Positions 1 through 64,000 of a stretch of DNA of 64,000 bases are shown here, in pieces. Within the stretch, counting starts at the first letter, position 1, and every line of letters starts with the position of its first letter. The notes beneath the pieces are model-generated. The model had not been told where the DNA came from and did no database searches. It was given only the letters and a program-made list of their open reading frames with translations. The DNA lies in NCBI GenBank assembly GCA_020683205.1, contig CP085689.1, positions 2,846,230 to 2,910,229 of the forward strand, given 5' to 3'. The translations under genes were made by a program, and so were the position numbers. This DNA is from Lentisphaerae bacterium WC36 (GTDB lineage: Bacteria > Verrucomicrobiota > Lentisphaeria > Victivallales > SZUA-371).

Positions 1-990
1 CTCCCTCAGGTAATAAAATATTACAAAAAAGCTGCCATTAATGAACATCTTTTTGGCATTATTTCACTTCTCGAATATTATAAACTACTAAACGATGAAG
101 AGAAATTGCAACAGTTCATTAACGAATATGCCAATTCAAAAAGCTACATTGTTAAAGAAAATCTGGCATGGGCTATTTTTCAAAAAGATCTAGATAAAGC
201 TGTTAAAATCTTTGAAAAAACTGTAGAAAAAACAAAAAATTATGACTTACTTGCATATTTATATTTATCGCAAAAGAAATATGGTTTAGCGATAAAATAT
301 TTTAACAAAAAAAGTCATTTTATGCCAAAAGAACTCGCAATTTGCTATGAAAAAACTGGGGATTTAGAGCTGGCATACAAAACTGCAAGTAATATACAAA
401 CTTATTCTGACATAGTATATTTTTTAAATTTAGCCATAAAGCTTAAAAAAATTAAAGACGCTGAAAATAATTTATTAAAAAAAGTAAGTGAAAATAAAAA
501 TCAAATTAACTACCTAGTCGGTCTTTATATTTTTTATAAATCAACAAAAAATACAGAAGCGGAAAAGAAAACTTGGTATAAAATTACCTCACAATTTTCA
601 GAAGATTATGCCCTAAGTCAGCTGGCAAATTTTTACAAGTTCAATAAAGAAGAAGATAAAGCCTTAGAGATTTATAAGAAAATTTCAGTTTCAAATCCAA
701 AATATTATGCTGATGTTGCAGCGCTTTATCAATTGTCCCAAAAAGATTATGATACTGCTTTAGAATATTACCATAAACTTTTAAAGGAATATGAAAACAA
801 ATTGACCAAACATGATGAATATACACGGTTGCTGAACACAATAGCCAATGTTTATTATAAAAATGGAAAATATCAAAAAGCATTGGAGTACGCAAAAAAA
901 GCAAAAAATAATTATTTTCTAAATGCATGGTTCATACAAAAAATAAATATTAAAATTAATCAAAACAACAGGAAAAATAGAAATGATTAA
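1..990 (+). CDS. TPR-repeat protein, 5' end outside window
   Basis: The frame is open from the first base to the TAA at 988-990, so the gene starts upstream of the window; the TTG at 106 is only an internal codon. The visible part is a string of degenerate tetratricopeptide-like helical repeats (patterns such as DTALEYYHKLLKEYENK and YQKALEYAKKA), rich in Lys, Asn, Tyr and Phe. No enzymatic motif is present. It overlaps the next gene by 8 bases (ATGATTAA). Its repeats and C-terminal layout resemble the five paralogs that follow, so it is probably the first visible member of the same membrane-anchored family, but the diagnostic N-terminal anchor is not in view. TPR proteins usually scaffold protein-protein contacts; no partner is evident. 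Confidence 0.8.
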   Translation, partial: LPQVIKYYKKAAINEHLFGIISLLEYYKLLNDEEKLQQFINEYANSKSYIVKENLAWAIFQKDLDKAVKIFEKTVEKTKNYDLLAYLYLSQKKYGLAIKYFNKKSHFMPKELAICYEKTGDLELAYKTASNIQTYSDIVYFLNLAIKLKKIKDAENNLLKKVSENKNQINYLVGLYIFYKSTKNTEAEKKTWYKITSQFSEDYALSQLANFYKFNKEEDKALEIYKKISVSNPKYYADVAALYQLSQKDYDTALEYYHKLLKEYENKLTKHDEYTRLLNTIANVYYKNGKYQKALEYAKKAKNNYFLNAWFIQKINIKINQNNRKNRND

Positions 991-2416
991 AAAATTAGAA
1001 GTTATTGGCATAATTATTTTGGTTGTAATTGGTTTAATTTGGGGCGGATTCGAAATTTGGATTCGCAACTATGCTGATGGAGAAGAACTTTACAACAAAT
1101 ATCAAATAAGCATTCAAGAAAAAAATAATTTCAAAGCGCGGGCATTTTTACGTTTGGCGGCCAAAGCAGGTAATAAAAATGCAATGTGGCGAATTGCAGA
1201 CACTTCTCTTTTTGAAGGCGACAAAACGAATGCAATTTTTTGGTATAAAAAAATATATACTTCTGGCGAACAATTTGCCTTGATAAAATTAGGGAATTGC
1301 TATGTCAAAGTCAACGAAATTGCAAATGCAGAAAAGTATTATAAGTTGGCTCAAAGCAACAAAAGAATACAACGTACGGCTAACTATGAACTATTATTAT
1401 TATATCAACAATTTAACAAACAAACAAAACTAACACAGCTAATTGAAGACATTTTGAAATCAAAAGATTTTAAATTAATAAATAGTTTAGGTTATTTTCT
1501 TACAAAAGATGGAAAACATTCAAAAGCAATAAAAGTTTTTGTACGGGCTTTAAAATTAGAAAAAAATCATATAATATACAACAACTTAGCAAACTGTTAT
1601 ATTCAAACAAAAAACTACTCTGATGCAATAAGTTACTTGCAAAAATCACTAAAGCTACAAGGAAGAAGCTATCAATCAAGTAACATCAAAGCTAAACTTG
1701 CAGATTGTTATGCTAAAATAGGTCAAATAGAGAAATCAATTAACCATTATGAAAAATCACTTTACAATAAGCCTGGTGCCGGCCATGATTCAAATATTTT
1801 AATTCGCTACATTGCTTTAATGGTTAAGTTAAATAAAAAAACTGAGTGTTTAGCTTTTATTGAAAAACTTGAAAAATATGAAAGCATTCCATTGTATGCT
1901 GAAAAAAGTTTCTATTACGATAGCATTAACAACTCTAAACAAGGAGAACTTTACTTCAAACAGGGGCTAATGAACAAAAAGATTAATGGATATCTTAATG
2001 TCTCAAAATTTTATTTAAAAACTCAACAATATGAAAAAGCACTAAAGTGGAGTCACAAATTTCTAGAAAATTATCCTGAATGGGCTTCAAAATTTATTAT
2101 CGAAGCGTACTGCGGTCAAAAAAAATTAATTCAGGCAATAAATTTTGTTGATAAGCAAATTAATGGAGTAAACAAAAATTATTCCAAAGCACTAATTTAC
2201 GATCATTTTAAAGAATATAAAAAAGCTATTGATTTTTATATTAAAGCTTCACAAAATCATCAATCTTTCTATAATCAAATTGGTGATATTTATTTACAAT
2301 TAAAAAACTATAACAAAGCAGTCAAATATTACAGCAATGCTAAAAATTTTGACTACAAAAGACTACGTAAGGCATATTATTTACAATCAAAATCTCAGGA
2401 GAAAATAAATGATTAA
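983..2416 (+). CDS. Membrane-anchored TPR protein, paralog 2
   Basis: A 477-residue protein. Residues 1-30 form a single uncleaved transmembrane anchor preceded by MIKKLE and ending in LIWGGFEIWIR, then ADGEELY. The rest is a series of TPR/Sel1-like helical repeats (for example NAEKYYKLAQ, YSDAISYLQKSLKL, YNKAVKYYSNA). Positive residues before the helix favour an N-in topology, with the repeats in the periplasm (inference). The start overlaps the previous stop by 8 bases and AGGA lies about 12 bases upstream, so the genes are probably translationally coupled. The C-terminal RKAYYLQ segment recurs in the paralog at 3497. Function unknown; scaffold or sensor of a surface complex is possible. 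Confidence 0.85.
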   Translation: MIKKLEVIGIIILVVIGLIWGGFEIWIRNYADGEELYNKYQISIQEKNNFKARAFLRLAAKAGNKNAMWRIADTSLFEGDKTNAIFWYKKIYTSGEQFALIKLGNCYVKVNEIANAEKYYKLAQSNKRIQRTANYELLLLYQQFNKQTKLTQLIEDILKSKDFKLINSLGYFLTKDGKHSKAIKVFVRALKLEKNHIIYNNLANCYIQTKNYSDAISYLQKSLKLQGRSYQSSNIKAKLADCYAKIGQIEKSINHYEKSLYNKPGAGHDSNILIRYIALMVKLNKKTECLAFIEKLEKYESIPLYAEKSFYYDSINNSKQGELYFKQGLMNKKINGYLNVSKFYLKTQQYEKALKWSHKFLENYPEWASKFIIEAYCGQKKLIQAINFVDKQINGVNKNYSKALIYDHFKEYKKAIDFYIKASQNHQSFYNQIGDIYLQLKNYNKAVKYYSNAKNFDYKRLRKAYYLQSKSQEKIND

Positions 2417-3500
2417 GAAGTTAGAAATTATTGGAATCAGTATTTTAATAATAATTGGTTTAATTTGGGGTGGAGGTGAAATTTATCTAAGAAATTTCGC
2501 TGACAAAAATAAACTTGAGGTACTAACACAAAAATATCTAGAGAAAAAACAATTTTTTTATGCTTCAATATTGGCGAGATGTGCTTATAAAGCTGGTAGC
2601 AAAGAAGCTGCTATTATATTAATGTCCTTAAGTTTTGCAAATAGAAACCCACACAGTGCAAAATATTGGTCGGCACAAATTCCTAAGTCCTTGAAATCAG
2701 AAAAAGAAGCCTCAATAACTATTGATATGGTGATTGCGATTCAATCAAAAGAATTAGAAAAAGCATGCAAATTATTTAATAGTTTAAGGACGGATTTTAA
2801 AGATCAAATTCCAGAAGGAATCCAAGAATTAATAAGAGAAAAAATTTATGATTTCACAATTGAGATAAATGATTTTCAAAAATATGCAGACCAAGGCAAT
2901 AAAAATGCCTTCCCTATTTTGGCATGTTTATATATAGGTCACAAAGATAAACAAAATGCTGAAAAATATTTAACAATGGCTTTTGAAAATAATGACGAAT
3001 GGGCAACTTATAAATTGTTATCTATCGCCAAAGAAAATAATGATGAACAACTAACAGTTAAAATACTTAATCGCTTAATTGCTATTGATGATAAATACCA
3101 CAACAGATACGGTGCATATTACTTAGAAAAAAAAGAATTCGTTAAAGCTCTAGAGCATTATAAAAAATTCTACTCTGCAAATCATGTTTATGGAGCAAGA
3201 AATGTTTGTCGAGTGTATATCTTAATGAATAATTTTGATGAAGGGATCAAATATTTTAAAAAACTATACGAAAATGATAAAAATCGTTGTGAAGAAATTG
3301 CGAGATTATATGAAGCTCAAAAAAATTATAATGAAGCGAGAAAATGGTGGAAAATTACCTTAAAAAAACGCCCAGGCTATATTTTTGCTATTAATTCACT
3401 AAATGCCTGCGAAAAAGCTATTAAAAAAATATCTAAATTCAATCTGATAATAAGCGAAAAAATTGAAGAAGAACTTAAGAAAAAAGAGAAGACTAAATGA
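2409..3500 (+). CDS. Membrane-anchored TPR protein, paralog 3
   Basis: 363 residues, the shortest intact member. The N-terminal 40 residues repeat the family anchor (MIKKLEIIGISI then LIWGGGEIYLRNFAD). TPR-like repeats follow, including NAEKYLTMAFENND, FVKALEHYKKFY and YNEARKWWKITL. The C-terminus is a Lys/Glu-rich tail (EELKKKEKTK) unlike its neighbours. It overlaps the upstream gene by 8 bases and the downstream gene by 4 (ATGA), and AGGAG sits upstream of its start. The coupling argues for one transcript through the array. No catalytic motif seen; function unknown. Confidence 0.84.
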   Translation: MIKKLEIIGISILIIIGLIWGGGEIYLRNFADKNKLEVLTQKYLEKKQFFYASILARCAYKAGSKEAAIILMSLSFANRNPHSAKYWSAQIPKSLKSEKEASITIDMVIAIQSKELEKACKLFNSLRTDFKDQIPEGIQELIREKIYDFTIEINDFQKYADQGNKNAFPILACLYIGHKDKQNAEKYLTMAFENNDEWATYKLLSIAKENNDEQLTVKILNRLIAIDDKYHNRYGAYYLEKKEFVKALEHYKKFYSANHVYGARNVCRVYILMNNFDEGIKYFKKLYENDKNRCEEIARLYEAQKNYNEARKWWKITLKKRPGYIFAINSLNACEKAIKKISKFNLIISEKIEEELKKKEKTK

Positions 3501-5011
3501 TTAAGAAGTTAGAAATAATTGGGGTTAGCATTTTAATAGTAATTGGCTTAATTTGGGGTGGAGGTGAAATTTATTTAAGAAATTTTGCAAATAATAAGAA
3601 ATTATTTATTACAGCAAATAAATATAAACTTGCTGGTGATTATTTTAAAGCGAAATTAATTTTTTACCTTTCATATAAAGCAAAAAACAAAAAAGCAGCT
3701 ACTGCTCTGGCAGAAATTTATCAAAAGCATTACCAATTTGCTCAAGCAATAAACTGGTATAAGAAAGCATACCAGCTTTCAGCAAAAGATTCACGATGTT
3801 CTATAGCTGAAAGAATAGCTAAAGCTTACACTGCTCTAAGTCAAAGAGAGAAAGCTATAGAATGGTACAAAAAAACACATTCTGATGGTGAGTTTGTTCT
3901 AAGTAACATTGGCGATCTTTTTATAAAACCTGAAGAATTTTCTGAAGCTGAAAAATGGTATAAAAAAGCATTTAAAAAAGTTTCTTGGCAAATTAGTTTA
4001 CTAGATTTTTATGATATAACAAATCAATCTAATAAGAAGAAAAAATTTGTTGCCCAAGTTTACTCATCAAAAGATATTTATAGAAAATCATCAGTAGCTC
4101 ATCATTTTGAAAACTCCCAAAAAAATTATCAGCAGGCTATAAAATTCTACTCAAATATCGCAATTAAAGATCCTCAATATTATTACTCTATTCTTGAAAT
4201 TGCAGAAAAAGCAGGAAAGTATCAAAAAGGAATTACTGCATACAAAAAAATGACAAAAAAAGATAAAGATTCTTATCTTACAAAAAGAATGTTAGCAAAC
4301 TGCTATTTCAATATGGAAGATTATCAAAGTGCTTATTCTTTATACTTAGATATTTTACAAAAATGTTATGATGATAATAATATTCTCAAAAATTTAACTA
4401 TGTGTTCGCAAAAATTAAACTATATCTCTCAAACAATTGAAGACATAAACAGATTAAAAAATTCTAATTTAAAAAAATACACATTAGGTTACATTTACTA
4501 TAAAATTGGTGACATCGAAAAATCAAATGCAACATTCGATATTAAACCAGGAGAATATTATACTTATTCTTGTAGCTCTACTGCGCATATTTTTATGAAA
4601 AATCAAGATTATGATCAAGCAATAAAATTTTTTAAGTTAGCAGCTTTGAGCTCTAGTGGTTCGGCAAGTTTGTATAACAATTTTATAGGTAATTGTTACC
4701 TCAATTTGAATCAATATCAAAATGCAATAATATGGTACGAAAAAATTATACCTTTTAATTCAGAAAACGCAAATGAACTTTTAGGTAATTGTTACCAAAA
4801 AATGGGGCATCTAGACGAAGCAATCAAATGTTATCAAAAAAACTCTAATTCACGCAGTTTGAAACGAGCTATTTCACTACTTTTAAAAAAGAAACAGTAT
4901 GATATAGCGTTGAAATATTTAGCAGAATATCGTAGTAAAGGATTTTATTTTCCGCATCAATTCCGTAAAGCATATTATTTAAAACAGCAAGAAAAGGAGA
5001 ATGACAAATGA
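3497..5011 (+). CDS. Membrane-anchored TPR protein, paralog 4
   Basis: 504 residues: family transmembrane anchor at 1-30 (LIWGGGEIYLRNFA), then many TPR-like units (FAQAINWYKKAYQ, REKAIEWYKKTH, FSEAEKWYKKAF, YQNAIIWYEKI, LDEAIKCYQKN). Its first 40 residues and the DNA beneath them are almost identical to those of paralog 3, while the repeat regions differ. This fits duplication followed by divergence or recombination of the repeats. The start overlaps the previous stop by 4 bases; GAGAAG lies upstream. The C-terminus (FRKAYYLKQQEKEN) resembles that of paralog 2. Function unknown. Confidence 0.85.
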   Translation: MIKKLEIIGVSILIVIGLIWGGGEIYLRNFANNKKLFITANKYKLAGDYFKAKLIFYLSYKAKNKKAATALAEIYQKHYQFAQAINWYKKAYQLSAKDSRCSIAERIAKAYTALSQREKAIEWYKKTHSDGEFVLSNIGDLFIKPEEFSEAEKWYKKAFKKVSWQISLLDFYDITNQSNKKKKFVAQVYSSKDIYRKSSVAHHFENSQKNYQQAIKFYSNIAIKDPQYYYSILEIAEKAGKYQKGITAYKKMTKKDKDSYLTKRMLANCYFNMEDYQSAYSLYLDILQKCYDDNNILKNLTMCSQKLNYISQTIEDINRLKNSNLKKYTLGYIYYKIGDIEKSNATFDIKPGEYYTYSCSSTAHIFMKNQDYDQAIKFFKLAALSSSGSASLYNNFIGNCYLNLNQYQNAIIWYEKIIPFNSENANELLGNCYQKMGHLDEAIKCYQKNSNSRSLKRAISLLLKKKQYDIALKYLAEYRSKGFYFPHQFRKAYYLKQQEKENDK

Positions 5012-6369
5012 CTAGGAAGTTAGAGATTATAGGTGTAATTATTTTTATAATTATTATTTTAATTTGGGGTGGAGGTGAAATTTATTTAAGAAAATTCGCT
5101 GATGGAGAAGAAATCTGCAAAAAGGCTAATGATTTCAACAACAAAGGAAATAAAAGCACTGCCTGGTTTCTATTTAATATTGCAACTCGTACATCTTACA
5201 AAAACGCTTATATAGAATTAGGAGCATTTTATTATAAGAATGGTGATATTGATAACGCAAGAGCAATTTTCACACAAGCTGGCAATAAATTTGATAAATA
5301 TTGTAGCATATATGCAGGCATGCTTTATTATAAAATTGAAGATATTCCAAAAGTTACCAAATATTGGAAAAACTGCTCTAAAAAAGGTAACTTAAATACC
5401 TTAATATGCTTGCATCAACTTTATCTTGAACAAGGGGACTATAATGCCGCAAAAAAACTTGAAGATAAATATTTAAAGCTTAAAGATGGTCAAACAATGC
5501 GCTCTTTTGCTCTTGGTTATTATTTTCACAAAGATTATCAAAAAGCAAGTGAACTATCCTAGCAAGCTATTGAATTTAAAGAAAACAAAGCAATTTCAAC
5601 TTATTTACGTAGTTTACAAAAATTAAAGAAATACTCTGAAATTATTCAATTTTTAGATTATGCAAAAAACAAAAAAATCCCAATAGATAAATATAGTGAA
5701 TATTTTGCTCAGGCATATTTAGAACTTAAAGATTATCAAAAAGCGGAAAAATACTACCATAATGTTATAAAAGATTATATCTATCCAACCAACATAGCAA
5801 ATATTATAAAACTTTATCAAGAGCAGGATCAATTAGATAAGGCTATAGAATTATTCAAAAATCGTCAAAAGGTACTAAAGTTCAAAGATAATTATAACAA
5901 TTTAGCACTCAGTTTCATTTTTGAATTACAAGGTAAAAAAAAGCTTGCCAGTGAATATTTCAAAAAGGAAACTCAATCGATTAAAGAAATGTATTTTGCT
6001 CGCATTGCTTTTAAGTTAAAGGATTATGAAAAAGCTGAAAAACTTTATCAACGTGCTATAAAAACTGTAAATTGTGGGAGTGAAATTGCAGAATTATATT
6101 TAGAACAAAAAAAATATGATAAAGTCATTGAATATTACGAAAAAGAGGTTGCTAAAAATAAATTTAATTACTTGAATTGGCCTTTATTTAATATTTATAA
6201 ACAACAAAATAAGTATCAAGATATTATAAGAATCTGTGACCAAGCAATCAATTATTATGAGAAAAATTTATATAAAAATATCAATTATACACTTGCTTTA
6301 AGATATTTTTACCTTACAAGACAACAATTTTTGAAAAAAATCGAATCTCAAAAGGAGAAAAGTAAATGA
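5008..6369 (+). pseudogene. Membrane-anchored TPR protein, paralog 5, interrupted by in-frame TAG
   Basis: The gene starts with the family anchor (MTRKLEIIGV then LIWGGGEIYLRKFADGEE) and reads as TPR-like sequence to a TAG at 5560-5562, about residue 185. Beyond that codon the same frame stays open without another stop to 6369, and the downstream sequence is good TPR sequence (YQKAEKYYHNVI, LDKAIELFKNR, YEKAEKLYQRAI). One AAG-to-TAG or CAG-to-TAG change would explain it. The frame was therefore recently a 453-codon gene. Both ends keep 4-base ATGA overlaps with neighbours. It could be a true nonsense mutation, a sequencing error or readthrough. TAG closes other intact genes here, so stop reassignment is unlikely. 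Two shorter products are possible, but no good ribosome binding site is seen before the ATG at 5989. Confidence 0.75.
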
Positions 6370-7832
6370 CAAAAAGATTGGAAGCTATTGGAGTTGTTAT
6401 TTTAATTATAATTGGCTTAATTTGGGGCGGGTTCGAGATTTGGCTTCGCTATTATGCTGATGGTGAAAAACTATATAGAAAATCCCAGACATATAGCCAA
6501 CCTTATGAAAACTTTAAAGCTAAATTATATTTAAAATTGGCCGCTAGAAAAAATCATAAAACAGCAATTTTTTCTCTAGTAGACCTCTATAAATCTCAAA
6601 AGAATTATGAAAATGTTATTTATTATAGCAAAAAAGGTCTGAAAAACACGACCAGAAAGGGATACTATATTTCAACCATTGCAGAAACTTATAGTATTTT
6701 AAATAATGTTGAAGAAGCAAAAAAGTGGTACGAAAAAAGCATTAAACTTGATAAAGCAAAAGCTTTTCGATCAATAGGCGATTTATATGTCAAGAAAAAA
6801 GATTTACCAATAGCAATTCACTGGTATAAAAAAGCTACTGAAATAGATTTCAGTTTTAATTACTATTCATTATTTTACTTATTAGAATTAACAAATAACA
6901 AAGATGAAATCGAAAAAATTACAATAAATTACCTTAAGTCTAATGACCACAATGTCATCAATTCTTTAGGAGACTATTATTCTAATAGAAATCCAGATTT
7001 TGCAATCGAAATTTATAAAAAAATTGCCAAAAATAATTTAAATACGGCAAGAAGCATGGCAGAAACTTATTTTAAACAAAAAAAATATGACTTAGCTCAA
7101 AGTTACTTTGACAAAGCCTTAAAAATTGCCGATGATAATTATACTTATCGTTGTTATGCAAATTTTCTCTTAGAAATAGGTAAAAAAGATAAAGCCTTTG
7201 AAAACATTATAAAATCATTTCCAACAGACCTTATGATGCTAGATATACATCAATTACGCAACTTTGTAGATATTGCAGTCGAAACTAGTAATACTTTTCA
7301 GGCGGAAAAAAAACTTAAAGATCTATTAAAGCAATTAAAAGAAAATGATATTGATTTTAATAATACGGAAATCCTATTTACTTTATACTATTTATATGAT
7401 AAACAAAATAAAACTGAAAAAATGACACAAGTTTTCCAAAAATTTTGCAACGACTATGGGGCTCAAGTAGCTTATTCAACAATTGGACTCTATTATTGCC
7501 AAGTTACAGGAGACTTTGACAAAGCTTTAAAAATGTACTTAAAGGCACCGCATAATAATAATTTTGACAAAGACATTGCCTCTATTTATTTTGTAAAAAA
7601 ACAATATGATTTATCATTAAAACACTACTTGAAAGTTCTTAAAGAAATGAAAAAAAAGAAATCATATACTTTTTTACATTTTGAATACGAGTCAATCTTA
7701 AGAACTATTGCTGAAATTTATTTCGAAAAAGGAGAATATAAACAAGCTTTAAAATATGCACTTGAGGCGAAAGCCAATTATGGAGAAACTACAAATTTAT
7801 TAAGAAAAATTTATCTAAAACTAAATCCTTAA
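6366..7832 (+). CDS. Membrane-anchored TPR protein, paralog 6 (last of array)
   Basis: 488 residues. The N-terminal anchor is closest to that of paralog 2 (LIWGGFEIWLRYYADGEKLY). Repeats include VEEAKKWYEKSIKLD, LPIAIHWYKKATEID, YDLAQSYFDKALKI and YKQALKYALEAK. The start overlaps the previous stop by 4 bases, and AAGGAG lies about 8 bases upstream. The array ends here; no clear rho-independent terminator follows immediately. Like the others it has no enzymatic motif. A surface or periplasmic scaffold is the most that can be inferred. Confidence 0.85.
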   Translation: MTKRLEAIGVVILIIIGLIWGGFEIWLRYYADGEKLYRKSQTYSQPYENFKAKLYLKLAARKNHKTAIFSLVDLYKSQKNYENVIYYSKKGLKNTTRKGYYISTIAETYSILNNVEEAKKWYEKSIKLDKAKAFRSIGDLYVKKKDLPIAIHWYKKATEIDFSFNYYSLFYLLELTNNKDEIEKITINYLKSNDHNVINSLGDYYSNRNPDFAIEIYKKIAKNNLNTARSMAETYFKQKKYDLAQSYFDKALKIADDNYTYRCYANFLLEIGKKDKAFENIIKSFPTDLMMLDIHQLRNFVDIAVETSNTFQAEKKLKDLLKQLKENDIDFNNTEILFTLYYLYDKQNKTEKMTQVFQKFCNDYGAQVAYSTIGLYYCQVTGDFDKALKMYLKAPHNNNFDKDIASIYFVKKQYDLSLKHYLKVLKEMKKKKSYTFLHFEYESILRTIAEIYFEKGEYKQALKYALEAKANYGETTNLLRKIYLKLNP

Positions 7833-8314
7833 TAAATTCACAAAAAAGAAAAGGAAAAGAACTTTATGAAAGTGTGAAAATTTGTTAAAAATCAACCCAA
7901 AATAACCCATAGACGATACTAAAATTTATTTGAGAGTATATTATTACTGAAAATAATGCCAAAATTGAAAAATTAGAAGGCCATACTATTTTCAAAATAT
8001 CGAAAGTGCTGGAGGCGTTAAACATTTCCTAAATAAGAAAAGGTTGTTTATTTAAAATGAAAAAATTGATAACTAATAACTTTATTACACTAAAATTATT
8101 TTTCATCTCACATAATTTTACACCTTAATAATATCAGATAAATTTATATATTTCTAGTCAAAGTCATAAATAAAAGCCGTGGTTACCTTAATAATTACAC
8201 TTATTATTTTTTATGAGATTTTGCTTTCAAACTATCGGCAATGCTAATATTGCCGGTATAATAATATTTATATGAAACATTAAATTTATTGAATTCAATT
8301 AAGGTATATACGAT
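7833..8314. other. Intergenic region with possible gene remnant and a hairpin
   Basis: No convincing gene. Around 7945-8030 a plus-strand frame reads like a helix-turn-helix fragment (KIEKLEGHTIFKISKVLEALNI) but is bounded by stops, so at most a remnant. A 7-bp inverted repeat (CGGCAAT 8236-8242, ATTGCCG 8249-8255) lies between the array and the minus-strand genes. Neither side has a strong T-run, so I do not call it a terminator with confidence. Confidence 0.4.
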
Positions 8315-8665
8315 TCAAATTATCTCATCTATTTTTAAATTAAAAATTAATGTAAATAAATAAAGCAATAAAAGCAGTATCAAACTTATAATTAAAGGAA
8401 AACTCGTAATAATAATTTGTTCTCTTTTTTCCACTCCTTGCAAGTGAGTTTTATTTTTGCATAAAATTATAATATTTATTGGAGAAATTATTAAAATAAA
8501 TAGAAAAAACAGATAAATTCCAAATGGTTCAGGGTATATAAAAAACAAAGGAATTGTACTTCCGAAACAAAAAACTTGAATGAAATTATTCCAAGTCGGT
8601 CTTGTCATAGAATACACAAAAAAACATATTAGTAGCATCATAATTAAATAAAATATATTAATCAT
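8315..8665 (-). CDS. Small multi-pass membrane protein
   Basis: 116 residues from the ATG at 8665, chosen because GAAGGA precedes it at good spacing; an in-frame TTG at 8740 would add 25 polar residues overlapping the upstream gene. It shows about four hydrophobic segments (near residues 1-18, 28-44, 48-68 and 86-107) with a short charged loop (CKNKTHLQGVEKREQ) between the last two. Family not recognised. It follows the leucine-rich-repeat gene on the same strand, probably in the same transcript. Confidence 0.6.
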   Translation of the reverse strand: MINIFYLIMMLLICFFVYSMTRPTWNNFIQVFCFGSTIPLFFIYPEPFGIYLFFLFILIISPINIIILCKNKTHLQGVEKREQIIITSFPLIISLILLLLLYLFTLIFNLKIDEII

Positions 8666-8729
8666 CTTTTTATTCCTTCGATATTTTTCTGATGTATAAA
8701 TGTCCAAATTCCTAAAATTAACATAACTA

Positions 8730-9500
8730 TTATAAAACAACCCATATAAAATATGGATTTTTTGATACTGGGGGCAATTCTACTACTTTGCATTTTTTAG
8801 GTAATTGACTTCGTCTAAGCCATCTTGATGCAGAAATATCCTCAATGGTTAAAGTTTCAAGAGGTAGTTCCTTTAGAACAAAAAAATCTTTTAATTTTTC
8901 CATATTACAAATTCTTAAATTTTTTAGATTTGGACATGAACTCCTTAGAAAATCTAAGGAGTTAACTTGCAAACCGCCTAAATACAATAACTCCAACTTT
9001 GGCATTAGGTTAAAATTCACTTCATTATCATAGGCATGCATAATAAATAAAAACTCTAATTCTGGAAATTTCAATTTATTAAATGATTGCAATAAATTTT
9101 TATTTTTTAGCTGATTATATGAAGCTTTTAATATAAGAATCTTTAGTTGAGAAGTATCTATTTGTGCTAAAATATCAAAATCGACTTCATATGCACTTAA
9201 AGATTCTAATTTAACCTTTTTATGTAAATATACTGATTTTAGATTATCTAAATATAAGATTTCTAAAGTTTTTAATGAAGGAGAACCACTCAAGTCAAGA
9301 GTTTTAAGATTTTGTTGTTCAATTGAAAATGATTCAAGCGCAGGAAATTTGTTACTATTAAGATATTTTTCATCACATAAATCATCGCTTGTAAAATTTA
9401 AACTCTTCAAGTTCACTTCTTGAAAGTTATTTAATTTTTTAGCAGCAATTAATATTGAAGAAATATTTAATAACAAAATAAAAATTAATATTTTTCTCAT
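8730..9500 (-). CDS. Secreted leucine-rich-repeat protein
   Basis: 256 residues. The N-terminus is a signal peptide (MRKILIFILLLNISSILIA). Leucine-rich repeats then run through most of the protein (LESFSIEQQNLKTLDLSG, LKTLEILYLDNLKSVYL, LELLYLGGLQVNSLDFL, LETLTIEDI), the horseshoe-type units used for protein binding. The C-terminal FIWVVL is hydrophobic but too short to span a membrane. A periplasmic or surface-binding role is inferred. The start follows an A-rich stretch containing GGGGA about 10 bases upstream. Confidence 0.72.
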   Translation of the reverse strand: MRKILIFILLLNISSILIAAKKLNNFQEVNLKSLNFTSDDLCDEKYLNSNKFPALESFSIEQQNLKTLDLSGSPSLKTLEILYLDNLKSVYLHKKVKLESLSAYEVDFDILAQIDTSQLKILILKASYNQLKNKNLLQSFNKLKFPELEFLFIMHAYDNEVNFNLMPKLELLYLGGLQVNSLDFLRSSCPNLKNLRICNMEKLKDFFVLKELPLETLTIEDISASRWLRRSQLPKKCKVVELPPVSKNPYFIWVVL

Positions 9501-9663
9501 AAAAAATTTCCCCGTTATTTACTTTTAATAAAAAAAATAACTATTAACAATAAGAAATAAACTTCACTCCACTAAATAAAAAAACTTTAAAAAAAGTTAT
9601 TAATTTTGCCAAAAGTAGAAATCGTAAATTAAATACTTTTTGGAATCTTTTTAATTTGAGAAA

Positions 9664-9753
9664 TGGCGGAGAAGGTGGGATTCGAACCCACGGTAGAGTT
9701 ACCCCTACACAACATTTCCAATGTTGCTCCTTCGGCCACTCGGACACTTCTCC
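9664..9753 (-). tRNA. tRNA-Ser (GGA anticodon)
   Basis: The minus strand folds as a 90-base class II tRNA with acceptor GGAGAAG paired to CTTCTCC, discriminator G and an encoded CCA. The anticodon loop TTGGAAA on a CAACA/TGTTG stem gives GGA, reading UCC and UCU serine codons. The long variable arm (GTAGGGGTAACTCTAC) is typical of tRNA-Ser, and the T-arm has GTTCGAATC. Confidence 0.96.
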
Positions 9754-9840
9754 ATTTTTGAGCATAATATAATACTCTTAAACTTTTAACTTTTCAAGCC
9801 TAATATGGAGGTTTATTTTTGTTATCTAAAGAAAGCGTCT

Positions 9841-9878
9841 AAAAAAAAGAGTATATACATATTAGAATTTACTCTTTT
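9841..9878 (-). terminator. Rho-independent terminator of the AraC-family gene
   Basis: On the minus strand AAAAGAGTA and TACTCTTTT form a 9-bp stem followed by a run of T. The gene's own stop codon lies inside the first arm, so termination overlaps the end of translation. Confidence 0.8.
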
Positions 9879-10726
9879 AAACGACTTTTACGGTATTGAC
9901 TCGGTGAAACGGCAAAATATCGCTTAAAGTGTTCAGAAAATTTATATTGTGTTGAGTACCCCAACTCGTTACTAACGTCCTTAATTGTATAATCTAAGTT
10001 ATGCAATAATTCTATTGCCTTATCCATTCTAAAATTTATCAAATAACGCTGAGGGGAGACACCGTAATAATTCTTAAACTTCTTCCTCAAGCTTTCATAG
10101 CTATAGCTATTTCTCTTTGCTAAGTAATCAAAATCTATTTTTTTATTATAATTTTCTGTCAGGTATTCAGCAACATTAATCATTAATTCTGAACTATTTT
10201 TTCTATTTTGATGACTTGTAAAAAATTCTGAAATTAATAAACACGCTTCATTTAACAGTTCATAACCTCTTTCGCTTGGAGTTTTATCGACTAAGTTAAC
10301 ATATTTAACTAATTTATTAATTAATGAATTATTTAAACTCAATTCTCCAACTAAAGATTCAGTGTTTATTCCATTCACCATTGATAGCAACTCAAAAAGT
10401 TCTTTTGGCACTGATAAGTAAAAAATACTCCACCCCGTTTGAGCGTTAACCTCTATCGAATATATTTCTTGTGGAAGACATTGAAAGAAATTACCTGTTT
10501 TTAAGCTATAGTTTACGGAACTATTTTCATCTACAAAAAAGGCATTACCTTTTAAGGTTACGATTAAGCAATAATTTACATTTGCAAATTTATCAACTCT
10601 AATGTTATCGAACTTACAATATTCAACAAAACCTGCATCAAAAAAATATTCACATCCTTCTTTTTTAAAACTTGAAAACATGTTTTTACAATTTTCATCA
10701 TGAAAGTTTTTATAATTTATCCACAT
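9869..10726 (-). CDS. AraC-family transcriptional regulator
   Basis: 285 residues. The N-terminal half is a cupin-like sensory region, and the C-terminal 100 residues are the double helix-turn-helix DNA-binding domain: FDYLAKRNSYSYESLRKKFK, then YGVSPQRYLINFRMDKAIELL, DYTIKDVSNELGYSTQYKFS and FKRYFAVSPSQYRKSRL, the classic AraC signature. Such proteins bind paired direct repeats about 21 bp apart. The gene diverges from a pseudopilin gene, and two such repeat pairs lie between them (10923-10962 and 11104-11143), so the pseudopilin gene and perhaps this gene are likely targets. The inducer is unknown. Confidence 0.92.
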   Translation of the reverse strand: MWINYKNFHDENCKNMFSSFKKEGCEYFFDAGFVEYCKFDNIRVDKFANVNYCLIVTLKGNAFFVDENSSVNYSLKTGNFFQCLPQEIYSIEVNAQTGWSIFYLSVPKELFELLSMVNGINTESLVGELSLNNSLINKLVKYVNLVDKTPSERGYELLNEACLLISEFFTSHQNRKNSSELMINVAEYLTENYNKKIDFDYLAKRNSYSYESLRKKFKNYYGVSPQRYLINFRMDKAIELLHNLDYTIKDVSNELGYSTQYKFSEHFKRYFAVSPSQYRKSRLKE

Positions 10727-10922
10727 AGATAATATCCCTCGGTAAGCTTATATGTCATCATTACTTAAAATAAAAATATAAAAAAAATACTTTTTTTATA
10801 AATCCCAAATATAAAAAATTATGTAATCTGCTTTCAAATAATTTTTCAAAAAAATATGATACTTAAATTTTAGCAAAAAAACCGTTCTTTTTAAGTAATT
10901 TTCCTAAATTTTATAAAATATT

Positions 10923-10962
10923 TACCATAATAGGTATATTTCATCCCATTATAAGTATTAAT
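10923..10962 (+). promoter_or_regulatory. Putative AraC-type operator pair, regulator-proximal
   Basis: TACCATAATAGGTATATTT at 10923 and the weaker TCCCATTATAAGTATTAAT at 10944 are direct repeats starting exactly 21 bp apart, the spacing used by AraC-family dimers. The first matches the sites at 11104 and 11125; the second matches the consensus at about 12 of 19 positions. Confidence 0.5.
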
Positions 10963-11103
10963 TGTAAAAATCTACAAACATTCACAAGGCAAAATGCCTT
11001 GCATATTAGTATTTAGATATAATTTTTGGCTATAATAAAAGCATCCTCCTATCTATATTAGTGATAATTTTTCTATCAATTAGACTGTTAAAGCTCTCAC
11101 TTT

Positions 11104-11143
11104 TACCATATTAGATATAAATTATACCGTCTTAGGTATTTTT
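11104..11143 (+). promoter_or_regulatory. Putative AraC-type operator pair overlapping the pseudopilin -35 region
   Basis: TACCATATTAGATATAAAT (11104) and TACCGTCTTAGGTATTTTT (11125) are direct repeats starting 21 bp apart. The downstream half-site reaches the -35 position relative to the TATAAT at 11162, where class II AraC-type activators bind. The site is read from repetition and spacing alone. Confidence 0.55.
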
Positions 11144-11161
11144 ATTAGAATAAAAGTTTCA

Positions 11162-11167
11162 TATAAT
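11162..11167 (+). promoter_or_regulatory. Putative -10 box of the pseudopilin promoter
   Basis: A perfect TATAAT lies 57 bases before the start codon. No good -35 hexamer is seen 17 bases upstream; that position is covered by a putative AraC half-site, as in activator-dependent promoters. Confidence 0.5.
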
Positions 11168-11224
11168 TTGGATACAGACTAGATTCACTTTTTCAGAACA
11201 ATAAATAAAAAGGAAATCAAAAAA

Positions 11225-12169
11225 ATGATGAAAACAAAAAAATTTACTCTGATAGAATTGTTAGTAGTAGTAGCAATTATCGCAATTTTAGCTGGAATGT
11301 TAATGCCTGCATTATCTGCGGCTCGTGAAAAAGCACGTACAACAGACTGCTTAAGCAAGAAAAAACAATGTGGTACTTATCTTGCAATGGAACAAAGTGA
11401 CTTAAACGGTAAAATCTTACAGGCTGCTGCTGGTGGCGGTGCTGGTTCTGCTACATTAGACTGGGTTTTAGCTCTTGCAAATGGTCCAATGTTGAGTCAT
11501 GCTACTCACTATGTACCAGGTCACACTGGTTTTGATCAAAACATCCATGATAACGCATTAAAAGGTTTAGGTTACATTACTGTTTATGGTAACCACAAAC
11601 AAGCTGAGATTTTCCGTTGTTTAAAATCTCCTTACTTTGCGACACATACTCGTGGTGATAGCGTTTATTCTGAATACCCAGGCAAAAACCGTTTTAATGG
11701 TGCTAACAGCTGGTATTCATTTGCAATGCCAGTAGGTGACGGCTTGAAAGGTACTAGTTATAGTTTTGACTTAAGTGGTTCTAATTGGAATGCAAATTAT
11801 CCAAGTAGTGTAGAATCTTCTTATGCACTATACACTGAAAAATATCCAGAAGCTGCATCAACTGTGTTACTAACAGAGGGTGCTAACGAAAGCAGATCAT
11901 ACCAACGTCCTTATAACACATTAAAACCAGGTTCTGGTGCTACAGAAAGCATTGGTGGAGGTAATAATGCGATTATTGATTTAATTCATGGCGGAAAATG
12001 TACAGCATTAATGAGTGATATGCATGCTGAAACAATAGATAAAAACGGACTTAACAGTGTTTGGTATAAAAAGAATAATCTAGGTACTACCAATGCAAAA
12101 ACTGGTATTCGTTTCACTCAATACTACAATGCGGCGCAAAACGTTGCGGCACCAATGGATGTTAACTAA
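11225..12169 (+). CDS. Type II secretion-like pseudopilin with H-X9-D processing motif
   Basis: 314 residues. The N-terminus has the prepilin leader: MMKTKKF, then cleavage site and hydrophobic helix beginning [15 protein letters not shown], with Glu at +5 of the mature protein, followed by [16 protein letters not shown]. This is the long pseudopilin type greatly expanded in Lentisphaerae and Planctomycetes. Near the C-terminus [14 protein letters not shown] fits the H-X9-DG processing-associated motif except that Gly is Met. Its body is less AT-biased than the neighbours, consistent with high expression. AAGGAA lies upstream of the start. A divergent AraC gene and operator-like repeats suggest regulated expression; related proteins are often substrate-linked surface or secretion components, but the specific role is unknown. 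Confidence 0.9.
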
Positions 12170-12196
12170 GATTTAGATCTTTAAGATACTATTCAT

Positions 12197-12223
12197 AGAG
12201 AGGGTTTTATACCCTCTCTTTTT
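12197..12223 (+). terminator. Rho-independent terminator after the pseudopilin gene
   Basis: AGAGAGGG and CCCTCTCT form an 8-bp perfect stem with a 7-base loop, followed directly by TTTT, 28 bases after the pseudopilin stop. Confidence 0.9.
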
Positions 12224-12350
12224 AATATATAGTAATGGCGATTTAATATTTTTAACTTCCCTATGTAACAGCTCGCAAATTTTCCTTGCAATTATTCACA
12301 ATGTCAAGTAAATTAGGCAAAAGAAAAAATATTTAAAGAAAGGGAAAATT

Positions 12351-13325
12351 ATGCCAACTGCAAATCAACAAAATCATATTATTGTCGTTGGAGCAAATCC
12401 AGCATATCAAAAAAACCTCTATTTTGACAATTTAAATATTAATGAAGTCAACCGCGCAACTAAAAGCTTAACTTATGCAGCAGGCAAGGGAGTAAACTTT
12501 TGCAAAGCGGCACAAAGATTTCATCAATATTGCTCAGTCATTCAATTTTTAGGAGAAAGCAACTGCAAAGACTTCATCGCAGAATTAAAAGAACTAAATA
12601 TTCATCATAATTCTATATTAGTTGAACAACCTACTCGAACTACTATTACTGCTATTGATACAGAAAAAAATTATGCTACTGAATTAATCGAAACAAGTAG
12701 CGAAGTCTCACCAGAGGACGAAATACAATATTTGGAATCTTTCAACAATTTATGTAAGCAGAAAAATCCTAATCCTGTTGCAGTTGCCATTTGTGGAACT
12801 ACTCCAAAAGGAGTCAGCAACAATTTTTACAGCAAAATTTTAAATATTGCAAAAAATATTCACGGCAAAAAAGTACTTTTGGATGCATATATAAATATTA
12901 AAGAAACTTTAAGCAGTGAAATTCCAATTGATATTTTAAAAATTAATCAACAAGAACTGTTTTCCCTAACAGGGGAAAAAGACATTATTAGCGGCATACA
13001 GCTATTACTGACTCGCAATGCACACCTCAAGGACATTGCAATCACAAATGGAGCTAACCAAGCTTATTTTTTCAATGGAGACACCCAAAAGTTAGCTGTT
13101 TTTGAAATCCCAAACTTAACAGCTAATATCAACCCAATCGGAGCTGGCGATACAGCTTCAGCTGTACTGCTAACTAAAATTCTTAATGGTGTAGATAAAA
13201 ATGAAGCTTTTAAATATGCTCTAGCCACTGCCTCAGCATCGTGTCTAAATGACAAATGTGCAGAATTTTCATTTGATGACGTAAAACCAATTTTACATCA
13301 AATAAACATAAAATATTTGAATTAG
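12351..13325 (+). CDS. PfkB-family sugar (phosphate) kinase, 1-phosphofructokinase type
   Basis: 324 residues. The N-terminus has the hexose kinase pattern VGANPAYQKNLYF and EVNRA, then AAGKGVNFCKAAQRF, the counterpart of the GGKGxN substrate-binding motif. The C-terminal NPIGAGDTASAVLL is the PfkB signature 2, including the anion-hole glycines and the catalytic base Asp. The family transfers phosphate from ATP to sugar phosphates such as fructose 1-phosphate or tagatose 6-phosphate, in the cytoplasm. Which sugar is used cannot be told, and no transporter or other sugar gene is adjacent. The gene ends in TAG. AAAGGGAAAA lies upstream of the start. Confidence 0.85.
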   Translation: MPTANQQNHIIVVGANPAYQKNLYFDNLNINEVNRATKSLTYAAGKGVNFCKAAQRFHQYCSVIQFLGESNCKDFIAELKELNIHHNSILVEQPTRTTITAIDTEKNYATELIETSSEVSPEDEIQYLESFNNLCKQKNPNPVAVAICGTTPKGVSNNFYSKILNIAKNIHGKKVLLDAYINIKETLSSEIPIDILKINQQELFSLTGEKDIISGIQLLLTRNAHLKDIAITNGANQAYFFNGDTQKLAVFEIPNLTANINPIGAGDTASAVLLTKILNGVDKNEAFKYALATASASCLNDKCAEFSFDDVKPILHQINIKYLN

Positions 13326-13383
13326 TGAATATAAAATAATAACTTAAACATATTTAATTTTGTAAACATAAAGGATATTAATA

Positions 13384-14538
13384 ATGGAAGATAAAAATCA
13401 CAATAGCGACGATTCACATCAAGCTCAAAACTCAGCTCCGCTACAACAAGCACTAAAAAATAAAAAACAACCACAACAAAATATCATTAATAACTACTAT
13501 CCCAAAAAACGTTCATTTTGGATGGTGGGATGTTTATGGATTTCAACGCTTTTTGCATCTATCTTAATTTTACTAGTGATTGGCGCGGGAATTTTAGCAA
13601 AGTCAATCGGACATATCAATCCAGATAATGGTGAATTTTCTATGAATCAAAAAATGGCAAGTAAAAAAGCAAAAGTTGCTATTATTGAAATTAATGGAAT
13701 TATGCTAGATCAACATCAAGGTGGCGGATTTGGCAGTGATAAAAATGTCGCATCTGCTGACAAAATTGCTAAATTGATAAAAAATGTTGAAGATGATATG
13801 TCAATAAAAGCAGTTGTATTAAAAATTAATTCTCCAGGTGGAGCTGTAACAGCAGCAGATACTATTTATCAAAGTTTATTAAAACTAAAAGAAAAACGTC
13901 AAATTCCAATTATCAGCAGCTTTCAATCTTTAGCTGCAAGTGGTGGTTATTATGTAGCAATGGCTAGCGATCATATTTTTGCAAAACGTATGGGCATCAC
14001 AGGAAGTATTGGTGTAATCATGAGCGGATATAAATATCAAAAGCTTTTAGAAACAGTCGGGGTTAATGCTGAAGTTTATAAATCTGGTGCTATGAAAGAC
14101 ATTTTAAGTGGTACTCGCCCAACAACTCAAGCAGAAAAAGAGCTAATTCAAAAATTGGTCGATGAAATTTATACCGACTTCGTTAGTATCGTAGACAAAG
14201 GTCGTCCAAAATTAACATTGAAAGATCTCAAGAATACTGAATTAACCGACGGAAGAGTATTTTTAGGTTCTCAAGCAGTGAAAAATGGTTTAGTAGATGC
14301 ATTAGGCGGAACAGACAATGCCATTGCATACGCTGCGACAAGTGCGTCTTTAACTGAGGGCAACTACCAAGTAATCACCTTAAAAGAAAAGAAAAAATCA
14401 TTTTTAATGCAACTTTTAGAGGCTAAAGCGCATCAATCTCAAAAAATTAACGTTAAAATTGGCAATCATAACCTAACAAGTGATGTTAGCTTAGACCCAA
14501 ATGTACCATACTTATTACCAGCAAATTATAAAAACTAA
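13384..14538 (+). CDS. sppA: Signal peptide peptidase SppA, short form
   Basis: 384 residues. A cytoplasmic Gln/Asn-rich N-terminus is followed by one membrane helix (about residues 47-70) and a single S49 peptidase domain, as in Gram-positive SppA rather than the double-domain E. coli enzyme. The domain contains KINSPGGAV, SLAASGGYYVAM with nucleophile Ser186, then ITGSIGV and YKSGAMKDILSG with the general-base Lys238; the 52-residue spacing matches the known short-form enzyme. It degrades signal peptides left in the membrane. Its location beside lepA and signal peptidase I makes functional sense. Confidence 0.92.
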   Translation: MEDKNHNSDDSHQAQNSAPLQQALKNKKQPQQNIINNYYPKKRSFWMVGCLWISTLFASILILLVIGAGILAKSIGHINPDNGEFSMNQKMASKKAKVAIIEINGIMLDQHQGGGFGSDKNVASADKIAKLIKNVEDDMSIKAVVLKINSPGGAVTAADTIYQSLLKLKEKRQIPIISSFQSLAASGGYYVAMASDHIFAKRMGITGSIGVIMSGYKYQKLLETVGVNAEVYKSGAMKDILSGTRPTTQAEKELIQKLVDEIYTDFVSIVDKGRPKLTLKDLKNTELTDGRVFLGSQAVKNGLVDALGGTDNAIAYAATSASLTEGNYQVITLKEKKKSFLMQLLEAKAHQSQKINVKIGNHNLTSDVSLDPNVPYLLPANYKN

Positions 14539-14568
14539 CTTTTTTAATGTAAATTGTTGATATTTTTG

Positions 14569-14633
14569 ACTTTCAAGGTTAAATTATTGGTTCTAATTTT
14601 TTAGGATTAAGAAATAATTTAATTCTTGAAAGT
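14569..14633 (+). repeat. Long imperfect inverted repeat in the lepA leader
   Basis: Arms ACTTTCAAGGTTAAATTATT (14569-14588) and AATAATTTAATTCTTGAAAGT (14613-14633) can pair over about 18 positions with a small internal mismatch; a further TTCTAA/TTAGGA stem fits inside. It lies between sppA and lepA, with no T-run after it, so it is more like a leader structure than a terminator. Confidence 0.5.
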
Positions 14634-14675
14634 AAATTAATATTAAATGTTTAGTAAAAAAGTTTATAGATAAAA

Positions 14676-16487
14676 ATGATACCAATTACAAATATAAGAA
14701 ATTTTTCGATCATCGCTCATATTGACCATGGAAAATCAACCATTGCCGACCGCTTGTTAGAATTAACTCAAACAGTTGCTCAGCGAGATTTACAACAGCA
14801 GTTATTAGATGATATGGATTTAGAGCGTGAACGTGGAATCACTATCAAGTCACACCCTGTTCATATGCAATATAAAGCTGATGACGGAGACCTTTATGAG
14901 TTAAACTTAATTGACACTCCAGGACACGTGGATTTTGCCTATGAAGTTAGCCGCTCGTTATGTGCTTGCGAAGGTGCTCTATTAATTATTGACGCAACTC
15001 AAGGAGTTCAAGCGCAAACAATTGCAAACGTAAACTTAGCTTTGGCTCAAGAACTTGAAATTATTCCAGTAATCAACAAAATTGACTTGCCCGCGTCAAA
15101 TCTTGAAATGTGTTATGATCAGATTGAAGAATTATTAGCAATTCCTCGAGAAGAAGCAATTGCAGTTAGTGCAAAAGAAGGCATCAATATGAAAGCTGTT
15201 CTTGAAGAAATTGTGCGTAAAGTTCCAGCACCTATTATTCCTGAAGATATTGAAGGAACTGCAGCACTGATTTTTGACTCAGAATACGATGCATATCGCG
15301 GTGTAGTTAGCTACGTTCGCGTAATGAAAGGCGAACTACGTCGTGGCACAAAAGCACGCATGTTTAGTAACGGGGTTGAAGGAGATATTAAAGAAGTGGG
15401 CTTCTTTACTCCACAAATGAATGCTGACGACTCCATTAGTGCAGGTCAAGTTGGTTATATAATTCCGAATGTGAAAGATCCTTCAGAATCAAAAATGGGT
15501 GACACTATTACTGATGTAAAAAACCCATGTAAAAAACCATTACCTGGCTTTGAAGAGGTTCGCCCTATGGTGTTTAGCGGAATTTACCCAATTGATACAG
15601 CTGATTACGAACAGCTAAAGTTAAGCATGGCAAAATTACAGCTTAATGATGCAGCATTTATGTATCAGGCGGAAACATCTGTTGCCTTAGGATTCGGTTT
15701 CCGTTGTGGTTTCTTAGGGTTATTGCACATGGAAATTATCCAAGAACGCTTACGTCGTGAATATAACATGGATATTATTGCAACATACCCAAGTGTTATT
15801 TACAATGTTTATTTAAATGATGGCTCACTTGTTGAAGTTGACAACCCCGTCCATTTACCAGATATGTCGGCAATTGATCGAATTGAAGAACCAATGATTA
15901 AAGCTCATATTATGTTGCCAAATGACTATATTGGTGATGTCATGAACTTAATTATGAGCAAGCGTGGTACATGCACTAATACAGAGAGTGTTGATGGTAG
16001 CCACGTTATTTTAACCGCCGAAATTCCAATGCATGAAATTATTATTGATTTCCATGATAAATTAAAATCTATGACGAAAGGTTATGGATCAATGGATTAT
16101 GAACCATGCGGTTACCGCCCAGAAAAAATGGTTAAGATGGATATTTTAGTACATGGTGAACCTGTTGATGCGTTTTCATCAATTGTACATACATCTTCAG
16201 CAGCATATCGAGGTCGAATTATCATCGAAAAACTTAAAGATGTTATTCCTCCACAAATGTTCCAAGTACCGATTCAAGCAGCCGTTGGTGGTAAAATTAT
16301 TGCGCGTGAAACAATTAGAGCGATGCGTAAAAATGTTACAGCAAAATGTTATGGTGGCGATATTACCCGTAAACGTAAATTACTCGAAAAACAAAAAGAG
16401 GGTAAAAAACGTATGAAAATGGTCGGAAAAGTTAATATTCCTCAAGAGGCATTTGTTGCGGTACTAAAATCAACTGATAATAACTAA
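14676..16487 (+). CDS. lepA: Elongation factor 4 (LepA), ribosome back-translocase GTPase
   Basis: 603 residues, the normal length. G-domain motifs: AHIDHGKST (G1), RERGITI (G2), DTPGHVDF (G3), NKIDLP (G4) and SAKEG (G5). Then come the EF-G-like domains and the LepA-specific C-terminal domain with TSSAAYRGRIIIEKLKDVIP and KCYGGDITRKRKLLEKQK. It acts on stalled ribosomes in the cytoplasm. The pairing with signal peptidase I immediately downstream is the classic lepA-lepB order. Confidence 0.97.
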   Translation: MIPITNIRNFSIIAHIDHGKSTIADRLLELTQTVAQRDLQQQLLDDMDLERERGITIKSHPVHMQYKADDGDLYELNLIDTPGHVDFAYEVSRSLCACEGALLIIDATQGVQAQTIANVNLALAQELEIIPVINKIDLPASNLEMCYDQIEELLAIPREEAIAVSAKEGINMKAVLEEIVRKVPAPIIPEDIEGTAALIFDSEYDAYRGVVSYVRVMKGELRRGTKARMFSNGVEGDIKEVGFFTPQMNADDSISAGQVGYIIPNVKDPSESKMGDTITDVKNPCKKPLPGFEEVRPMVFSGIYPIDTADYEQLKLSMAKLQLNDAAFMYQAETSVALGFGFRCGFLGLLHMEIIQERLRREYNMDIIATYPSVIYNVYLNDGSLVEVDNPVHLPDMSAIDRIEEPMIKAHIMLPNDYIGDVMNLIMSKRGTCTNTESVDGSHVILTAEIPMHEIIIDFHDKLKSMTKGYGSMDYEPCGYRPEKMVKMDILVHGEPVDAFSSIVHTSSAAYRGRIIIEKLKDVIPPQMFQVPIQAAVGGKIIARETIRAMRKNVTAKCYGGDITRKRKLLEKQKEGKKRMKMVGKVNIPQEAFVAVLKSTDNN

Positions 16488-16590
16488 AATTTATGGGTTT
16501 GTAGATTCAGACTCATAAAAGATAACTATTAAAGCAGGGTATTTTAATTTGGTAATTTTTCTTGATACCCTAAGAATTTAGGATAAAATT

Positions 16591-17808
16591 ATGTTTTCAT
16601 ACATTAGCAAAAAAAGCCGTGCAAAGAAAATTGTCAAAGATATCTATAAGCATACTAAAAATCTTTTACACTACAATGATGATATTTATAGCGATGAACA
16701 GAAGAAAATTTTAACGGATGTTGCAAATAAAGCTGAAACCTTCGTACCAGAAAACTTAACATCAGCTCAGGATTTTTTCACAGAATGTGAACAAGAAGTG
16801 CTTAAAGTTGTACCAAAAAACAAATTAAATATTATCAGAGAATATGTCGATATTATCGCCGTTGCTTTTATGGTAGCATTTGGTGTAAGAGGATTATTTT
16901 TACAGCCTTTCAAAATTCCAACAGGAAGTATGCAACCAACTTTATTTGGTATACATTATGTTGAGAAAGGAGTTTATCCAAATTTTGGTGAATGGGGCAA
17001 TTTAGCAATCTATGGCGGACAACAAGCAAAAGCCGTTATAGCGACATCAGGACGATTAGCACCTAGTAGTATTAAGCAATTACCTGGTCAAACATCTTTT
17101 GAAATCGGTAATTCTAAATATAATTTGCCTGGGACGCTTCAACAAGTACTAAGTTATACTAAATTAATGGTTGGAAGAACCAATATGAACAGCCCTGTTT
17201 TAGAACAAGGATATTTTCAAAAGGGTGAAACGCTTTGTGACGGAGAACTAGTAATTGGCGACCACCTTTTTGTTGATAGATTTACCTTAAATTTCACTGG
17301 CATCAAGCGTGGTGATATTATTGTTTTTAATACCGTAGGATTAATGCTTAATGGTAAAGAGTTATCAAAAGAAGGATATTACTATATCAAGAGATTAGTT
17401 GGAATGCCAGGGGATGAATTAAAAATTGTCGGTAGTCGCCTTTTTGTTAAAGAAAAAGGAACTAAAGAATTTAAAATTATTTCAGAACTTGATAATAGAT
17501 TCAAGAAAATTTATAGTAATAAAGGTGGTTACCACGGTCATACTCAACAATACAATGCTAATTATTTAAGCAGTGATGATGATGTATTTATTGTTCCAGA
17601 AGATTGTTATTTTATGATGGGTGACAATAGTTTAAATAGCCAAGACAGTCGTTACTTTGGGGCAGTTCCACGCCGAAATATTGTAGGTAAGGCATTATTT
17701 GTATTTTGGCCATTTAACCGTCGCTGGGGCGCAATTGATTGCAAAGAACCTTTAAATGTAAAAACAGAGCCACGTGGTAATATTTTACCAGCAATGAATT
17801 TACAATAA
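16591..17808 (+). CDS. lepB: Signal peptidase I
   Basis: 405 residues, longer than the 324 of E. coli because of an N-terminal cytoplasmic extension of about 90 residues. A single anchor (IAVAFMVAFGVRGLFL) precedes IPTGSMQPTLFG, where Ser113 is the nucleophile. The general base is Lys267 in YYIKRLVGMPGDELKI, and box E is MMGDNSLNSQDSRYFG. It cuts Sec and Tat signal peptides at the outer face of the inner membrane. An insertion of about 90 residues separates the Ser box from the GDHLFVDRF box. Its gene follows lepA on the same strand after 103 bases, which contain a possible hairpin (AGGGTAT/ATACCCT). Confidence 0.95.
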   Translation: MFSYISKKSRAKKIVKDIYKHTKNLLHYNDDIYSDEQKKILTDVANKAETFVPENLTSAQDFFTECEQEVLKVVPKNKLNIIREYVDIIAVAFMVAFGVRGLFLQPFKIPTGSMQPTLFGIHYVEKGVYPNFGEWGNLAIYGGQQAKAVIATSGRLAPSSIKQLPGQTSFEIGNSKYNLPGTLQQVLSYTKLMVGRTNMNSPVLEQGYFQKGETLCDGELVIGDHLFVDRFTLNFTGIKRGDIIVFNTVGLMLNGKELSKEGYYYIKRLVGMPGDELKIVGSRLFVKEKGTKEFKIISELDNRFKKIYSNKGGYHGHTQQYNANYLSSDDDVFIVPEDCYFMMGDNSLNSQDSRYFGAVPRRNIVGKALFVFWPFNRRWGAIDCKEPLNVKTEPRGNILPAMNLQ

Positions 17809-17875
17809 AACATTTAACAAGTACATTAACTAAATATAATAAAATTTTACCTAAATAACGATTTTGAGAGTAAAT

Positions 17876-18733
17876 ATGAAAGATAACAATACAATAACAT
17901 TTTTAATAAAAGCTGGTGATGCGAAAGGTTTAGTGAGTGAAATTACTTCATTTTTCTATCAAAGAAACTTTAATATTCTATCTTGTAAACAGCATTCCGA
18001 TACTTTAGCTGGCAAATATTTTATGCGTATTGTCATTGATAAAAATGACCTTAAAATAAGCCGAAAGCAACTTGAGGATGAATTTTCTCAATTTGCTGAA
18101 AAATTTACTCTTGAATGGAAAGTAAATTATTCAGATCAATTAAAAAGAGTTGCTATTTTAGTCTCAAATACATCACACTGTTTATACCACTTGATGTCAA
18201 AACTAAACGAAGGCGAACTAAATTGTGAAGTGCCATTAATTATTAGCAACCATCCAAAATTAGAATACGTTGCAGAACAATTTAAAATTCCATACTACTG
18301 TTTACCAGTAACTAAAGACACCAAGCCAGAACAAGAACAACAAATTATTGATTTAATTGAGAAACATCATATTGATTTAATCATTATGGCGCGCTATATG
18401 CAAATTTTAAGCAACAATTTTGTAACACGCTATAATGGGAAAATCATTAATATTCACCATGCCTTTTTACCTGCATTTGAAGGAGCTAATCCTTACCAAC
18501 GTGCCTATGAACGTGGGGTGAAAATGATTGGTGCTACAGCTCATTATGCTACACCAGAGCTTGATAAAGGCCCTATAATTGATCAGGATGTTGAGCGTGT
18601 TTCACATGAACACGACCCTGATAGCTTAAAGCGTATTGGTAAAGATATCGAGAGTATTGTTTTAACACGTGCCGTGAAAGCGCACCTAGACGATAAAATC
18701 ATCGTTAACGAAAACAGAACTGTCATTTTCTAA
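17876..18733 (+). CDS. purU: Formyltetrahydrofolate deformylase
   Basis: 285 residues from the ATG at 17876, chosen over an in-frame TTG at 17864 because GAGAG sits just before the ATG. The N-terminal 80 residues are an ACT-like regulatory domain (TFLIKAGDAKGLVSEITSFF). The C-terminal hydrolase domain has INIHHAFLPAFEGANPYQRA, GATAHYATPELDKGPII and DQDVERVSHEH, containing the catalytic Asn, His and Asp of the formyltransferase fold. It releases formate from 10-formyl-THF, balancing one-carbon pools. A strong terminator follows at 18764. Confidence 0.95.
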   Translation: MKDNNTITFLIKAGDAKGLVSEITSFFYQRNFNILSCKQHSDTLAGKYFMRIVIDKNDLKISRKQLEDEFSQFAEKFTLEWKVNYSDQLKRVAILVSNTSHCLYHLMSKLNEGELNCEVPLIISNHPKLEYVAEQFKIPYYCLPVTKDTKPEQEQQIIDLIEKHHIDLIIMARYMQILSNNFVTRYNGKIINIHHAFLPAFEGANPYQRAYERGVKMIGATAHYATPELDKGPIIDQDVERVSHEHDPDSLKRIGKDIESIVLTRAVKAHLDDKIIVNENRTVIF

Positions 18734-18763
18734 GAATAATAAAAATAGATAATAAGTAGCCTA

Positions 18764-18795
18764 AAAAAGCATTTTCAAAAAGAAAATGCTTTTTT
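18764..18795 (+). terminator. Rho-independent terminator after purU
   Basis: AAAAAGCATTTTC and GAAAATGCTTTTT form a perfect 13-bp stem with a 5-base loop and end in a T-run, 30 bases after the purU stop. Confidence 0.92.
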
Positions 18796-18797
18796 AT

Positions 18798-18826
18798 TTG
18801 TAGCCAATGTTTTCTTATGCTAAAAT
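18798..18826 (+). promoter_or_regulatory. Putative sigma70-type promoter of the lipoprotein gene
   Basis: TTGTAG, 17 bases, then TAAAAT, directly after the purU terminator and 47 bases before the lipoprotein start. Similar TAAAAT boxes precede other genes here. Confidence 0.5.
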
Positions 18827-18873
18827 ATTAAATAAAATATTTATTAGCATTTAATTAAATAGAGGACATAATT

Positions 18874-19599
18874 ATGAAAATTTTACGTCTAGTTATTATT
18901 GCAATTTTACTTTTCATCCTAACAGGTTGTGGCACAACGGCAAAGTTTGTTTATCCAAGTTCAATGAAAAACTTAGTCCAAGTTGATTCAAATCCAGTTT
19001 ATCATAAGAAAATTGCAATTTTACCATTCTATGATTACCGCAGTAATGAAAACTCAACTGGCACCCGCTTGTTACAACTAATCCCTCTTTTTCCTTACGG
19101 CTATATAAACTATAACCGCCCAGAAGCCGCCGTTTTATTTATTTCAGTCCATAAATTTGGATTTTCTCCTAGCGAAGATTTGGCTAAAGCTGCAGCGTTA
19201 AGTCTACGCCACTCAAATTTGTTTGATGAAGCATTTTTTACTTTTGGCGGTCAACAAAATAAAGCAGATTATGTGATGTACGGCAATATTTATTCAACAT
19301 TATACCATGGAACAATTTATAGCTATGGACTATCCTTTGCAGGCGAATTATTATGGATATTGGGCGCTCCTCAAGGAGTTTCGCAAAACAACCTTGAGAT
19401 TAATTTCCAACTCAAAGATAAAAATAAAAAAGTCGTTTGGGAACATACATACAAGGGACAAAATGAGTGCATGCAATGGCTATATTATCGCAACGGACAT
19501 GATGTCAAAGCATACTCTATTTTAATGGAAGAGGCGATGAATGAAGTTGTCAAAGATTTAGCAAAAACATTTAAAAATAATCAGTCTTTATCAAAGTAA
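18874..19599 (+). CDS. Lipoprotein of unknown function
   Basis: 241 residues. A type II signal peptide ends in the lipobox LTGC, with Cys19 as the lipidated residue. The mature protein has an alpha/beta look (KKIAILPFYDYRSNEN near residue 48, KADYVMYGNIYSTLYHG, LQLKDKNKKVVWEHTYKG), reminiscent of outer-membrane assembly lipoproteins that sense or bind envelope components; I do not recognise a named family. GAGGA lies before the start. The next small lipoprotein gene begins on the base after its stop, so they form one operon. Confidence 0.75.
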   Translation: MKILRLVIIAILLFILTGCGTTAKFVYPSSMKNLVQVDSNPVYHKKIAILPFYDYRSNENSTGTRLLQLIPLFPYGYINYNRPEAAVLFISVHKFGFSPSEDLAKAAALSLRHSNLFDEAFFTFGGQQNKADYVMYGNIYSTLYHGTIYSYGLSFAGELLWILGAPQGVSQNNLEINFQLKDKNKKVVWEHTYKGQNECMQWLYYRNGHDVKAYSILMEEAMNEVVKDLAKTFKNNQSLSK

Positions 19600-19802
19600 A
19601 TGGTAAATTTGAAACTGATTTCATTAACAATACTAATCTTTATGTGTGGCTGTACCATTAAAGACAGTCACACTGTCCCACAACTAAATTTACCATCACA
19701 AAAACAAACTCCCGAAAAAAATTCAAACCATATCGTATTGAAGAAGTTAATGAAACTTTTGACGGCAGAATTTATCGAATTTATAATGCTCCTGATTTCT
19801 AA
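19600..19802 (+). pseudogene. Small lipoprotein gene with a homopolymer frameshift
   Basis: The gene begins immediately after the preceding stop, with a lipoprotein signal (MVNLKLISLTILIFMCGC). As written the frame ends at 19827 with an unconvincing tail. An A-run of seven at 19715-19721 falls in the middle; with one extra A the frame would continue as KPYRIEEVNETFDGRIYRIY and end at TAA 19800-19802, which looks much more like real protein. So the likely gene is about 67 residues and is shifted by one base here. It may be slippage, phase variation, decay or a base-calling error. Confidence 0.5.
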
Positions 19803-20051
19803 AAATTACCATAATACAAAAAAATAACAAAATTTTTATTAGTGCCAGAGTTTTGCTATTGATTTTTGAATAATTTTCGATTATCCTTTATAAAGAAGTA
19901 CTATTCTTTTTTAATAGGCATCAGATAAAAAGTGACCCTGTATATAGAAATTATTAATTATATTAATTTTTAATATTTTTGATAAAGGATAAAAAGATAA
20001 AAGCTTAAGCAGTATAATTTGAAGACAAAAATTTCAAAAAAGGTGACAACA

Positions 20052-21206
20052 ATGGATGTTAAATGTGAAAGCTGCAACCAAAATATCGTCTTAGACGACT
20101 CCTATGACGAGCTTTCTTTTGATTGCCCAAAGTGTGGAAATAAAAATATAATTGCTGATGAGAATGCAACTCATAAAAGAATTTTAGATATGGGAATTGA
20201 TGAAGGTGACTTTATCCCAGAGCCTTTTATGCGTGTAGCGGCGTCTATTCAAGATGAAGTTATTGAAGAAAAAAAATTATTTAGTTTCGAAAAATCGTAT
20301 TTAGTCCCAGCAATTGTGCTTTTTTTAATTGCTGCTGCAGTACAAATTTTTGTTCCTAATTTTAGCTGGACAATCAGTTTCCCTCTTTATATTTTGGTTA
20401 CAATAATTGGCTTTTTGCACCTTGAAAAAAATCACAAAGCGGTAGCCATTACAATATTTTCGACAACTGTAGTCTTACCAATTACAATCTTTATCATTAA
20501 TTTAACAAGAGCTAAAGATGTTGATTCGCAAAGAAATATAACAAAGACTCTAGAACAACTTGAGCAAGAAGAGCTTTTTAGAAAGTTAAAAATTGCTTTT
20601 GCAAGAAAAAATTTTAAAGATCAGTATAAAACTCACAACGTCGCAGTAATGAAGCAAGATAAAGTTAATAGCATTATTGCTGAACTTGAAAAGCAACTAA
20701 AAACAGAACAACAGATCGTGACAATAAAAGAATCAACTAGCAAAATCAATAAAGCGTTTGGAGTCCATCTCGGTAAAGATATTCCTAAGGAATTGATCGT
20801 TAAAAAACATGAAGACGCCCACGGCATCGTTCTTTATGAAATTAAAGCCGATTCTTTTAGAAAATTTTCTCAAATTTTTGTTGGAATAACTCCTAAAACT
20901 AATAAAATTCACACCATAATTGCCCGAGCAACTTTTACGCAACAGCAAGATGCTTTAATTGAACAACAAAATTTGACTATTGTTCTTGAAGAACAATATT
21001 CAGAAAAAATGATGAAACCAAGTTATTCAAACTCGAATAATCATATGTTAATTCATGAAGATCGCTATATTGTAACAAAGGTTAAAGATAATACTCTAGA
21101 GTTAATCTACAACGACGAAGCGTTACAAGAAATAGCTCACAAAGAGCGCTTAGTTAATGTTAATGGTAGCACAGTTGCTCAAACTAAAGAGCCTGCTGAA
21201 AAATAA
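20052..21206 (+). CDS. Zinc-ribbon membrane protein of unknown function
   Basis: 384 residues from the ATG at 20052, preceded by AAAAAGGTGA; an in-frame TTG at 20019 is less likely. Residues 4-30 form a two-CxxC zinc ribbon (CESC and CPKC). Three hydrophobic segments follow in about residues 80-150. The C-terminal 230 residues are soluble, starting with a possible coiled coil (ITKTLEQLEQEELFRKL). The zinc ribbon resembles that of the Ser/Thr kinase at 26806. No catalytic motif is seen. The C-terminal half would be cytoplasmic or periplasmic depending on topology, which I cannot decide. Confidence 0.7.
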   Translation: MDVKCESCNQNIVLDDSYDELSFDCPKCGNKNIIADENATHKRILDMGIDEGDFIPEPFMRVAASIQDEVIEEKKLFSFEKSYLVPAIVLFLIAAAVQIFVPNFSWTISFPLYILVTIIGFLHLEKNHKAVAITIFSTTVVLPITIFIINLTRAKDVDSQRNITKTLEQLEQEELFRKLKIAFARKNFKDQYKTHNVAVMKQDKVNSIIAELEKQLKTEQQIVTIKESTSKINKAFGVHLGKDIPKELIVKKHEDAHGIVLYEIKADSFRKFSQIFVGITPKTNKIHTIIARATFTQQQDALIEQQNLTIVLEEQYSEKMMKPSYSNSNNHMLIHEDRYIVTKVKDNTLELIYNDEALQEIAHKERLVNVNGSTVAQTKEPAEK

Positions 21207-21270
21207 CTTTAGCAATTAATAAAAAGATAAATTCTAATCAAATGTTTCATTTTTAGAAATTTTATTTCTA

Positions 21271-22464
21271 CTATGATGACTCTCGTGGATTTAATACTAA
21301 CCGCAACCCTTCACCAATAAAATTGAAGGCACAAACGACGGTAAATAGTGCTAAACCAGGAAATAAAGTCATGTGCCAATAGGTAAATGGCTCGGCCAAA
21401 GCTTGCTTTAATAATTCACCCCAACTTGAAGTCGGAGGTTGCACTCCAAAACCTAAAAAACTTAAGCCACTTTCAGCTAAGATTGCTCCAGCAACGCCAA
21501 AAGTAAAAGCAATTAAGATTGGAGCTGTAACATTAGGTAGAATATGAAATAACATAATACGCCACGGGTGTAACCCTGACGCTTCACAACTTTTAATATA
21601 AGTCATGTGACGAACTTTTAAGGTTTCACCACGCACAAGGCGTGATAAGCCAGTCCAACCAGTAAAACCAATTACACAAATTACAATTAAAATTGACTGG
21701 TTAAATCCTTTATCCAAAAACATCACCATTAAAATTAAAAGTAACAGAAAAGTTGGAAAACAGATAATAATTTCAACAATTCTCATAACAAAAATATCAA
21801 TAGTTCCTCCATAATATCCAGCAAAAATTCCCACCATTGTACCAATTATTAAGGCAATTGTCGTCGCAAAAAAGCCAACTGCCAACGAGACCCTCGCTCC
21901 ATAAATCATGCGGCTCAAAACATCACGACCAATTTGATCTGAACCGAACCAATGTTTTGCATTTGGCTTTTGATATGGTTCTGCTACTATTTGTGAAGGA
22001 GCATAAGGTATTGGAGCAAAAACAACTGTTTCTTTTTCCGCGACCTTTTGCCAATCAACTATTTTAAAACTATTTTTCACAGTAAAAAAAGGTATTATTA
22101 ATAACAGTGATGTTATTGAAATTATTACAATGCCAAAAATTTTATACTTAGTTATTTTGCATATTTTTAACAACAACAGCAACAATGAATTAACAACAAT
22201 AAAAATAGCTAAATAGTTATAAACTTTTTCAATTAACACCTCTGATGAGGATGGCCTAAAAAAATCTTTTAAAAACGGAAAATTGTAATGTCCAGCACTA
22301 TCAATATGCAACAATGGTTGATTATTAGCAATAAATTGAGCAAAAGTAGCAATAAAAACAAAAAATAAAATTATTGAAAAACTAATCAATGACACTTTAC
22401 TTTTTGCAAACTTACGCAACGCTAATTTAACCCATGATGATTGTGAAATATATTGCTCAGCCAT
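21271..22464 (-). CDS. OppC/DppC-type ABC transporter permease, with extra membrane segments
   Basis: 397 residues against about 300 for the family. The N-terminal membrane helix (LISFSIILFFVFIATFAQF) and the core from HWFGSDQIGRDVLSRMIYGARVSL onward are typical of oligopeptide/dipeptide permeases. The EAA-like loop is SCEASGLHPWRIMLFHILPN, and the C-terminus has LSFLGFGVQPPTSSWGELL. Between helix 1 and the core lies an insert of about 100 residues with two more hydrophobic segments. These permeases work as heterodimers with OppB and two ATPases plus a binding protein, none of which is nearby, so the partners must be encoded elsewhere. It follows ClpC and Nudix on the minus strand. Confidence 0.88.
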   Translation of the reverse strand: MAEQYISQSSWVKLALRKFAKSKVSLISFSIILFFVFIATFAQFIANNQPLLHIDSAGHYNFPFLKDFFRPSSSEVLIEKVYNYLAIFIVVNSLLLLLLKICKITKYKIFGIVIISITSLLLIIPFFTVKNSFKIVDWQKVAEKETVVFAPIPYAPSQIVAEPYQKPNAKHWFGSDQIGRDVLSRMIYGARVSLAVGFFATTIALIIGTMVGIFAGYYGGTIDIFVMRIVEIIICFPTFLLLLILMVMFLDKGFNQSILIVICVIGFTGWTGLSRLVRGETLKVRHMTYIKSCEASGLHPWRIMLFHILPNVTAPILIAFTFGVAGAILAESGLSFLGFGVQPPTSSWGELLKQALAEPFTYWHMTLFPGLALFTVVCAFNFIGEGLRLVLNPRESS

Positions 22465-22476
22465 TTAAACATTCTC

Positions 22477-22986
22477 TCATTTCTTTATAATTTCTGCTAA
22501 CTTACCAATTTCAAAAACTAAGTTTGGCGTGAAATCTTGATGATTGTTACAATCTAAAAGTTGTTCTATCGTCCAAAATTTGACTTCATCAATTTCTTCT
22601 TTCTGAAAATTAAATTCGCCATCATAAACCGTTTTAAAAACACGCACATTTTCAGATTCAATATTATTGCGAATTTTTAAGTTGAATAAAAATTCTAAAT
22701 GCAAATCATGTGAAATACCCAATTCTTCATTCATTTCACGACGTGCTCCCTGTTCATAAGTTTCCCCTACATCAAGATGACCGCCAACTGCTGTATCCCA
22801 CTTTCCAGGCTGGATGTCTTTTAGTTTATTGCGCTTTTGCAGTAAAATTTCACCTTTACTATTAAAAACAACAACATGGCTAGTACGGTGAATTAATGCT
22901 GGATTCCCATGACATTCACTGCGCCGAGCTGTACCAATAATATTGTCATTTTCATCAACAATTTCAAAAATTTCGTCTTTGCTCAT
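22477..22986 (-). CDS. Nudix hydrolase, isopentenyl-diphosphate isomerase-like group
   Basis: 169 residues from the ATG at 22986; an in-frame TTG two codons upstream is an alternative. The Nudix box is complete, GHLDVGETYEQGARREMNEELG, matching GX5EX7REUXEEXGU. The preceding LLQKRNKLKDIQPGKWDTAVG and the N-terminal EIVDENDNIIGTARRSECH resemble the YfcD/Idi-like subgroup. Such enzymes hydrolyse nucleoside diphosphate derivatives; the substrate is unknown. The gene starts 14 bases after clpC ends and ends 12 bases before the permease starts, so the three probably share a transcript. Confidence 0.88.
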   Translation of the reverse strand: MSKDEIFEIVDENDNIIGTARRSECHGNPALIHRTSHVVVFNSKGEILLQKRNKLKDIQPGKWDTAVGGHLDVGETYEQGARREMNEELGISHDLHLEFLFNLKIRNNIESENVRVFKTVYDGEFNFQKEEIDEVKFWTIEQLLDCNNHQDFTPNLVFEIGKLAEIIKK

Positions 22987-23000
22987 TATCAACTATACCT

Positions 23001-25496
23001 TTACTTTGCAAAAAACAATAGTTTATTATTATCAACTTTCACCGTGATATTTTTCTTTTCATCATATAGCCCTCGCAAAATATCCTCTGCTAACGGATCT
23101 TCTATCATCCGTTCTACCGTTCTTCTTAATGGTCGTGCGCCATACTCTTTAGCATGTCCTTGCTGGATTAAAAAGTCATAAACTTTTTTAGCCAACTTCA
23201 ATTTAATTCCACGCGACGCTAAACGCTCTTGCACTTTGCCAACCTCTAAGTTGATGATTTTAATTAACGATTTTTCATCTAGTGAATTAAATACTATCAC
23301 ATCATCCAAACGATTTAAAAATTCAGGTTTAAAGAACTTTTTAGCGTTTTCCAATAATTTTTCTTGCACTTTATCTCTGTTTAAAATATTATCTGTTGCT
23401 CCAAAACCAAGTGACGAATTTTTAACTAAATCTGCAGCACCAACATTACTTGTCATAATAACAATGCAGTTTCTAAAATCAATTTTTCGTCCCAACGAAT
23501 CCGTCAACTTACCCTCTTCCATAATCTGTAACAACATATTTGAAACATCTTTATGAGCTTTTTCAATCTCATCAAATAAAACCACACTATAAGGACGACG
23601 ACGAACTTTCTCAGTTAATTCGCCACCTTCTCCATGCCCTACATATCCAGGAGGAGAGCCTACTAAACGGCTAACATTAAATTTCTCCATATACTCAGAC
23701 ATATCAATTTGAATTAAAGATTGGCTATCGCCGAACATAAATTCTGCTACTGCCTTTGCTAGTAATGTCTTACCAACACCAGTGGGTCCCAAAAACATAA
23801 ATGATCCAATTGGGCGAAGTGGATTTTTCAAATCTGCACGACTACAACGTAATGCTCGCGAAACAATATTTAAAGCACTATCTTGACCAACAACTATTTC
23901 TGCCAAATCATGCTCCATATTCAATAGTTTTTGATTCTCCTCCGCAGCCATTCTCTGAACAGGAATTTTAGTAAATTTCGATATTATCTGCGTAATTTCA
24001 TCCTCAGAAATAGTTGCAATTTTATTCTTAATATTACTTTGCCATTTTGTTATGATTTCCTCCAATTTACGTTTCAAGCTTTGCTCTTGATCACGAAATT
24101 CTGCTGCATCTTCAAACAATTGATTTTTAATAGCATTTTCTTTATTTTTTTTCACTTCTGCAATCTGCGCTTCCAACTTAGTCGTATCTGGAGGCGTAGC
24201 TACTTCTTTAATACGACTTGCCGCTCCAGCTTCATCAATTATATCAATTGCTTTGTCAGGTAAAAACCTTCCAGTAATATAACGGTCTGATAATTTTGCT
24301 GCAGCTTCCAATGCATTATCTTCATATTTTACATTATGATACTCTTCATAATTTTTCTTCAGCCCATAAAGTATTTTTATCGTATCATCAACCGATGGAG
24401 GGTCAACTATTACCGATTGAAAGCGCCGCTCTAAAGCCGCATCTTTTTCAATCCCTTGACGATATTCGTCCATTGTTGTAGCCCCAACACACTGAAGTTC
24501 ACCACGTGACAATGCAGGCTTGATTATATTTGCAGCATCCATTGCTCCTTCTGCGCCACCTGCACCCACAATTGTATGTAGTTCATCAATAAATAGAATT
24601 ATTTTGCCACTACTTTTAACTTCGTCAATAACACTTTTTATCCGTTCTTCAAATTGTCCTCGGTATTTTGTCCCAGCAATCATTAACGGCAAATCTAGCG
24701 AAAAGACTCTCTTCTCAAGCAAAATACTTGGAACTCTTTTCGCAACAATTTCTTGTGCTAGACCTTCAATAATAGCAGTTTTTCCAACTCCAGCTTCTCC
24801 TATTAAAACTGGGTTATTTTTAGTACGACGACATAAAATCTGTATTACGCGGTCTATTTCGGGTTGGCGACCAATTACAGGGTCTAATTTCTTTTGCGAA
24901 GCCAATAACGTCAAATCACGTCCAAACGAATTTAATGCCGTTAAACTTTCAGTTCCATCTGAGCTTTTACTATTATTTGAACTTGTCGCTCCACTATCTT
25001 CATTATCATTATTATCGTTCTCTGGTAAATAATTTGGATCGAGCGCTTTGGTGATCTCAAGACGAATTACTTCCACAGAAATATTCATCTTCCGTAATAT
25101 TTGCGCAGCAACACTTTCTCCATCATCTAAAATCGCTAACAGTAAATGTTCTGTGCCCACAAAGTTATAATTCATCGCTTTGGCTTCATCATTTGCTAAC
25201 AATAAAACTTTTTTTAATCGTGCGGATAACGGTAAAAGACCTTTCTGTTTTGTTTCTGTCGCAACTGAAATTTTTAATTCAATAGCTCTGCGCAAACGTT
25301 GTAAATTAACGCCCAACTCTTTAAAAACAGCAATTGCTACTCCTTCATCTAAAATAATTAATCCTAGCAGTAAATGCTCAGGTCCAACGTAGTCATTATT
25401 TAATTGTAAAGCTTCTTTTTGAGCCAAAACCAAAACGTGTTTAGCTCTTGGTGTTAAATTTTTTTTGTCTGGATTTAAATCATCAAAATCAGCCAT
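23001..25496 (-). CDS. clpC: ATP-dependent Clp protease ATPase subunit ClpC
   Basis: 831 residues, normal for ClpC. There are two N-terminal Clp repeats (LTPRAKHVLVLAQKEA and LSARLKKVLLLANDEA). AAA1 has Walker A GEAGVGKTAI and the arginine-finger region, a UVR-like middle region follows (FEDAAEFRDQEQSLKRKL), and AAA2 has GPTGVGKTLLAKA, DEIEKAH and SMEY-like DMSEYMEKF. It unfolds substrates for ClpP in the cytoplasm. No CtsR, McsA or McsB gene is nearby, unlike Firmicute clpC operons. The 270-base upstream region is AT-rich with no clear operator. Confidence 0.95.
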   Translation of the reverse strand: MADFDDLNPDKKNLTPRAKHVLVLAQKEALQLNNDYVGPEHLLLGLIILDEGVAIAVFKELGVNLQRLRRAIELKISVATETKQKGLLPLSARLKKVLLLANDEAKAMNYNFVGTEHLLLAILDDGESVAAQILRKMNISVEVIRLEITKALDPNYLPENDNNDNEDSGATSSNNSKSSDGTESLTALNSFGRDLTLLASQKKLDPVIGRQPEIDRVIQILCRRTKNNPVLIGEAGVGKTAIIEGLAQEIVAKRVPSILLEKRVFSLDLPLMIAGTKYRGQFEERIKSVIDEVKSSGKIILFIDELHTIVGAGGAEGAMDAANIIKPALSRGELQCVGATTMDEYRQGIEKDAALERRFQSVIVDPPSVDDTIKILYGLKKNYEEYHNVKYEDNALEAAAKLSDRYITGRFLPDKAIDIIDEAGAASRIKEVATPPDTTKLEAQIAEVKKNKENAIKNQLFEDAAEFRDQEQSLKRKLEEIITKWQSNIKNKIATISEDEITQIISKFTKIPVQRMAAEENQKLLNMEHDLAEIVVGQDSALNIVSRALRCSRADLKNPLRPIGSFMFLGPTGVGKTLLAKAVAEFMFGDSQSLIQIDMSEYMEKFNVSRLVGSPPGYVGHGEGGELTEKVRRRPYSVVLFDEIEKAHKDVSNMLLQIMEEGKLTDSLGRKIDFRNCIVIMTSNVGAADLVKNSSLGFGATDNILNRDKVQEKLLENAKKFFKPEFLNRLDDVIVFNSLDEKSLIKIINLEVGKVQERLASRGIKLKLAKKVYDFLIQQGHAKEYGARPLRRTVERMIEDPLAEDILRGLYDEKKNITVKVDNNKLLFFAK

Positions 25497-25766
25497 AGTA
25501 AAAAAGCTCCTTTAACTTAAGATCTGTAAATTTATGAGAAAATATTCAAAAATTTCTCAAAATCAGGATTGATAAAAAATAACAATCCTTTAGTTTAAAA
25601 TATAGCGCAAATATTAGTTTTTTAAATCATCTATAAAAATTAATTCATTAAATTTTGCAAAAAGGTTATTTAGATACTATTATAGTAAAAAGCCAAATTA
25701 TTTAAACTTCTAACAAAATTTTTAGTTACCAAGAATTTTGGGCTAAAATTTACTTAACATAAAATT

Positions 25767-26594
25767 ATGAGTACAGATTCTAATTCAAACTTAATTCACC
25801 CAACAGCCGTTATTGCTGAAGGTGCAAAAATTGGTAAAAATGTTCGCATTGGTGCATATGCTGTTATTGAAGATAATACAGTTATTGGTGATGATTGCTA
25901 CATTGATAGTCACGTTAAGATTGCACGATATACTTCAATTGGTAAATCCTGTCGCGTTTATTATGGCGCACTAGTCGGCGAAGAGCCACAAGATCACCGA
26001 TTTATAGAGGGGTTAAAGTCATACACAGAAATTGGCAATCATACTGTAATACGTGAATACGTAACAATTCATCGTCCACCATTTGAAGGAATTAAAACAA
26101 TTATTGGTAGCCATGTTTTACTAATGGCATTTGTCCATATTGCTCATGATGTCATTATTGAAGACAATGTTACAATTGCAAATCACACGGCCTTAACAGG
26201 TCACGTTCACGTTGAAAAAGGTGCTGTTATTAGTGGTTATGTAAAAATCCATCAGTTTTGTCGTATTGGTTCATTAGCAATGATTGCTCCTGATTCACTA
26301 ATTTTTCAAGATGTCCCACCATTTTGTATGCTTCGAGAACAAGGCTTTATTAGTGGAGTTAATACCGTCGGCTTACGTAGAGCCAATTATTCTACAGAAC
26401 AACGTGCTAATATCAAAAAAGCTGTTAAAATTTTCTTTTTTAGTGGCTTAAATAGCTCTAATGCGTGCCAGAAAATTCTGGAAACAGCAGATAGTGCTGA
26501 AACTAAACAATTTTGTGACTTTGTCAAAGCCACAAAACGTGGGATTATCCCAGGTATTCCTAAGAGAAGCACTAAAGATTTTGACGAAGAATAA
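25767..26594 (+). CDS. lpxA: UDP-N-acetylglucosamine O-acyltransferase (LpxA)
   Basis: 275 residues. Left-handed beta-helix hexapeptide repeats run from about residue 10 to 190 (IGKNVRIGAYAVIEDNTVIG, VIIEDNVTIANHTALTGHV). HIAHDV holds the catalytic His region and KIHQFCRIG the acyl-chain-contacting segment; DVPPFCMLREQ and GVNTVGLRRANYS mark the helical C-terminal domain. It performs the first step of lipid A synthesis, so the organism makes an LPS-type outer membrane. No lpxC, lpxD, lpxB or fabZ lies alongside. A TAAAAT box is seen 20-odd bases before the start. Confidence 0.92.
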   Translation: MSTDSNSNLIHPTAVIAEGAKIGKNVRIGAYAVIEDNTVIGDDCYIDSHVKIARYTSIGKSCRVYYGALVGEEPQDHRFIEGLKSYTEIGNHTVIREYVTIHRPPFEGIKTIIGSHVLLMAFVHIAHDVIIEDNVTIANHTALTGHVHVEKGAVISGYVKIHQFCRIGSLAMIAPDSLIFQDVPPFCMLREQGFISGVNTVGLRRANYSTEQRANIKKAVKIFFFSGLNSSNACQKILETADSAETKQFCDFVKATKRGIIPGIPKRSTKDFDEE

Positions 26595-26805
26595 AATTAC
26601 AGAAATTTTCACTCTAAAAACTAGCCAAATATGATTATAGGGCATATTGTATTAGTGATTTAATAGAGATTAAAATTTTAAAGTGTTAAAGTAATACTTT
26701 TGGATTAAAAAACAAGGTATTAACTAAACGAAATAACAATGGTATTTTATTATCAAAATTTTTAGCTTAATAAAATACCTTTTAAAATAAAAAGAGATAA
26801 AGTTT

Positions 26806-28452
26806 ATGCGTTTTCAATGTTCAGAGTGTCAAGGAATTGTCGAAATTGAAAAAAATGATTTGAATTCAGAAGTGCAATGTGGTCATTGCTTTAATGTAGT
26901 TCAAACGCCTTCCACACGCCTGTCTCCTGGAATGCTAGTGGCTGATTTTATTATCGTACGAGAGTTAGGCCGTGGTGGAATGGGGGTTGTTTACTTGGTA
27001 CACCAAATGTCTTTAGACCGCCCTGCTGCACTAAAAATTTTAGCAGACAGCTATGCAAACGATGCTGAATTCGTGGTTGATTTCATTCGTGAGGCTCGTG
27101 CGGCAGCAAAATTAAACCACCCACATATAGTTCAAGCATATGCCGTTGGAGAAGACGATGGAGTTTTCTACTTTGCAATGGAAAATATTGATGGCGAAAC
27201 GATGAAACAAGCATTAGCTCGTGAAAGAGTTATTCCAGTTGAACAAGCAATAATTATTACACAACAAATTGCCGAAGCTCTTGATTATGCGTGGAAAGAA
27301 CAAAAACTTATTCACCGTGACATCAAACCTGACAATATTATGATAACATCTTCAGGACGAGCAAAGCTTGCTGACTTAGGTTTATCACGTCGTGCTGGTG
27401 ATTTAGAAGATAGCAGTGGTGACTCTGAAGTAATGGGAACTCCACAATACATTAGCCCAGAACAATTAACTGGTGCGGCAATGGACTGCCGTAGCGATAT
27501 TTATAGTCTAGGGGCAACTCTTTATCATTTGGTTACGGGCTATTTCCCATTTGAAGGAGACAGTCCAAGCGAAATTGCAAAAAAACATTTAGAAGAGCCC
27601 TTAACTCCGCCACGCCAAATCAATCCGCAAATTCCTGACGCAGTCAATCAGGTTATTTGTAAAATGATGGCAAAAAATGTCCGGAATCGTTATCAAGATG
27701 CGGAATCTTTGGTCGATGACTTGCGCATGATTCGTCGAGGACGCTCTCCTGTTAATAGCGGAAATTCTTTTAAAATTCAACATGGAGCAATGACAAAGCG
27801 TACCTTAGTACTCAAAAAAAATGGTGCTAATAGTACTGATTTAACAATGAATAAAACTGCATTGCTAAATAAATTATCTAGTGCAACCCAAACTTTGACT
27901 GGGGTAATAACTGGAGTGATGAACGATGATTTAGCGCACACAGGAACACTTTTTGATTATTCAAATTCATCAAATGGTGGTGATAATATTATTGGTTCTG
28001 TAGATTGTTTCGCAAACAATGAACGCCGCAATCATTATGTTTTTTACTTAATTATTATTGCATTATTAATTATTGCAATTAGCATTGTTGTCTTTAAGTT
28101 AGCACAAACAAATGACGTAAAAAATAATATTCGCGATAATAATTATTTGCAAATACGTAGCTATACATCTAATAACAATGGTAACTACACTGAAGAAAAT
28201 GAAAGTAATAAAGAACTTTTAGAGCGTATTGAGCAGATTAAAAAATTTAAAAAAGAGAATGCTTTCGATGAAGAAGGTTACGCTTCAATGGTTTATCAAT
28301 TGCTTGCAGATGATTTATCTCCATACAATTTTAAAGATAAACAAGCACTTGACGAAATTTTGGCAGAATATATTCCTTACGATGAAAAAATTCGCATTGA
28401 ACCAAAACGTGGATTAGTAAAAAAAGCATACGAAAAGCGTCATAAAAAGTAA
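26806..28452 (+). CDS. Ser/Thr protein kinase with zinc ribbon and C-terminal membrane helix
   Basis: 548 residues. Residues 1-32 are a zinc ribbon (CSEC, CGHC). The kinase domain spans about 45-310: glycine loop LGRGGMGVVYLV, Lys in AALKIL, catalytic HRDIKPDN, and DLG in place of DFG (ADLGLSRRAG). The APE region is GTPQYISPEQL, and DIYSLGATLYHLVTG follows. A Ser/Thr/Asn-rich linker then leads to one membrane helix at about 407-427 (VFYLIIIALLIIAISIVVF) and a charged tail of about 120 residues, probably outside. This is the PknB-like receptor layout without PASTA domains. Target proteins are unknown; the metallophosphoesterase downstream belongs to a different fold from PP2C phosphatases. Confidence 0.92.
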   Translation: MRFQCSECQGIVEIEKNDLNSEVQCGHCFNVVQTPSTRLSPGMLVADFIIVRELGRGGMGVVYLVHQMSLDRPAALKILADSYANDAEFVVDFIREARAAAKLNHPHIVQAYAVGEDDGVFYFAMENIDGETMKQALARERVIPVEQAIIITQQIAEALDYAWKEQKLIHRDIKPDNIMITSSGRAKLADLGLSRRAGDLEDSSGDSEVMGTPQYISPEQLTGAAMDCRSDIYSLGATLYHLVTGYFPFEGDSPSEIAKKHLEEPLTPPRQINPQIPDAVNQVICKMMAKNVRNRYQDAESLVDDLRMIRRGRSPVNSGNSFKIQHGAMTKRTLVLKKNGANSTDLTMNKTALLNKLSSATQTLTGVITGVMNDDLAHTGTLFDYSNSSNGGDNIIGSVDCFANNERRNHYVFYLIIIALLIIAISIVVFKLAQTNDVKNNIRDNNYLQIRSYTSNNNGNYTEENESNKELLERIEQIKKFKKENAFDEEGYASMVYQLLADDLSPYNFKDKQALDEILAEYIPYDEKIRIEPKRGLVKKAYEKRHKK

Positions 28453-28535
28453 TTAAAAATTAATAACAACTTATTTAAGCAGTATATTAAATAAATTGTC
28501 ATTTTTTTTCAAAATAAAAAGAGATATTTTTAATA

Positions 28536-29351
28536 ATGACAAAAATCATTCATTTTTCAGACTCTCATGCAGGCGGCGGCGCCGAAGACTGGTTAGCTTA
28601 TTTAGATAAGCGCTGGGTGGGAGTGTTCAATTATAAATTTAGAAGACAATTTCAACACGATCAAAACAATTTGATTTTAGCTGTTGAATATATTCTTGAC
28701 ACCAAACCAGATATTGTTGTTTGTACTGGAGATCTAACTTCAACAGGTCAACCAGGCGAATTCGCAATGGCAAAAAAAATTCTTAAGCCCCTACGAGATT
28801 CTAATATCCCAGTAATTTATACTCCAGGCAATCACGACTATTACGTTAAACGCACTAAATGCGTCAGAGCTATGAAGGAGATGGTTTGGTACTTGACAAA
28901 AGGCGAATATGATTTTGATGATTTACCAAGTGTACAGCGCCATGGTGAAATTGATTTTATTGTCGTCAATGAAAGCTGGCCTACAAATTTATTAATGTCT
29001 TCTGGACATTTAAAGCGCAAAAGTAGCCAATTCATTGAAAAAATTTGCAAGCAACCTAAACATTACCCTCGTATTATGGTAGGACATTATCCTTTAATTG
29101 AAGATGCTCCAATTATGCGTTTTCGCCACCGTTTATTCGGACAAAAACATATTGTTAGACTGTTAAAGGAAGGAGTGATTGACCTATCTTTATGTGGACA
29201 TATACATCGTCCATACAGCAAGTTAAACATTGACGGCAAAGGTGAAATTTGTGCGGGATCAATTACTCGTAATGGGGTTATTAACGAAATCAATTATGAT
29301 GAAAAAACAGGATTATTTAAGCAACAACATTTATACTTAAACAATATTTAA
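28536..29351 (+). CDS. Calcineurin-like metallophosphoesterase
   Basis: 271 residues. All five metal-binding blocks are present: FSDSHAGG, CTGDLTSTG, TPGNHDYY, GHYPL and CGHIHRPY. It is a cytoplasmic protein without signal peptide. The family hydrolyses phosphomonoesters or diesters including cyclic nucleotides and UDP-linked lipid precursors; sequence alone does not tell which. It lies 84 bases after the kinase gene and 38 bases before the Sel1 protein gene, likely one operon. Confidence 0.9.
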   Translation: MTKIIHFSDSHAGGGAEDWLAYLDKRWVGVFNYKFRRQFQHDQNNLILAVEYILDTKPDIVVCTGDLTSTGQPGEFAMAKKILKPLRDSNIPVIYTPGNHDYYVKRTKCVRAMKEMVWYLTKGEYDFDDLPSVQRHGEIDFIVVNESWPTNLLMSSGHLKRKSSQFIEKICKQPKHYPRIMVGHYPLIEDAPIMRFRHRLFGQKHIVRLLKEGVIDLSLCGHIHRPYSKLNIDGKGEICAGSITRNGVINEINYDEKTGLFKQQHLYLNNI

Positions 29352-29388
29352 GTCAAAGATATCAGTTTTAATTTTTGGAAGGTTTATT

Positions 29389-31764
29389 ATGTGTTACAAA
29401 TTATTTTTATTTCGAATTTTATCAACAGCAATTTTAATACAAGCTTTTACATCTAAGGCTAATAGTTCTACCAAAGAGACTATTAGAAATAATCAAAGTG
29501 TTATTATTAACAAAGAAGTTCTTGATGAATATCAGAAGTTTCTTGATGCTGAAAATTTATACAATAATAATGAATTTATTAAGGCATACAAAATTTTTGA
29601 AAAATTACATAAAAAAGGGCGCAGTGAAGCAACTGTATATTTAGGAAAATATTATTTTTTTGGTTATCAACCTATCAAAAAAGACTATGTCAAGGCTTTA
29701 GATTTTTTTATGCAAGCGGTTGCAAAAAACAATGGTGAAGCATGTTATTTGGCTGGTTACTTACATGAACAAGACTATTTTAAGGGTGTAAAACAAAATC
29801 ATGCCAAAGCTCTTAATCTTTATAATAAAGGAGTGTCTCTGAATAATACTGATTGTATGTATCGTGCGGCAATTTATTACGCAAATGGGGCCGATGCTAT
29901 CCCTGTTGATAACAAAAAAGCGTTTGAATTATTTAATAAAGGAGCACAAGGCGAACATTCATACTGTTTATATGAGCTTGGTAATATTTATGAAAATGGC
30001 TACCTAGGAACTACTAAAGATTTAGAAAAAGCTTATAACTTTTATTCTCAAGCTGCACGTTATAACGATAGCGATGCCATGTATAAACTTGGACAATTTT
30101 ACTTGAAAGGAAAAGTCGTTGCAAAAAATGAAGCAAAGGCATTTGAATACTTTCTCAAAGGAGCTCAACAAGAAAATATTGATTGTTTAATCGAAGTCGC
30201 CTATTCATTCCGTAATGGACGAGGAATCGAAAAAGATGATGCAATGGCAGTAAAATGGTACAAGTACGGCATTAAGCTTAATGATCCAAATAGCGCTTAT
30301 TTTCTAGCCCATGCTTATAAATATGGCAGTTTAAGCTTAAAAGTTAACTACCAAAAAGCACATGAATATTTCACGATTGGCGCAGAATTAGGCGATAATG
30401 AATGTCAATTTGAATTGGCAATTATTTATGAAGACGGCCTAGGGGTAGAAAAAGATTTTACTAAGGCATTAAAGCTATACGAACAGTCCGCCAACAATGG
30501 TAACGGTCAAGCAAAGTGCCTATTAGGAATTTACTATTATCAAGGTATAAACATCAAAAAAGATTATCAAAAAGCGTTAAAATACTTTCAGGATTGTGGA
30601 GATAATGATGTTGCATTGTACTACTTATCGTATATGTACTTTAATGGTAATGCGGTTAAAGTAGACCACAAAAAAGGTCTTGAGTTACTAAAAAAATCTG
30701 CTAACTTTGATTATGTTGAAGCTCTATACTTACTAGGAACTATTTATTATAATGGCGAAGTTGGTGTAAAAATTGATAATAAGAAAGCATTTGAATATTT
30801 TCAAAAAGCGGCAAAACATGATCATATTGAATCTCTTCTGCGCCTTTCAGCGTGTTATGGCGATGGAACTGGCACAGCTAAGGATTATAAAAAAGCTGAA
30901 AAATATGCTAAAAAAGTATTAAAATTAACTGGCAATAAATCGGCAAATGCCTTTTTCTTATTAGGTTCAATCTACAATGATAATAATGATAAAAAAAGAC
31001 TTTTAAAAGCGATGCAATATTTTCAAAAAGCGGCTGAATTAGGTCATATTGAATCAACTAATAATATTGGATACGCATATTTAAATGGACGGGGTGGGTT
31101 TGAATTAAATTATGAAAAAGCTCGCCAATGTTTTGAGAAAATTATTAAACATATGCAACATAAATATGCGCTACGTAATTTGGCAATTATTTACGAAGAA
31201 GGTTTGGGAGTAAAAATTGATTCAAAGAAAGCACTAGATTATTATGTAGCATCTGCAAAAGCAGGTTTACTCATAAGCTATATTGATGCAACTAAATTAT
31301 CGATTAAAACCAAGCAGGGAGACAAAGCATTTCTTTATGCGCAAAAAGCGTTACCTTCAGAAACAGCGCAAGCCTACAATAATCTTGCAGTATGTTATTT
31401 TAATGGCTTAGGGACAGAAAAAGATTATCAGAAAGCATTTGAATATTCAACAAAAGCAAGTGAATTAAAATACTATAAAGCAAACTTACTGCTAGCAATG
31501 TACTATATTGATGATAAACATAATATCTCACGCGATATTAAGAAAGCAGTTAAACTATACCAACAGGCGTTAAAAAGTGGACATTATAGAGCTGCAGCAG
31601 TATTAGGAAAAATCTATGATGTCGATGATGAGATTAAAGATGTTGACTTAGCAATCAAATACTATAAAATTGCAGCCAACAAAGCGCATCATAAAAAATC
31701 TAAAGACCGTTTAAAAGTGCTTGAGAATCCATTAGTAAAAGGATTTAGGTCACTATTTGATTAA
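29389..31764 (+). CDS. Large Sel1-repeat protein, secreted
   Basis: 791 residues. A signal-peptide-like N-terminus (FLFRILSTAILIQAFTSKANS) is followed by about 18 Sel1-type units of some 36 residues, with the pattern A..LG.Y...G....D..KA..Y...A. Examples are CLYELGNIYENGYLGTTKD, CQFELAIIYEDGLGVEKD and EALYLLGTIYYNGEVGVKID. Sel1 proteins are solenoid adaptors in bacterial signalling and envelope contacts. The repeats here are canonical, unlike the looser TPR units at 1-7832, so this is a separate family. Probably periplasmic; partner unknown. Confidence 0.9.
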   Translation: MCYKLFLFRILSTAILIQAFTSKANSSTKETIRNNQSVIINKEVLDEYQKFLDAENLYNNNEFIKAYKIFEKLHKKGRSEATVYLGKYYFFGYQPIKKDYVKALDFFMQAVAKNNGEACYLAGYLHEQDYFKGVKQNHAKALNLYNKGVSLNNTDCMYRAAIYYANGADAIPVDNKKAFELFNKGAQGEHSYCLYELGNIYENGYLGTTKDLEKAYNFYSQAARYNDSDAMYKLGQFYLKGKVVAKNEAKAFEYFLKGAQQENIDCLIEVAYSFRNGRGIEKDDAMAVKWYKYGIKLNDPNSAYFLAHAYKYGSLSLKVNYQKAHEYFTIGAELGDNECQFELAIIYEDGLGVEKDFTKALKLYEQSANNGNGQAKCLLGIYYYQGINIKKDYQKALKYFQDCGDNDVALYYLSYMYFNGNAVKVDHKKGLELLKKSANFDYVEALYLLGTIYYNGEVGVKIDNKKAFEYFQKAAKHDHIESLLRLSACYGDGTGTAKDYKKAEKYAKKVLKLTGNKSANAFFLLGSIYNDNNDKKRLLKAMQYFQKAAELGHIESTNNIGYAYLNGRGGFELNYEKARQCFEKIIKHMQHKYALRNLAIIYEEGLGVKIDSKKALDYYVASAKAGLLISYIDATKLSIKTKQGDKAFLYAQKALPSETAQAYNNLAVCYFNGLGTEKDYQKAFEYSTKASELKYYKANLLLAMYYIDDKHNISRDIKKAVKLYQQALKSGHYRAAAVLGKIYDVDDEIKDVDLAIKYYKIAANKAHHKKSKDRLKVLENPLVKGFRSLFD

Positions 31765-31794
31765 TTAAAACCTTACTTAAAAGAGGAAGGAAAA

Positions 31795-32838
31795 ATGACA
31801 AACTCTTATGATTTTATAGTGATAGGAGCGGGCCCTGCAGGATCATCAATAGCTAGAATGTTAGCAAAAAAATATCAAGTTTTACTAGTTGATCGCAAAA
31901 AATTACATGATTTTAAAGAAAAATGTTGTGGTGGACTTTTAGCGCCAGATGCTCAAAAAATTTTAGCAAAATTTGATATTTCATTGCCCGAAGAAGTAAT
32001 TGGTGGACCACAAATTTTTGCCGTAAAAGTTGTAGATTTAGAAACAAAGAAAAAACAAAAATATCAGCGATTCTACATCAATATGGATCGCAAAAAATTT
32101 GAGGAATATTTAATTAATTTAGCGATTGCAGAAAATGTTGATTATCTTGATAATTGTGAATTTATAAACTTTTCTGATAATATAGTTACATTAAAACATA
32201 ACTCGATAATAAAAAATATATCATGCCATAAATTAATTGCAGCCGATGGTGCAAGCAGTTGTGTGCGAAAAAAATGTAGTCCAAAAAGAGTTCGACCTCA
32301 AGATTTATATGTTTCAATTCAGGAACTTTTGCCAAACAATCATAATTTAAATCATTTTTGTGCTTTTTTTGATAAATCAATCACCGATTTTTATGGCTGG
32401 GCAATTCCTAAAAGTAATGGAATATTATTTGGTGGAGCTTTTCCTTATGAGAATAGTAAACAACGTTTCTTAATGATGAAAAATAAAGTGCTCAATCAAA
32501 ACCTTATCCATGGAACTTCAATTATACGAGAGGGTTCAATAATTGCTCGCCCAATGACAAATAGTGATTTTTGGTGTGGTGAAAAAAATATTTTTGCAAT
32601 TGGCGAAGCTGCGTCATTTATTAGTCCCAGCTCTGCTGAAGGGTTCAGCTATGCTTTTAAAAGTGCTGAGATTTTAGCAAAGTTACTACTAAAAGATAAA
32701 AATTGTTCCCTTCAGAAATATCAACTAAAAAGTTTAGTAATAAGAGCTAACATTTATGGCAAATGGTTTAAGATGCCTCTAATGTATAACAAAACATTAA
32801 GAAACACCATATTAAACAGCTCATTAGGAAGTATTTAA
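31795..32838 (+). CDS. FAD-dependent oxidoreductase, geranylgeranyl reductase family
   Basis: 347 residues. The N-terminal Rossmann motif is VIGAGPAGSSIARMLA with Asp/Arg after strand 2 (LVDRKKL). EKCCGGLLAPDAQ matches the family's Cys-Gly-Gly block, and IFAIGEAASFISPSSAEGFSYAFKSAEIL is the C-terminal FAD-binding GD-like motif. The relatives include archaeal geranylgeranyl reductases and bacterial CbrA-like proteins that act on isoprenoid or related lipid chains; the substrate here is open. It lies 30 bases after the Sel1 gene, with AGAGGAAGG before its start. Confidence 0.85.
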   Translation: MTNSYDFIVIGAGPAGSSIARMLAKKYQVLLVDRKKLHDFKEKCCGGLLAPDAQKILAKFDISLPEEVIGGPQIFAVKVVDLETKKKQKYQRFYINMDRKKFEEYLINLAIAENVDYLDNCEFINFSDNIVTLKHNSIIKNISCHKLIAADGASSCVRKKCSPKRVRPQDLYVSIQELLPNNHNLNHFCAFFDKSITDFYGWAIPKSNGILFGGAFPYENSKQRFLMMKNKVLNQNLIHGTSIIREGSIIARPMTNSDFWCGEKNIFAIGEAASFISPSSAEGFSYAFKSAEILAKLLLKDKNCSLQKYQLKSLVIRANIYGKWFKMPLMYNKTLRNTILNSSLGSI

Positions 32839-32955
32839 CAAAATCTTAACAAATTTCTAACATAATTCAATAAAAAATTTGCATTTGCTCCAAAAATTTA
32901 TTAGATTATAGTTATTAACAAAAAAATTATGCTTTAAATGAGGGGCGTTTCAATT

Positions 32956-33036
32956 ATGATTAGATTAGTAATTTTTGGTATTTTTTTGGTTCTTAGTTAT
33001 GGATTTTACAGCTTTAATAAAGTTCGTCAACAGTAA
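32956..33036 (+). CDS. 26-residue membrane peptide
   Basis: The short frame from ATG 32956 to TAA 33034-33036 encodes MIRLVIFGIFLVLSYGFY and a polar SFNKVRQQ tail, that is one membrane helix with a positive end. GAGGGG lies about 11 bases before the ATG, and a TTGCAT/TAGATT promoter-like pair occurs further up. The peptide looks like known small membrane proteins that modulate envelope enzymes. It cannot be confirmed without conservation data. Confidence 0.4.
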   Translation: MIRLVIFGIFLVLSYGFYSFNKVRQQ

Positions 33037-33049
33037 TTTTTTTTAACAA

Positions 33050-33631
33050 TTATTTATTTCTAAGAATTTGGTCTACAACTTCAGATAAATCACCGGCAAC
33101 ATTAAATTTCAGTTGGGGATATTTTTTTGTGCTATAATCAGCTAAAGATTCCAACCCATGCCCAGTTTTAACCAAAAAAGATTTTATGCATCCAAAATCA
33201 TTTCCTGCTTGTATGTCACTAAGTTTATCACCAACCATAATTGAGTTTTCAATATCTAGATTAAAATCTTGTGCCGCCTGTTGAAACATTCCTAATTTTG
33301 GCTTTCGACATTCACAATCAATATTATATGGAGCAACCGCTCCCTTGCTATGGTGTGGACAATAGTAGAATTTGTCAATAACAGCTTTAGCTTCATCGTC
33401 AATTAAAAACCGAATACGTTCATGGACATCATTAATTGCATCTTCAGGGAAATAGCCACGTGCCACTCCTGATTGATTTGAAACAATAATCACCAAGTAA
33501 TTTGCATCATTTAATTTTTTAATTGATTGCGCAGCATTTGGCGTTAGAACTACTTCATGTGGGTGTGCTAAATAATCCTTATCGACAATTACCACACCAT
33601 CTCTATCTAAAAAACATGCTTTTCTTTTCAT
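33050..33631 (-). CDS. gmhB: D-glycero-beta-D-manno-heptose 1,7-bisphosphate 7-phosphatase
   Basis: 193 residues of the HAD-IIIA family. Motif I is FLDRDGVV, motif II SNQSG, then the zinc-loop residues C-x-H plus C-x-C (YYCPHHSKG and DCECRKPKLG), and motif IV GDKLSDIQAG. This set marks GmhB, which makes heptose 1-phosphate for the LPS inner core. It fits with LpxA at 25767. The gene lies 15 bases after the ABC-F gene on the same strand and probably shares its transcript. Confidence 0.92.
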   Translation of the reverse strand: MKRKACFLDRDGVVIVDKDYLAHPHEVVLTPNAAQSIKKLNDANYLVIIVSNQSGVARGYFPEDAINDVHERIRFLIDDEAKAVIDKFYYCPHHSKGAVAPYNIDCECRKPKLGMFQQAAQDFNLDIENSIMVGDKLSDIQAGNDFGCIKSFLVKTGHGLESLADYSTKKYPQLKFNVAGDLSEVVDQILRNK

Positions 33632-33646
33632 AACCGTTCTCTTTCT

Positions 33647-35701
33647 TTAAATTAAATCCCAAATTTCCATAAATTCTTCATAAGATAATGAAACTTCTTC
33701 CCAAATTTCATTTTGCTTATCAAGTTCGTCTGTGATATTTTTCAAATTTTTATTAATTTCTGCAAAATCAATATTGCCACTAATGTCAGAAAGTTGTACT
33801 ACTAGCTCATCTTTTTGAAGGTCTAGACTCTCAATTTTTTTCTCACAATCGGCAATTGTTTTTTCTAATTTTTTCTTTTCTTTTTGTAATTTTGAACGCT
33901 CAGCAGCGCGCTGTTTGCGACGCTCCTTATTATTTAAGTTTAAGTCAATAATACTATTGTTATTATTTTTTTTTGACCTTTCATTATTTTTTGTCTCATT
34001 TATAGAGCTACTTTTTGCAATATTTTTTAATTTTTCGTCTTCAGAAACAACTGTATTTTGTTCTTCCAGTTTAGATTTTTCCAAATAATAATCATAATCC
34101 CCAAAATAGCGGCGAACGTTAGGCGTTGCCATTTTTATAATATGCTCAGCAGTATTGCGAATAAATTCAATATCATGGCTAACAATAATAACAGTCCCAT
34201 TATAATTTCTAATTGCCTGCTGTAATGCTTCACGTGCGGCAATATCAAGGTGGGTAGTCGGTTCATCAAGAACTAAAAAATTTGGCGGATTAATAAAAAT
34301 ACGCGCAAAACAAAGGCGAATTTTTTCACCACCACTGAGCACTTTACATGGTTTATGCGCTTCGTCACCACTAAAACCAAAACTTCCCAACGTCGCCATT
34401 AGTTGTTTATCATTAATATCATTATTTCCAGTTGCCGCATGCTTTACACAATCATAAACACTTTCTTCATCAGGAAGGATTTCACCAAATTCTTGCGCTT
34501 GATACCCCATAACAACATTATGACCTAAAACTCTTTCTCCATAGCTAACTTTATTCACATCTGCAATAACTTTTAAGAGTGTGGTTTTGCCAGTTCCGTT
34601 ATAACCAACAAGAGCAATTTTTTCACCATTATTAATAGTTAAATCAATATTTTCTAAGATATTATTAACTCCGTCATAGCTAAATGAAATATTTTCAAGG
34701 CGCAAAATATCATTTCCACAACGTGGAGGATCAGGAATGCGAATTGTTCCTGAATAATGTAAATTATCAGGCAAATTTATATCATCCATTTTTTCAAGCT
34801 GTTTTTGCCAGCTTTTAGCCTGTTGTGCTTTACTCGCTTTTGCTTTAAAACGATTAATATTATTTTCAAGCTGTGACTTTCTTTTATCTAAATTTCTCTT
34901 TTCAGCAGTCAAGTGACGCAATCTTTCATCACGCTCATTAACATAATAATCATAATCTCCAGCGTAACGCACTACATTTCCACCATTAATTTCTAATGTA
35001 ACATTAGTTAATTGACGTAACAAAAAACGGTCATGACTAATCAATAATAATGTACCTTTATAATTTTTTAAGTAACGTTGCAACCATTCAATTGCAGGAA
35101 TATCCAAGTAATTTGATGGTTCATCAAGCAACAAAATATCACTATCAGAAATCAACACCTTTGCTAACGCCGCGCGCATCTGCCACCCTCCCGAAAATTC
35201 ACCCAAATTTTTTGCCAAATCTTTTTGAGTGAATCCAAGACCAAACAGTGCAGCTTCGGCACGGCTCTCGATTAAATAACCACCATGATGTTCGAAATCA
35301 TGTTGTAAATCTCCATGTAAATCTAACAATTTGTCATAATCTTTTTGTGAATTTTGTGCAATAAATTCATCTCGACTTGCCATATCATGCTCAATTTGCA
35401 CAATTCGATCATGCAATTCTTTTAATAATGGTACCGCATCAGCTGTATATTCAAGAAGATTGCGAACATTATCAGAACTGGATAATTGCTGCTGTAAGTG
35501 ACCAATCGTCATCTTTTTGGGAACTAAAAAAGTACCTTTATCTGGCGCTAATTCACCAATCACAATTTTGAACAATGTACTTTTTCCAGCACCATTAGGT
35601 CCAACAATACCAATATGTTCGCCCTTATTTATGCGAAATGACACATCATTAAATATATCTTTAGTTCCGAAATGTTTCGAAACATTTTGAAAATCAATCA
35701 T
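33647..35701 (-). CDS. ABC-F family ATPase
   Basis: 684 residues, two ABC domains and no membrane segments. Domain 1 has GPNGAGKSTLF, FSGGWQMRAALA and ILLLDEPSNYLD. Domain 2 has GYNGTGKTTLL, LSGGEKIRLCFA and FLVLDEPTTHLD. Between them is the charged linker (KSQLENNINRFKAKASKAQQ) that reaches the ribosome P site in this family, and a C-terminal coiled coil (residues about 590-684). The family works on stalled or antibiotic-bound ribosomes rather than in transport. The overall layout is closest to YheS/Uup-like housekeeping members. Confidence 0.92.
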   Translation of the reverse strand: MIDFQNVSKHFGTKDIFNDVSFRINKGEHIGIVGPNGAGKSTLFKIVIGELAPDKGTFLVPKKMTIGHLQQQLSSSDNVRNLLEYTADAVPLLKELHDRIVQIEHDMASRDEFIAQNSQKDYDKLLDLHGDLQHDFEHHGGYLIESRAEAALFGLGFTQKDLAKNLGEFSGGWQMRAALAKVLISDSDILLLDEPSNYLDIPAIEWLQRYLKNYKGTLLLISHDRFLLRQLTNVTLEINGGNVVRYAGDYDYYVNERDERLRHLTAEKRNLDKRKSQLENNINRFKAKASKAQQAKSWQKQLEKMDDINLPDNLHYSGTIRIPDPPRCGNDILRLENISFSYDGVNNILENIDLTINNGEKIALVGYNGTGKTTLLKVIADVNKVSYGERVLGHNVVMGYQAQEFGEILPDEESVYDCVKHAATGNNDINDKQLMATLGSFGFSGDEAHKPCKVLSGGEKIRLCFARIFINPPNFLVLDEPTTHLDIAAREALQQAIRNYNGTVIIVSHDIEFIRNTAEHIIKMATPNVRRYFGDYDYYLEKSKLEEQNTVVSEDEKLKNIAKSSSINETKNNERSKKNNNNSIIDLNLNNKERRKQRAAERSKLQKEKKKLEKTIADCEKKIESLDLQKDELVVQLSDISGNIDFAEINKNLKNITDELDKQNEIWEEVSLSYEEFMEIWDLI

Positions 35702-35862
35702 AATTCCTTTAAAACCAAGTAAACCGTTAATCTGTTAATGTCTCCTCATTAAGATATAACATTTTAAAAATTTTGCCAATTTGCACTTGAATATTCCAGT
35801 AAGTTTTTAAGAGTAAGCCAATATTTTAACATATTTAAAATTTATTTATTAATTAAAAAAAC

Positions 35863-35890
35863 TTGCTTTCGTTTATAATTATGGTAAAAT
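35863..35890 (+). promoter_or_regulatory. Putative promoter of the CxxC secreted protein
   Basis: TTGCTT, 16 bases, TAAAAT, about 50 bases before the start codon at 35944. It is read from sequence only; the surrounding AT-richness makes chance matches common. Confidence 0.45.
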
Positions 35891-35943
35891 AAAATACTAA
35901 TATTATTTTTTGGGAATTATAAATTTTAAGTGGGGTAAATTTT

Positions 35944-36819
35944 ATGAAAGTTATAAAATTAATTATTGCAATCTTTTTTGTTGTCTCAACAACAGCAACG
36001 GCTGAAATCGTTAAAAGTAGCGCAGACGGACGTAATTATTTATATAGTGAAAGTAATGCCGAAGAATGTTTCTTATGCCAAAATAAAACTAAAGATGATT
36101 ATGAAGAGGTCGCAGGTCCTAAAAAATGTCCTATATGCCATGATACAAAAAAAATGCCACGCGCTTTAGATTTCAAAAAAGTTACCTTGAATAAATCAAA
36201 AATAACTCTCGAACTCTGTACTATCGAAAAAGTTGCATTTCCTGTTTTGAAAATTCGTCACAGCACTGGAATTAAAACAGTCAAAGTTTCTGACCTTCCA
36301 GCGCCAATAGTTCGTGCATTAAAAGCTCGCATTCAACAAGACCGTAATGGCAATTATTACTTACTACATGATGCGGCACTTTATGGAGAAACACGTGGTA
36401 GGGTTGCCATGTTATATCCTCAAAATTATCGCAAAGTTCCGATAAAAGGCAAGAGAAAAATCAAAATTGAAAAAGATATTGATGATAATTACTACTATGA
36501 ACAAAAAATGATTAATGCTGAATATGCCAATGAAAATCGTTATGGAAGATGTATTCCAATAAAAACAAACTTAATAAATATTTTATCAGTACGCAGAAAA
36601 ATTGCTAACAAAAAGTATATTTGGGTTATTGTTCGTGAATTAGTTAAAGAATATACCTTCAAAGATTGGGGGACGCTACGAGTTGAACAAACTAGACGTG
36701 GATTAATTTCACACAATAAATCAGAAGTTAATGCTGAAGTTTTAACCCCTGTTAGCGATAAAATTTCTAAAAAAATTCTTGATGGTGAAATCCAAATTCA
36801 AAATAACTATGAGATTTAA
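35944..36819 (+). CDS. Secreted protein with two CxxC motifs, unknown family
   Basis: 291 residues with a signal peptide (MKVIKLIIAIFFVVSTTATA). The mature N-terminus has CFLCQNKT and CPICHDTKK, a possible zinc-binding knuckle of the DnaJ or rubredoxin-like type. The remainder is basic and beta-rich with no motif I recognise. GGGG lies about 10 bases before the start. It stands alone between the divergent ABC-F gene and the minus-strand typA gene. Confidence 0.7.
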   Translation: MKVIKLIIAIFFVVSTTATAEIVKSSADGRNYLYSESNAEECFLCQNKTKDDYEEVAGPKKCPICHDTKKMPRALDFKKVTLNKSKITLELCTIEKVAFPVLKIRHSTGIKTVKVSDLPAPIVRALKARIQQDRNGNYYLLHDAALYGETRGRVAMLYPQNYRKVPIKGKRKIKIEKDIDDNYYYEQKMINAEYANENRYGRCIPIKTNLINILSVRRKIANKKYIWVIVRELVKEYTFKDWGTLRVEQTRRGLISHNKSEVNAEVLTPVSDKISKKILDGEIQIQNNYEI

Positions 36820-37597
36820 TTTGTTTGTCAATAATGATTTATAAAGCAAATTGAACGTCATAAACAAGAAAGAAAAAAAGTAACGAACCAAATGTGGTAA
36901 TCTCGCAAGGGATGCCACCATAACATCATAAAATAAAACCTCCGTCTTTAATAAAAAATTGCCTACTGTATTTTTAGAGGAGTACGGTAAAATTAGAAAA
37001 TAACTCATACTTCAACTTTAGCTCAAAAATTATTTCTCTAATTCTTCAATAATATAATCTATTTTCTCAAACATCTCATTTTTATGTGGAAACGATATTT
37101 TATCTATTCGCTTTTTTAAAATTTATAATTTTCTATAAATACCTTAAGACAATCATAATCTAGGTCATTTTTTATTTTTTCTAAAATATCATTATCTAAG
37201 AAAAATAATTTTCTATTATCATCAATGATTTTTATATATTGATTTTGTAAACCTCTAAAATCAAATATATTTTCATTGCACAATATTAGTTAATTTAATA
37301 TTTCAAAACTTTTATATCTCTTGAACCATTCTTAACTTCTTAAGTATGTCTACTCCTTCGCTAAATTGAATACTACCCTTATAGAAACTTCTCTTTATTT
37401 TAATATGTTTATAATAATTAACGTTTTATTATTTTCAAAATTTTGTACATAATCACCGCATGTTATGCAGACGTAGTACACTGACAGAATGTTCCAGTCG
37501 CGGATAAATTAGTCCCCATGCCCCATAAAATTGCAAAAAAAATGGCATTGCTTCATTTCTTAGCAATGCCACCCCATATATAAATTAAGAACTAATC
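36820..37597. other. Long gap with a minus-strand gene remnant
   Basis: No intact gene. At 37116-37291 the minus strand reads as plausible coding sequence (FRGLQNQYIKIIDDNRK, FLDNDILEKIKNDL) ending in a TAA, but an in-frame stop about 15 bases upstream leaves no start. Further scattered short frames lie at 36830-37010. The composition fits a decayed gene. The typA terminator occupies 37535-37571. Confidence 0.35.
37535..37571 (-). terminator. Rho-independent terminator of typA
   Basis: On the minus strand TGGCATTGCT and AGCAATGCCA pair perfectly over 10 bp around a 9-base loop, followed by eight T. It lies 27 bases after the typA stop. Confidence 0.93.
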
Positions 37598-39409
37598 TTA
37601 TTTGAATTTATCTTTGTTACGCTTACGGTCAATCTCTTTTAAGTAAAACTTACGTAAACGAATACTTTTTGGAGTAACCTCTAAAAGTTCATCTTTACCA
37701 ATGTATTCTAAAGATTGCTCTAAGCTCATCTTAATCGCTGGAGCAATTTTCATTGCACGGTCAGAACCTGATGAACGAACATTCGTTAACTGTTTACCTT
37801 TCTGTAAATTCACAACTAAGTCACCTTCTTTAGAGTTTTCACCAACAATCATGCCTTCGTATGTATCAGTGTTTGGCTCGATAAAGAACACTCCGCGTTG
37901 CTGTAATCCGTCAATCGCATAAGCTGCTGCTGGGCCTTGCCCCATACTAATTAAAGTACCAGCCAAACGATGTGGAACTTCGCCCTTAAATGGACCATAT
38001 TTTTCAAAACGGTGTGAAACAATCGCTTCACCAGCAGAAGCCGTTAATAACTTACTACGTAAACCGATAATTCCTCGTGTTGGAATATTGAACTCGATTA
38101 ACTGACGACCACCAGCTTGCTCCATGTGAGTCATTTCGCCACGGCGTAGCCCAACTACTTCAATAACTTTACCTGCATACTCTTCTGGAACGTCAACACT
38201 TAAGATTTCGATAGGTTCTAACTTATTACCATCTTCATCTGTGTGGAAAATTACAGTTGGCTGAGAAACGCTCAATTCATAACCTTCACGACGCATATTT
38301 TCAATCAAAATAGATAAATGAAGCACACCACGTCCGCTAACTTTAAATGAATCACCATTAACATCTTCAACACGCAATGCCACATCACGTTCAACCTCCT
38401 TTAATAGACGCTCACGAATATGACGACTTGAAACTAAAGAACCTTCTTTCCCGTAAAATGGAGAATCATTTACACGAAACAGCATCGAAATTGTCGGCTC
38501 ATCCATCGTTAATGCTGGTAATTGCTCTGGCGAGTTTGCATCAGCAATTGTATCACCAATATCAATATCATCAACGCCAACAATCGCACATAAATCACCA
38601 CACTCAACAACTTCTTTCTCAGTACGCCCTAAACCTTCAAATGTGAAAATCTGCTTTAAGTTTACACTCTTCTTTGAACCATCTTTTTGCTTAATCATCA
38701 CTACAGATTTATTTTTAGCTAAATCACCGCGATAAACACGACCAACACCAATACGACCAACATAATCACTGTAATCAAGACTCGCTACCTGCATTTGAAC
38801 AGGTCCATCATGTCGCTCTGGCTTTGGAATATGCTCTAAAATTGCATCCATTACAGGTAGCATTGAATCACGTGGATCATTGTCTAAATCTTCAACCATC
38901 CAGCCATCACGTCCACTACCGTATAGAACTGGGAACTCTAATTGCTCTTCAGTTGCATCTAATTCAATAAATAAATCTAAAACTTTATCTAAAACCACAT
39001 CAATACGACGATCTGGCTTATCAGCTTTATTAATAATTACGATTGGCTTTAAGTTTAGTTTCAACGCTTTATCAAGAACGAAACGAGTCTGAGGCATTGG
39101 ACCTTCAGCCGCATCTACAAGAAGCAATACACCATCAGCAAGGTTTAATACACGTTCAACCTGGCCACCGAAGTCACTATGACCTGGAGTATCAATGATA
39201 TTTACTTTAACCCCTTTATAGCTAACGCTAATATTTTTTGATAAAATAGTAATACCACGCTCACGCTCTAGGTCATTACTATCAAGGAAACACTCCTGAA
39301 ATTCTTGATTGTCACGGAATAATTTCGCTTGCTTGATGATTTCATCAACTAATGTTGTTTTACCATGGTCTACATGGGCAATAATTGCAATATTTCTAAT
39401 TTCTGACAT
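37598..39409 (-). CDS. typA: Translational GTPase TypA/BipA
   Basis: 603 residues, the usual length. G motifs: AHVDHGKTTLVDEI, RERGITIL, DTPGHSDFGG, NKADKPDRR. The family C-terminus has the MGQGPAAAYAIDGLQQRG block and LTNVRSSGSDRAMKIAP. It binds 70S ribosomes under stress and helps 50S assembly. The protein is highly conserved and the codons less AT-biased than in the neighbouring genes. A strong terminator follows, so it is likely a single-gene unit. Confidence 0.97.
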   Translation of the reverse strand: MSEIRNIAIIAHVDHGKTTLVDEIIKQAKLFRDNQEFQECFLDSNDLERERGITILSKNISVSYKGVKVNIIDTPGHSDFGGQVERVLNLADGVLLLVDAAEGPMPQTRFVLDKALKLNLKPIVIINKADKPDRRIDVVLDKVLDLFIELDATEEQLEFPVLYGSGRDGWMVEDLDNDPRDSMLPVMDAILEHIPKPERHDGPVQMQVASLDYSDYVGRIGVGRVYRGDLAKNKSVVMIKQKDGSKKSVNLKQIFTFEGLGRTEKEVVECGDLCAIVGVDDIDIGDTIADANSPEQLPALTMDEPTISMLFRVNDSPFYGKEGSLVSSRHIRERLLKEVERDVALRVEDVNGDSFKVSGRGVLHLSILIENMRREGYELSVSQPTVIFHTDEDGNKLEPIEILSVDVPEEYAGKVIEVVGLRRGEMTHMEQAGGRQLIEFNIPTRGIIGLRSKLLTASAGEAIVSHRFEKYGPFKGEVPHRLAGTLISMGQGPAAAYAIDGLQQRGVFFIEPNTDTYEGMIVGENSKEGDLVVNLQKGKQLTNVRSSGSDRAMKIAPAIKMSLEQSLEYIGKDELLEVTPKSIRLRKFYLKEIDRKRNKDKFK

Positions 39410-39912
39410 AAACTTTTATCTACTACCTTTATTTAATACATATTTACTTATAATTATAATTTCCTATAAATCACCACCAGTTAAAAACTCACTATAATTT
39501 TTAAATTCAAGGAAATTTACTTCTTTTATTTACACAAAGAGACAAATATACAGTCTTAAACAAAAAAATACAGCAAAATTAAGCAAATATATGCGTTATT
39601 TTGCAAATTTTCTTTTTAAAATAAATTATTGACTATGAATTATTAAACTATTACTATACAATTTCAAAAAACAAAAAGTAATAAAATTATTCCTTTATTG
39701 AATTTTAAAAATATCATTAAAAAAAAATAATTAAATTTTAATAATAGCAACAAATATTTTCTAAAATAACATTTCACAACTAATGATTTTTACTCATAAA
39801 AATAACTTGAGAATTTTAAAAAAAAATGGGAACTTGCAATTGCAAGTTCCCAACACATAAACATTGTTAGGCGTTGCTTAACTAAGAATAGAGGTTATAA
39901 TTAAAAATGCAT
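39410..39912. other. AT-rich intergenic region upstream of typA
   Basis: No gene is visible. It should hold the minus-strand typA promoter, but poly-A/T composition hides a clear pair of hexamers. The only firm element is the epimerase terminator at 39818-39852. Confidence 0.6.
39818..39852 (-). terminator. Rho-independent terminator of the epimerase gene
   Basis: TGGGAACTTGCAA and TTGCAAGTTCCCA form a perfect 26-bp palindrome at 39827-39852, and the minus strand then has nine T. It lies 60 bases after the end of the minus-strand frame at 39913. Confidence 0.85.
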
Positions 39913-40663
39913 TTAAATAAACGCATCAAAATTATCATTAAAAAATTTAGGTTGCCAATTTAAAATCCTACAAGCGTCATCAACATCACCAGTTTCAACC
40001 TTAGAAGTTCCGCCATCTAAAAAGAAAACTTTAAAACCTAGCTTCCCAAAACTGATATTATCGAAACTATTTTTAATGGCAATACCAATATCAAATCGAT
40101 CAATCATACCCTTTTCAAATTCTGATAAATTTCTGTCATACTTATCAGTCATTGATGCTCCATCAATAACATATCCAATCCTAAAAGCAGCCGTTTCAAT
40201 ATTATCACTATTAAAGAATGTTTCAGCAATAACTTCCTGACAAGCTTTTGTTAATCCATAAATGTTTTTTGAAACAACTCGGTGTCTTGCGCAAAATTCA
40301 GTTTCAGTTTTTTTCCCATTCATTGCTTGAATACTTGAAATCAATGCAACACGATTTAAACCATGTTTTTTGGCTGATGAATACAAGTTAGCAGTCCCTT
40401 TTACATTGACAATCGTTGTATGGATGCGGAATCATGTGACAGATAATCAATTCATCAGCTTCAGCAATAATATTATCACAAAAAGTAGCATCCTCAACAC
40501 TACCTTGGACATATTTAATATTTGTGACTTCTTTTTTATAATCATTATTTTTATCAATGTCTACATCGACAGCAATAATCTCACGACTACTGTCTTGCGC
40601 AAAGATTCGGACAATGGCCATTCCTAGAAAACCAGTCCCACCAGTTATAACAGTTTTTTTCAC
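39913..40663 (-). pseudogene. NAD-dependent epimerase/dehydratase, frameshifted
   Basis: The GTG start at 40663 follows AAAGGAG. The first 80 residues have the Rossmann motif ITGGTGFLGMAIVRIF. Near 40420-40440 the frame shifts: frame 1 ends in a short tail, while frame 2 takes over as TTIVNVKGTANLYSSAKKHG, exactly the expected next segment of an extended SDR. The catalytic YxxxK is YGLTK, and ALISSIQA precedes it. One base gained or lost restores about 250 residues. Sugar-nucleotide epimerases or related dehydratases are likely; the substrate is unknown. Real inactivation and sequencing error are both possible. Confidence 0.7.
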
Positions 40664-41026
40664 TGTTTACTCCTTTGAAATTTATTTTAACGCTGAATTC
40701 TCAAGACAATAAAGTTTACTAAAATAATTGTTCACTGCCAAACCACATCACCTTTATAAGAATAACATCAAACTCATCTTTTGTCAACCTTTTAATGTAT
40801 TTTATAATTTTTTATTGCTATTTATTTTATTAAAATGATATTATATCGTCATTACAAGAGTGAATTTATATTTTTTTGAATTTTAGTGTATTAATTCCAT
40901 ATGTTCAACTAAATTTAAAAATATCTTTTATAATTTTTTTTGAATATTTTAACATTTTCTCATTTTTTTAACTTGATTTTCGAAAAAATTACGTTATAGT
41001 AAAAGCTCTTGAAAATAATTAAGTAG
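40664..41026. other. Intergenic region holding the tRNA-Glu promoter
   Basis: No gene is seen between the epimerase start and the first tRNA-Glu. It is divergent, with the epimerase ribosome site at its left edge and a promoter-like pair at 40973-41000 near its right edge. The rest is low-complexity AT. Confidence 0.6.
40973..41000 (+). promoter_or_regulatory. Putative promoter of the tRNA-Glu cluster
   Basis: TTGATT, 16 bases, TATAGT, ending 26 bases before the first tRNA-Glu. It is one of the best sigma70-like pairs in the window, as expected for a strongly expressed tRNA operon. Confidence 0.6.
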
Positions 41027-41102
<76 letters not shown>

Positions 41103-41144
41103 TTTTCTTGGCATCGTGACTTACATTTTATTTTTTGTTCTAGT

Positions 41145-41220
<76 letters not shown>

Positions 41221-41267
41221 TTTGTTTATTTAAAATTGAATATTATTAATGTTATAATCGTTCTAGG

Positions 41268-41343
<76 letters not shown>

Positions 41344-41376
41344 TTCTTTATAGATTACAACATGTTCAACACTCTA

Positions 41377-41452
<76 letters not shown>

Positions 41453-41615
41453 TTTCTTTCAATGTTTTATTATCTTCAGATTATCATATATAAAAATTCT
41501 ATGTAAAAAAATTAAATTAATATAATTTTTTATATTTTTATTATTAACATCATTTACAAGACCAATATTTAATTCTATACAAATTTGTCTATTCTTATAA
41601 AAAATTATATCTTTA

Positions 41616-41658
41616 AAACAAAAAAAACACAGTTTTTTATGACTGTGTTTTTTTGTTT
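41616..41658. terminator. Bidirectional terminator between the tRNA-Glu cluster and the giant gene
   Basis: An A-rich arm ending ACACAGT pairs with ACTGTG plus a T-run; the stem has one bulge and A/T runs on both sides. It can end plus-strand tRNA transcription and minus-strand transcription of the giant gene, whose stop lies at 41679-41681. Confidence 0.85.
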
Positions 41659-41678
41659 GTATAACACTATGTACTAAG

Positions 41679-44600
41679 CTATAGTGTTTCTCTAATCTGT
41701 CTCTGGAACCAAGAAATAACCGAATCTGGTCCAGTATTCACGGCAGGGTGAGTATCAAATAAATCTTTTTCCTCAGCCATCTCTACCATAATACTTTCTA
41801 ATGCACCTTTAACTTCACTTTCACCATAATTGGTATAGACTCCAGAAGCGAAATCTCCAACTAAATCTGGCGTGCTTTGATATGCATCAAAACCAACTGC
41901 ATAGGTACCATCCATTGCTCCATAGAATTCTTCAGAATTATTCTCAAAGATAATACCATTATCATTAGCAAGTAAAGAAGCTTGAGATAAACCACTTTCA
42001 GGAGTGCCTCCTAAACTATCAGCTAATCCTTCATTTTTCAGCGCGGCTAAGAATGCTTTAGTATTTGCTTGGTAAGCCATATCATTATAACGAACACGGT
42101 ATGTTGTTGAATTAACAAGCTCTTGATTCATCCAAAACTGCTGATTTGCATTCAAATAAACATCACGCAAATCAGTACCTGTAAATATACCTTCACCTGC
42201 AGTTGGAGTAAAATCAACATCTGCTAAAGTAAATGTAAACGTCATATCAGTAGTTATGCTATTTGTCAATGACACACTTCTATTGAAGTTTGGAGTACCC
42301 ATCATCAGAACTGTTTTATCAACAGTCAGTTCATCATTTGGATCAACAAGTGTACCATCTTCATTATATTCTGGCGTTATCCAATTTTTACCATCAGTAT
42401 TATAAGCCATATATGCACTGTCACTACTGTCATAATCAGCACTTACATTGCCAGAGTGATAATATAAATCAATTTGCTCAGCTGAATAATTTTCATCTTC
42501 TGTAACAAGCTTAAACTGTAATCCAACTGTTGAATCCATATCTTTAATCTTGCGATTTGAAGTTTTCACTGCATCAACTTGAATACCCAATTTATCAATA
42601 TTTGTTGTTGAATTATTGGTTACATCTAATCTTACAGATCTAGAATCATCTCCTACATAGAAAATCGTATCATCATCTGCTCCTGACGTTGATAAATAAA
42701 GAGTTCCACCATCAGCTAGATTAAAGTAGCGTTGAGAGCTAGCATTAAATACTTGATCTTCTCCATTAACATACAACGATGCACCTTTATCTATTGAGAA
42801 CATCTTACTATCAGCACCAAAGTCAAGAGAAGCAACTTCAAAATCTCCATCGACTAACTCAACATTACCATTTAATGTTAGTAATTGAATTGAGCCTTGC
42901 ATATCGCCAATCTGAGTAATTTTTGAAGTTCCAGTTGAAGTACCAATTGTGAAATTAGTCGAAACGTCAATTGTTCCGCCATTGACAAAATCGCCTTCAA
43001 TTGTAATATTTTCTGCATCAATTCTTGCTTTATTCACTAAATTACCAGTCAATTCAATGTCAGTTACGTCAATAATTTCTGCTCCAGTTTGAGACGTTGC
43101 TTCAACAAACTCAACACTGTTACCAGTAATTTTAGCTGCCTCAACTTGAATCGAACCATTCTTAGAGGTAATTTTCGCATTATCAACTACGACTTTATCT
43201 CCAGGTTTGATTGAAATATTGCCATTTACTGTAGTATTACCTGTTAAGAAAATATTTGTTGCATTTAACATTGTTAACATTGCTAAGTTTGAAGCATCAT
43301 TCATTACAATACTATTTAAAGCCTCTATGGTTAAAATTGAATTATTACCAATGATATTTCCATTAAACTCTACCTTATTATTAGCAGATTCAATTGTATA
43401 ATTACCGTTAGCGGCAAAAACCACATCAGCATTAAAAACAATACCATTATTAACACTCAAGTCACCATCAATATAAACATCACTATTGAATGCTAAAGTT
43501 GCATGAGTCAAATTCAGCATGTTGTCTATCGTAATATTATTTCCACCAATACCTAATTCACCTTTTACGTCTTCAGCTCCATTAACATCAGCGAAATCAA
43601 CATTTCCTTTGATACTATTAAAGTTAACACTACTTTCTTCATAAGAACCATCTCCGGCTCTTTCCTCAACTGAGAACATTCCTAAATTAAATAAATTACT
43701 AGCAGGAGTAACACTTGGTGTTGCAGACTCTATTAATTTTAAACTACTATCTATATCAAATGATAACGTCCCTCCCTGAGCAACATTTACGCTGTTTTCT
43801 GCAAACATAATATTCTTTGCATCAAAAGTTAAAGAAGTACTGCCTCCAATAACATTCAATTCATTATCAAAGTCAATATAATTTGCATCAATTCTATTAA
43901 CTCCAGAAAGAGCAGTCATGTTACCAGCACCATCAACTTCAACATTATATTTAGCTTTCAATGATGCATCTTCAAGGTTAATAGTAGCATCATTATAAAT
44001 TTCAAAATTATTTGCAGTAATAGATGAACTTACAATCTCAGAATTTTCTGTAGTATAAGAAACGAAATCTTTTTTAACAGTAACTTCTGTATCATTAATC
44101 GAGAAATTATCTACTTTTAATTGTTTATTGAATGTTACTTTACCAGTATCTTCAGATAAAGTATATCCATATGTAGTAACTCCATCTGGTTGACCAATAG
44201 TTAATCGGTTAAGAACCTCTACATTATTATAGAAAGTTTTATTTCCAATTCCAGAAACCTGTAAATTATAGTACTTATCGATACCATATGTGTTAATTTT
44301 CTTACCATAACGGGTGCTATCATAGTCATAAACAACTGTAGTATCACTTAAGTCATTAACCGTTACTGAAAAATCGCCTTTAATTGTGTCTGTATGGAAA
44401 ACAATTGTACTTCCTGCATCCAAAGCAATCATAGAATCAATTGTTGCAAAACGTTTACTGCTATCAGTTGCATATCTATCATCAGAGAAAATAATTGTAC
44501 CCTTATTATTAATTCTATCAGTAATAGAGTACTCTCCTCCCGGTGCATAAGGATTATTTACAACTGGAATCGTGTATAATGCTCCTCCAGCGAATTCCAA

Positions 44601-47600
44601 AATACCATCCGCATTTACAGATAGAATCGATTCGACTGTCGCATCTTTAACAATTAAATGTCCTATTGCAGCTGTCGCATCATCATCAATTACCAATGAG
44701 TTCTTCTCATTTACCTCTAATGTTGCTCCATCTTTTAATGTAGCTTGACCATCAATAACAAAAGTAATATCCCAATTATTTAGTAATTTACTTGAATCTA
44801 CTTGATCATCGATGCTTGTACCTTCTTCATACCAATAACCGTTCTCAAAAATGTCATTAGCTCCTGTATATTCACCAGCATTTCCATCCTTATCTGAGCC
44901 AACATAAATATAAGTTTTAGACTCTTTTTCATATGCGCCTGCCGTAGTCCAATTTGATCTATAATCACGGAAATCAGCTATTACCTGACCAGTATCATCT
45001 ACTCCAATATTACCGTATTTATCAACAATTGACATATTATCAGCAGCATTTTCTGCAGCAGAACCACTTAAAACATAAACTTTGAATGATCCACCATCAG
45101 TTTTTTCCGCATATTTAGATAACAATGCATCAGATCTTACAATATTATTTCTCTGACCATCAACACATTCTAAATTAGAACCTGTTGCTCCATAAGCATT
45201 ATTTGATGAGAAAATGCCCTTTTCTGAATATGATGAAATACTATTTTGAGAAACAATACTATTGTTAACATACAATGTACCTGTTTCTAAATAAATACCT
45301 CCACCTTTATATTGAATCTTATCACCATATGAATTAATTCCTGCAACATTATTTGCAATAGTAACATAATTCAAGTGACCGTATTGATATGTAACATCAT
45401 CATCAGTTGAAGGCGTACCTTGATCTAAAGTCTCTGTGTTTGGCAATGACCCAACACCACTGATATATAATCCACCACCATATTCACCTGCCTCATTATT
45501 AGCAATTGTTGTGGTGTTTATTAATAAAGTATCAGGCCCAGTAATATAAAGACCTCCACCATCTTTTCCTGCTTCATTATAAGCAAACCCACTATTTTCA
45601 ATATATACATCAGTTTGCGAATCTAAGAACATGGCTCCACCAGACCCACCTGCAGTAGCCTTTGCTATATCGCTATTACGCATATCAAAATTACCAGTTG
45701 CAGCATAAATAGCACCACCATCATAAAGTGCAGAAACATTCTCTATTTTTACATTATCTAAAACAACATTTCCTGTTTCATTATATATTGCTCCTCCATG
45801 ACCAGAAGCATGAGATTCTGTAATGCTTACATTAGCTAAATCTAAATGTTCTCTACTAAAGATTGCTCCACCATGAACAGGAGTCTCAACTTTCTTCCCA
45901 TCAATGATTTCAAAATATTCAGCAACACTATTAACCATATCAATATTTTTAATATAGGCTGTTGATGTTTTATCGACATTTTTATTATCAACTATAAAAA
46001 TTCGAGATTTCTCTTCAGCATCTAACATTAATCGTTTTCCAGCTAGATGACTATTAACCGTTGGGTTCTCATCACATTTAATTTCACCATCAATGGTAAC
46101 ATCTTTTGTAACTTCTAAAGCACCAATCCCAGTGAATGTTATTAAACTATCATTTGTTTTACTATTATTAAAATAAATACATTCATCTGGCTTTTTACTG
46201 CTACGATCAGTAACCCATAATTCTTCAACTTTCGGATTACTTGAAGTACCAGTTATAACAGTATGAGAAGCATCAAAACTTACAATTGAAATATCTTCTG
46301 GTTGTACATATGTAACTTTTTCAAGATCAGCAACAACCTGATGGAAATCGTCATGTAGTGACTTAGCATAAGTAAATTCTGAAGTAACTTGACCTTCTGC
46401 ATTAGCATCAAAATCAACTTTATTATATTGAAATAAAAGAGGTTTTTCGGTGTCACTTTCTGCATAGAATCTATAACCATCTTCACGTTCAAAGACATCA
46501 TTATAAACTCCATAAAGAGCATATACCTCTCCATCATATGTATACGAAATATTACCCGAAGGATTGAATGTAACTTCATGAAAACCTGTTTCATTTGAGT
46601 GAACAATTGTTAAGTTAGTACCATTACCCTCTTCTTGATTCAGCACATTGAGGTTTTCATCCCACTCCTTATCCCAAAACTGGATTGTTGTTAGATTTTT
46701 TGCACTTTCATAGAAATCATATAGATAAGCTTCACCACCAGCACTCACCATATCTCTATTTTTGTCATCTTCTTTCATATTTAAAGTTAAAAGATTTAAT
46801 GTAACTCCCTCATCTGGATCACCTGGATCATCAACAAGTATAGACTTGCTAGGAGCTTGACCATCTGAAAAAGTTCTAAAAGCACATCTTGTTACATCAC
46901 CAGCATCATCAATTTCAGCATATAGGTAATACGTAATCCCTCCAATTTCAGCGTAGAATTGTCCTTGTTCATCAATAAGAACATCATGGTCTTCTCCGCC
47001 ATAATTAATACTAAAATTCATATCGCCATCATCTAAAATTTCATAGAAAAAGTCAACACCTTCAGACGTTTGGTCATTTATGATATTGCCAGTATTATCA
47101 AGATTATAAACAACAATTTCTCCATTTTTAGTAACAAGTCGTTGAGCTTCTCCTATGTCTCCGTCACAATCCTCTGCCTGAACGAATCCACCAATAGTGA
47201 AGCTATCACCAACTGTATTTGATTCAACATATTCTCCACAAAGGTAATATGCAATCTCATTAAGTGGATCTGAATCATCAACAAAATAAATATAACCATC
47301 ATCTGTATCAAGGTTTAATCTATAATTACCAGTTTCCGTTTCAATAAAAATTTGAGAAGGAGCTGCGCCGTCGACCCAATATAATGCTTCCTCTATAGTC
47401 ATATGCTGCTGAATCCAGTTACCATCTGAGTCAAAATACCCAAGAGCAGTTCCAACATCTAAATATTTACTATCGTTATATACAAAACCTGTATTGTTAT
47501 TAAATACACCAGAACTATTACTTGTAACAGTAACAAGCATTAATGATTCATATGAACCAATATTCCATGCACTACTATCGTAATCACGATAAAGACCTCT

Positions 47601-50600
47601 TTGATCTATACTTTGATTTGCTGAAATAGATCTAATTTGCAATGGCATGCTATGTATTGAAAGATCCGCGTCTTGATTAAAAAGAGTTACTGCACCAAGA
47701 GCATCTTCGCGCGAACCAAGACTAAATGCAATACTACCATCCATCAAGCGATAAGATAATGTTTTACCACCATTGTAATCCATTTCTTCAGAAAGGTTAA
47801 GATTTTTGATCAAACCTCCAGAGACTCCATCAACAACATGAAAGTCCGTTTTATTTTCCCAATAAATTGGATCCTGAACATCAAAATCAATTGTAGTATC
47901 AATATTAGCGGTGTTAAAGTCATATCCCTTACCTCTATCTGATGTTGCGGCATTATAATAATATGCTCCAACAAGGTTGGTATTTTTATTACCATTATTT
48001 TCATCTACGACGTCAAATATTGCAACATCCTCAACTGTTGTACCATTGATAAAAAAGTCTATGGCAATAGTATCAATAAAATGAGCATGCGCAACCGCAA
48101 CATTATTTGCAACAATACAATTGGACATTCTAAACACTAAATTAGGATCAGATGCTACGTATATTCCAGCTTGTTCAGGTATAATTTCATCTTGATTGTT
48201 TGAGACCTTAGATTCAACTCTGTTATTCACAATAGTATTATTAACAAGTAGTACGTTATTTTTGTCATATTCGTCATTGTCGGCTAAGTGAATAGCTGAT
48301 CCCCAACCCATTGAACAAGGTTCTGTTCCGCAAGTCAAATCAATAAAGTTGCCAGAGATAGTGCTATTGACAACCGCTATGGACTCTCCTTTTGAATAAA
48401 TACCCGCACCATAACCGCTATCACTAACAGATTTCTTCGAAGTTATTTCAATGCTATTATCCAATACTGCCGAATTTTCAAGAATTAAAGTTCCAGAGTT
48501 ATAAATACCAGCCCCCATACCACTATAAATACTCGAATGATGTTTTGGTTTCCCTGTGACATAAAGTTCGTTGCTGGTAATTGTCGAATCGTAAATAGCC
48601 ATTTCTCCAGAGTTATATATTCCACCACCTAATGCATGATTTCTATATAGTCCTTCCTCAACGTCATTAAATATTATATCAGAATCCTTTACTACAACGT
48701 TGTTCAACACCATTGTACCCTCATTCATGATACCTGCACCATGAGTTTGGCTACTCATATTTTTTACCTCAAGATATCCATCAATATCAATATTGTTTAA
48801 TATTAATGTATTCCCTCCACCATAATTTATTATATTACCATCGTTATCTTTTGATTTAGAATCACCTTCGTTTACAAATACTCTTCCAGAATCATTAACG
48901 ACATTAATTCTATTTTCATTATCCTGGCTCATATAAGTAAAATCTTGAGCCATTTTATCACTATAAATTAATGCAGTTGGATCACCATTATGATCTTTAG
49001 ATAAGAACATTGCCCCTTCATCAAAGGCAATAGCAGAGTTAAATGCTGTACCAATCATTACAGATTTTTCATCGTTATACCTTTTGTCGCTTGCATAAGA
49101 GTTAGCAGCCCAACCAGTATCTATTTGAGCAGCCAATGTTATTGTATTTTCTTCACCATCTGTAGTACTGAAAACATTTTTATCAAAATGAACATAGCGG
49201 TTATGATCATATAAATTTATAGTTGCTCCAGTTTGAATATTTCCATTAGCATCTTTAAATTTAACTCCATTTAACGCCACACTTTGTGAAGCTTCACGAT
49301 CAAAATGATCAATCCAATACTCAGCTTCACGTAAAGTCATACCACTACTACCGTCTCCAATTAAAGCTGCTGCATTACTGTCTTTATACAACATACTGCT
49401 TTGTTGGCTATGACTATAATCATCAAATCCTTTATATACACTTTTAGCCTTGTCATAGTAAAGCATATTATAATTGTTTGTATCATAATTATAATGATCC
49501 ATGACAAACATGTCATCACCTTTACTAGTTACACTAGTATAGAAAATGGCCTCAAACGATCCAATACTTGATCCTGAATTTTGTACTAATTTTCCATTGG
49601 AATCAAAGTGGTATCCATGTCTATTTGCCCCACGTTGGTCAGTAGACGAACTAGAACTACCAGCTCTACGATAAGAATTTCCAACATAATATCCAAATAA
49701 TAGACTTTGTTCATACATCACGGCATGTGTTTCAGTTAAATGATCCCCTTGAAATCTTAGAGTATCATCTAAGAAAGAAAATGTAGATAAAAATTTTGCA
49801 TTGTCTTCATCAACACCAAGTAAATTCTTTTTACTATCCAAAACTCCTGATATTGATGTCATTGTCGATGAAGGATCTTCTGTCAATAAAGATTTCCCTT
49901 CACTTGTTCCAACAGTTATCTCTTGTAAATTATTTGTAGATAGATAATTGTCTAAATTATTTGTATTATAGTAATGAGAAATCATTGATGAACTAATATT
50001 CAAACTAGTACTATCTATATTTTCTATATTAAACTGCACAACATTATCATTTTTGCCTACAAAAGCACTGTTGCTCACTGTTACTTTCTTTGTATCACTA
50101 CCTAAAAGTTCAATTCCTGAGTTGTAGAATGTCGAATCTTTTACAGTCATTGTACCTGAGCCATAAACAATATCTCCACGAAGAGATGTTTCATTTCCGC
50201 TTGAGAAAGTTGATGATAAAATATTTAATTTAACACCAGTTATTTGTGTTCCATTTGCCAAAGTAGATGCGTCATGATCTGGGTCTTCAATAACGATTGA
50301 ATCAGTGAATCCAATAATACTTGAATTAGAAATTGAAAACGTATTGCTTGTTCCGCTATAAAAAGATGCGACCACTCCATCTTGTAGGTGATCCGTAAAA
50401 TGAACTACATCTATTTTAGACTGCTCAAAATGGCCTTTCAATCCATAGTTTATGCCTGTTTCTAATCCATCTGCGCCATACTCAACAACAATAAAACTAT
50501 CTGGCTCACAAACACCTATCTCACCAGCACCAAAATCAAAGATAATATCACCGGCTGAATATTTCGGGTCAGCTGCAGGATCATCAGTCGTTGCATATAC

Positions 50601-53600
50601 TCCCCAATAATGAGTTGTAACATCATCCTGTGTTTTTGAGGTATAAACAACCCTTTCACCGGTATCTTTATAATAAAGCTCAAAGCCTCCATAACCTCGA
50701 TGTACACCAATTATAGTTTGACCAGTAATTGGATTTTTATCAGAAAATTCAAATACAGAGTCACCAAATTTAATACCTAACGAATCAATGATATCTTGAG
50801 TCATTCCAGAAATACCTGCATCTTCTAAACCTTGTACCGTAGGTGTAAGTACTTTTCCAGAAGCGGTAGCGTTATTTACGATTTCTAACTCGTCTTCATC
50901 ATCAAAATTAAGAACATCATCTTCAACTAGGTAAAGTTTCATTCCATATTCATTACGTTCATAATCATATCCCATGCCGTCACTTTCATAACTTTGTTGA
51001 GTCAAATTAACCTTATTAAAGGTCACGTTATCAACATTTTTTAAGAAAATTGCAGCATTATCTTCATCTGCTTGATTTTCTTCTGTTGGGGCATGAGAAT
51101 CATCATTCAGAGATGAAATATCTGCTGACATCATAACACTGTCAATAGTCAAAGTAAAGTCAACATATTGTTCTCCAAGATCTCCGCGATCCATATAGAT
51201 AATGGCGCCTTCATTTCCAGCTCGAGAATCTGTAATATATGATGAAGACTGAGAAAGAATTTTATAATAATGAGATATCTGAGTTTGTTCTTCGCCTTCC
51301 TCTGATTCTTCAGGTTCTTGTACTTCGTATTTATAATTTTCAGCAAAAAAGTCATCACTATCAATGCGTAGTCCGCCATAGTTTCCAACGTAATAAATAG
51401 AACCACCATTGACACATGCATAATTATCATCCATGTATGCATGAGAAATTCTTAATCCTGCTTTTGAATCAACAAATGCGACACCACCACCATTCTGTGC
51501 AACATTATCGTCCATAAGAAGCCCAACAAGATGGGTATCATTCTCAGCGCCAGTAATAAAAATACCTCCGCCATCACCACTTGCAAAGTTGCTATTTACA
51601 ATACTAAAATGAAATCTATCAATAATTCCGTTACTATATAAACCTCCCCCACTACCAGGGACAAGTTCATTAGCTCCTTCATCAATTAAAATACCAGCAT
51701 TATTATAACTAATATCGACAGCATTGGAAATTAACATTCCAGAGTTATAAACACCCCCACCATTGACATTAGCATCATTCCCTTCAATATTTACATTATA
51801 TACCCCCCATTCGCCTCTTAAGTCTAAAGTCCCTCTATTGTAGATACCGCCACCATTGTTTGCAGTATTTTCTTCAACATCTCCATACCAATGTCCACTT
51901 AAACTTCCGACCTCAAATATCAAATTACCACTATTGAAAATTCCACCACCATTGGCTTCAGCGTAGCAATTTAAAATATCAACAGCATGAATTGTAATAT
52001 CTACTTCTGAACCAATATAAATTCCACCACCACTTGCATCGATATCATTATTAGCCTTAGCATGACCATTTACCAACTGCAGATGTTTTAACTCAACGTT
52101 AATTGGCTCATTATTTTCGCCCTGGATTAAAAAGATTCTGTTTTGATCCATTCCGTCTATTATTGCAGGTAAATCAGGTCCCGCAGGCATCACAATTGTT
52201 CCATCAATTGTAATACTTTTGTCAATAACTAACTCACCTTCTGTTAATTCGAATGTAAGATATTTAGCTGAAGGAGTAGTTTCTAGATCTAAAAATGCAG
52301 TATAAGCTACAAATTCAATTAAATCACCATCCTCTGCATAATAAATCGCTTCACGGAGACTAATTCTTTCATCATTAGCATCAATTTTGTAGTCATCAAA
52401 AACATTTACAACAATTCCAGCCAAGTGATAATTATAATCATTGAAACTTAATACATCCGTTTCAACAACCCCAACACTATACTCAAGCTCCCAATCTCCA
52501 CCATGTCCAGTAATATCATCACTTGCAGCAATGTCGGCACCTGTAACATCTGCTAAATAATTCACTAAAGAAACCCCTTCATCTACAGCTGTCAATTCAC
52601 AACCATAAACAAGAATATCACCATCTTCAGTAATCGAGTCTCCTAACTCGGCGAAACTATCTTGATTTTGAGCCACATAATCACCATCAACAGCATCATA
52701 GCCCATTCTAAAATAACCTTTTCCACCATTTGTAATTAAGTGAATTGCATCATATTCGCCACGACCTTCTAAACTGCTTAATAAAGATTCAAGGCCGTTT
52801 TCTCCAGTCATTATAACATATTCAGCATCTGCAGGTAGTCCATCAATAATAGTTTCTTTATCAGGTAAAATACCATTAATAACATATAACTCACGTTGCT
52901 CACTTGTTTCAATCGTAATATCGTCTAAAAGATCACTATCTGCAAAGTAAACATCCTTTAAATCAACCTCTTCACCATTCTCAGTGTATTCAAGAACCCA
53001 ATCAGCATTTCTATCCTTACCTCCTGTATAATCTGTAGAGGCATTTACATCAGCATCAGTGTTATCCGCTAATTTATCAAGCAATTGAACGCCTGCTTCT
53101 GATCCTGCTAAATTAGGAGTGAAAAAGTTAATATCGCCATTGTCATTAATTAAACTATCAAGCCCATTCCAAAAATCACTTTGGCTTTGACTATCAATAT
53201 TATCAGAAGTCGTCGTTTCAGAAATAACCTGCAATGTACCATTATTGCTTTCTTCAGTTATAAATCCAATCGAGTCAATTGTATTTTCGCCCACATTATC
53301 TTTAATTAAATTAATTAATTCATCTCCACTGACTTGTGAAGCATCATATTTAATAACAAGCGTGTTTTCCCCAGCTAATTCTGCAATTTCGTCGGCATTG
53401 TCTATATCATCATCGATCAATAATACATTTAAATTTTTAACGGTCCCTTCATCTATTTGTGCAGAAAGGTCAATTAAGAGATCATCAGTATTATCACCTT
53501 GATCATCTCCTTCTAGTGTTTCATAATTTTGATCTAACTGGCTATCAGTATGACCACTTTGGTCTTCATTTGTTGGGACATCATCTGCAAAATTTGCATC

Positions 53601-53675
53601 TGAATTTTCATTAGCCTCAGCCACATCAACAGCTGCAGCCGCATCAAACAATATTCTATCTTCTAATTGGTACAT
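41679..53675 (-). CDS. Giant surface protein: LEPR-like tag, two DUF4347 domains, three beta-helix modules
   Basis: 3,998 residues from the ATG at 53675, chosen because TCAGGAGAAGAAG precedes it; an in-frame start 16 codons upstream has no such site. No Sec signal peptide is present. Residues 4-13 are LEDRILFDAA, close to the LEPR-XLL tag. A degenerate DUF4347 copy lies at about 80-235 and a clear one at about 260-420 (EYDAIHLITNGGKG, GDILVYGCEL, GHGGDWELEY). Three modules follow, each starting with a LREA-type block (about 437, 1445, 2091), passing through beta-helix repeats rich in GGGIYNSG, and ending in an RG..R...IGSYE-type block (about 1370, 2037, 2911). The last 1,080 residues resemble filamentous adhesins. 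There is no RTX repeat and no C-terminal beta-barrel. The neighbouring TolC/HlyD/M50 genes probably export it. Confidence 0.9.
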   Translation of the reverse strand: MYQLEDRILFDAAAAVDVAEANENSDANFADDVPTNEDQSGHTDSQLDQNYETLEGDDQGDNTDDLLIDLSAQIDEGTVKNLNVLLIDDDIDNADEIAELAGENTLVIKYDASQVSGDELINLIKDNVGENTIDSIGFITEESNNGTLQVISETTTSDNIDSQSQSDFWNGLDSLINDNGDINFFTPNLAGSEAGVQLLDKLADNTDADVNASTDYTGGKDRNADWVLEYTENGEEVDLKDVYFADSDLLDDITIETSEQRELYVINGILPDKETIIDGLPADAEYVIMTGENGLESLLSSLEGRGEYDAIHLITNGGKGYFRMGYDAVDGDYVAQNQDSFAELGDSITEDGDILVYGCELTAVDEGVSLVNYLADVTGADIAASDDITGHGGDWELEYSVGVVETDVLSFNDYNYHLAGIVVNVFDDYKIDANDERISLREAIYYAEDGDLIEFVAYTAFLDLETTPSAKYLTFELTEGELVIDKSITIDGTIVMPAGPDLPAIIDGMDQNRIFLIQGENNEPINVELKHLQLVNGHAKANNDIDASGGGIYIGSEVDITIHAVDILNCYAEANGGGIFNSGNLIFEVGSLSGHWYGDVEENTANNGGGIYNRGTLDLRGEWGVYNVNIEGNDANVNGGGVYNSGMLISNAVDISYNNAGILIDEGANELVPGSGGGLYSNGIIDRFHFSIVNSNFASGDGGGIFITGAENDTHLVGLLMDDNVAQNGGGVAFVDSKAGLRISHAYMDDNYACVNGGSIYYVGNYGGLRIDSDDFFAENYKYEVQEPEESEEGEEQTQISHYYKILSQSSSYITDSRAGNEGAIIYMDRGDLGEQYVDFTLTIDSVMMSADISSLNDDSHAPTEENQADEDNAAIFLKNVDNVTFNKVNLTQQSYESDGMGYDYERNEYGMKLYLVEDDVLNFDDEDELEIVNNATASGKVLTPTVQGLEDAGISGMTQDIIDSLGIKFGDSVFEFSDKNPITGQTIIGVHRGYGGFELYYKDTGERVVYTSKTQDDVTTHYWGVYATTDDPAADPKYSAGDIIFDFGAGEIGVCEPDSFIVVEYGADGLETGINYGLKGHFEQSKIDVVHFTDHLQDGVVASFYSGTSNTFSISNSSIIGFTDSIVIEDPDHDASTLANGTQITGVKLNILSSTFSSGNETSLRGDIVYGSGTMTVKDSTFYNSGIELLGSDTKKVTVSNSAFVGKNDNVVQFNIENIDSTSLNISSSMISHYYNTNNLDNYLSTNNLQEITVGTSEGKSLLTEDPSSTMTSISGVLDSKKNLLGVDEDNAKFLSTFSFLDDTLRFQGDHLTETHAVMYEQSLLFGYYVGNSYRRAGSSSSSTDQRGANRHGYHFDSNGKLVQNSGSSIGSFEAIFYTSVTSKGDDMFVMDHYNYDTNNYNMLYYDKAKSVYKGFDDYSHSQQSSMLYKDSNAAALIGDGSSGMTLREAEYWIDHFDREASQSVALNGVKFKDANGNIQTGATINLYDHNRYVHFDKNVFSTTDGEENTITLAAQIDTGWAANSYASDKRYNDEKSVMIGTAFNSAIAFDEGAMFLSKDHNGDPTALIYSDKMAQDFTYMSQDNENRINVVNDSGRVFVNEGDSKSKDNDGNIINYGGGNTLILNNIDIDGYLEVKNMSSQTHGAGIMNEGTMVLNNVVVKDSDIIFNDVEEGLYRNHALGGGIYNSGEMAIYDSTITSNELYVTGKPKHHSSIYSGMGAGIYNSGTLILENSAVLDNSIEITSKKSVSDSGYGAGIYSKGESIAVVNSTISGNFIDLTCGTEPCSMGWGSAIHLADNDEYDKNNVLLVNNTIVNNRVESKVSNNQDEIIPEQAGIYVASDPNLVFRMSNCIVANNVAVAHAHFIDTIAIDFFINGTTVEDVAIFDVVDENNGNKNTNLVGAYYYNAATSDRGKGYDFNTANIDTTIDFDVQDPIYWENKTDFHVVDGVSGGLIKNLNLSEEMDYNGGKTLSYRLMDGSIAFSLGSREDALGAVTLFNQDADLSIHSMPLQIRSISANQSIDQRGLYRDYDSSAWNIGSYESLMLVTVTSNSSGVFNNNTGFVYNDSKYLDVGTALGYFDSDGNWIQQHMTIEEALYWVDGAAPSQIFIETETGNYRLNLDTDDGYIYFVDDSDPLNEIAYYLCGEYVESNTVGDSFTIGGFVQAEDCDGDIGEAQRLVTKNGEIVVYNLDNTGNIINDQTSEGVDFFYEILDDGDMNFSINYGGEDHDVLIDEQGQFYAEIGGITYYLYAEIDDAGDVTRCAFRTFSDGQAPSKSILVDDPGDPDEGVTLNLLTLNMKEDDKNRDMVSAGGEAYLYDFYESAKNLTTIQFWDKEWDENLNVLNQEEGNGTNLTIVHSNETGFHEVTFNPSGNISYTYDGEVYALYGVYNDVFEREDGYRFYAESDTEKPLLFQYNKVDFDANAEGQVTSEFTYAKSLHDDFHQVVADLEKVTYVQPEDISIVSFDASHTVITGTSSNPKVEELWVTDRSSKKPDECIYFNNSKTNDSLITFTGIGALEVTKDVTIDGEIKCDENPTVNSHLAGKRLMLDAEEKSRIFIVDNKNVDKTSTAYIKNIDMVNSVAEYFEIIDGKKVETPVHGGAIFSREHLDLANVSITESHASGHGGAIYNETGNVVLDNVKIENVSALYDGGAIYAATGNFDMRNSDIAKATAGGSGGAMFLDSQTDVYIENSGFAYNEAGKDGGGLYITGPDTLLINTTTIANNEAGEYGGGLYISGVGSLPNTETLDQGTPSTDDDVTYQYGHLNYVTIANNVAGINSYGDKIQYKGGGIYLETGTLYVNNSIVSQNSISSYSEKGIFSSNNAYGATGSNLECVDGQRNNIVRSDALLSKYAEKTDGGSFKVYVLSGSAAENAADNMSIVDKYGNIGVDDTGQVIADFRDYRSNWTTAGAYEKESKTYIYVGSDKDGNAGEYTGANDIFENGYWYEEGTSIDDQVDSSKLLNNWDITFVIDGQATLKDGATLEVNEKNSLVIDDDATAAIGHLIVKDATVESILSVNADGILEFAGGALYTIPVVNNPYAPGGEYSITDRINNKGTIIFSDDRYATDSSKRFATIDSMIALDAGSTIVFHTDTIKGDFSVTVNDLSDTTVVYDYDSTRYGKKINTYGIDKYYNLQVSGIGNKTFYNNVEVLNRLTIGQPDGVTTYGYTLSEDTGKVTFNKQLKVDNFSINDTEVTVKKDFVSYTTENSEIVSSSITANNFEIYNDATINLEDASLKAKYNVEVDGAGNMTALSGVNRIDANYIDFDNELNVIGGSTSLTFDAKNIMFAENSVNVAQGGTLSFDIDSSLKLIESATPSVTPASNLFNLGMFSVEERAGDGSYEESSVNFNSIKGNVDFADVNGAEDVKGELGIGGNNITIDNMLNLTHATLAFNSDVYIDGDLSVNNGIVFNADVVFAANGNYTIESANNKVEFNGNIIGNNSILTIEALNSIVMNDASNLAMLTMLNATNIFLTGNTTVNGNISIKPGDKVVVDNAKITSKNGSIQVEAAKITGNSVEFVEATSQTGAEIIDVTDIELTGNLVNKARIDAENITIEGDFVNGGTIDVSTNFTIGTSTGTSKITQIGDMQGSIQLLTLNGNVELVDGDFEVASLDFGADSKMFSIDKGASLYVNGEDQVFNASSQRYFNLADGGTLYLSTSGADDDTIFYVGDDSRSVRLDVTNNSTTNIDKLGIQVDAVKTSNRKIKDMDSTVGLQFKLVTEDENYSAEQIDLYYHSGNVSADYDSSDSAYMAYNTDGKNWITPEYNEDGTLVDPNDELTVDKTVLMMGTPNFNRSVSLTNSITTDMTFTFTLADVDFTPTAGEGIFTGTDLRDVYLNANQQFWMNQELVNSTTYRVRYNDMAYQANTKAFLAALKNEGLADSLGGTPESGLSQASLLANDNGIIFENNSEEFYGAMDGTYAVGFDAYQSTPDLVGDFASGVYTNYGESEVKGALESIMVEMAEEKDLFDTHPAVNTGPDSVISWFQRQIRETL

Positions 53676-53777
53676 CTTCTTCTCCTGACTTAACGACTTT
53701 AAGGGTTTCGTAAGATCCCACACTTACGATAACCCTTCAAACGATAATTCACTTCGCTTGTTACTACTTATCTCATA

Positions 53778-53809
53778 AAATATTTAATGTGGTACTTCAC
53801 TAAATATTT
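53778..53809 (-). repeat. Inverted repeat between the tolC-like and giant genes
   Basis: AAATATTTA (53778-53786) and TAAATATTT (53801-53809) are perfect 9-bp arms, and GTG/CAC inside them can extend the stem past a 2-base bulge. No T-run follows on the minus strand, so it may be an intercistronic processing or attenuation structure. AT-rich arms make chance more likely than for GC-rich ones. Confidence 0.4.
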
Positions 53810-53832
53810 CACCTGTTTATTACTTACTTTAT

Positions 53833-55449
53833 TTATTGATTTTCTTTTGAACGTTCAATTGCTCTCATAAAAATTTTTCGTTCATCCTCAGGCATTGTTG
53901 TATCATGCAATTTGATACCATTAAATGTCATAATAATTTCCTGATTTCTTTTTGCTGCATTGATTAAACGGTCTTCAATTTCTCTATCAATCTTAGCAAT
54001 TTTTGCCTCTTCAGCTTTAATTTTTTTAATAACAGTATCAATATCAGTTAAATTAGTTCTCTCAATTCCCATCGCATTTAACAATTGATAACATGAAACT
54101 AAGTAGTTTGATTGAGAAATTACTTTATCAACATATGCCTCTGCCGCTTCCAACTCTAAACGGTCTAACGTTAAACGTGATAAATTTCCACCTTTATCAA
54201 ATAACTTTCTACTCTTAATAGCTTGCTCATTAAAATTAAGATATTGACGATTGTTCAATTCAAAGCGTTCTTTCACCTCTTCAATATTTGCGTGCGCAAT
54301 ACGAACTTGAGCCATGATGCCTAATGATAATGCCAAAATTCTTTGCTCCATTTCTTCAACTTGAATTTCTTGAGAACGGTATGTTGCAATTTGTTGCGGT
54401 AAACGTAACAGATTGTATGCAGCTTTTGCCCCAATTTCAAACCAGTTACTTGTATAAATAAATTTATTACTACTATATGTAAAATCAGCAAAAGCACGAA
54501 CCGTTGGAAACATCATCAATAAAGTTTTATACGACTCTGTTCTTGTCACATTCTTTTGAACATCTAATTGCCCTAACTCTGGACGTTTAAATAATGCAAC
54601 TTGCTCTAAAAGTTTTATATTTGGAAATTCTGCAGCTTTAAACTTTTTAAACATGCTTGTATCTACTTTAATATAATCTGTTGGTTTGTAACCCATTAAA
54701 TTTGTTAACTGAAGACAAGCATTTCGGTATGAGCGCTGATATGACACCAAACGTATCTCTAGATCCAAGAAACGTTTCTGTTCATCAATTAAACGTAAAA
54801 TTTGCACTTCACCTTTATCTTGTACTTTCTTCAATGTTTCTTGAATATCACGGCAACGAACTAAAAGGTCTTGTGTGACTTCCACTGCATTTTGTGCTGC
54901 TGCAACACGGTAATATGTTTTAACAACATCCAATTCTAAATTCTGTGCAGCTCGACGTTTAGTTAATTTTGAAATAATTAATTTATCACTACTTTGAGTT
55001 GAGTTTAAAAATGCTAACCCAAAGTCAAGAGTACTTAAAGCTAATTCAGCTTTAAACGTATCAACTGTGTTTTGTGTACTTTTACTACTCACTAGAGATT
55101 GTTCGCCAGTACGAATATTTTCACTACTAGATCCCGGAGTTCCTGTTCTTGACTGAACATCATTGCTAATGGTTAAATCTGGCAACATTCCTAGTACTGC
55201 AGCATTTTTCTGCTCTGCTGCAACACGACGTTTTAAATCTAAAACTTTGTAGTCTAGATTATGTTCAATTGCACCATCAATGCACTGCTGTAAAGTATAA
55301 ACTCTTTTTACATCAGGACGTTTTGTTCCAATTTTTTCAATAAATTTATTTGCAGCATCCACACGCTGTTTCTTATATTCATTCTCAGTGTTACAGCCAA
55401 CTAGCACAAACCCCAGTGCCATTGTTAAACTACTTAATTTTTTAATCAT
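53833..55449 (-). CDS. TolC-family outer-membrane efflux lipoprotein
   Basis: 538 residues from the ATG at 55449, which follows GGAG; the in-frame start 19 codons upstream is less likely. The N-terminus is a lipoprotein signal (MIKKLSSLTMALGFVLVGC). Two long alpha-helical halves follow, with TolC-type patterns: YTLQQCIDGAIEHNLDYKVL, LELDVVKTYYRVAAAQNAVEV, RNACLQLTNLMGY, and AYNLLRLPQQIATYRSQEIQ in the second half, consistent with a channel that crosses periplasm and outer membrane as a trimer. It precedes the giant gene on the same strand, so both are probably co-transcribed. It would be the outer-membrane exit of the export system encoded here. Confidence 0.88.
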   Translation of the reverse strand: MIKKLSSLTMALGFVLVGCNTENEYKKQRVDAANKFIEKIGTKRPDVKRVYTLQQCIDGAIEHNLDYKVLDLKRRVAAEQKNAAVLGMLPDLTISNDVQSRTGTPGSSSENIRTGEQSLVSSKSTQNTVDTFKAELALSTLDFGLAFLNSTQSSDKLIISKLTKRRAAQNLELDVVKTYYRVAAAQNAVEVTQDLLVRCRDIQETLKKVQDKGEVQILRLIDEQKRFLDLEIRLVSYQRSYRNACLQLTNLMGYKPTDYIKVDTSMFKKFKAAEFPNIKLLEQVALFKRPELGQLDVQKNVTRTESYKTLLMMFPTVRAFADFTYSSNKFIYTSNWFEIGAKAAYNLLRLPQQIATYRSQEIQVEEMEQRILALSLGIMAQVRIAHANIEEVKERFELNNRQYLNFNEQAIKSRKLFDKGGNLSRLTLDRLELEAAEAYVDKVISQSNYLVSCYQLLNAMGIERTNLTDIDTVIKKIKAEEAKIAKIDREIEDRLINAAKRNQEIIMTFNGIKLHDTTMPEDERKIFMRAIERSKENQ

Positions 55450-55517
55450 TATTAACGTTCTCCACATTACTAGTATGTATTTTTTAAATATATCAAAGCT
55501 TATCAAATATAAATTAC

Positions 55518-55577
55518 GCTAAGACGCCAATGCAATTATGACTTATATTTTAAAGCATATTACATTGACATCTTAGC
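55518..55577 (-). promoter_or_regulatory. Intercistronic RNA stem-loop upstream of the tolC-like gene
   Basis: The minus-strand RNA has GCUAAGAUGUCAAUG and CAUUGGCGUCUUAGC, which pair over 15 bp with two G-U pairs; the loop is about 30 bases. The opposite strand would have two A-C mismatches, so the structure is specific to the transcribed strand. No T-run follows. Confidence 0.5.
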
Positions 55578-55595
55578 CTCAGACTTTCTCAGAAA

Positions 55596-55850
55596 TTATT
55601 CAGCAGTTTCAACCACTTCATTTTTCTTTAAAATTCCTGCTTCTAAAAGTTTATCAATCAAGCGTTCCATTGAATTATAAGCATTCAAGAAACCCTGAGG
55701 AGGCATAATAATACGCTCAGCTGTCTCTGATGTAGGCTCTCCTCCGTTTGCATCTGGTTGTAATCTGAAGAAATCATATCTTACCATACCGCCAGCAAAA
55801 TGCACTTGACCAATCCCGTCTGCATAAATCTCAACTTTTTTGTCACTCAT
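55596..55850 (-). CDS. 84-residue protein, DUF3467-like (tentative)
   Basis: A soluble acidic protein without signal or membrane helix. A beta-rich N-terminus (VEIYADGIGQVHFAGGMVRYDF) and a segment RIIMPPQGFLNAYNSMERLIDKL recall the small DUF3467 family, in which a beta-sheet is followed by a PQ-containing helix, but I hold this loosely. It is first in the minus-strand unit with the TolC-like and giant genes, divergent from the adaptor genes. A role as cytoplasmic chaperone or regulator of export is possible by position only. Confidence 0.7.
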   Translation of the reverse strand: MSDKKVEIYADGIGQVHFAGGMVRYDFFRLQPDANGGEPTSETAERIIMPPQGFLNAYNSMERLIDKLLEAGILKKNEVVETAE

Positions 55851-56206
55851 AGTTGTTACCTCATTATTTGATTTTTACTACTTTTTAAAAATACATACAA
55901 TTATAATACTGTATTATTTAAACATTTCCTTAAGTCTTACCTAAAGTATATTTAAACTAACATAATAGTCTAATTATTTCAAGATATTTTTTACAATATT
56001 TGACTAATTTTTTCAATAATAATACTACAAAACATTAAAAAAGCTTATTTTTCATAGTATACAAAAACAGTATACTATATTTTCATCAATTATTCCTCTA
56101 ATAAATTTTAAGGTTTTTTTTACTTTTTTTACTATTATTATTTTTTTTCAAAACTATATTATTTTAGTACAAGTTTTAAAATATAGAAAAAATGGGGAAT
56201 TTAACC
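55851..56206. other. Divergent intergenic region of the export locus
   Basis: It separates the 84-residue/tolC/giant unit from the adaptor/M50 unit and must hold both promoters. The clear element is the 9-bp dyad at 56054-56078. The right half is pyrimidine-rich with TATATT-like boxes; I cannot assign start sites. Confidence 0.6.
56054..56078. promoter_or_regulatory. Operator-like perfect dyad in the divergent promoter region
   Basis: ATAGTATAC and GTATACTAT are perfect 9-bp inverted arms separated by 7 bases, centred about 140 bases before the adaptor start and 216 bases before the 84-residue gene start. The position suits a repressor or activator shared by both units. No regulator gene lies alongside. 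Confidence 0.5.
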
Positions 56207-57085
56207 ATGAAATTTTACTCTTTGATATTAGCTTTATACATAAGTTTTTTAGGCTCTATTTGTTCCGTAAAAGCAAAAAACCTTTCAAACAATAACTCGT
56301 TGACTACCAAATCCTTTCAAACTATCAAATTTAATGGAATGCAAGTAAAAGCAATTTTATCTCCAATCCAAGAAATTATTGTTGCGCGTCGCATCTCTTC
56401 AAAAATTGATAAATATAATTTTAAGGTTGGAGAAAGATTTAAAGAAGGTGATGTTTTAGTGAACATCAATGCCACTTTTTTTGAATTTCAACATCGCAAA
56501 GCACAAGCCGCAACAATTGAAGCTCAGAAAAATGAAGCATATTGGCGCAACAGAATTGTAAAAGAAAAAGATATGTATAAAGATGGAATTGGTGATAAAG
56601 CAACTATTGAAAAGGCAATTCTCGAACACGAAATTTGCAAATCAAAGCTAGCTGTCAGTAAGAATGATCTTTTTATCGCAAACCTAAATCTAAAAGAATG
56701 CAAAATAATTGCTCCTTTTTCTGGACGTTTAGTAGAAAAAACTGTCCGTGATGGTGAACATTTTAGAGACAGAGAGCCACTAATGACAATCATCAACGAC
56801 AACCAAGTTTTGGCCGTCATGTATTTACCATCTTTCTTAAGAACTAAACTCAATCAAGGCGATGCTGTTTCTGTAATGGTTGAAGAAACGATGAAAAAGT
56901 ACACTGGAAAAATTTATACTCTTTCGGCTAAAATTGACCCTAGGAGTAAAACATTTGAAGTAAAAGTTGTTATTGATAATAAAGATGGTCTTTTGAGTTC
57001 AGGAATGTCAGCAGTTTTAGTAGCAGATTCAGAAACTATTTTTAAAAGTAGTAATAATTATGTTGCAAACAACAACAAACAGTAG
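56207..57085 (+). CDS. HlyD/RND-type periplasmic adaptor subunit
   Basis: 292 residues from the ATG at 56207, with GGGGAA as ribosome site; the ATG at 56192 overlaps that site and is rejected. A signal peptide (MKFYSLILALYISFLGSICSVKA) is followed by the lipoyl/barrel-sandwich half-motif ISSKIDKYNFKVGERFKEGDVLVNI, a short hairpin (about residues 85-150), CKIIAPFSGRLVEKTVRDGEHF as the second half, and a beta-barrel region. It matches periplasmic adaptor proteins of RND and ABC exporters. It starts the plus-strand unit that includes two further adaptor-like proteins. Confidence 0.88.
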   Translation: MKFYSLILALYISFLGSICSVKAKNLSNNNSLTTKSFQTIKFNGMQVKAILSPIQEIIVARRISSKIDKYNFKVGERFKEGDVLVNINATFFEFQHRKAQAATIEAQKNEAYWRNRIVKEKDMYKDGIGDKATIEKAILEHEICKSKLAVSKNDLFIANLNLKECKIIAPFSGRLVEKTVRDGEHFRDREPLMTIINDNQVLAVMYLPSFLRTKLNQGDAVSVMVEETMKKYTGKIYTLSAKIDPRSKTFEVKVVIDNKDGLLSSGMSAVLVADSETIFKSSNNYVANNNKQ

Positions 57086-57101
57086 CATTTAGGAGTTCAC
57101 A

Positions 57102-58520
57102 ATGCAGACAGCACAAAAACAGCCGCCATCACGCAACGAACAGTTACTCCAAGGAAAATTAAATATTCTTTCAGCTATAATGAAACTTGGTCATGATTCA
57201 TTTTCATGCCAAACTTTTAAAGAATGGTTGAGCTTTGTTGTAAATAATAGTGTATTGGCATTCAAGTATAATCGTTCGGCAATAATTGACGTACGAACAA
57301 AAAAATGTCCGTGCATTGCGATTTCAGGACAAAGTAAAATCAATCAAAACTCTGAACTTGCGTTACAATTAACAAGCGTTTGCAAAAAACTTCCAGAAAT
57401 TTCAACAATGACTGTTTTAGACGAAAATTTCTTCACTCAGTATGACTTTAGCCCAAGCTTTTATGATGATATTGCAGATATAACTGATAATTCTCGTGCT
57501 TTAGTTGTTGCACCTTTAAAGCAAAATGGAAAAGAACAAACTGAACTATTATGGATTATAGAATTCAATGATTTAAACAATGCAAAAGCTATTGCCAACT
57601 TAGTAGCACTGCTAGTGCAACACTACAATGAATCTTTACATTATATTTTAAATAAAAATAATTTCAAAATCTTTAATAATTTGGCAAAACCTAAAGCGTT
57701 ATTTAGCCCAATGAAAATTGCATTTTTAATGATTATTTTATTTTTAATTTCACTAGTTATCGTACGACTACCATTAATGTCTAAGGCTGAATTTGAATTA
57801 ATTCCCGCCTTGGAAAATGTTCAATATGCTCCTTTAGATGGGATTATTAGCAAGACCTATTTTAAAAATGGTGATAAAATTAACAAAAATGACAAAGTTT
57901 TAGATTATGAAACAAAAGATATTTTATTTGCTTTAACCAAAGCCAATGCATCTTTAAAAGAAGCTAACAGCCGCTTTGACACCACCTATCGTGAGTCCTT
58001 TGTTGATCCTAAAAAACTAGCTCAACTAGAAATGTTAAAACTAGAAAAAGAACAAGCAAAAATTGCCATCGAAAAAAATCAATACTACCTTAAACGCAGT
58101 ATAGTAAATAGCAAAAGCAATGGAGTTATTGCCATTGATGCTACAGAAAAATTAGAGGGTAAATTTGTTCGTAAAGGACAAAAGCTATTCGAAATTCTAA
58201 CTTCAGGTGATATTGTTGCTGAAATATTTTTAGACCAGAAAAATGCGAGTGTTTTAAATGATTTATCCAGTGATAAAATTGAATTAACCCTTGAAACTAT
58301 GCCTGAAAAAGTTTTTAAAGGTGAACTAATTTCATTGAGTCCAAAACCAATTTTAACTGAAAAAAATCTTCACTGCTACGTGATAAAAGTTAAATTGAAA
58401 AATTTACCTAAAGATGTTATCTATGGAATGCGTGGCAATGCGAGCCTATACGGAGACAAAGTTTCTTTAGGTTATTTTCTATTTAAAAATGTAGTTTTAT
58501 GGTGGCGTAAATCAATTTAA
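57102..58520 (+). CDS. Membrane protein with GAF-like N-terminus and HlyD-like C-terminus
   Basis: 472 residues. The first 190 residues are soluble and GAF-like in pattern (FKEWLSFVVNNSVLAFKYNR, then VVAPLKQNGKEQTELLWIIE). A membrane helix follows at about 205-222 (IAFLMIILFLISLVIV), then the adaptor module: VQYAPLDGIISKTYFKNGDKI, a helical hairpin, and SNGVIAIDATEKLEGKFVRKGQKL. So a cytoplasmic sensor-like domain is joined to a periplasmic adaptor arm. It starts 16 bases after the adaptor gene with TAGGAG before the ATG. This domain pairing is not that of ordinary type I or RND adaptors. Confidence 0.82.
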   Translation: MQTAQKQPPSRNEQLLQGKLNILSAIMKLGHDSFSCQTFKEWLSFVVNNSVLAFKYNRSAIIDVRTKKCPCIAISGQSKINQNSELALQLTSVCKKLPEISTMTVLDENFFTQYDFSPSFYDDIADITDNSRALVVAPLKQNGKEQTELLWIIEFNDLNNAKAIANLVALLVQHYNESLHYILNKNNFKIFNNLAKPKALFSPMKIAFLMIILFLISLVIVRLPLMSKAEFELIPALENVQYAPLDGIISKTYFKNGDKINKNDKVLDYETKDILFALTKANASLKEANSRFDTTYRESFVDPKKLAQLEMLKLEKEQAKIAIEKNQYYLKRSIVNSKSNGVIAIDATEKLEGKFVRKGQKLFEILTSGDIVAEIFLDQKNASVLNDLSSDKIELTLETMPEKVFKGELISLSPKPILTEKNLHCYVIKVKLKNLPKDVIYGMRGNASLYGDKVSLGYFLFKNVVLWWRKSI

Positions 58521-58545
58521 TAGATTCGTAAATGAGGTGTATATA

Positions 58546-60849
58546 ATGAATAGTAACGTTGTGAATGTTGATTTTAATGACAACAAAGACCCACATTCAC
58601 ATTTAGTACAAAATACAATTCAAGAAGTTCATAACGCTTTTAGGATATTTGAATCAAAACATTATTCGGATCAAGAAGCTGCATTACAACATCATTTTAA
58701 AGATGAAAGTTCTGTTCAAAAAAACAACGCAGACACTCCCAATAAATTAGATAAATTTTCTACTGGAATGCTACGCTTTGATTTAAAATTAATTCCAGGA
58801 GGAATTGATATTAACGCCTTTGAAAGCTTTGTTTTATTTGACCCAGTGACAGATAACTATTTTCGCTTAACGAAAGAAAACAAACGTATAATCGAGTTGA
58901 TTACAGAAGATATGAAGTTAAGTAAATTTATTGCAAAACTACGTAGACATGGGATAACAGCGCCTGATGAAAAAGTTATTTCTTTAATTGGTTTTCTTCA
59001 TCAAAGCAACTTGACAATGCCAACAGCAAATACAACACACCAAAGAGTTTTAAAAATGCACGAGCAGATGAATAATAATCGCTTAAAAATGCTGTTATCT
59101 AGTTATCTATTTTTTAAAATACCATTAATAAAACCCGACAATTTTTTGAATAAAACGGCAGCCCTTATAAAAGCTATATTTAATAAATGGTCTATATTTT
59201 TATTAGTATTTTTGGCGGTAATTGGTTATATTTGCGTTGTTTTTAATTTTCATAAATTATCCGATATCTTTATTAAGTCTATTTCTATAAAAGGATTAAT
59301 TCGCTATAGTATTGCAATCGTTATAATAAAAATAGTTCATGAATTCGCTCATGCATATATGACCAAACTATCAGGTTGCAGAGTGCGCAGAATGGGTATT
59401 GCAGTAGTATTTTTTATGCCCCGTTTATATAGTGATTTAACCGATGCATGGCGAGTTTCAAGCCGGCACAAACGTTTTTTAATTGATGGAGCCGGTATTA
59501 TTAGTGAATTAATTATCGGTGGGCTTGCTGCACTAGTTTGGGCAAATACGATGTCGGGCAACACCAATACGGTCGCATACTATATTTTTGCAGTAAGCAT
59601 TATTAATACCGTTTTTGTTAATGGGAATCCGTTGATTCGTTACGACGGCTACTATATGTTAATGGATTTTTTGAATGTCGATAATCTGCAAAAACGTAGT
59701 ATCGAAATGATGAAGTACATTCGCCACCGTTATTGGTTCGGAATTGCAGGCAAAGTTCCTGATGGATTCTACACCAATGCACGTGTTTACCTGGTATTAT
59801 ATGGAATTGGTGCATATATTTATCGAATCTTTTTATATACGTCGATTATTATGGTCGTCTATTTTCAATTTACTAAAGCAATAGGAATAATTTTATTAAT
59901 TTTAGAGGTATATGTTTTAATTATTATGCCGTTACAAATGGAGATAAAACAACTGATTATGTTACGAAAAAAAATGACAGCAAAAAATGTTTTAATAACG
60001 TCATCATTGACTGCGATCTTACTGGCAATTTTCATTATCCCACTACCATGGAGTATCGAAATGCCATGTATTACTCAAAGTGATAATGCAAGCTTTGTTT
60101 ATACGCAAACTGATGGTTATTTGCAAAAAATTTATGTAAAAGATGGCGACATTGTTCAAAAAGGAGATGCTATTGTTAAGCTAGATGATCCAAATTTAAA
60201 CTGGCTCTTAGCGGATCAAGTTCAAGAAAAGAAAATTGCGCAAACCAAACTCGATGCCTTGAATACTGACATTGAAACATTATCTGCAGTAAATACTCAA
60301 AAATTAATTCTAAATCAAGTCAATGAAAGTATTTCACAAACACACCACCTACAAAAAATGTTAACCAATAAAGCTCAAAGCAGTGGAACTTTTGCATTGT
60401 TTGACCGAAAACTGAAACAAGGGAAATGGCTCGAAAAAGGAACTTTTATTGGTGAAGTTTTTTCAAAAGATGAAATTGTTTTACACGCATTTATTGTTGA
60501 ATCTGATTATAGCAAGGTAAAAATTAACGATCAGGTTAATTTTACAATTAGTGACAATTTGAAGGTTTATAAAGGTAAAGTTGCCAGTATTTTCCCTGTT
60601 CCAACAGAATTAAGACCTTCTCCATTGCTACAACCATTTGGAGGTCCAATTTTATGTAACAAAGTTTCAGATGTAACTTATAAACCGTTAACACAATATT
60701 ATGAATTAAAAATTATTCCAGATAGCGATATAAAAAATGAACTTTTAAATGGTCGAACAGGTACTGTTTCAATTAAAAAATATTCATCCTTAGCATGGAA
60801 TATGATAACTAATGCACGAAATATTATCAACAAAGAACTCAGTTTTTAA
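58546..60849 (+). CDS. M50 metallopeptidase fused to HlyD-type adaptor domain
   Basis: 767 residues from the ATG at 58546, with GAGGTG as ribosome site. The first 180 residues are soluble. Membrane helices start near residue 220. The site-2-protease motifs are intact: HEFAH at 265-269 and NPLIRYDG at 361-368, supplying the zinc ligands His, His and Asp and the catalytic Glu. After more helices (around 420-505) comes the periplasmic half with FVYTQTDGYLQKIYVKDGDIVQ, a helical hairpin, and QGKWLEKGTFIGEVF. The protein may cleave or recognise a substrate within the membrane and pass it to the adaptor/TolC conduit (inference). It could take the place usually held by an ABC or RND transporter. Confidence 0.88.
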   Translation: MNSNVVNVDFNDNKDPHSHLVQNTIQEVHNAFRIFESKHYSDQEAALQHHFKDESSVQKNNADTPNKLDKFSTGMLRFDLKLIPGGIDINAFESFVLFDPVTDNYFRLTKENKRIIELITEDMKLSKFIAKLRRHGITAPDEKVISLIGFLHQSNLTMPTANTTHQRVLKMHEQMNNNRLKMLLSSYLFFKIPLIKPDNFLNKTAALIKAIFNKWSIFLLVFLAVIGYICVVFNFHKLSDIFIKSISIKGLIRYSIAIVIIKIVHEFAHAYMTKLSGCRVRRMGIAVVFFMPRLYSDLTDAWRVSSRHKRFLIDGAGIISELIIGGLAALVWANTMSGNTNTVAYYIFAVSIINTVFVNGNPLIRYDGYYMLMDFLNVDNLQKRSIEMMKYIRHRYWFGIAGKVPDGFYTNARVYLVLYGIGAYIYRIFLYTSIIMVVYFQFTKAIGIILLILEVYVLIIMPLQMEIKQLIMLRKKMTAKNVLITSSLTAILLAIFIIPLPWSIEMPCITQSDNASFVYTQTDGYLQKIYVKDGDIVQKGDAIVKLDDPNLNWLLADQVQEKKIAQTKLDALNTDIETLSAVNTQKLILNQVNESISQTHHLQKMLTNKAQSSGTFALFDRKLKQGKWLEKGTFIGEVFSKDEIVLHAFIVESDYSKVKINDQVNFTISDNLKVYKGKVASIFPVPTELRPSPLLQPFGGPILCNKVSDVTYKPLTQYYELKIIPDSDIKNELLNGRTGTVSIKKYSSLAWNMITNARNIINKELSF

Positions 60850-60912
60850 GTTGCAAAAATATTATCTTAAATTAAATTATTTTTTATAATTTAACATAAT
60901 TCAAAAGGAAAA

Positions 60913-61233
60913 ATGTCTATGAAATTCGACAATGTATCAGTTGAAGCAAAAGCAAATACTTATTTTGATGGCAAAGTAGTCAGCTACGCAATTACTTTAG
61001 AAAATGGCGAAAAGAAAACTCTCGGGGTGATTTTCCCAGGAGAATATAAATTTAATACAGCTGCTGCAGAGCGCATGGAAATTACCATGGGAAAATGCAC
61101 TGCTTGCGTTGAAGGCGAAACAAATTTTTATGAGTATGAGGCCGGCTCATATTTTGACATTCCTGCAAATTCATTCTTCAAAATTAAAGTTGATGAACAT
61201 GCAGAATATGTTTGCTCATACATTAATAAGTAA
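60913..61233 (+). CDS. ppnP: Pyrimidine/purine nucleoside phosphorylase PpnP
   Basis: 106 residues, a single small cupin of the DUF1255 family. The pattern EAKANTYFDGKVVSYAI, LGVIFPGEYKFNTAAAERMEIT and YEAGSYFDIPANSFFKIKV is characteristic. It phosphorolyses several nucleosides. It lies 63 bases after the M50 gene; the intervening AT-rich hairpin at 60872-60894 lacks a clear T-tail, so co-transcription is possible, but a link with the export system is unproven. AAAAGGAAA precedes the start. Confidence 0.9.
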   Translation: MSMKFDNVSVEAKANTYFDGKVVSYAITLENGEKKTLGVIFPGEYKFNTAAAERMEITMGKCTACVEGETNFYEYEAGSYFDIPANSFFKIKVDEHAEYVCSYINK

Positions 61234-61242
61234 AATTTTTTA

Positions 61243-61980
61243 GGTTCATGACAACTTAAGCAGCTTATTTCTAAAATTTTTCAGAAGAAATTTATAGATA
61301 TTTTTATACCTATAATTGAATCTGAATTCACATTCTTTAAAGTGCAAATAGAACGTGTTTTTGGAAATACCTTTAAAACGAGCAAGCCTAGTTTTGGCAA
61401 TGCCCCAAAAATTCCCAATCCCATTGATGTGATTGTGTCCATCGGCGAATTCATTTTCGCCGTGTTTAACACGATCGTGCCTCCGATAGCCAAAGTCAAC
61501 CAATCCGTTGTAAGTTCTGAAAGAATCGGTGTAAATTGTTGCATTTTTGGCAATTTTCTTGCTGACTATTGGGTAAAGTTGCTGGCGAGAACAGTTATCC
61601 AATTGTTGGGTGTATACCTTCCCTCCACGCTTAATCATACCAAAAACAATGCTTTTGCCTCGTGATCCACGCCCTCGAACGCCACGTATACGACGAGCTC
61701 CAAAGTAGCTTTCATCAAGTTCAACGCTACCATCTGCAAAAATGCATTACTGCTCGCAAATCACAACAATTCTTAATAGAAAAGCCTTTAAAATCTTGTT
61801 GACACTGCTGCTATTTAGGTTCGTTAATTCTGCAATTTTTGATGCTTCAATATCGTAGACAAAATACTTCAAAATCTCAAGAAACTTCGCATCAGAAATT
61901 TTCGACCGTTTTATATATTTATTACTCATTTAATAAAAAAACTTAAATTAAAATATTTTCAAGTTTAGTTGTCTTGAACC
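61243..61980 (-). mobile_element. IS1595-family insertion sequence, decayed
   Basis: 738 bp bounded by inverted ends: GGTTCATGACAACTTAA at 61243-61259 and, read inward from the right, GGTTCAAGACAACTAAA at 61980-61964 (15 of 17 match). The 8-bp flanks (61235-61242 and 61981-61988) agree at only five positions, so a target duplication is absent or eroded. It carries one broken transposase gene. Confidence 0.85.
61246..61929 (-). pseudogene. IS1595-type transposase (ISXO2-like DDE), interrupted by in-frame TAA
   Basis: The ATG at 61929 begins a helix-turn-helix-like N-terminus (FLEILKYFVYDIEASKIAELTNLNSSSVNKIL). The frame meets a TAA at 61747-61749 and then continues without other stops: FADGSVELDESYFGARRIRG with the first catalytic Asp, then IVFGMIKRGGKVYTQ, IYTDSFRTYNGLVDFGYRRH with the second, and HINGIGNFWGIAKTRLARFKGI, where the third acidic or Asn residue of this family is found. 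So the gene is one stop away from intact. The zinc-ribbon N-terminus of some IS1595 members is absent. Confidence 0.85.
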
Positions 61981-61998
61981 ATTTATATATATATAAAG

Positions 61999-62040
61999 TA
62001 GTGGGGAAGTATGCAAAAATACCTTACCCGCTATTTTTTT
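61999..62040 (+). terminator. Terminator between the ppnP side and ftsZ, plus direction
   Basis: TAGTGGGGAAGTAT and ATACCTTACCCGCTA pair over about 14 positions with one mismatch and one bulge, followed by seven T on the plus strand. The right arm overlaps the ftsZ stop codon. It would end transcription arriving from ppnP if the IS were not there. Confidence 0.7.
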
Positions 62041-63341
62041 ATCGTAATATTACGTCGCTGGAATGTTGGAGCATCAAGGTCTTCACCATTAAAACGATTT
62101 GGAGGAGTTGTTTCAAAATATCCTCGAGAGAAATGAATTAAACCCAATCCTACCTCTTCGTAATTATCAGTGGAGTTTGAAACTGAAGATTCACTAAAAA
62201 TATTTGAAATATTGTTATTAAATCGGTCTAAATTATGACTACTACTAAGTTGCTGTCCTCTATTATGCATATGACTTTGATCAAAAAATGATCCACTCTT
62301 ATTAACCGATTTTTGTTTGTTTTCTGGAGTATTATTTAATAAAGAATCAGCATGAGTAAAACTTCGCGTTGCCTTATAGTTGCCAAGAAAACGTACTGCT
62401 ACAGCATTTAACATTATTTTGCCATCTAAAGCTTTATTTAGAGCAGCTCCAGCACATAAAGCAGTATCTACAGATACTAGTTCACTTGCTTTTGTTAAAG
62501 TGTTTTTAATGCTTTTTAAATCAATATCTTCTCCCGCAGAAATAATAAAAAATACTGCATCAGCTTCACTTAAATACTTTTTCCCGCCCATAAATGGAGA
62601 ATTTAATACTCCATCAAGTAAACGTTGCGTAACATCTTCACAATCGTCAACTTCAACAACACAATTACCCAATGAGCATTGGCTGCTTTTTTTATTCATT
62701 ACATTGTACATAGTTGAAAAATCAATTTTCAATAACTCTTCACAACGCATCATATCACAAAATCCACTAACTAATAAGCTCATATGTTCAGTAGCACACT
62801 CAAAAGCTTCCTTTGCAGAACTATCGCCATCTAAAGTTGAAAAAATCAAATCATTTGCCAATGGAAAAATCAGCCCCTTTGAGGTCAATAAATCATCAAT
62901 ACCATCAGCAGCAGTTTTACGTTTCACGTCGCCTTCAAGAGCAAACGGCGTCGTAACAATAAAAACACACGGAATATTTATTTCAGCTGCTACACTAGCA
63001 ATAATTTTGGCTCCACCAGTCATAGTTCCCCCGCCAAAACCACCAGTGACAACCACCAAAGAACTACTAAGAATAATTTCCTTAATTAACTTTCGTTCAC
63101 GTGCAATCAAACGTGACCCCTTTATTACATTTCCACCACAACCTAGAGAAGAGTCGTGGGGTTGGCTAACAAGGTGCTTATTAGATAAAGATGAGCCTTC
63201 TACTACTCTTTTATCAGTATCTATGCCATGAATATTTAACCAATTATTTGCTGGAACGGCAGCCACTGATTGAGCAATTTTCACTCCTGAACTACCTAAA
63301 CCTATTACAGTTACTTTTTCAATATTTTTAGTTATTGTCAT
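62031..63341 (-). CDS. ftsZ: Cell-division GTPase FtsZ, divergent
   Basis: 436 residues. The GTP-binding glycine loop is GGFGGGTMTGG (100-110), and VIGLGSSGVK and GIDTDK lie where nucleotide contacts are expected. The C-terminal peptide EDLDAPTFQRR matches the conserved FtsA/ZipA-binding tail, which argues for genuine FtsZ. The T7 loop reads KIDFSTM (205-211), where the usual form is NxDxxD: the first Asp (D207) is kept, the leading Asn is Lys, and the second Asp is Thr210. The gene ends in TAG. It follows ftsA by 35 bases, the common dcw order. Confidence 0.9.
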   Translation of the reverse strand: MTITKNIEKVTVIGLGSSGVKIAQSVAAVPANNWLNIHGIDTDKRVVEGSSLSNKHLVSQPHDSSLGCGGNVIKGSRLIARERKLIKEIILSSSLVVVTGGFGGGTMTGGAKIIASVAAEINIPCVFIVTTPFALEGDVKRKTAADGIDDLLTSKGLIFPLANDLIFSTLDGDSSAKEAFECATEHMSLLVSGFCDMMRCEELLKIDFSTMYNVMNKKSSQCSLGNCVVEVDDCEDVTQRLLDGVLNSPFMGGKKYLSEADAVFFIISAGEDIDLKSIKNTLTKASELVSVDTALCAGAALNKALDGKIMLNAVAVRFLGNYKATRSFTHADSLLNNTPENKQKSVNKSGSFFDQSHMHNRGQQLSSSHNLDRFNNNISNIFSESSVSNSTDNYEEVGLGLIHFSRGYFETTPPNRFNGEDLDAPTFQRRNITIKK

Positions 63342-63376
63342 AATAATATTTTCTTTTAATTACTACAATTATATTG

Positions 63377-64000
63377 TTAAATTTTAAACGCTTTTAATTT
63401 TTCTTTGAAACCTTCAAACATACTCTTAGCGACGTAATCAACCCCATGAATAACACGTATTAAAATATTTTGTCGTTCTTGTTCTAAAAAATGTTTGTGA
63501 TTTGCACAAATTAAATTTAATAATCCTAAAATAGAACTATTTCTAGGAGAATATAGTTCATCAGGAATATTATTTCTATTTAAAGGTCTACCAATTCTTT
63601 GGGGTAAATCAAGCACTTCTCTACAGCCATTTTCAACAGTTGGCTGTAGAGCACCGCCTCCAGTTAAAACAACCCCATTGTCAAGGACCCCTTTAATGTT
63701 TAACGATAATAACTCATCGTTGATAATATGAAATGTTTCATGAACACGCAAATTAATAACTTTAGCCAACTCTTCAAGTTGAATACGTTTTGCTTTTTGC
63801 TCTTTGCTATGGACTTCATAAAAAACTTCGCCACGTTTAAGCATTTCAAGATATTTTCCATTATCAACAATCTCTTTAGCAACAGAAAATGACAAATCAA
63901 AAGCAATTTTCACATCATTAATAATATGATCAATACCAACACTAAGCGCTTTTGAATAAATTACCATTCCTTTGTAAAAAACTGTATATTCGACAGTTCC
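63377..64000 (-). CDS. ftsA: Cell-division protein FtsA, N-terminal part outside window
   Basis: The minus-strand frame is open to the edge of the window (the residues read EYTVFYKGMVIYSKALSVGIDHIINDVKIAF), so the ATG at 63967 is internal. Family features: the SVGIDHIINDV segment after subdomain strands, KRIQLEELAKVINLRVHETF, and the phosphate-binding GVVLTGGGALQPTVE. FtsA tethers FtsZ to the membrane. The C-terminal amphipathic helix is FEGFKEKLKAF. Located directly before ftsZ. Confidence 0.88.
   Translation of the reverse strand, partial: GTVEYTVFYKGMVIYSKALSVGIDHIINDVKIAFDLSFSVAKEIVDNGKYLEMLKRGEVFYEVHSKEQKAKRIQLEELAKVINLRVHETFHIINDELLSLNIKGVLDNGVVLTGGGALQPTVENGCREVLDLPQRIGRPLNRNNIPDELYSPRNSSILGLLNLICANHKHFLEQERQNILIRVIHGVDYVAKSMFEGFKEKLKAFKI

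Follow-up and report, generated by a model that had tools for sequence, protein, structure and literature searches.

A tandem array of TPR paralogs with similar membrane anchors and diverged solenoids in Lentisphaerae bacterium WC36

What might a row of adjacent genes do whose products keep one membrane anchor while the repeat domains behind it have drifted far apart? The question is raised by a 64,000-nucleotide stretch of the Lentisphaerae bacterium WC36 genome (the window; G000:C1:2846230-2910229 of a one-contig, 3.66-Mb genome), which opens inside such a row. Our preferred answer, to which we give a probability of about 0.4, is that the seven genes, T1-T7, specify lineage-specific inner-membrane TPR adaptors that probably face the periplasm and would serve different envelope partners.

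Organization of the array

The ORF lists and the sequence delineate seven tandem plus-strand genes that form a paralogous TPR array (Table 1). The original prediction of tandem paralogous TPR genes on this strand holds, except for its count of six: T1 lies wholly upstream of the window and T2 starts 438 bases before it. Extension in the upstream direction, which had been proposed as a way to find the start of the array and its promoter, led to T1 at G000:C1:2844470 and to a promoter-like pair, TTGATC-17-GATAAT, in front of it. Between this site and T1, about 20 bases upstream of the gene (G000:C1:2844431-2844450), sits a perfect 20-base palindrome, TAATTTGTACGTACAAATTA, a possible operator of the array; a role as a shared operator was rejected because the 18-base core has no second copy in the genome. 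A search against Rfam returned a tRNA only.

Table 1. Coordinates of the array genes, their anchor segments and the other family members (window positions unless a contig or locus prefix is given)
Feature	Position	Strand	Description
T1	G000:C1:2844470-2845792	+	440 aa; wholly upstream of window
T2	1..990 (3′ part)	+	475 aa anchored TPR protein; start G000:C1:2845792
T3	983..2416	+	477 aa anchored TPR protein; 8-base overlap with T2
T3 anchor segment	983..1087	+	codons 1-35; MIKK - hydrophobic helix - LIWGGFEIWIRNYAD
T4	2409..3500	+	363 aa; 8-base overlap with T3
T4 anchor segment	2409..2513	+	clusters with T5 and T6 anchors, not S8 anchor
T5	3497..5011	+	504 aa; 4-base overlap with T4
T5 anchor segment	3497..3601	+	
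T6	5008..6369	+	453 codons, interrupted; 4-base overlap with T5
T6 anchor segment	5008..5112	+	
T6 in-frame TAG	5560..5562	+	codon 185; then 268 open codons
T7	6366..7832	+	488 aa; final gene of array; 4-base overlap with T6
T7 anchor segment	6366..6470	+	
S8	L010 9756-10817		singleton; found by anchor profile
U1-U3	L011 5515-10589		second array, 480-597 aa; directly after rmlBACD (dTDP-rhamnose genes)

Neighboring genes overlap at all six junctions, by 1, 8, 8, 4, 4 and 4 bases from T1 to T7; the original description of 4 or 8 bases at every junction holds within the window but not at T1/T2. Elsewhere in the genome, sampled regions show overlap in 7 of 59 co-directional neighbor pairs. The overlap frequency of the array exceeds chance, although junctions that arose as copies in a duplication cannot be counted separately. 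Given these overlaps, coupled translation of T1-T7 is possible, and with a Shine-Dalgarno-like purine-rich stretch at every gene start it would be possible but unneeded. The array is probably transcribed as one polycistronic mRNA. In the second array, U1-U3, neighboring genes are separated by 19 and 25 bases, so overlap does not hold for the family as a whole.

The genes had been taken for an intact set; T6, however, is broken by an in-frame TAG, which leaves six of the seven frames intact. Beyond this stop the frame stays open at a chance, given the local base composition, of 4e-12, so the stop would be of recent origin, an error of sequencing or bypassed by readthrough, and T6, too, would have been retained until recently. 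Translation stopped there would end about 800 bases before T7, a point to set against coupling at that junction, and the stop suggests that one or more members of the family are dispensable. Recoding of TAG was considered: the same triplet is the ordinary terminator of pfkB, an ABC permease gene, rmlC, S8 and U2, which makes general recoding unlikely.

Anchor, solenoid and membrane side

Five anchors are encoded within the window, reading LIWGGFEI in T3 and T7 and LIWGGGEI in T4-T6, while T2 and T1 carry the outliers LSWSGFEI and LIWGSSEV; the near-invariance claimed for LIWGG(F/G)EI thus applies to T3-T7 and not to the first two genes. When the genome was searched with an anchor profile, eleven members were found at three loci (T1-T7, S8 and U1-U3), and E6, E24, R28 and A31 are invariant in all eleven. 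The spacing G17-x-x-x-G21 is conserved in T3-T5, T7 and S8, and G17 is missing from T6 and U1-U3.

Membership in the TPR superfamily is clear from Pfam TPR_2, against which T5, T3, T7 and T4 score 85.3, 84.6, 73.5 and 36.4 bits, respectively, at a gathering cut-off of 27. An AlphaFold run on T3, with input from four window paralogs, gave a model with a mean pLDDT of 87.8 and a pTM of 0.71, in which a helix spanning residues 2-30 is followed by 26 solenoid helices, so that an unbroken 27-helix solenoid runs from the anchor on; confidence drops to 63-69 in the anchor itself. Foldseek and HMMER returned only generic TPR protein-binding superhelices as neighbors, with low TM-scores to PDB entries.

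The N-terminus has a net charge of +1 to +3 in all eleven members, and the residues past the membrane helix are less positive in most of them; in T4, T5 and S8 these residues are also positive (+1 to +2), which leaves the topology uncertain. Elsewhere in the genome, two tandem TPR paralogs of 711 and 490 aa that lack the anchor (L064 5885-9485, G000:C1:951884-955484) overlap by 8 bases and begin with export-signal-like N-termini, and this pair makes an extracytoplasmic set of TPR proteins plausible for the array as well. On the strength of the positive N-termini and the exported pair, we predict that the array solenoids probably face the periplasm (C-out). The solenoids contain 3-10 cysteines, sometimes an odd number. 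Such cysteines are odd for an oxidizing periplasm, which an anaerobe need not have.

The anchor could also be read as an assembly surface. One hetero-oligomeric complex, with anchors packed in the membrane and solenoids as fixed subunits co-translated from a single mRNA, would be in keeping with the overlapping junctions all along the array, with the glycine spacing and with the invariant E24 and R28 at the helix end. We consider such a complex unlikely, because G17 is absent from T6 and U1-U3, T6 is interrupted, and a required machine would be expected in relatives, whereas none of the searched genomes has it (see below). The analysis gave nothing in favor of the further idea that the scaffolds are tied to one membrane position.

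Evolution of anchors and solenoids

Among T1-T7 the anchors (residues 1-35) are 49-86% identical and the remaining residues 23-32%; identities between solenoids are about 22-34%. T4 and the distant singleton S8 are paralogous along their full length (38% over 324 aa), and the solenoid of T7 is closest to that of T2 (32.5% over 492 aa). In the solenoids the synonymous sites are saturated, with codon agreement no higher than chance predicts (z near 0), whereas the synonymous sites of the anchors are unsaturated. Anchor codons agree in 20 of 23 cases for T2/T3 (11.4 expected), 18 of 23 for T2/T7 (10.6 expected) and 21 of 28 for T4/T5 (13.3 expected), and T4/T6 also agree well above the expectation from codon usage; the excess is strongest at codons 8-25. 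When synonymous codons were shuffled within columns, pair-specific sharing in the anchors had a p of 0.026.

The trees are in conflict as well. The solenoid tree joins T4 with S8 (100/100) and rejects T4+T5+T6 (p-AU 2e-11), while the anchor tree joins T4+T5+T6 (93/93) and rejects T4+S8 (p-AU 0.033). From this conflict we infer an exchange of anchor segments: it suggests that array neighbors traded these segments after the T4-S8 split while their solenoids diverged. The evidence for exchange, which comes from 105 columns at a p of about 0.03, is moderate because the anchor is just 105 bases long. Together, the alignment, the trees and the AlphaFold model support the original prediction that TPR paralogs are fixed to the membrane by a conserved anchor and differ in their solenoids.

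Exchange of this kind would be central to a modular display, in which a fixed anchor carries fast-diverging TPR recognition domains and junction repeats of about 120 bases homogenize the anchors by recombination; we think it rather improbable. In the same reading, new binding specificities would arise in one membrane setting, and copies could be gained or lost through recombination between junctions.

The divergence of the solenoids, which are also AT-rich, could instead reflect a largely non-adaptive expansion, in which TPR genes duplicated in tandem, the anchor was kept for insertion, the solenoids drifted and decay is starting in T6. The TAG in that gene and the occurrence in a single genome among those searched are compatible with such a history, and the exported TPR pair described above implies that expansions of this sort are usual in the genome. 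Yet six of the seven frames are intact despite duplications old enough for synonymous saturation, T6 kept its long open frame past the stop, and the solenoid model is confident; weakly constrained expansion is therefore an explanation that we hold to be unlikely.

Distribution and genomic context

Relatives of the anchor were found neither in 40 related genomes nor in 197 other genomes of the same class, nor in a collection of 84,980 species (searched by pattern and tblastn), nor among the viral contigs of IMG/VR. A search of 59 further genomes of the order with full-length T7 gave no match at 1e-8. One weak anchor match (5e-4, in G010) was discarded as an unrelated exported protein. Among the genomes searched, of which the nearest compared belongs to the same family, these proteins are apparently restricted to WC36, and literature searches found no account of such an array. 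They thus apparently constitute a new lineage-restricted TPR family, of an already familiar type.

In the same-family genome G002 the syntenic block reads icd, lplA, rnc, adh, a gene for a small cysteine-rich protein, pfkB and sppA, and the array is absent from it. The order in WC36 is icd, a Kdo/WaaP-type kinase gene, rnc, a zinc-ribbon gene and the array, followed by three minus-strand genes, a pseudopilin gene, pfkB (12351) and sppA (13384). Comparison of the two orders places the array in a variable gap within a conserved block. The Kdo/WaaP-type kinase gene, three genes upstream of T1, is likewise missing from the block in G002. A tie between the array and the zinc-ribbon gene that immediately precedes T1 was considered and dropped, as relatives of that gene in Victivallales and in Clostridiales MAGs have other contexts. 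Just past the array come two overlapping minus-strand genes (8315-9500); the product of one is a small membrane protein, that of the other is exported and has leucine-rich-like repeats, and neither matched NCBIfam or PADLOC.

The U1-U3 array and the preceding rmlBACD genes together occupy L011 1846-10589 (G000:C1:3381845-3390588). S8 is preceded at 43 bases by a kinase-like gene (L010 8624-9712) with the motif HPDLHFGNLL..DPYG, which had no sequence match in Pfam, NCBIfam or PDB.

Tandem paralogs with divergent binding parts also recall interbacterial immunity. Exported solenoids might neutralize different toxins from rival bacteria, in the manner of the orphan immunity gene arrays known in Bacteroides, as PMC12469244 indicates, and the WC36 genome has a type VI sheath gene (G000:C1:256997, 3e-106) with hcp-, tssK- and tssM-like neighbors. 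However, no toxin gene was recognized in the ORF lists around the three loci, the sheath gene has no family member within about 17 kb on either side, and PADLOC gave one weak, meaningless match. Moreover, unlike horizontally traded immunity genes, the family showed no spread in the 197 class genomes, the 84,980 species or IMG/VR. An immunity or defense repertoire accordingly seems to us quite improbable. The acquired defense clusters of Bacteroides share with WC36 the tandem genes, the divergent binding parts and the presence of a type VI system in the genome; the array differs in having no recognized effector nearby, no signs of transfer and no proximity to type VI genes.

Proposed function and comparison with known systems

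The neighborhoods of the family lean toward envelope polysaccharide, with rmlBACD beside U1-U3, the Kdo-type kinase near T1 and the kinase-like gene before S8, a link that amounts to three loci, one of them (S8) with a neighbor lacking any family match. Since TPR solenoids bind proteins, these neighbors lead us to prefer a set of envelope adaptors over a fixed complex, a weakly constrained expansion or an immunity repertoire. Each product would be an uncleaved signal-anchor protein: its short, positively charged N-terminus would stay inside the cell, a single helix would span the membrane, and a TPR superhelix of about 330-470 residues would most likely project into the periplasm. The anchor may have been kept alike, with help from segment exchange within the array, because every copy needs to arrive at one location or at one membrane partner, while the diverged solenoids would each grip a different envelope protein. 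In this way the array could retain a number of envelope factors, perhaps for surface polysaccharide, at the inner membrane.

Among the closest known systems is LapB (YciM) of Escherichia coli, an inner-membrane TPR scaffold in lipopolysaccharide synthesis that, like the proposed adaptors, is an inner-membrane TPR protein and itself scaffolds envelope-polysaccharide enzymes (PMC8745692). Against the NCBIfam equivalog models for LapB, the array proteins score 27-33 bits at cut-offs of 363-474. LapB is a single-copy, cytoplasm-facing protein with a C-terminal rubredoxin-like zinc domain. By Pfam, this domain is absent from the array proteins, whose C-terminal tails are short and rich in Lys, Glu and Asn. 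MamA, PrsT and PilW, the best NCBIfam matches, likewise use a TPR superhelix as a protein-binding platform. The array proteins fall far below the curated cut-offs (at most 64 bits against 200 for MamA and 72 against 312 for PrsT), and the common anchor is not part of those models. Bacterial TPR and Sel1 expansions resemble the array in having many diverged repeat-protein paralogs per genome, for example at L064 5885-9485 and at window positions 29389-31764, but here one anchor is kept over seven linked genes with solenoids at background similarity.

Membrane-anchored TPR proteins are common scaffolds, and the arrangement is uncommon, yet not revolutionary. The feature of some interest is the anchor kept alike over diverging solenoids: if maintained by exchange, it would offer a clean natural example of a fixed chassis that bears a repertoire of bacterial binding domains. 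Should strains differ in copy number and solenoids, the evolution of an envelope repertoire would become directly testable; should they not, this would be an ordinary lineage-specific TPR expansion.

Other loci in the genome

The type VI secretion locus (L062 16138-18968 and L063 1083-15910, about G000:C1:256100-275800) comprises tssB, tssC, hcp, tssL-, tssF-, tssK- and tssM-like genes and a gene for a PAAR-like protein; tssC was assigned by HMM and the other genes by eye. Within the window, positions 41679-55506 contain the gene for a 4014-aa protein that has LEDRILFDAAAA close to the N-terminus and repeats of the kind seen in surface proteins. A TolC-like gene (53833-55506) precedes it, with none after it on the same strand, and HlyD-like genes lie at 56192-58520; the 4014-aa protein resembles a giant surface protein of the kind exported by type I secretion.
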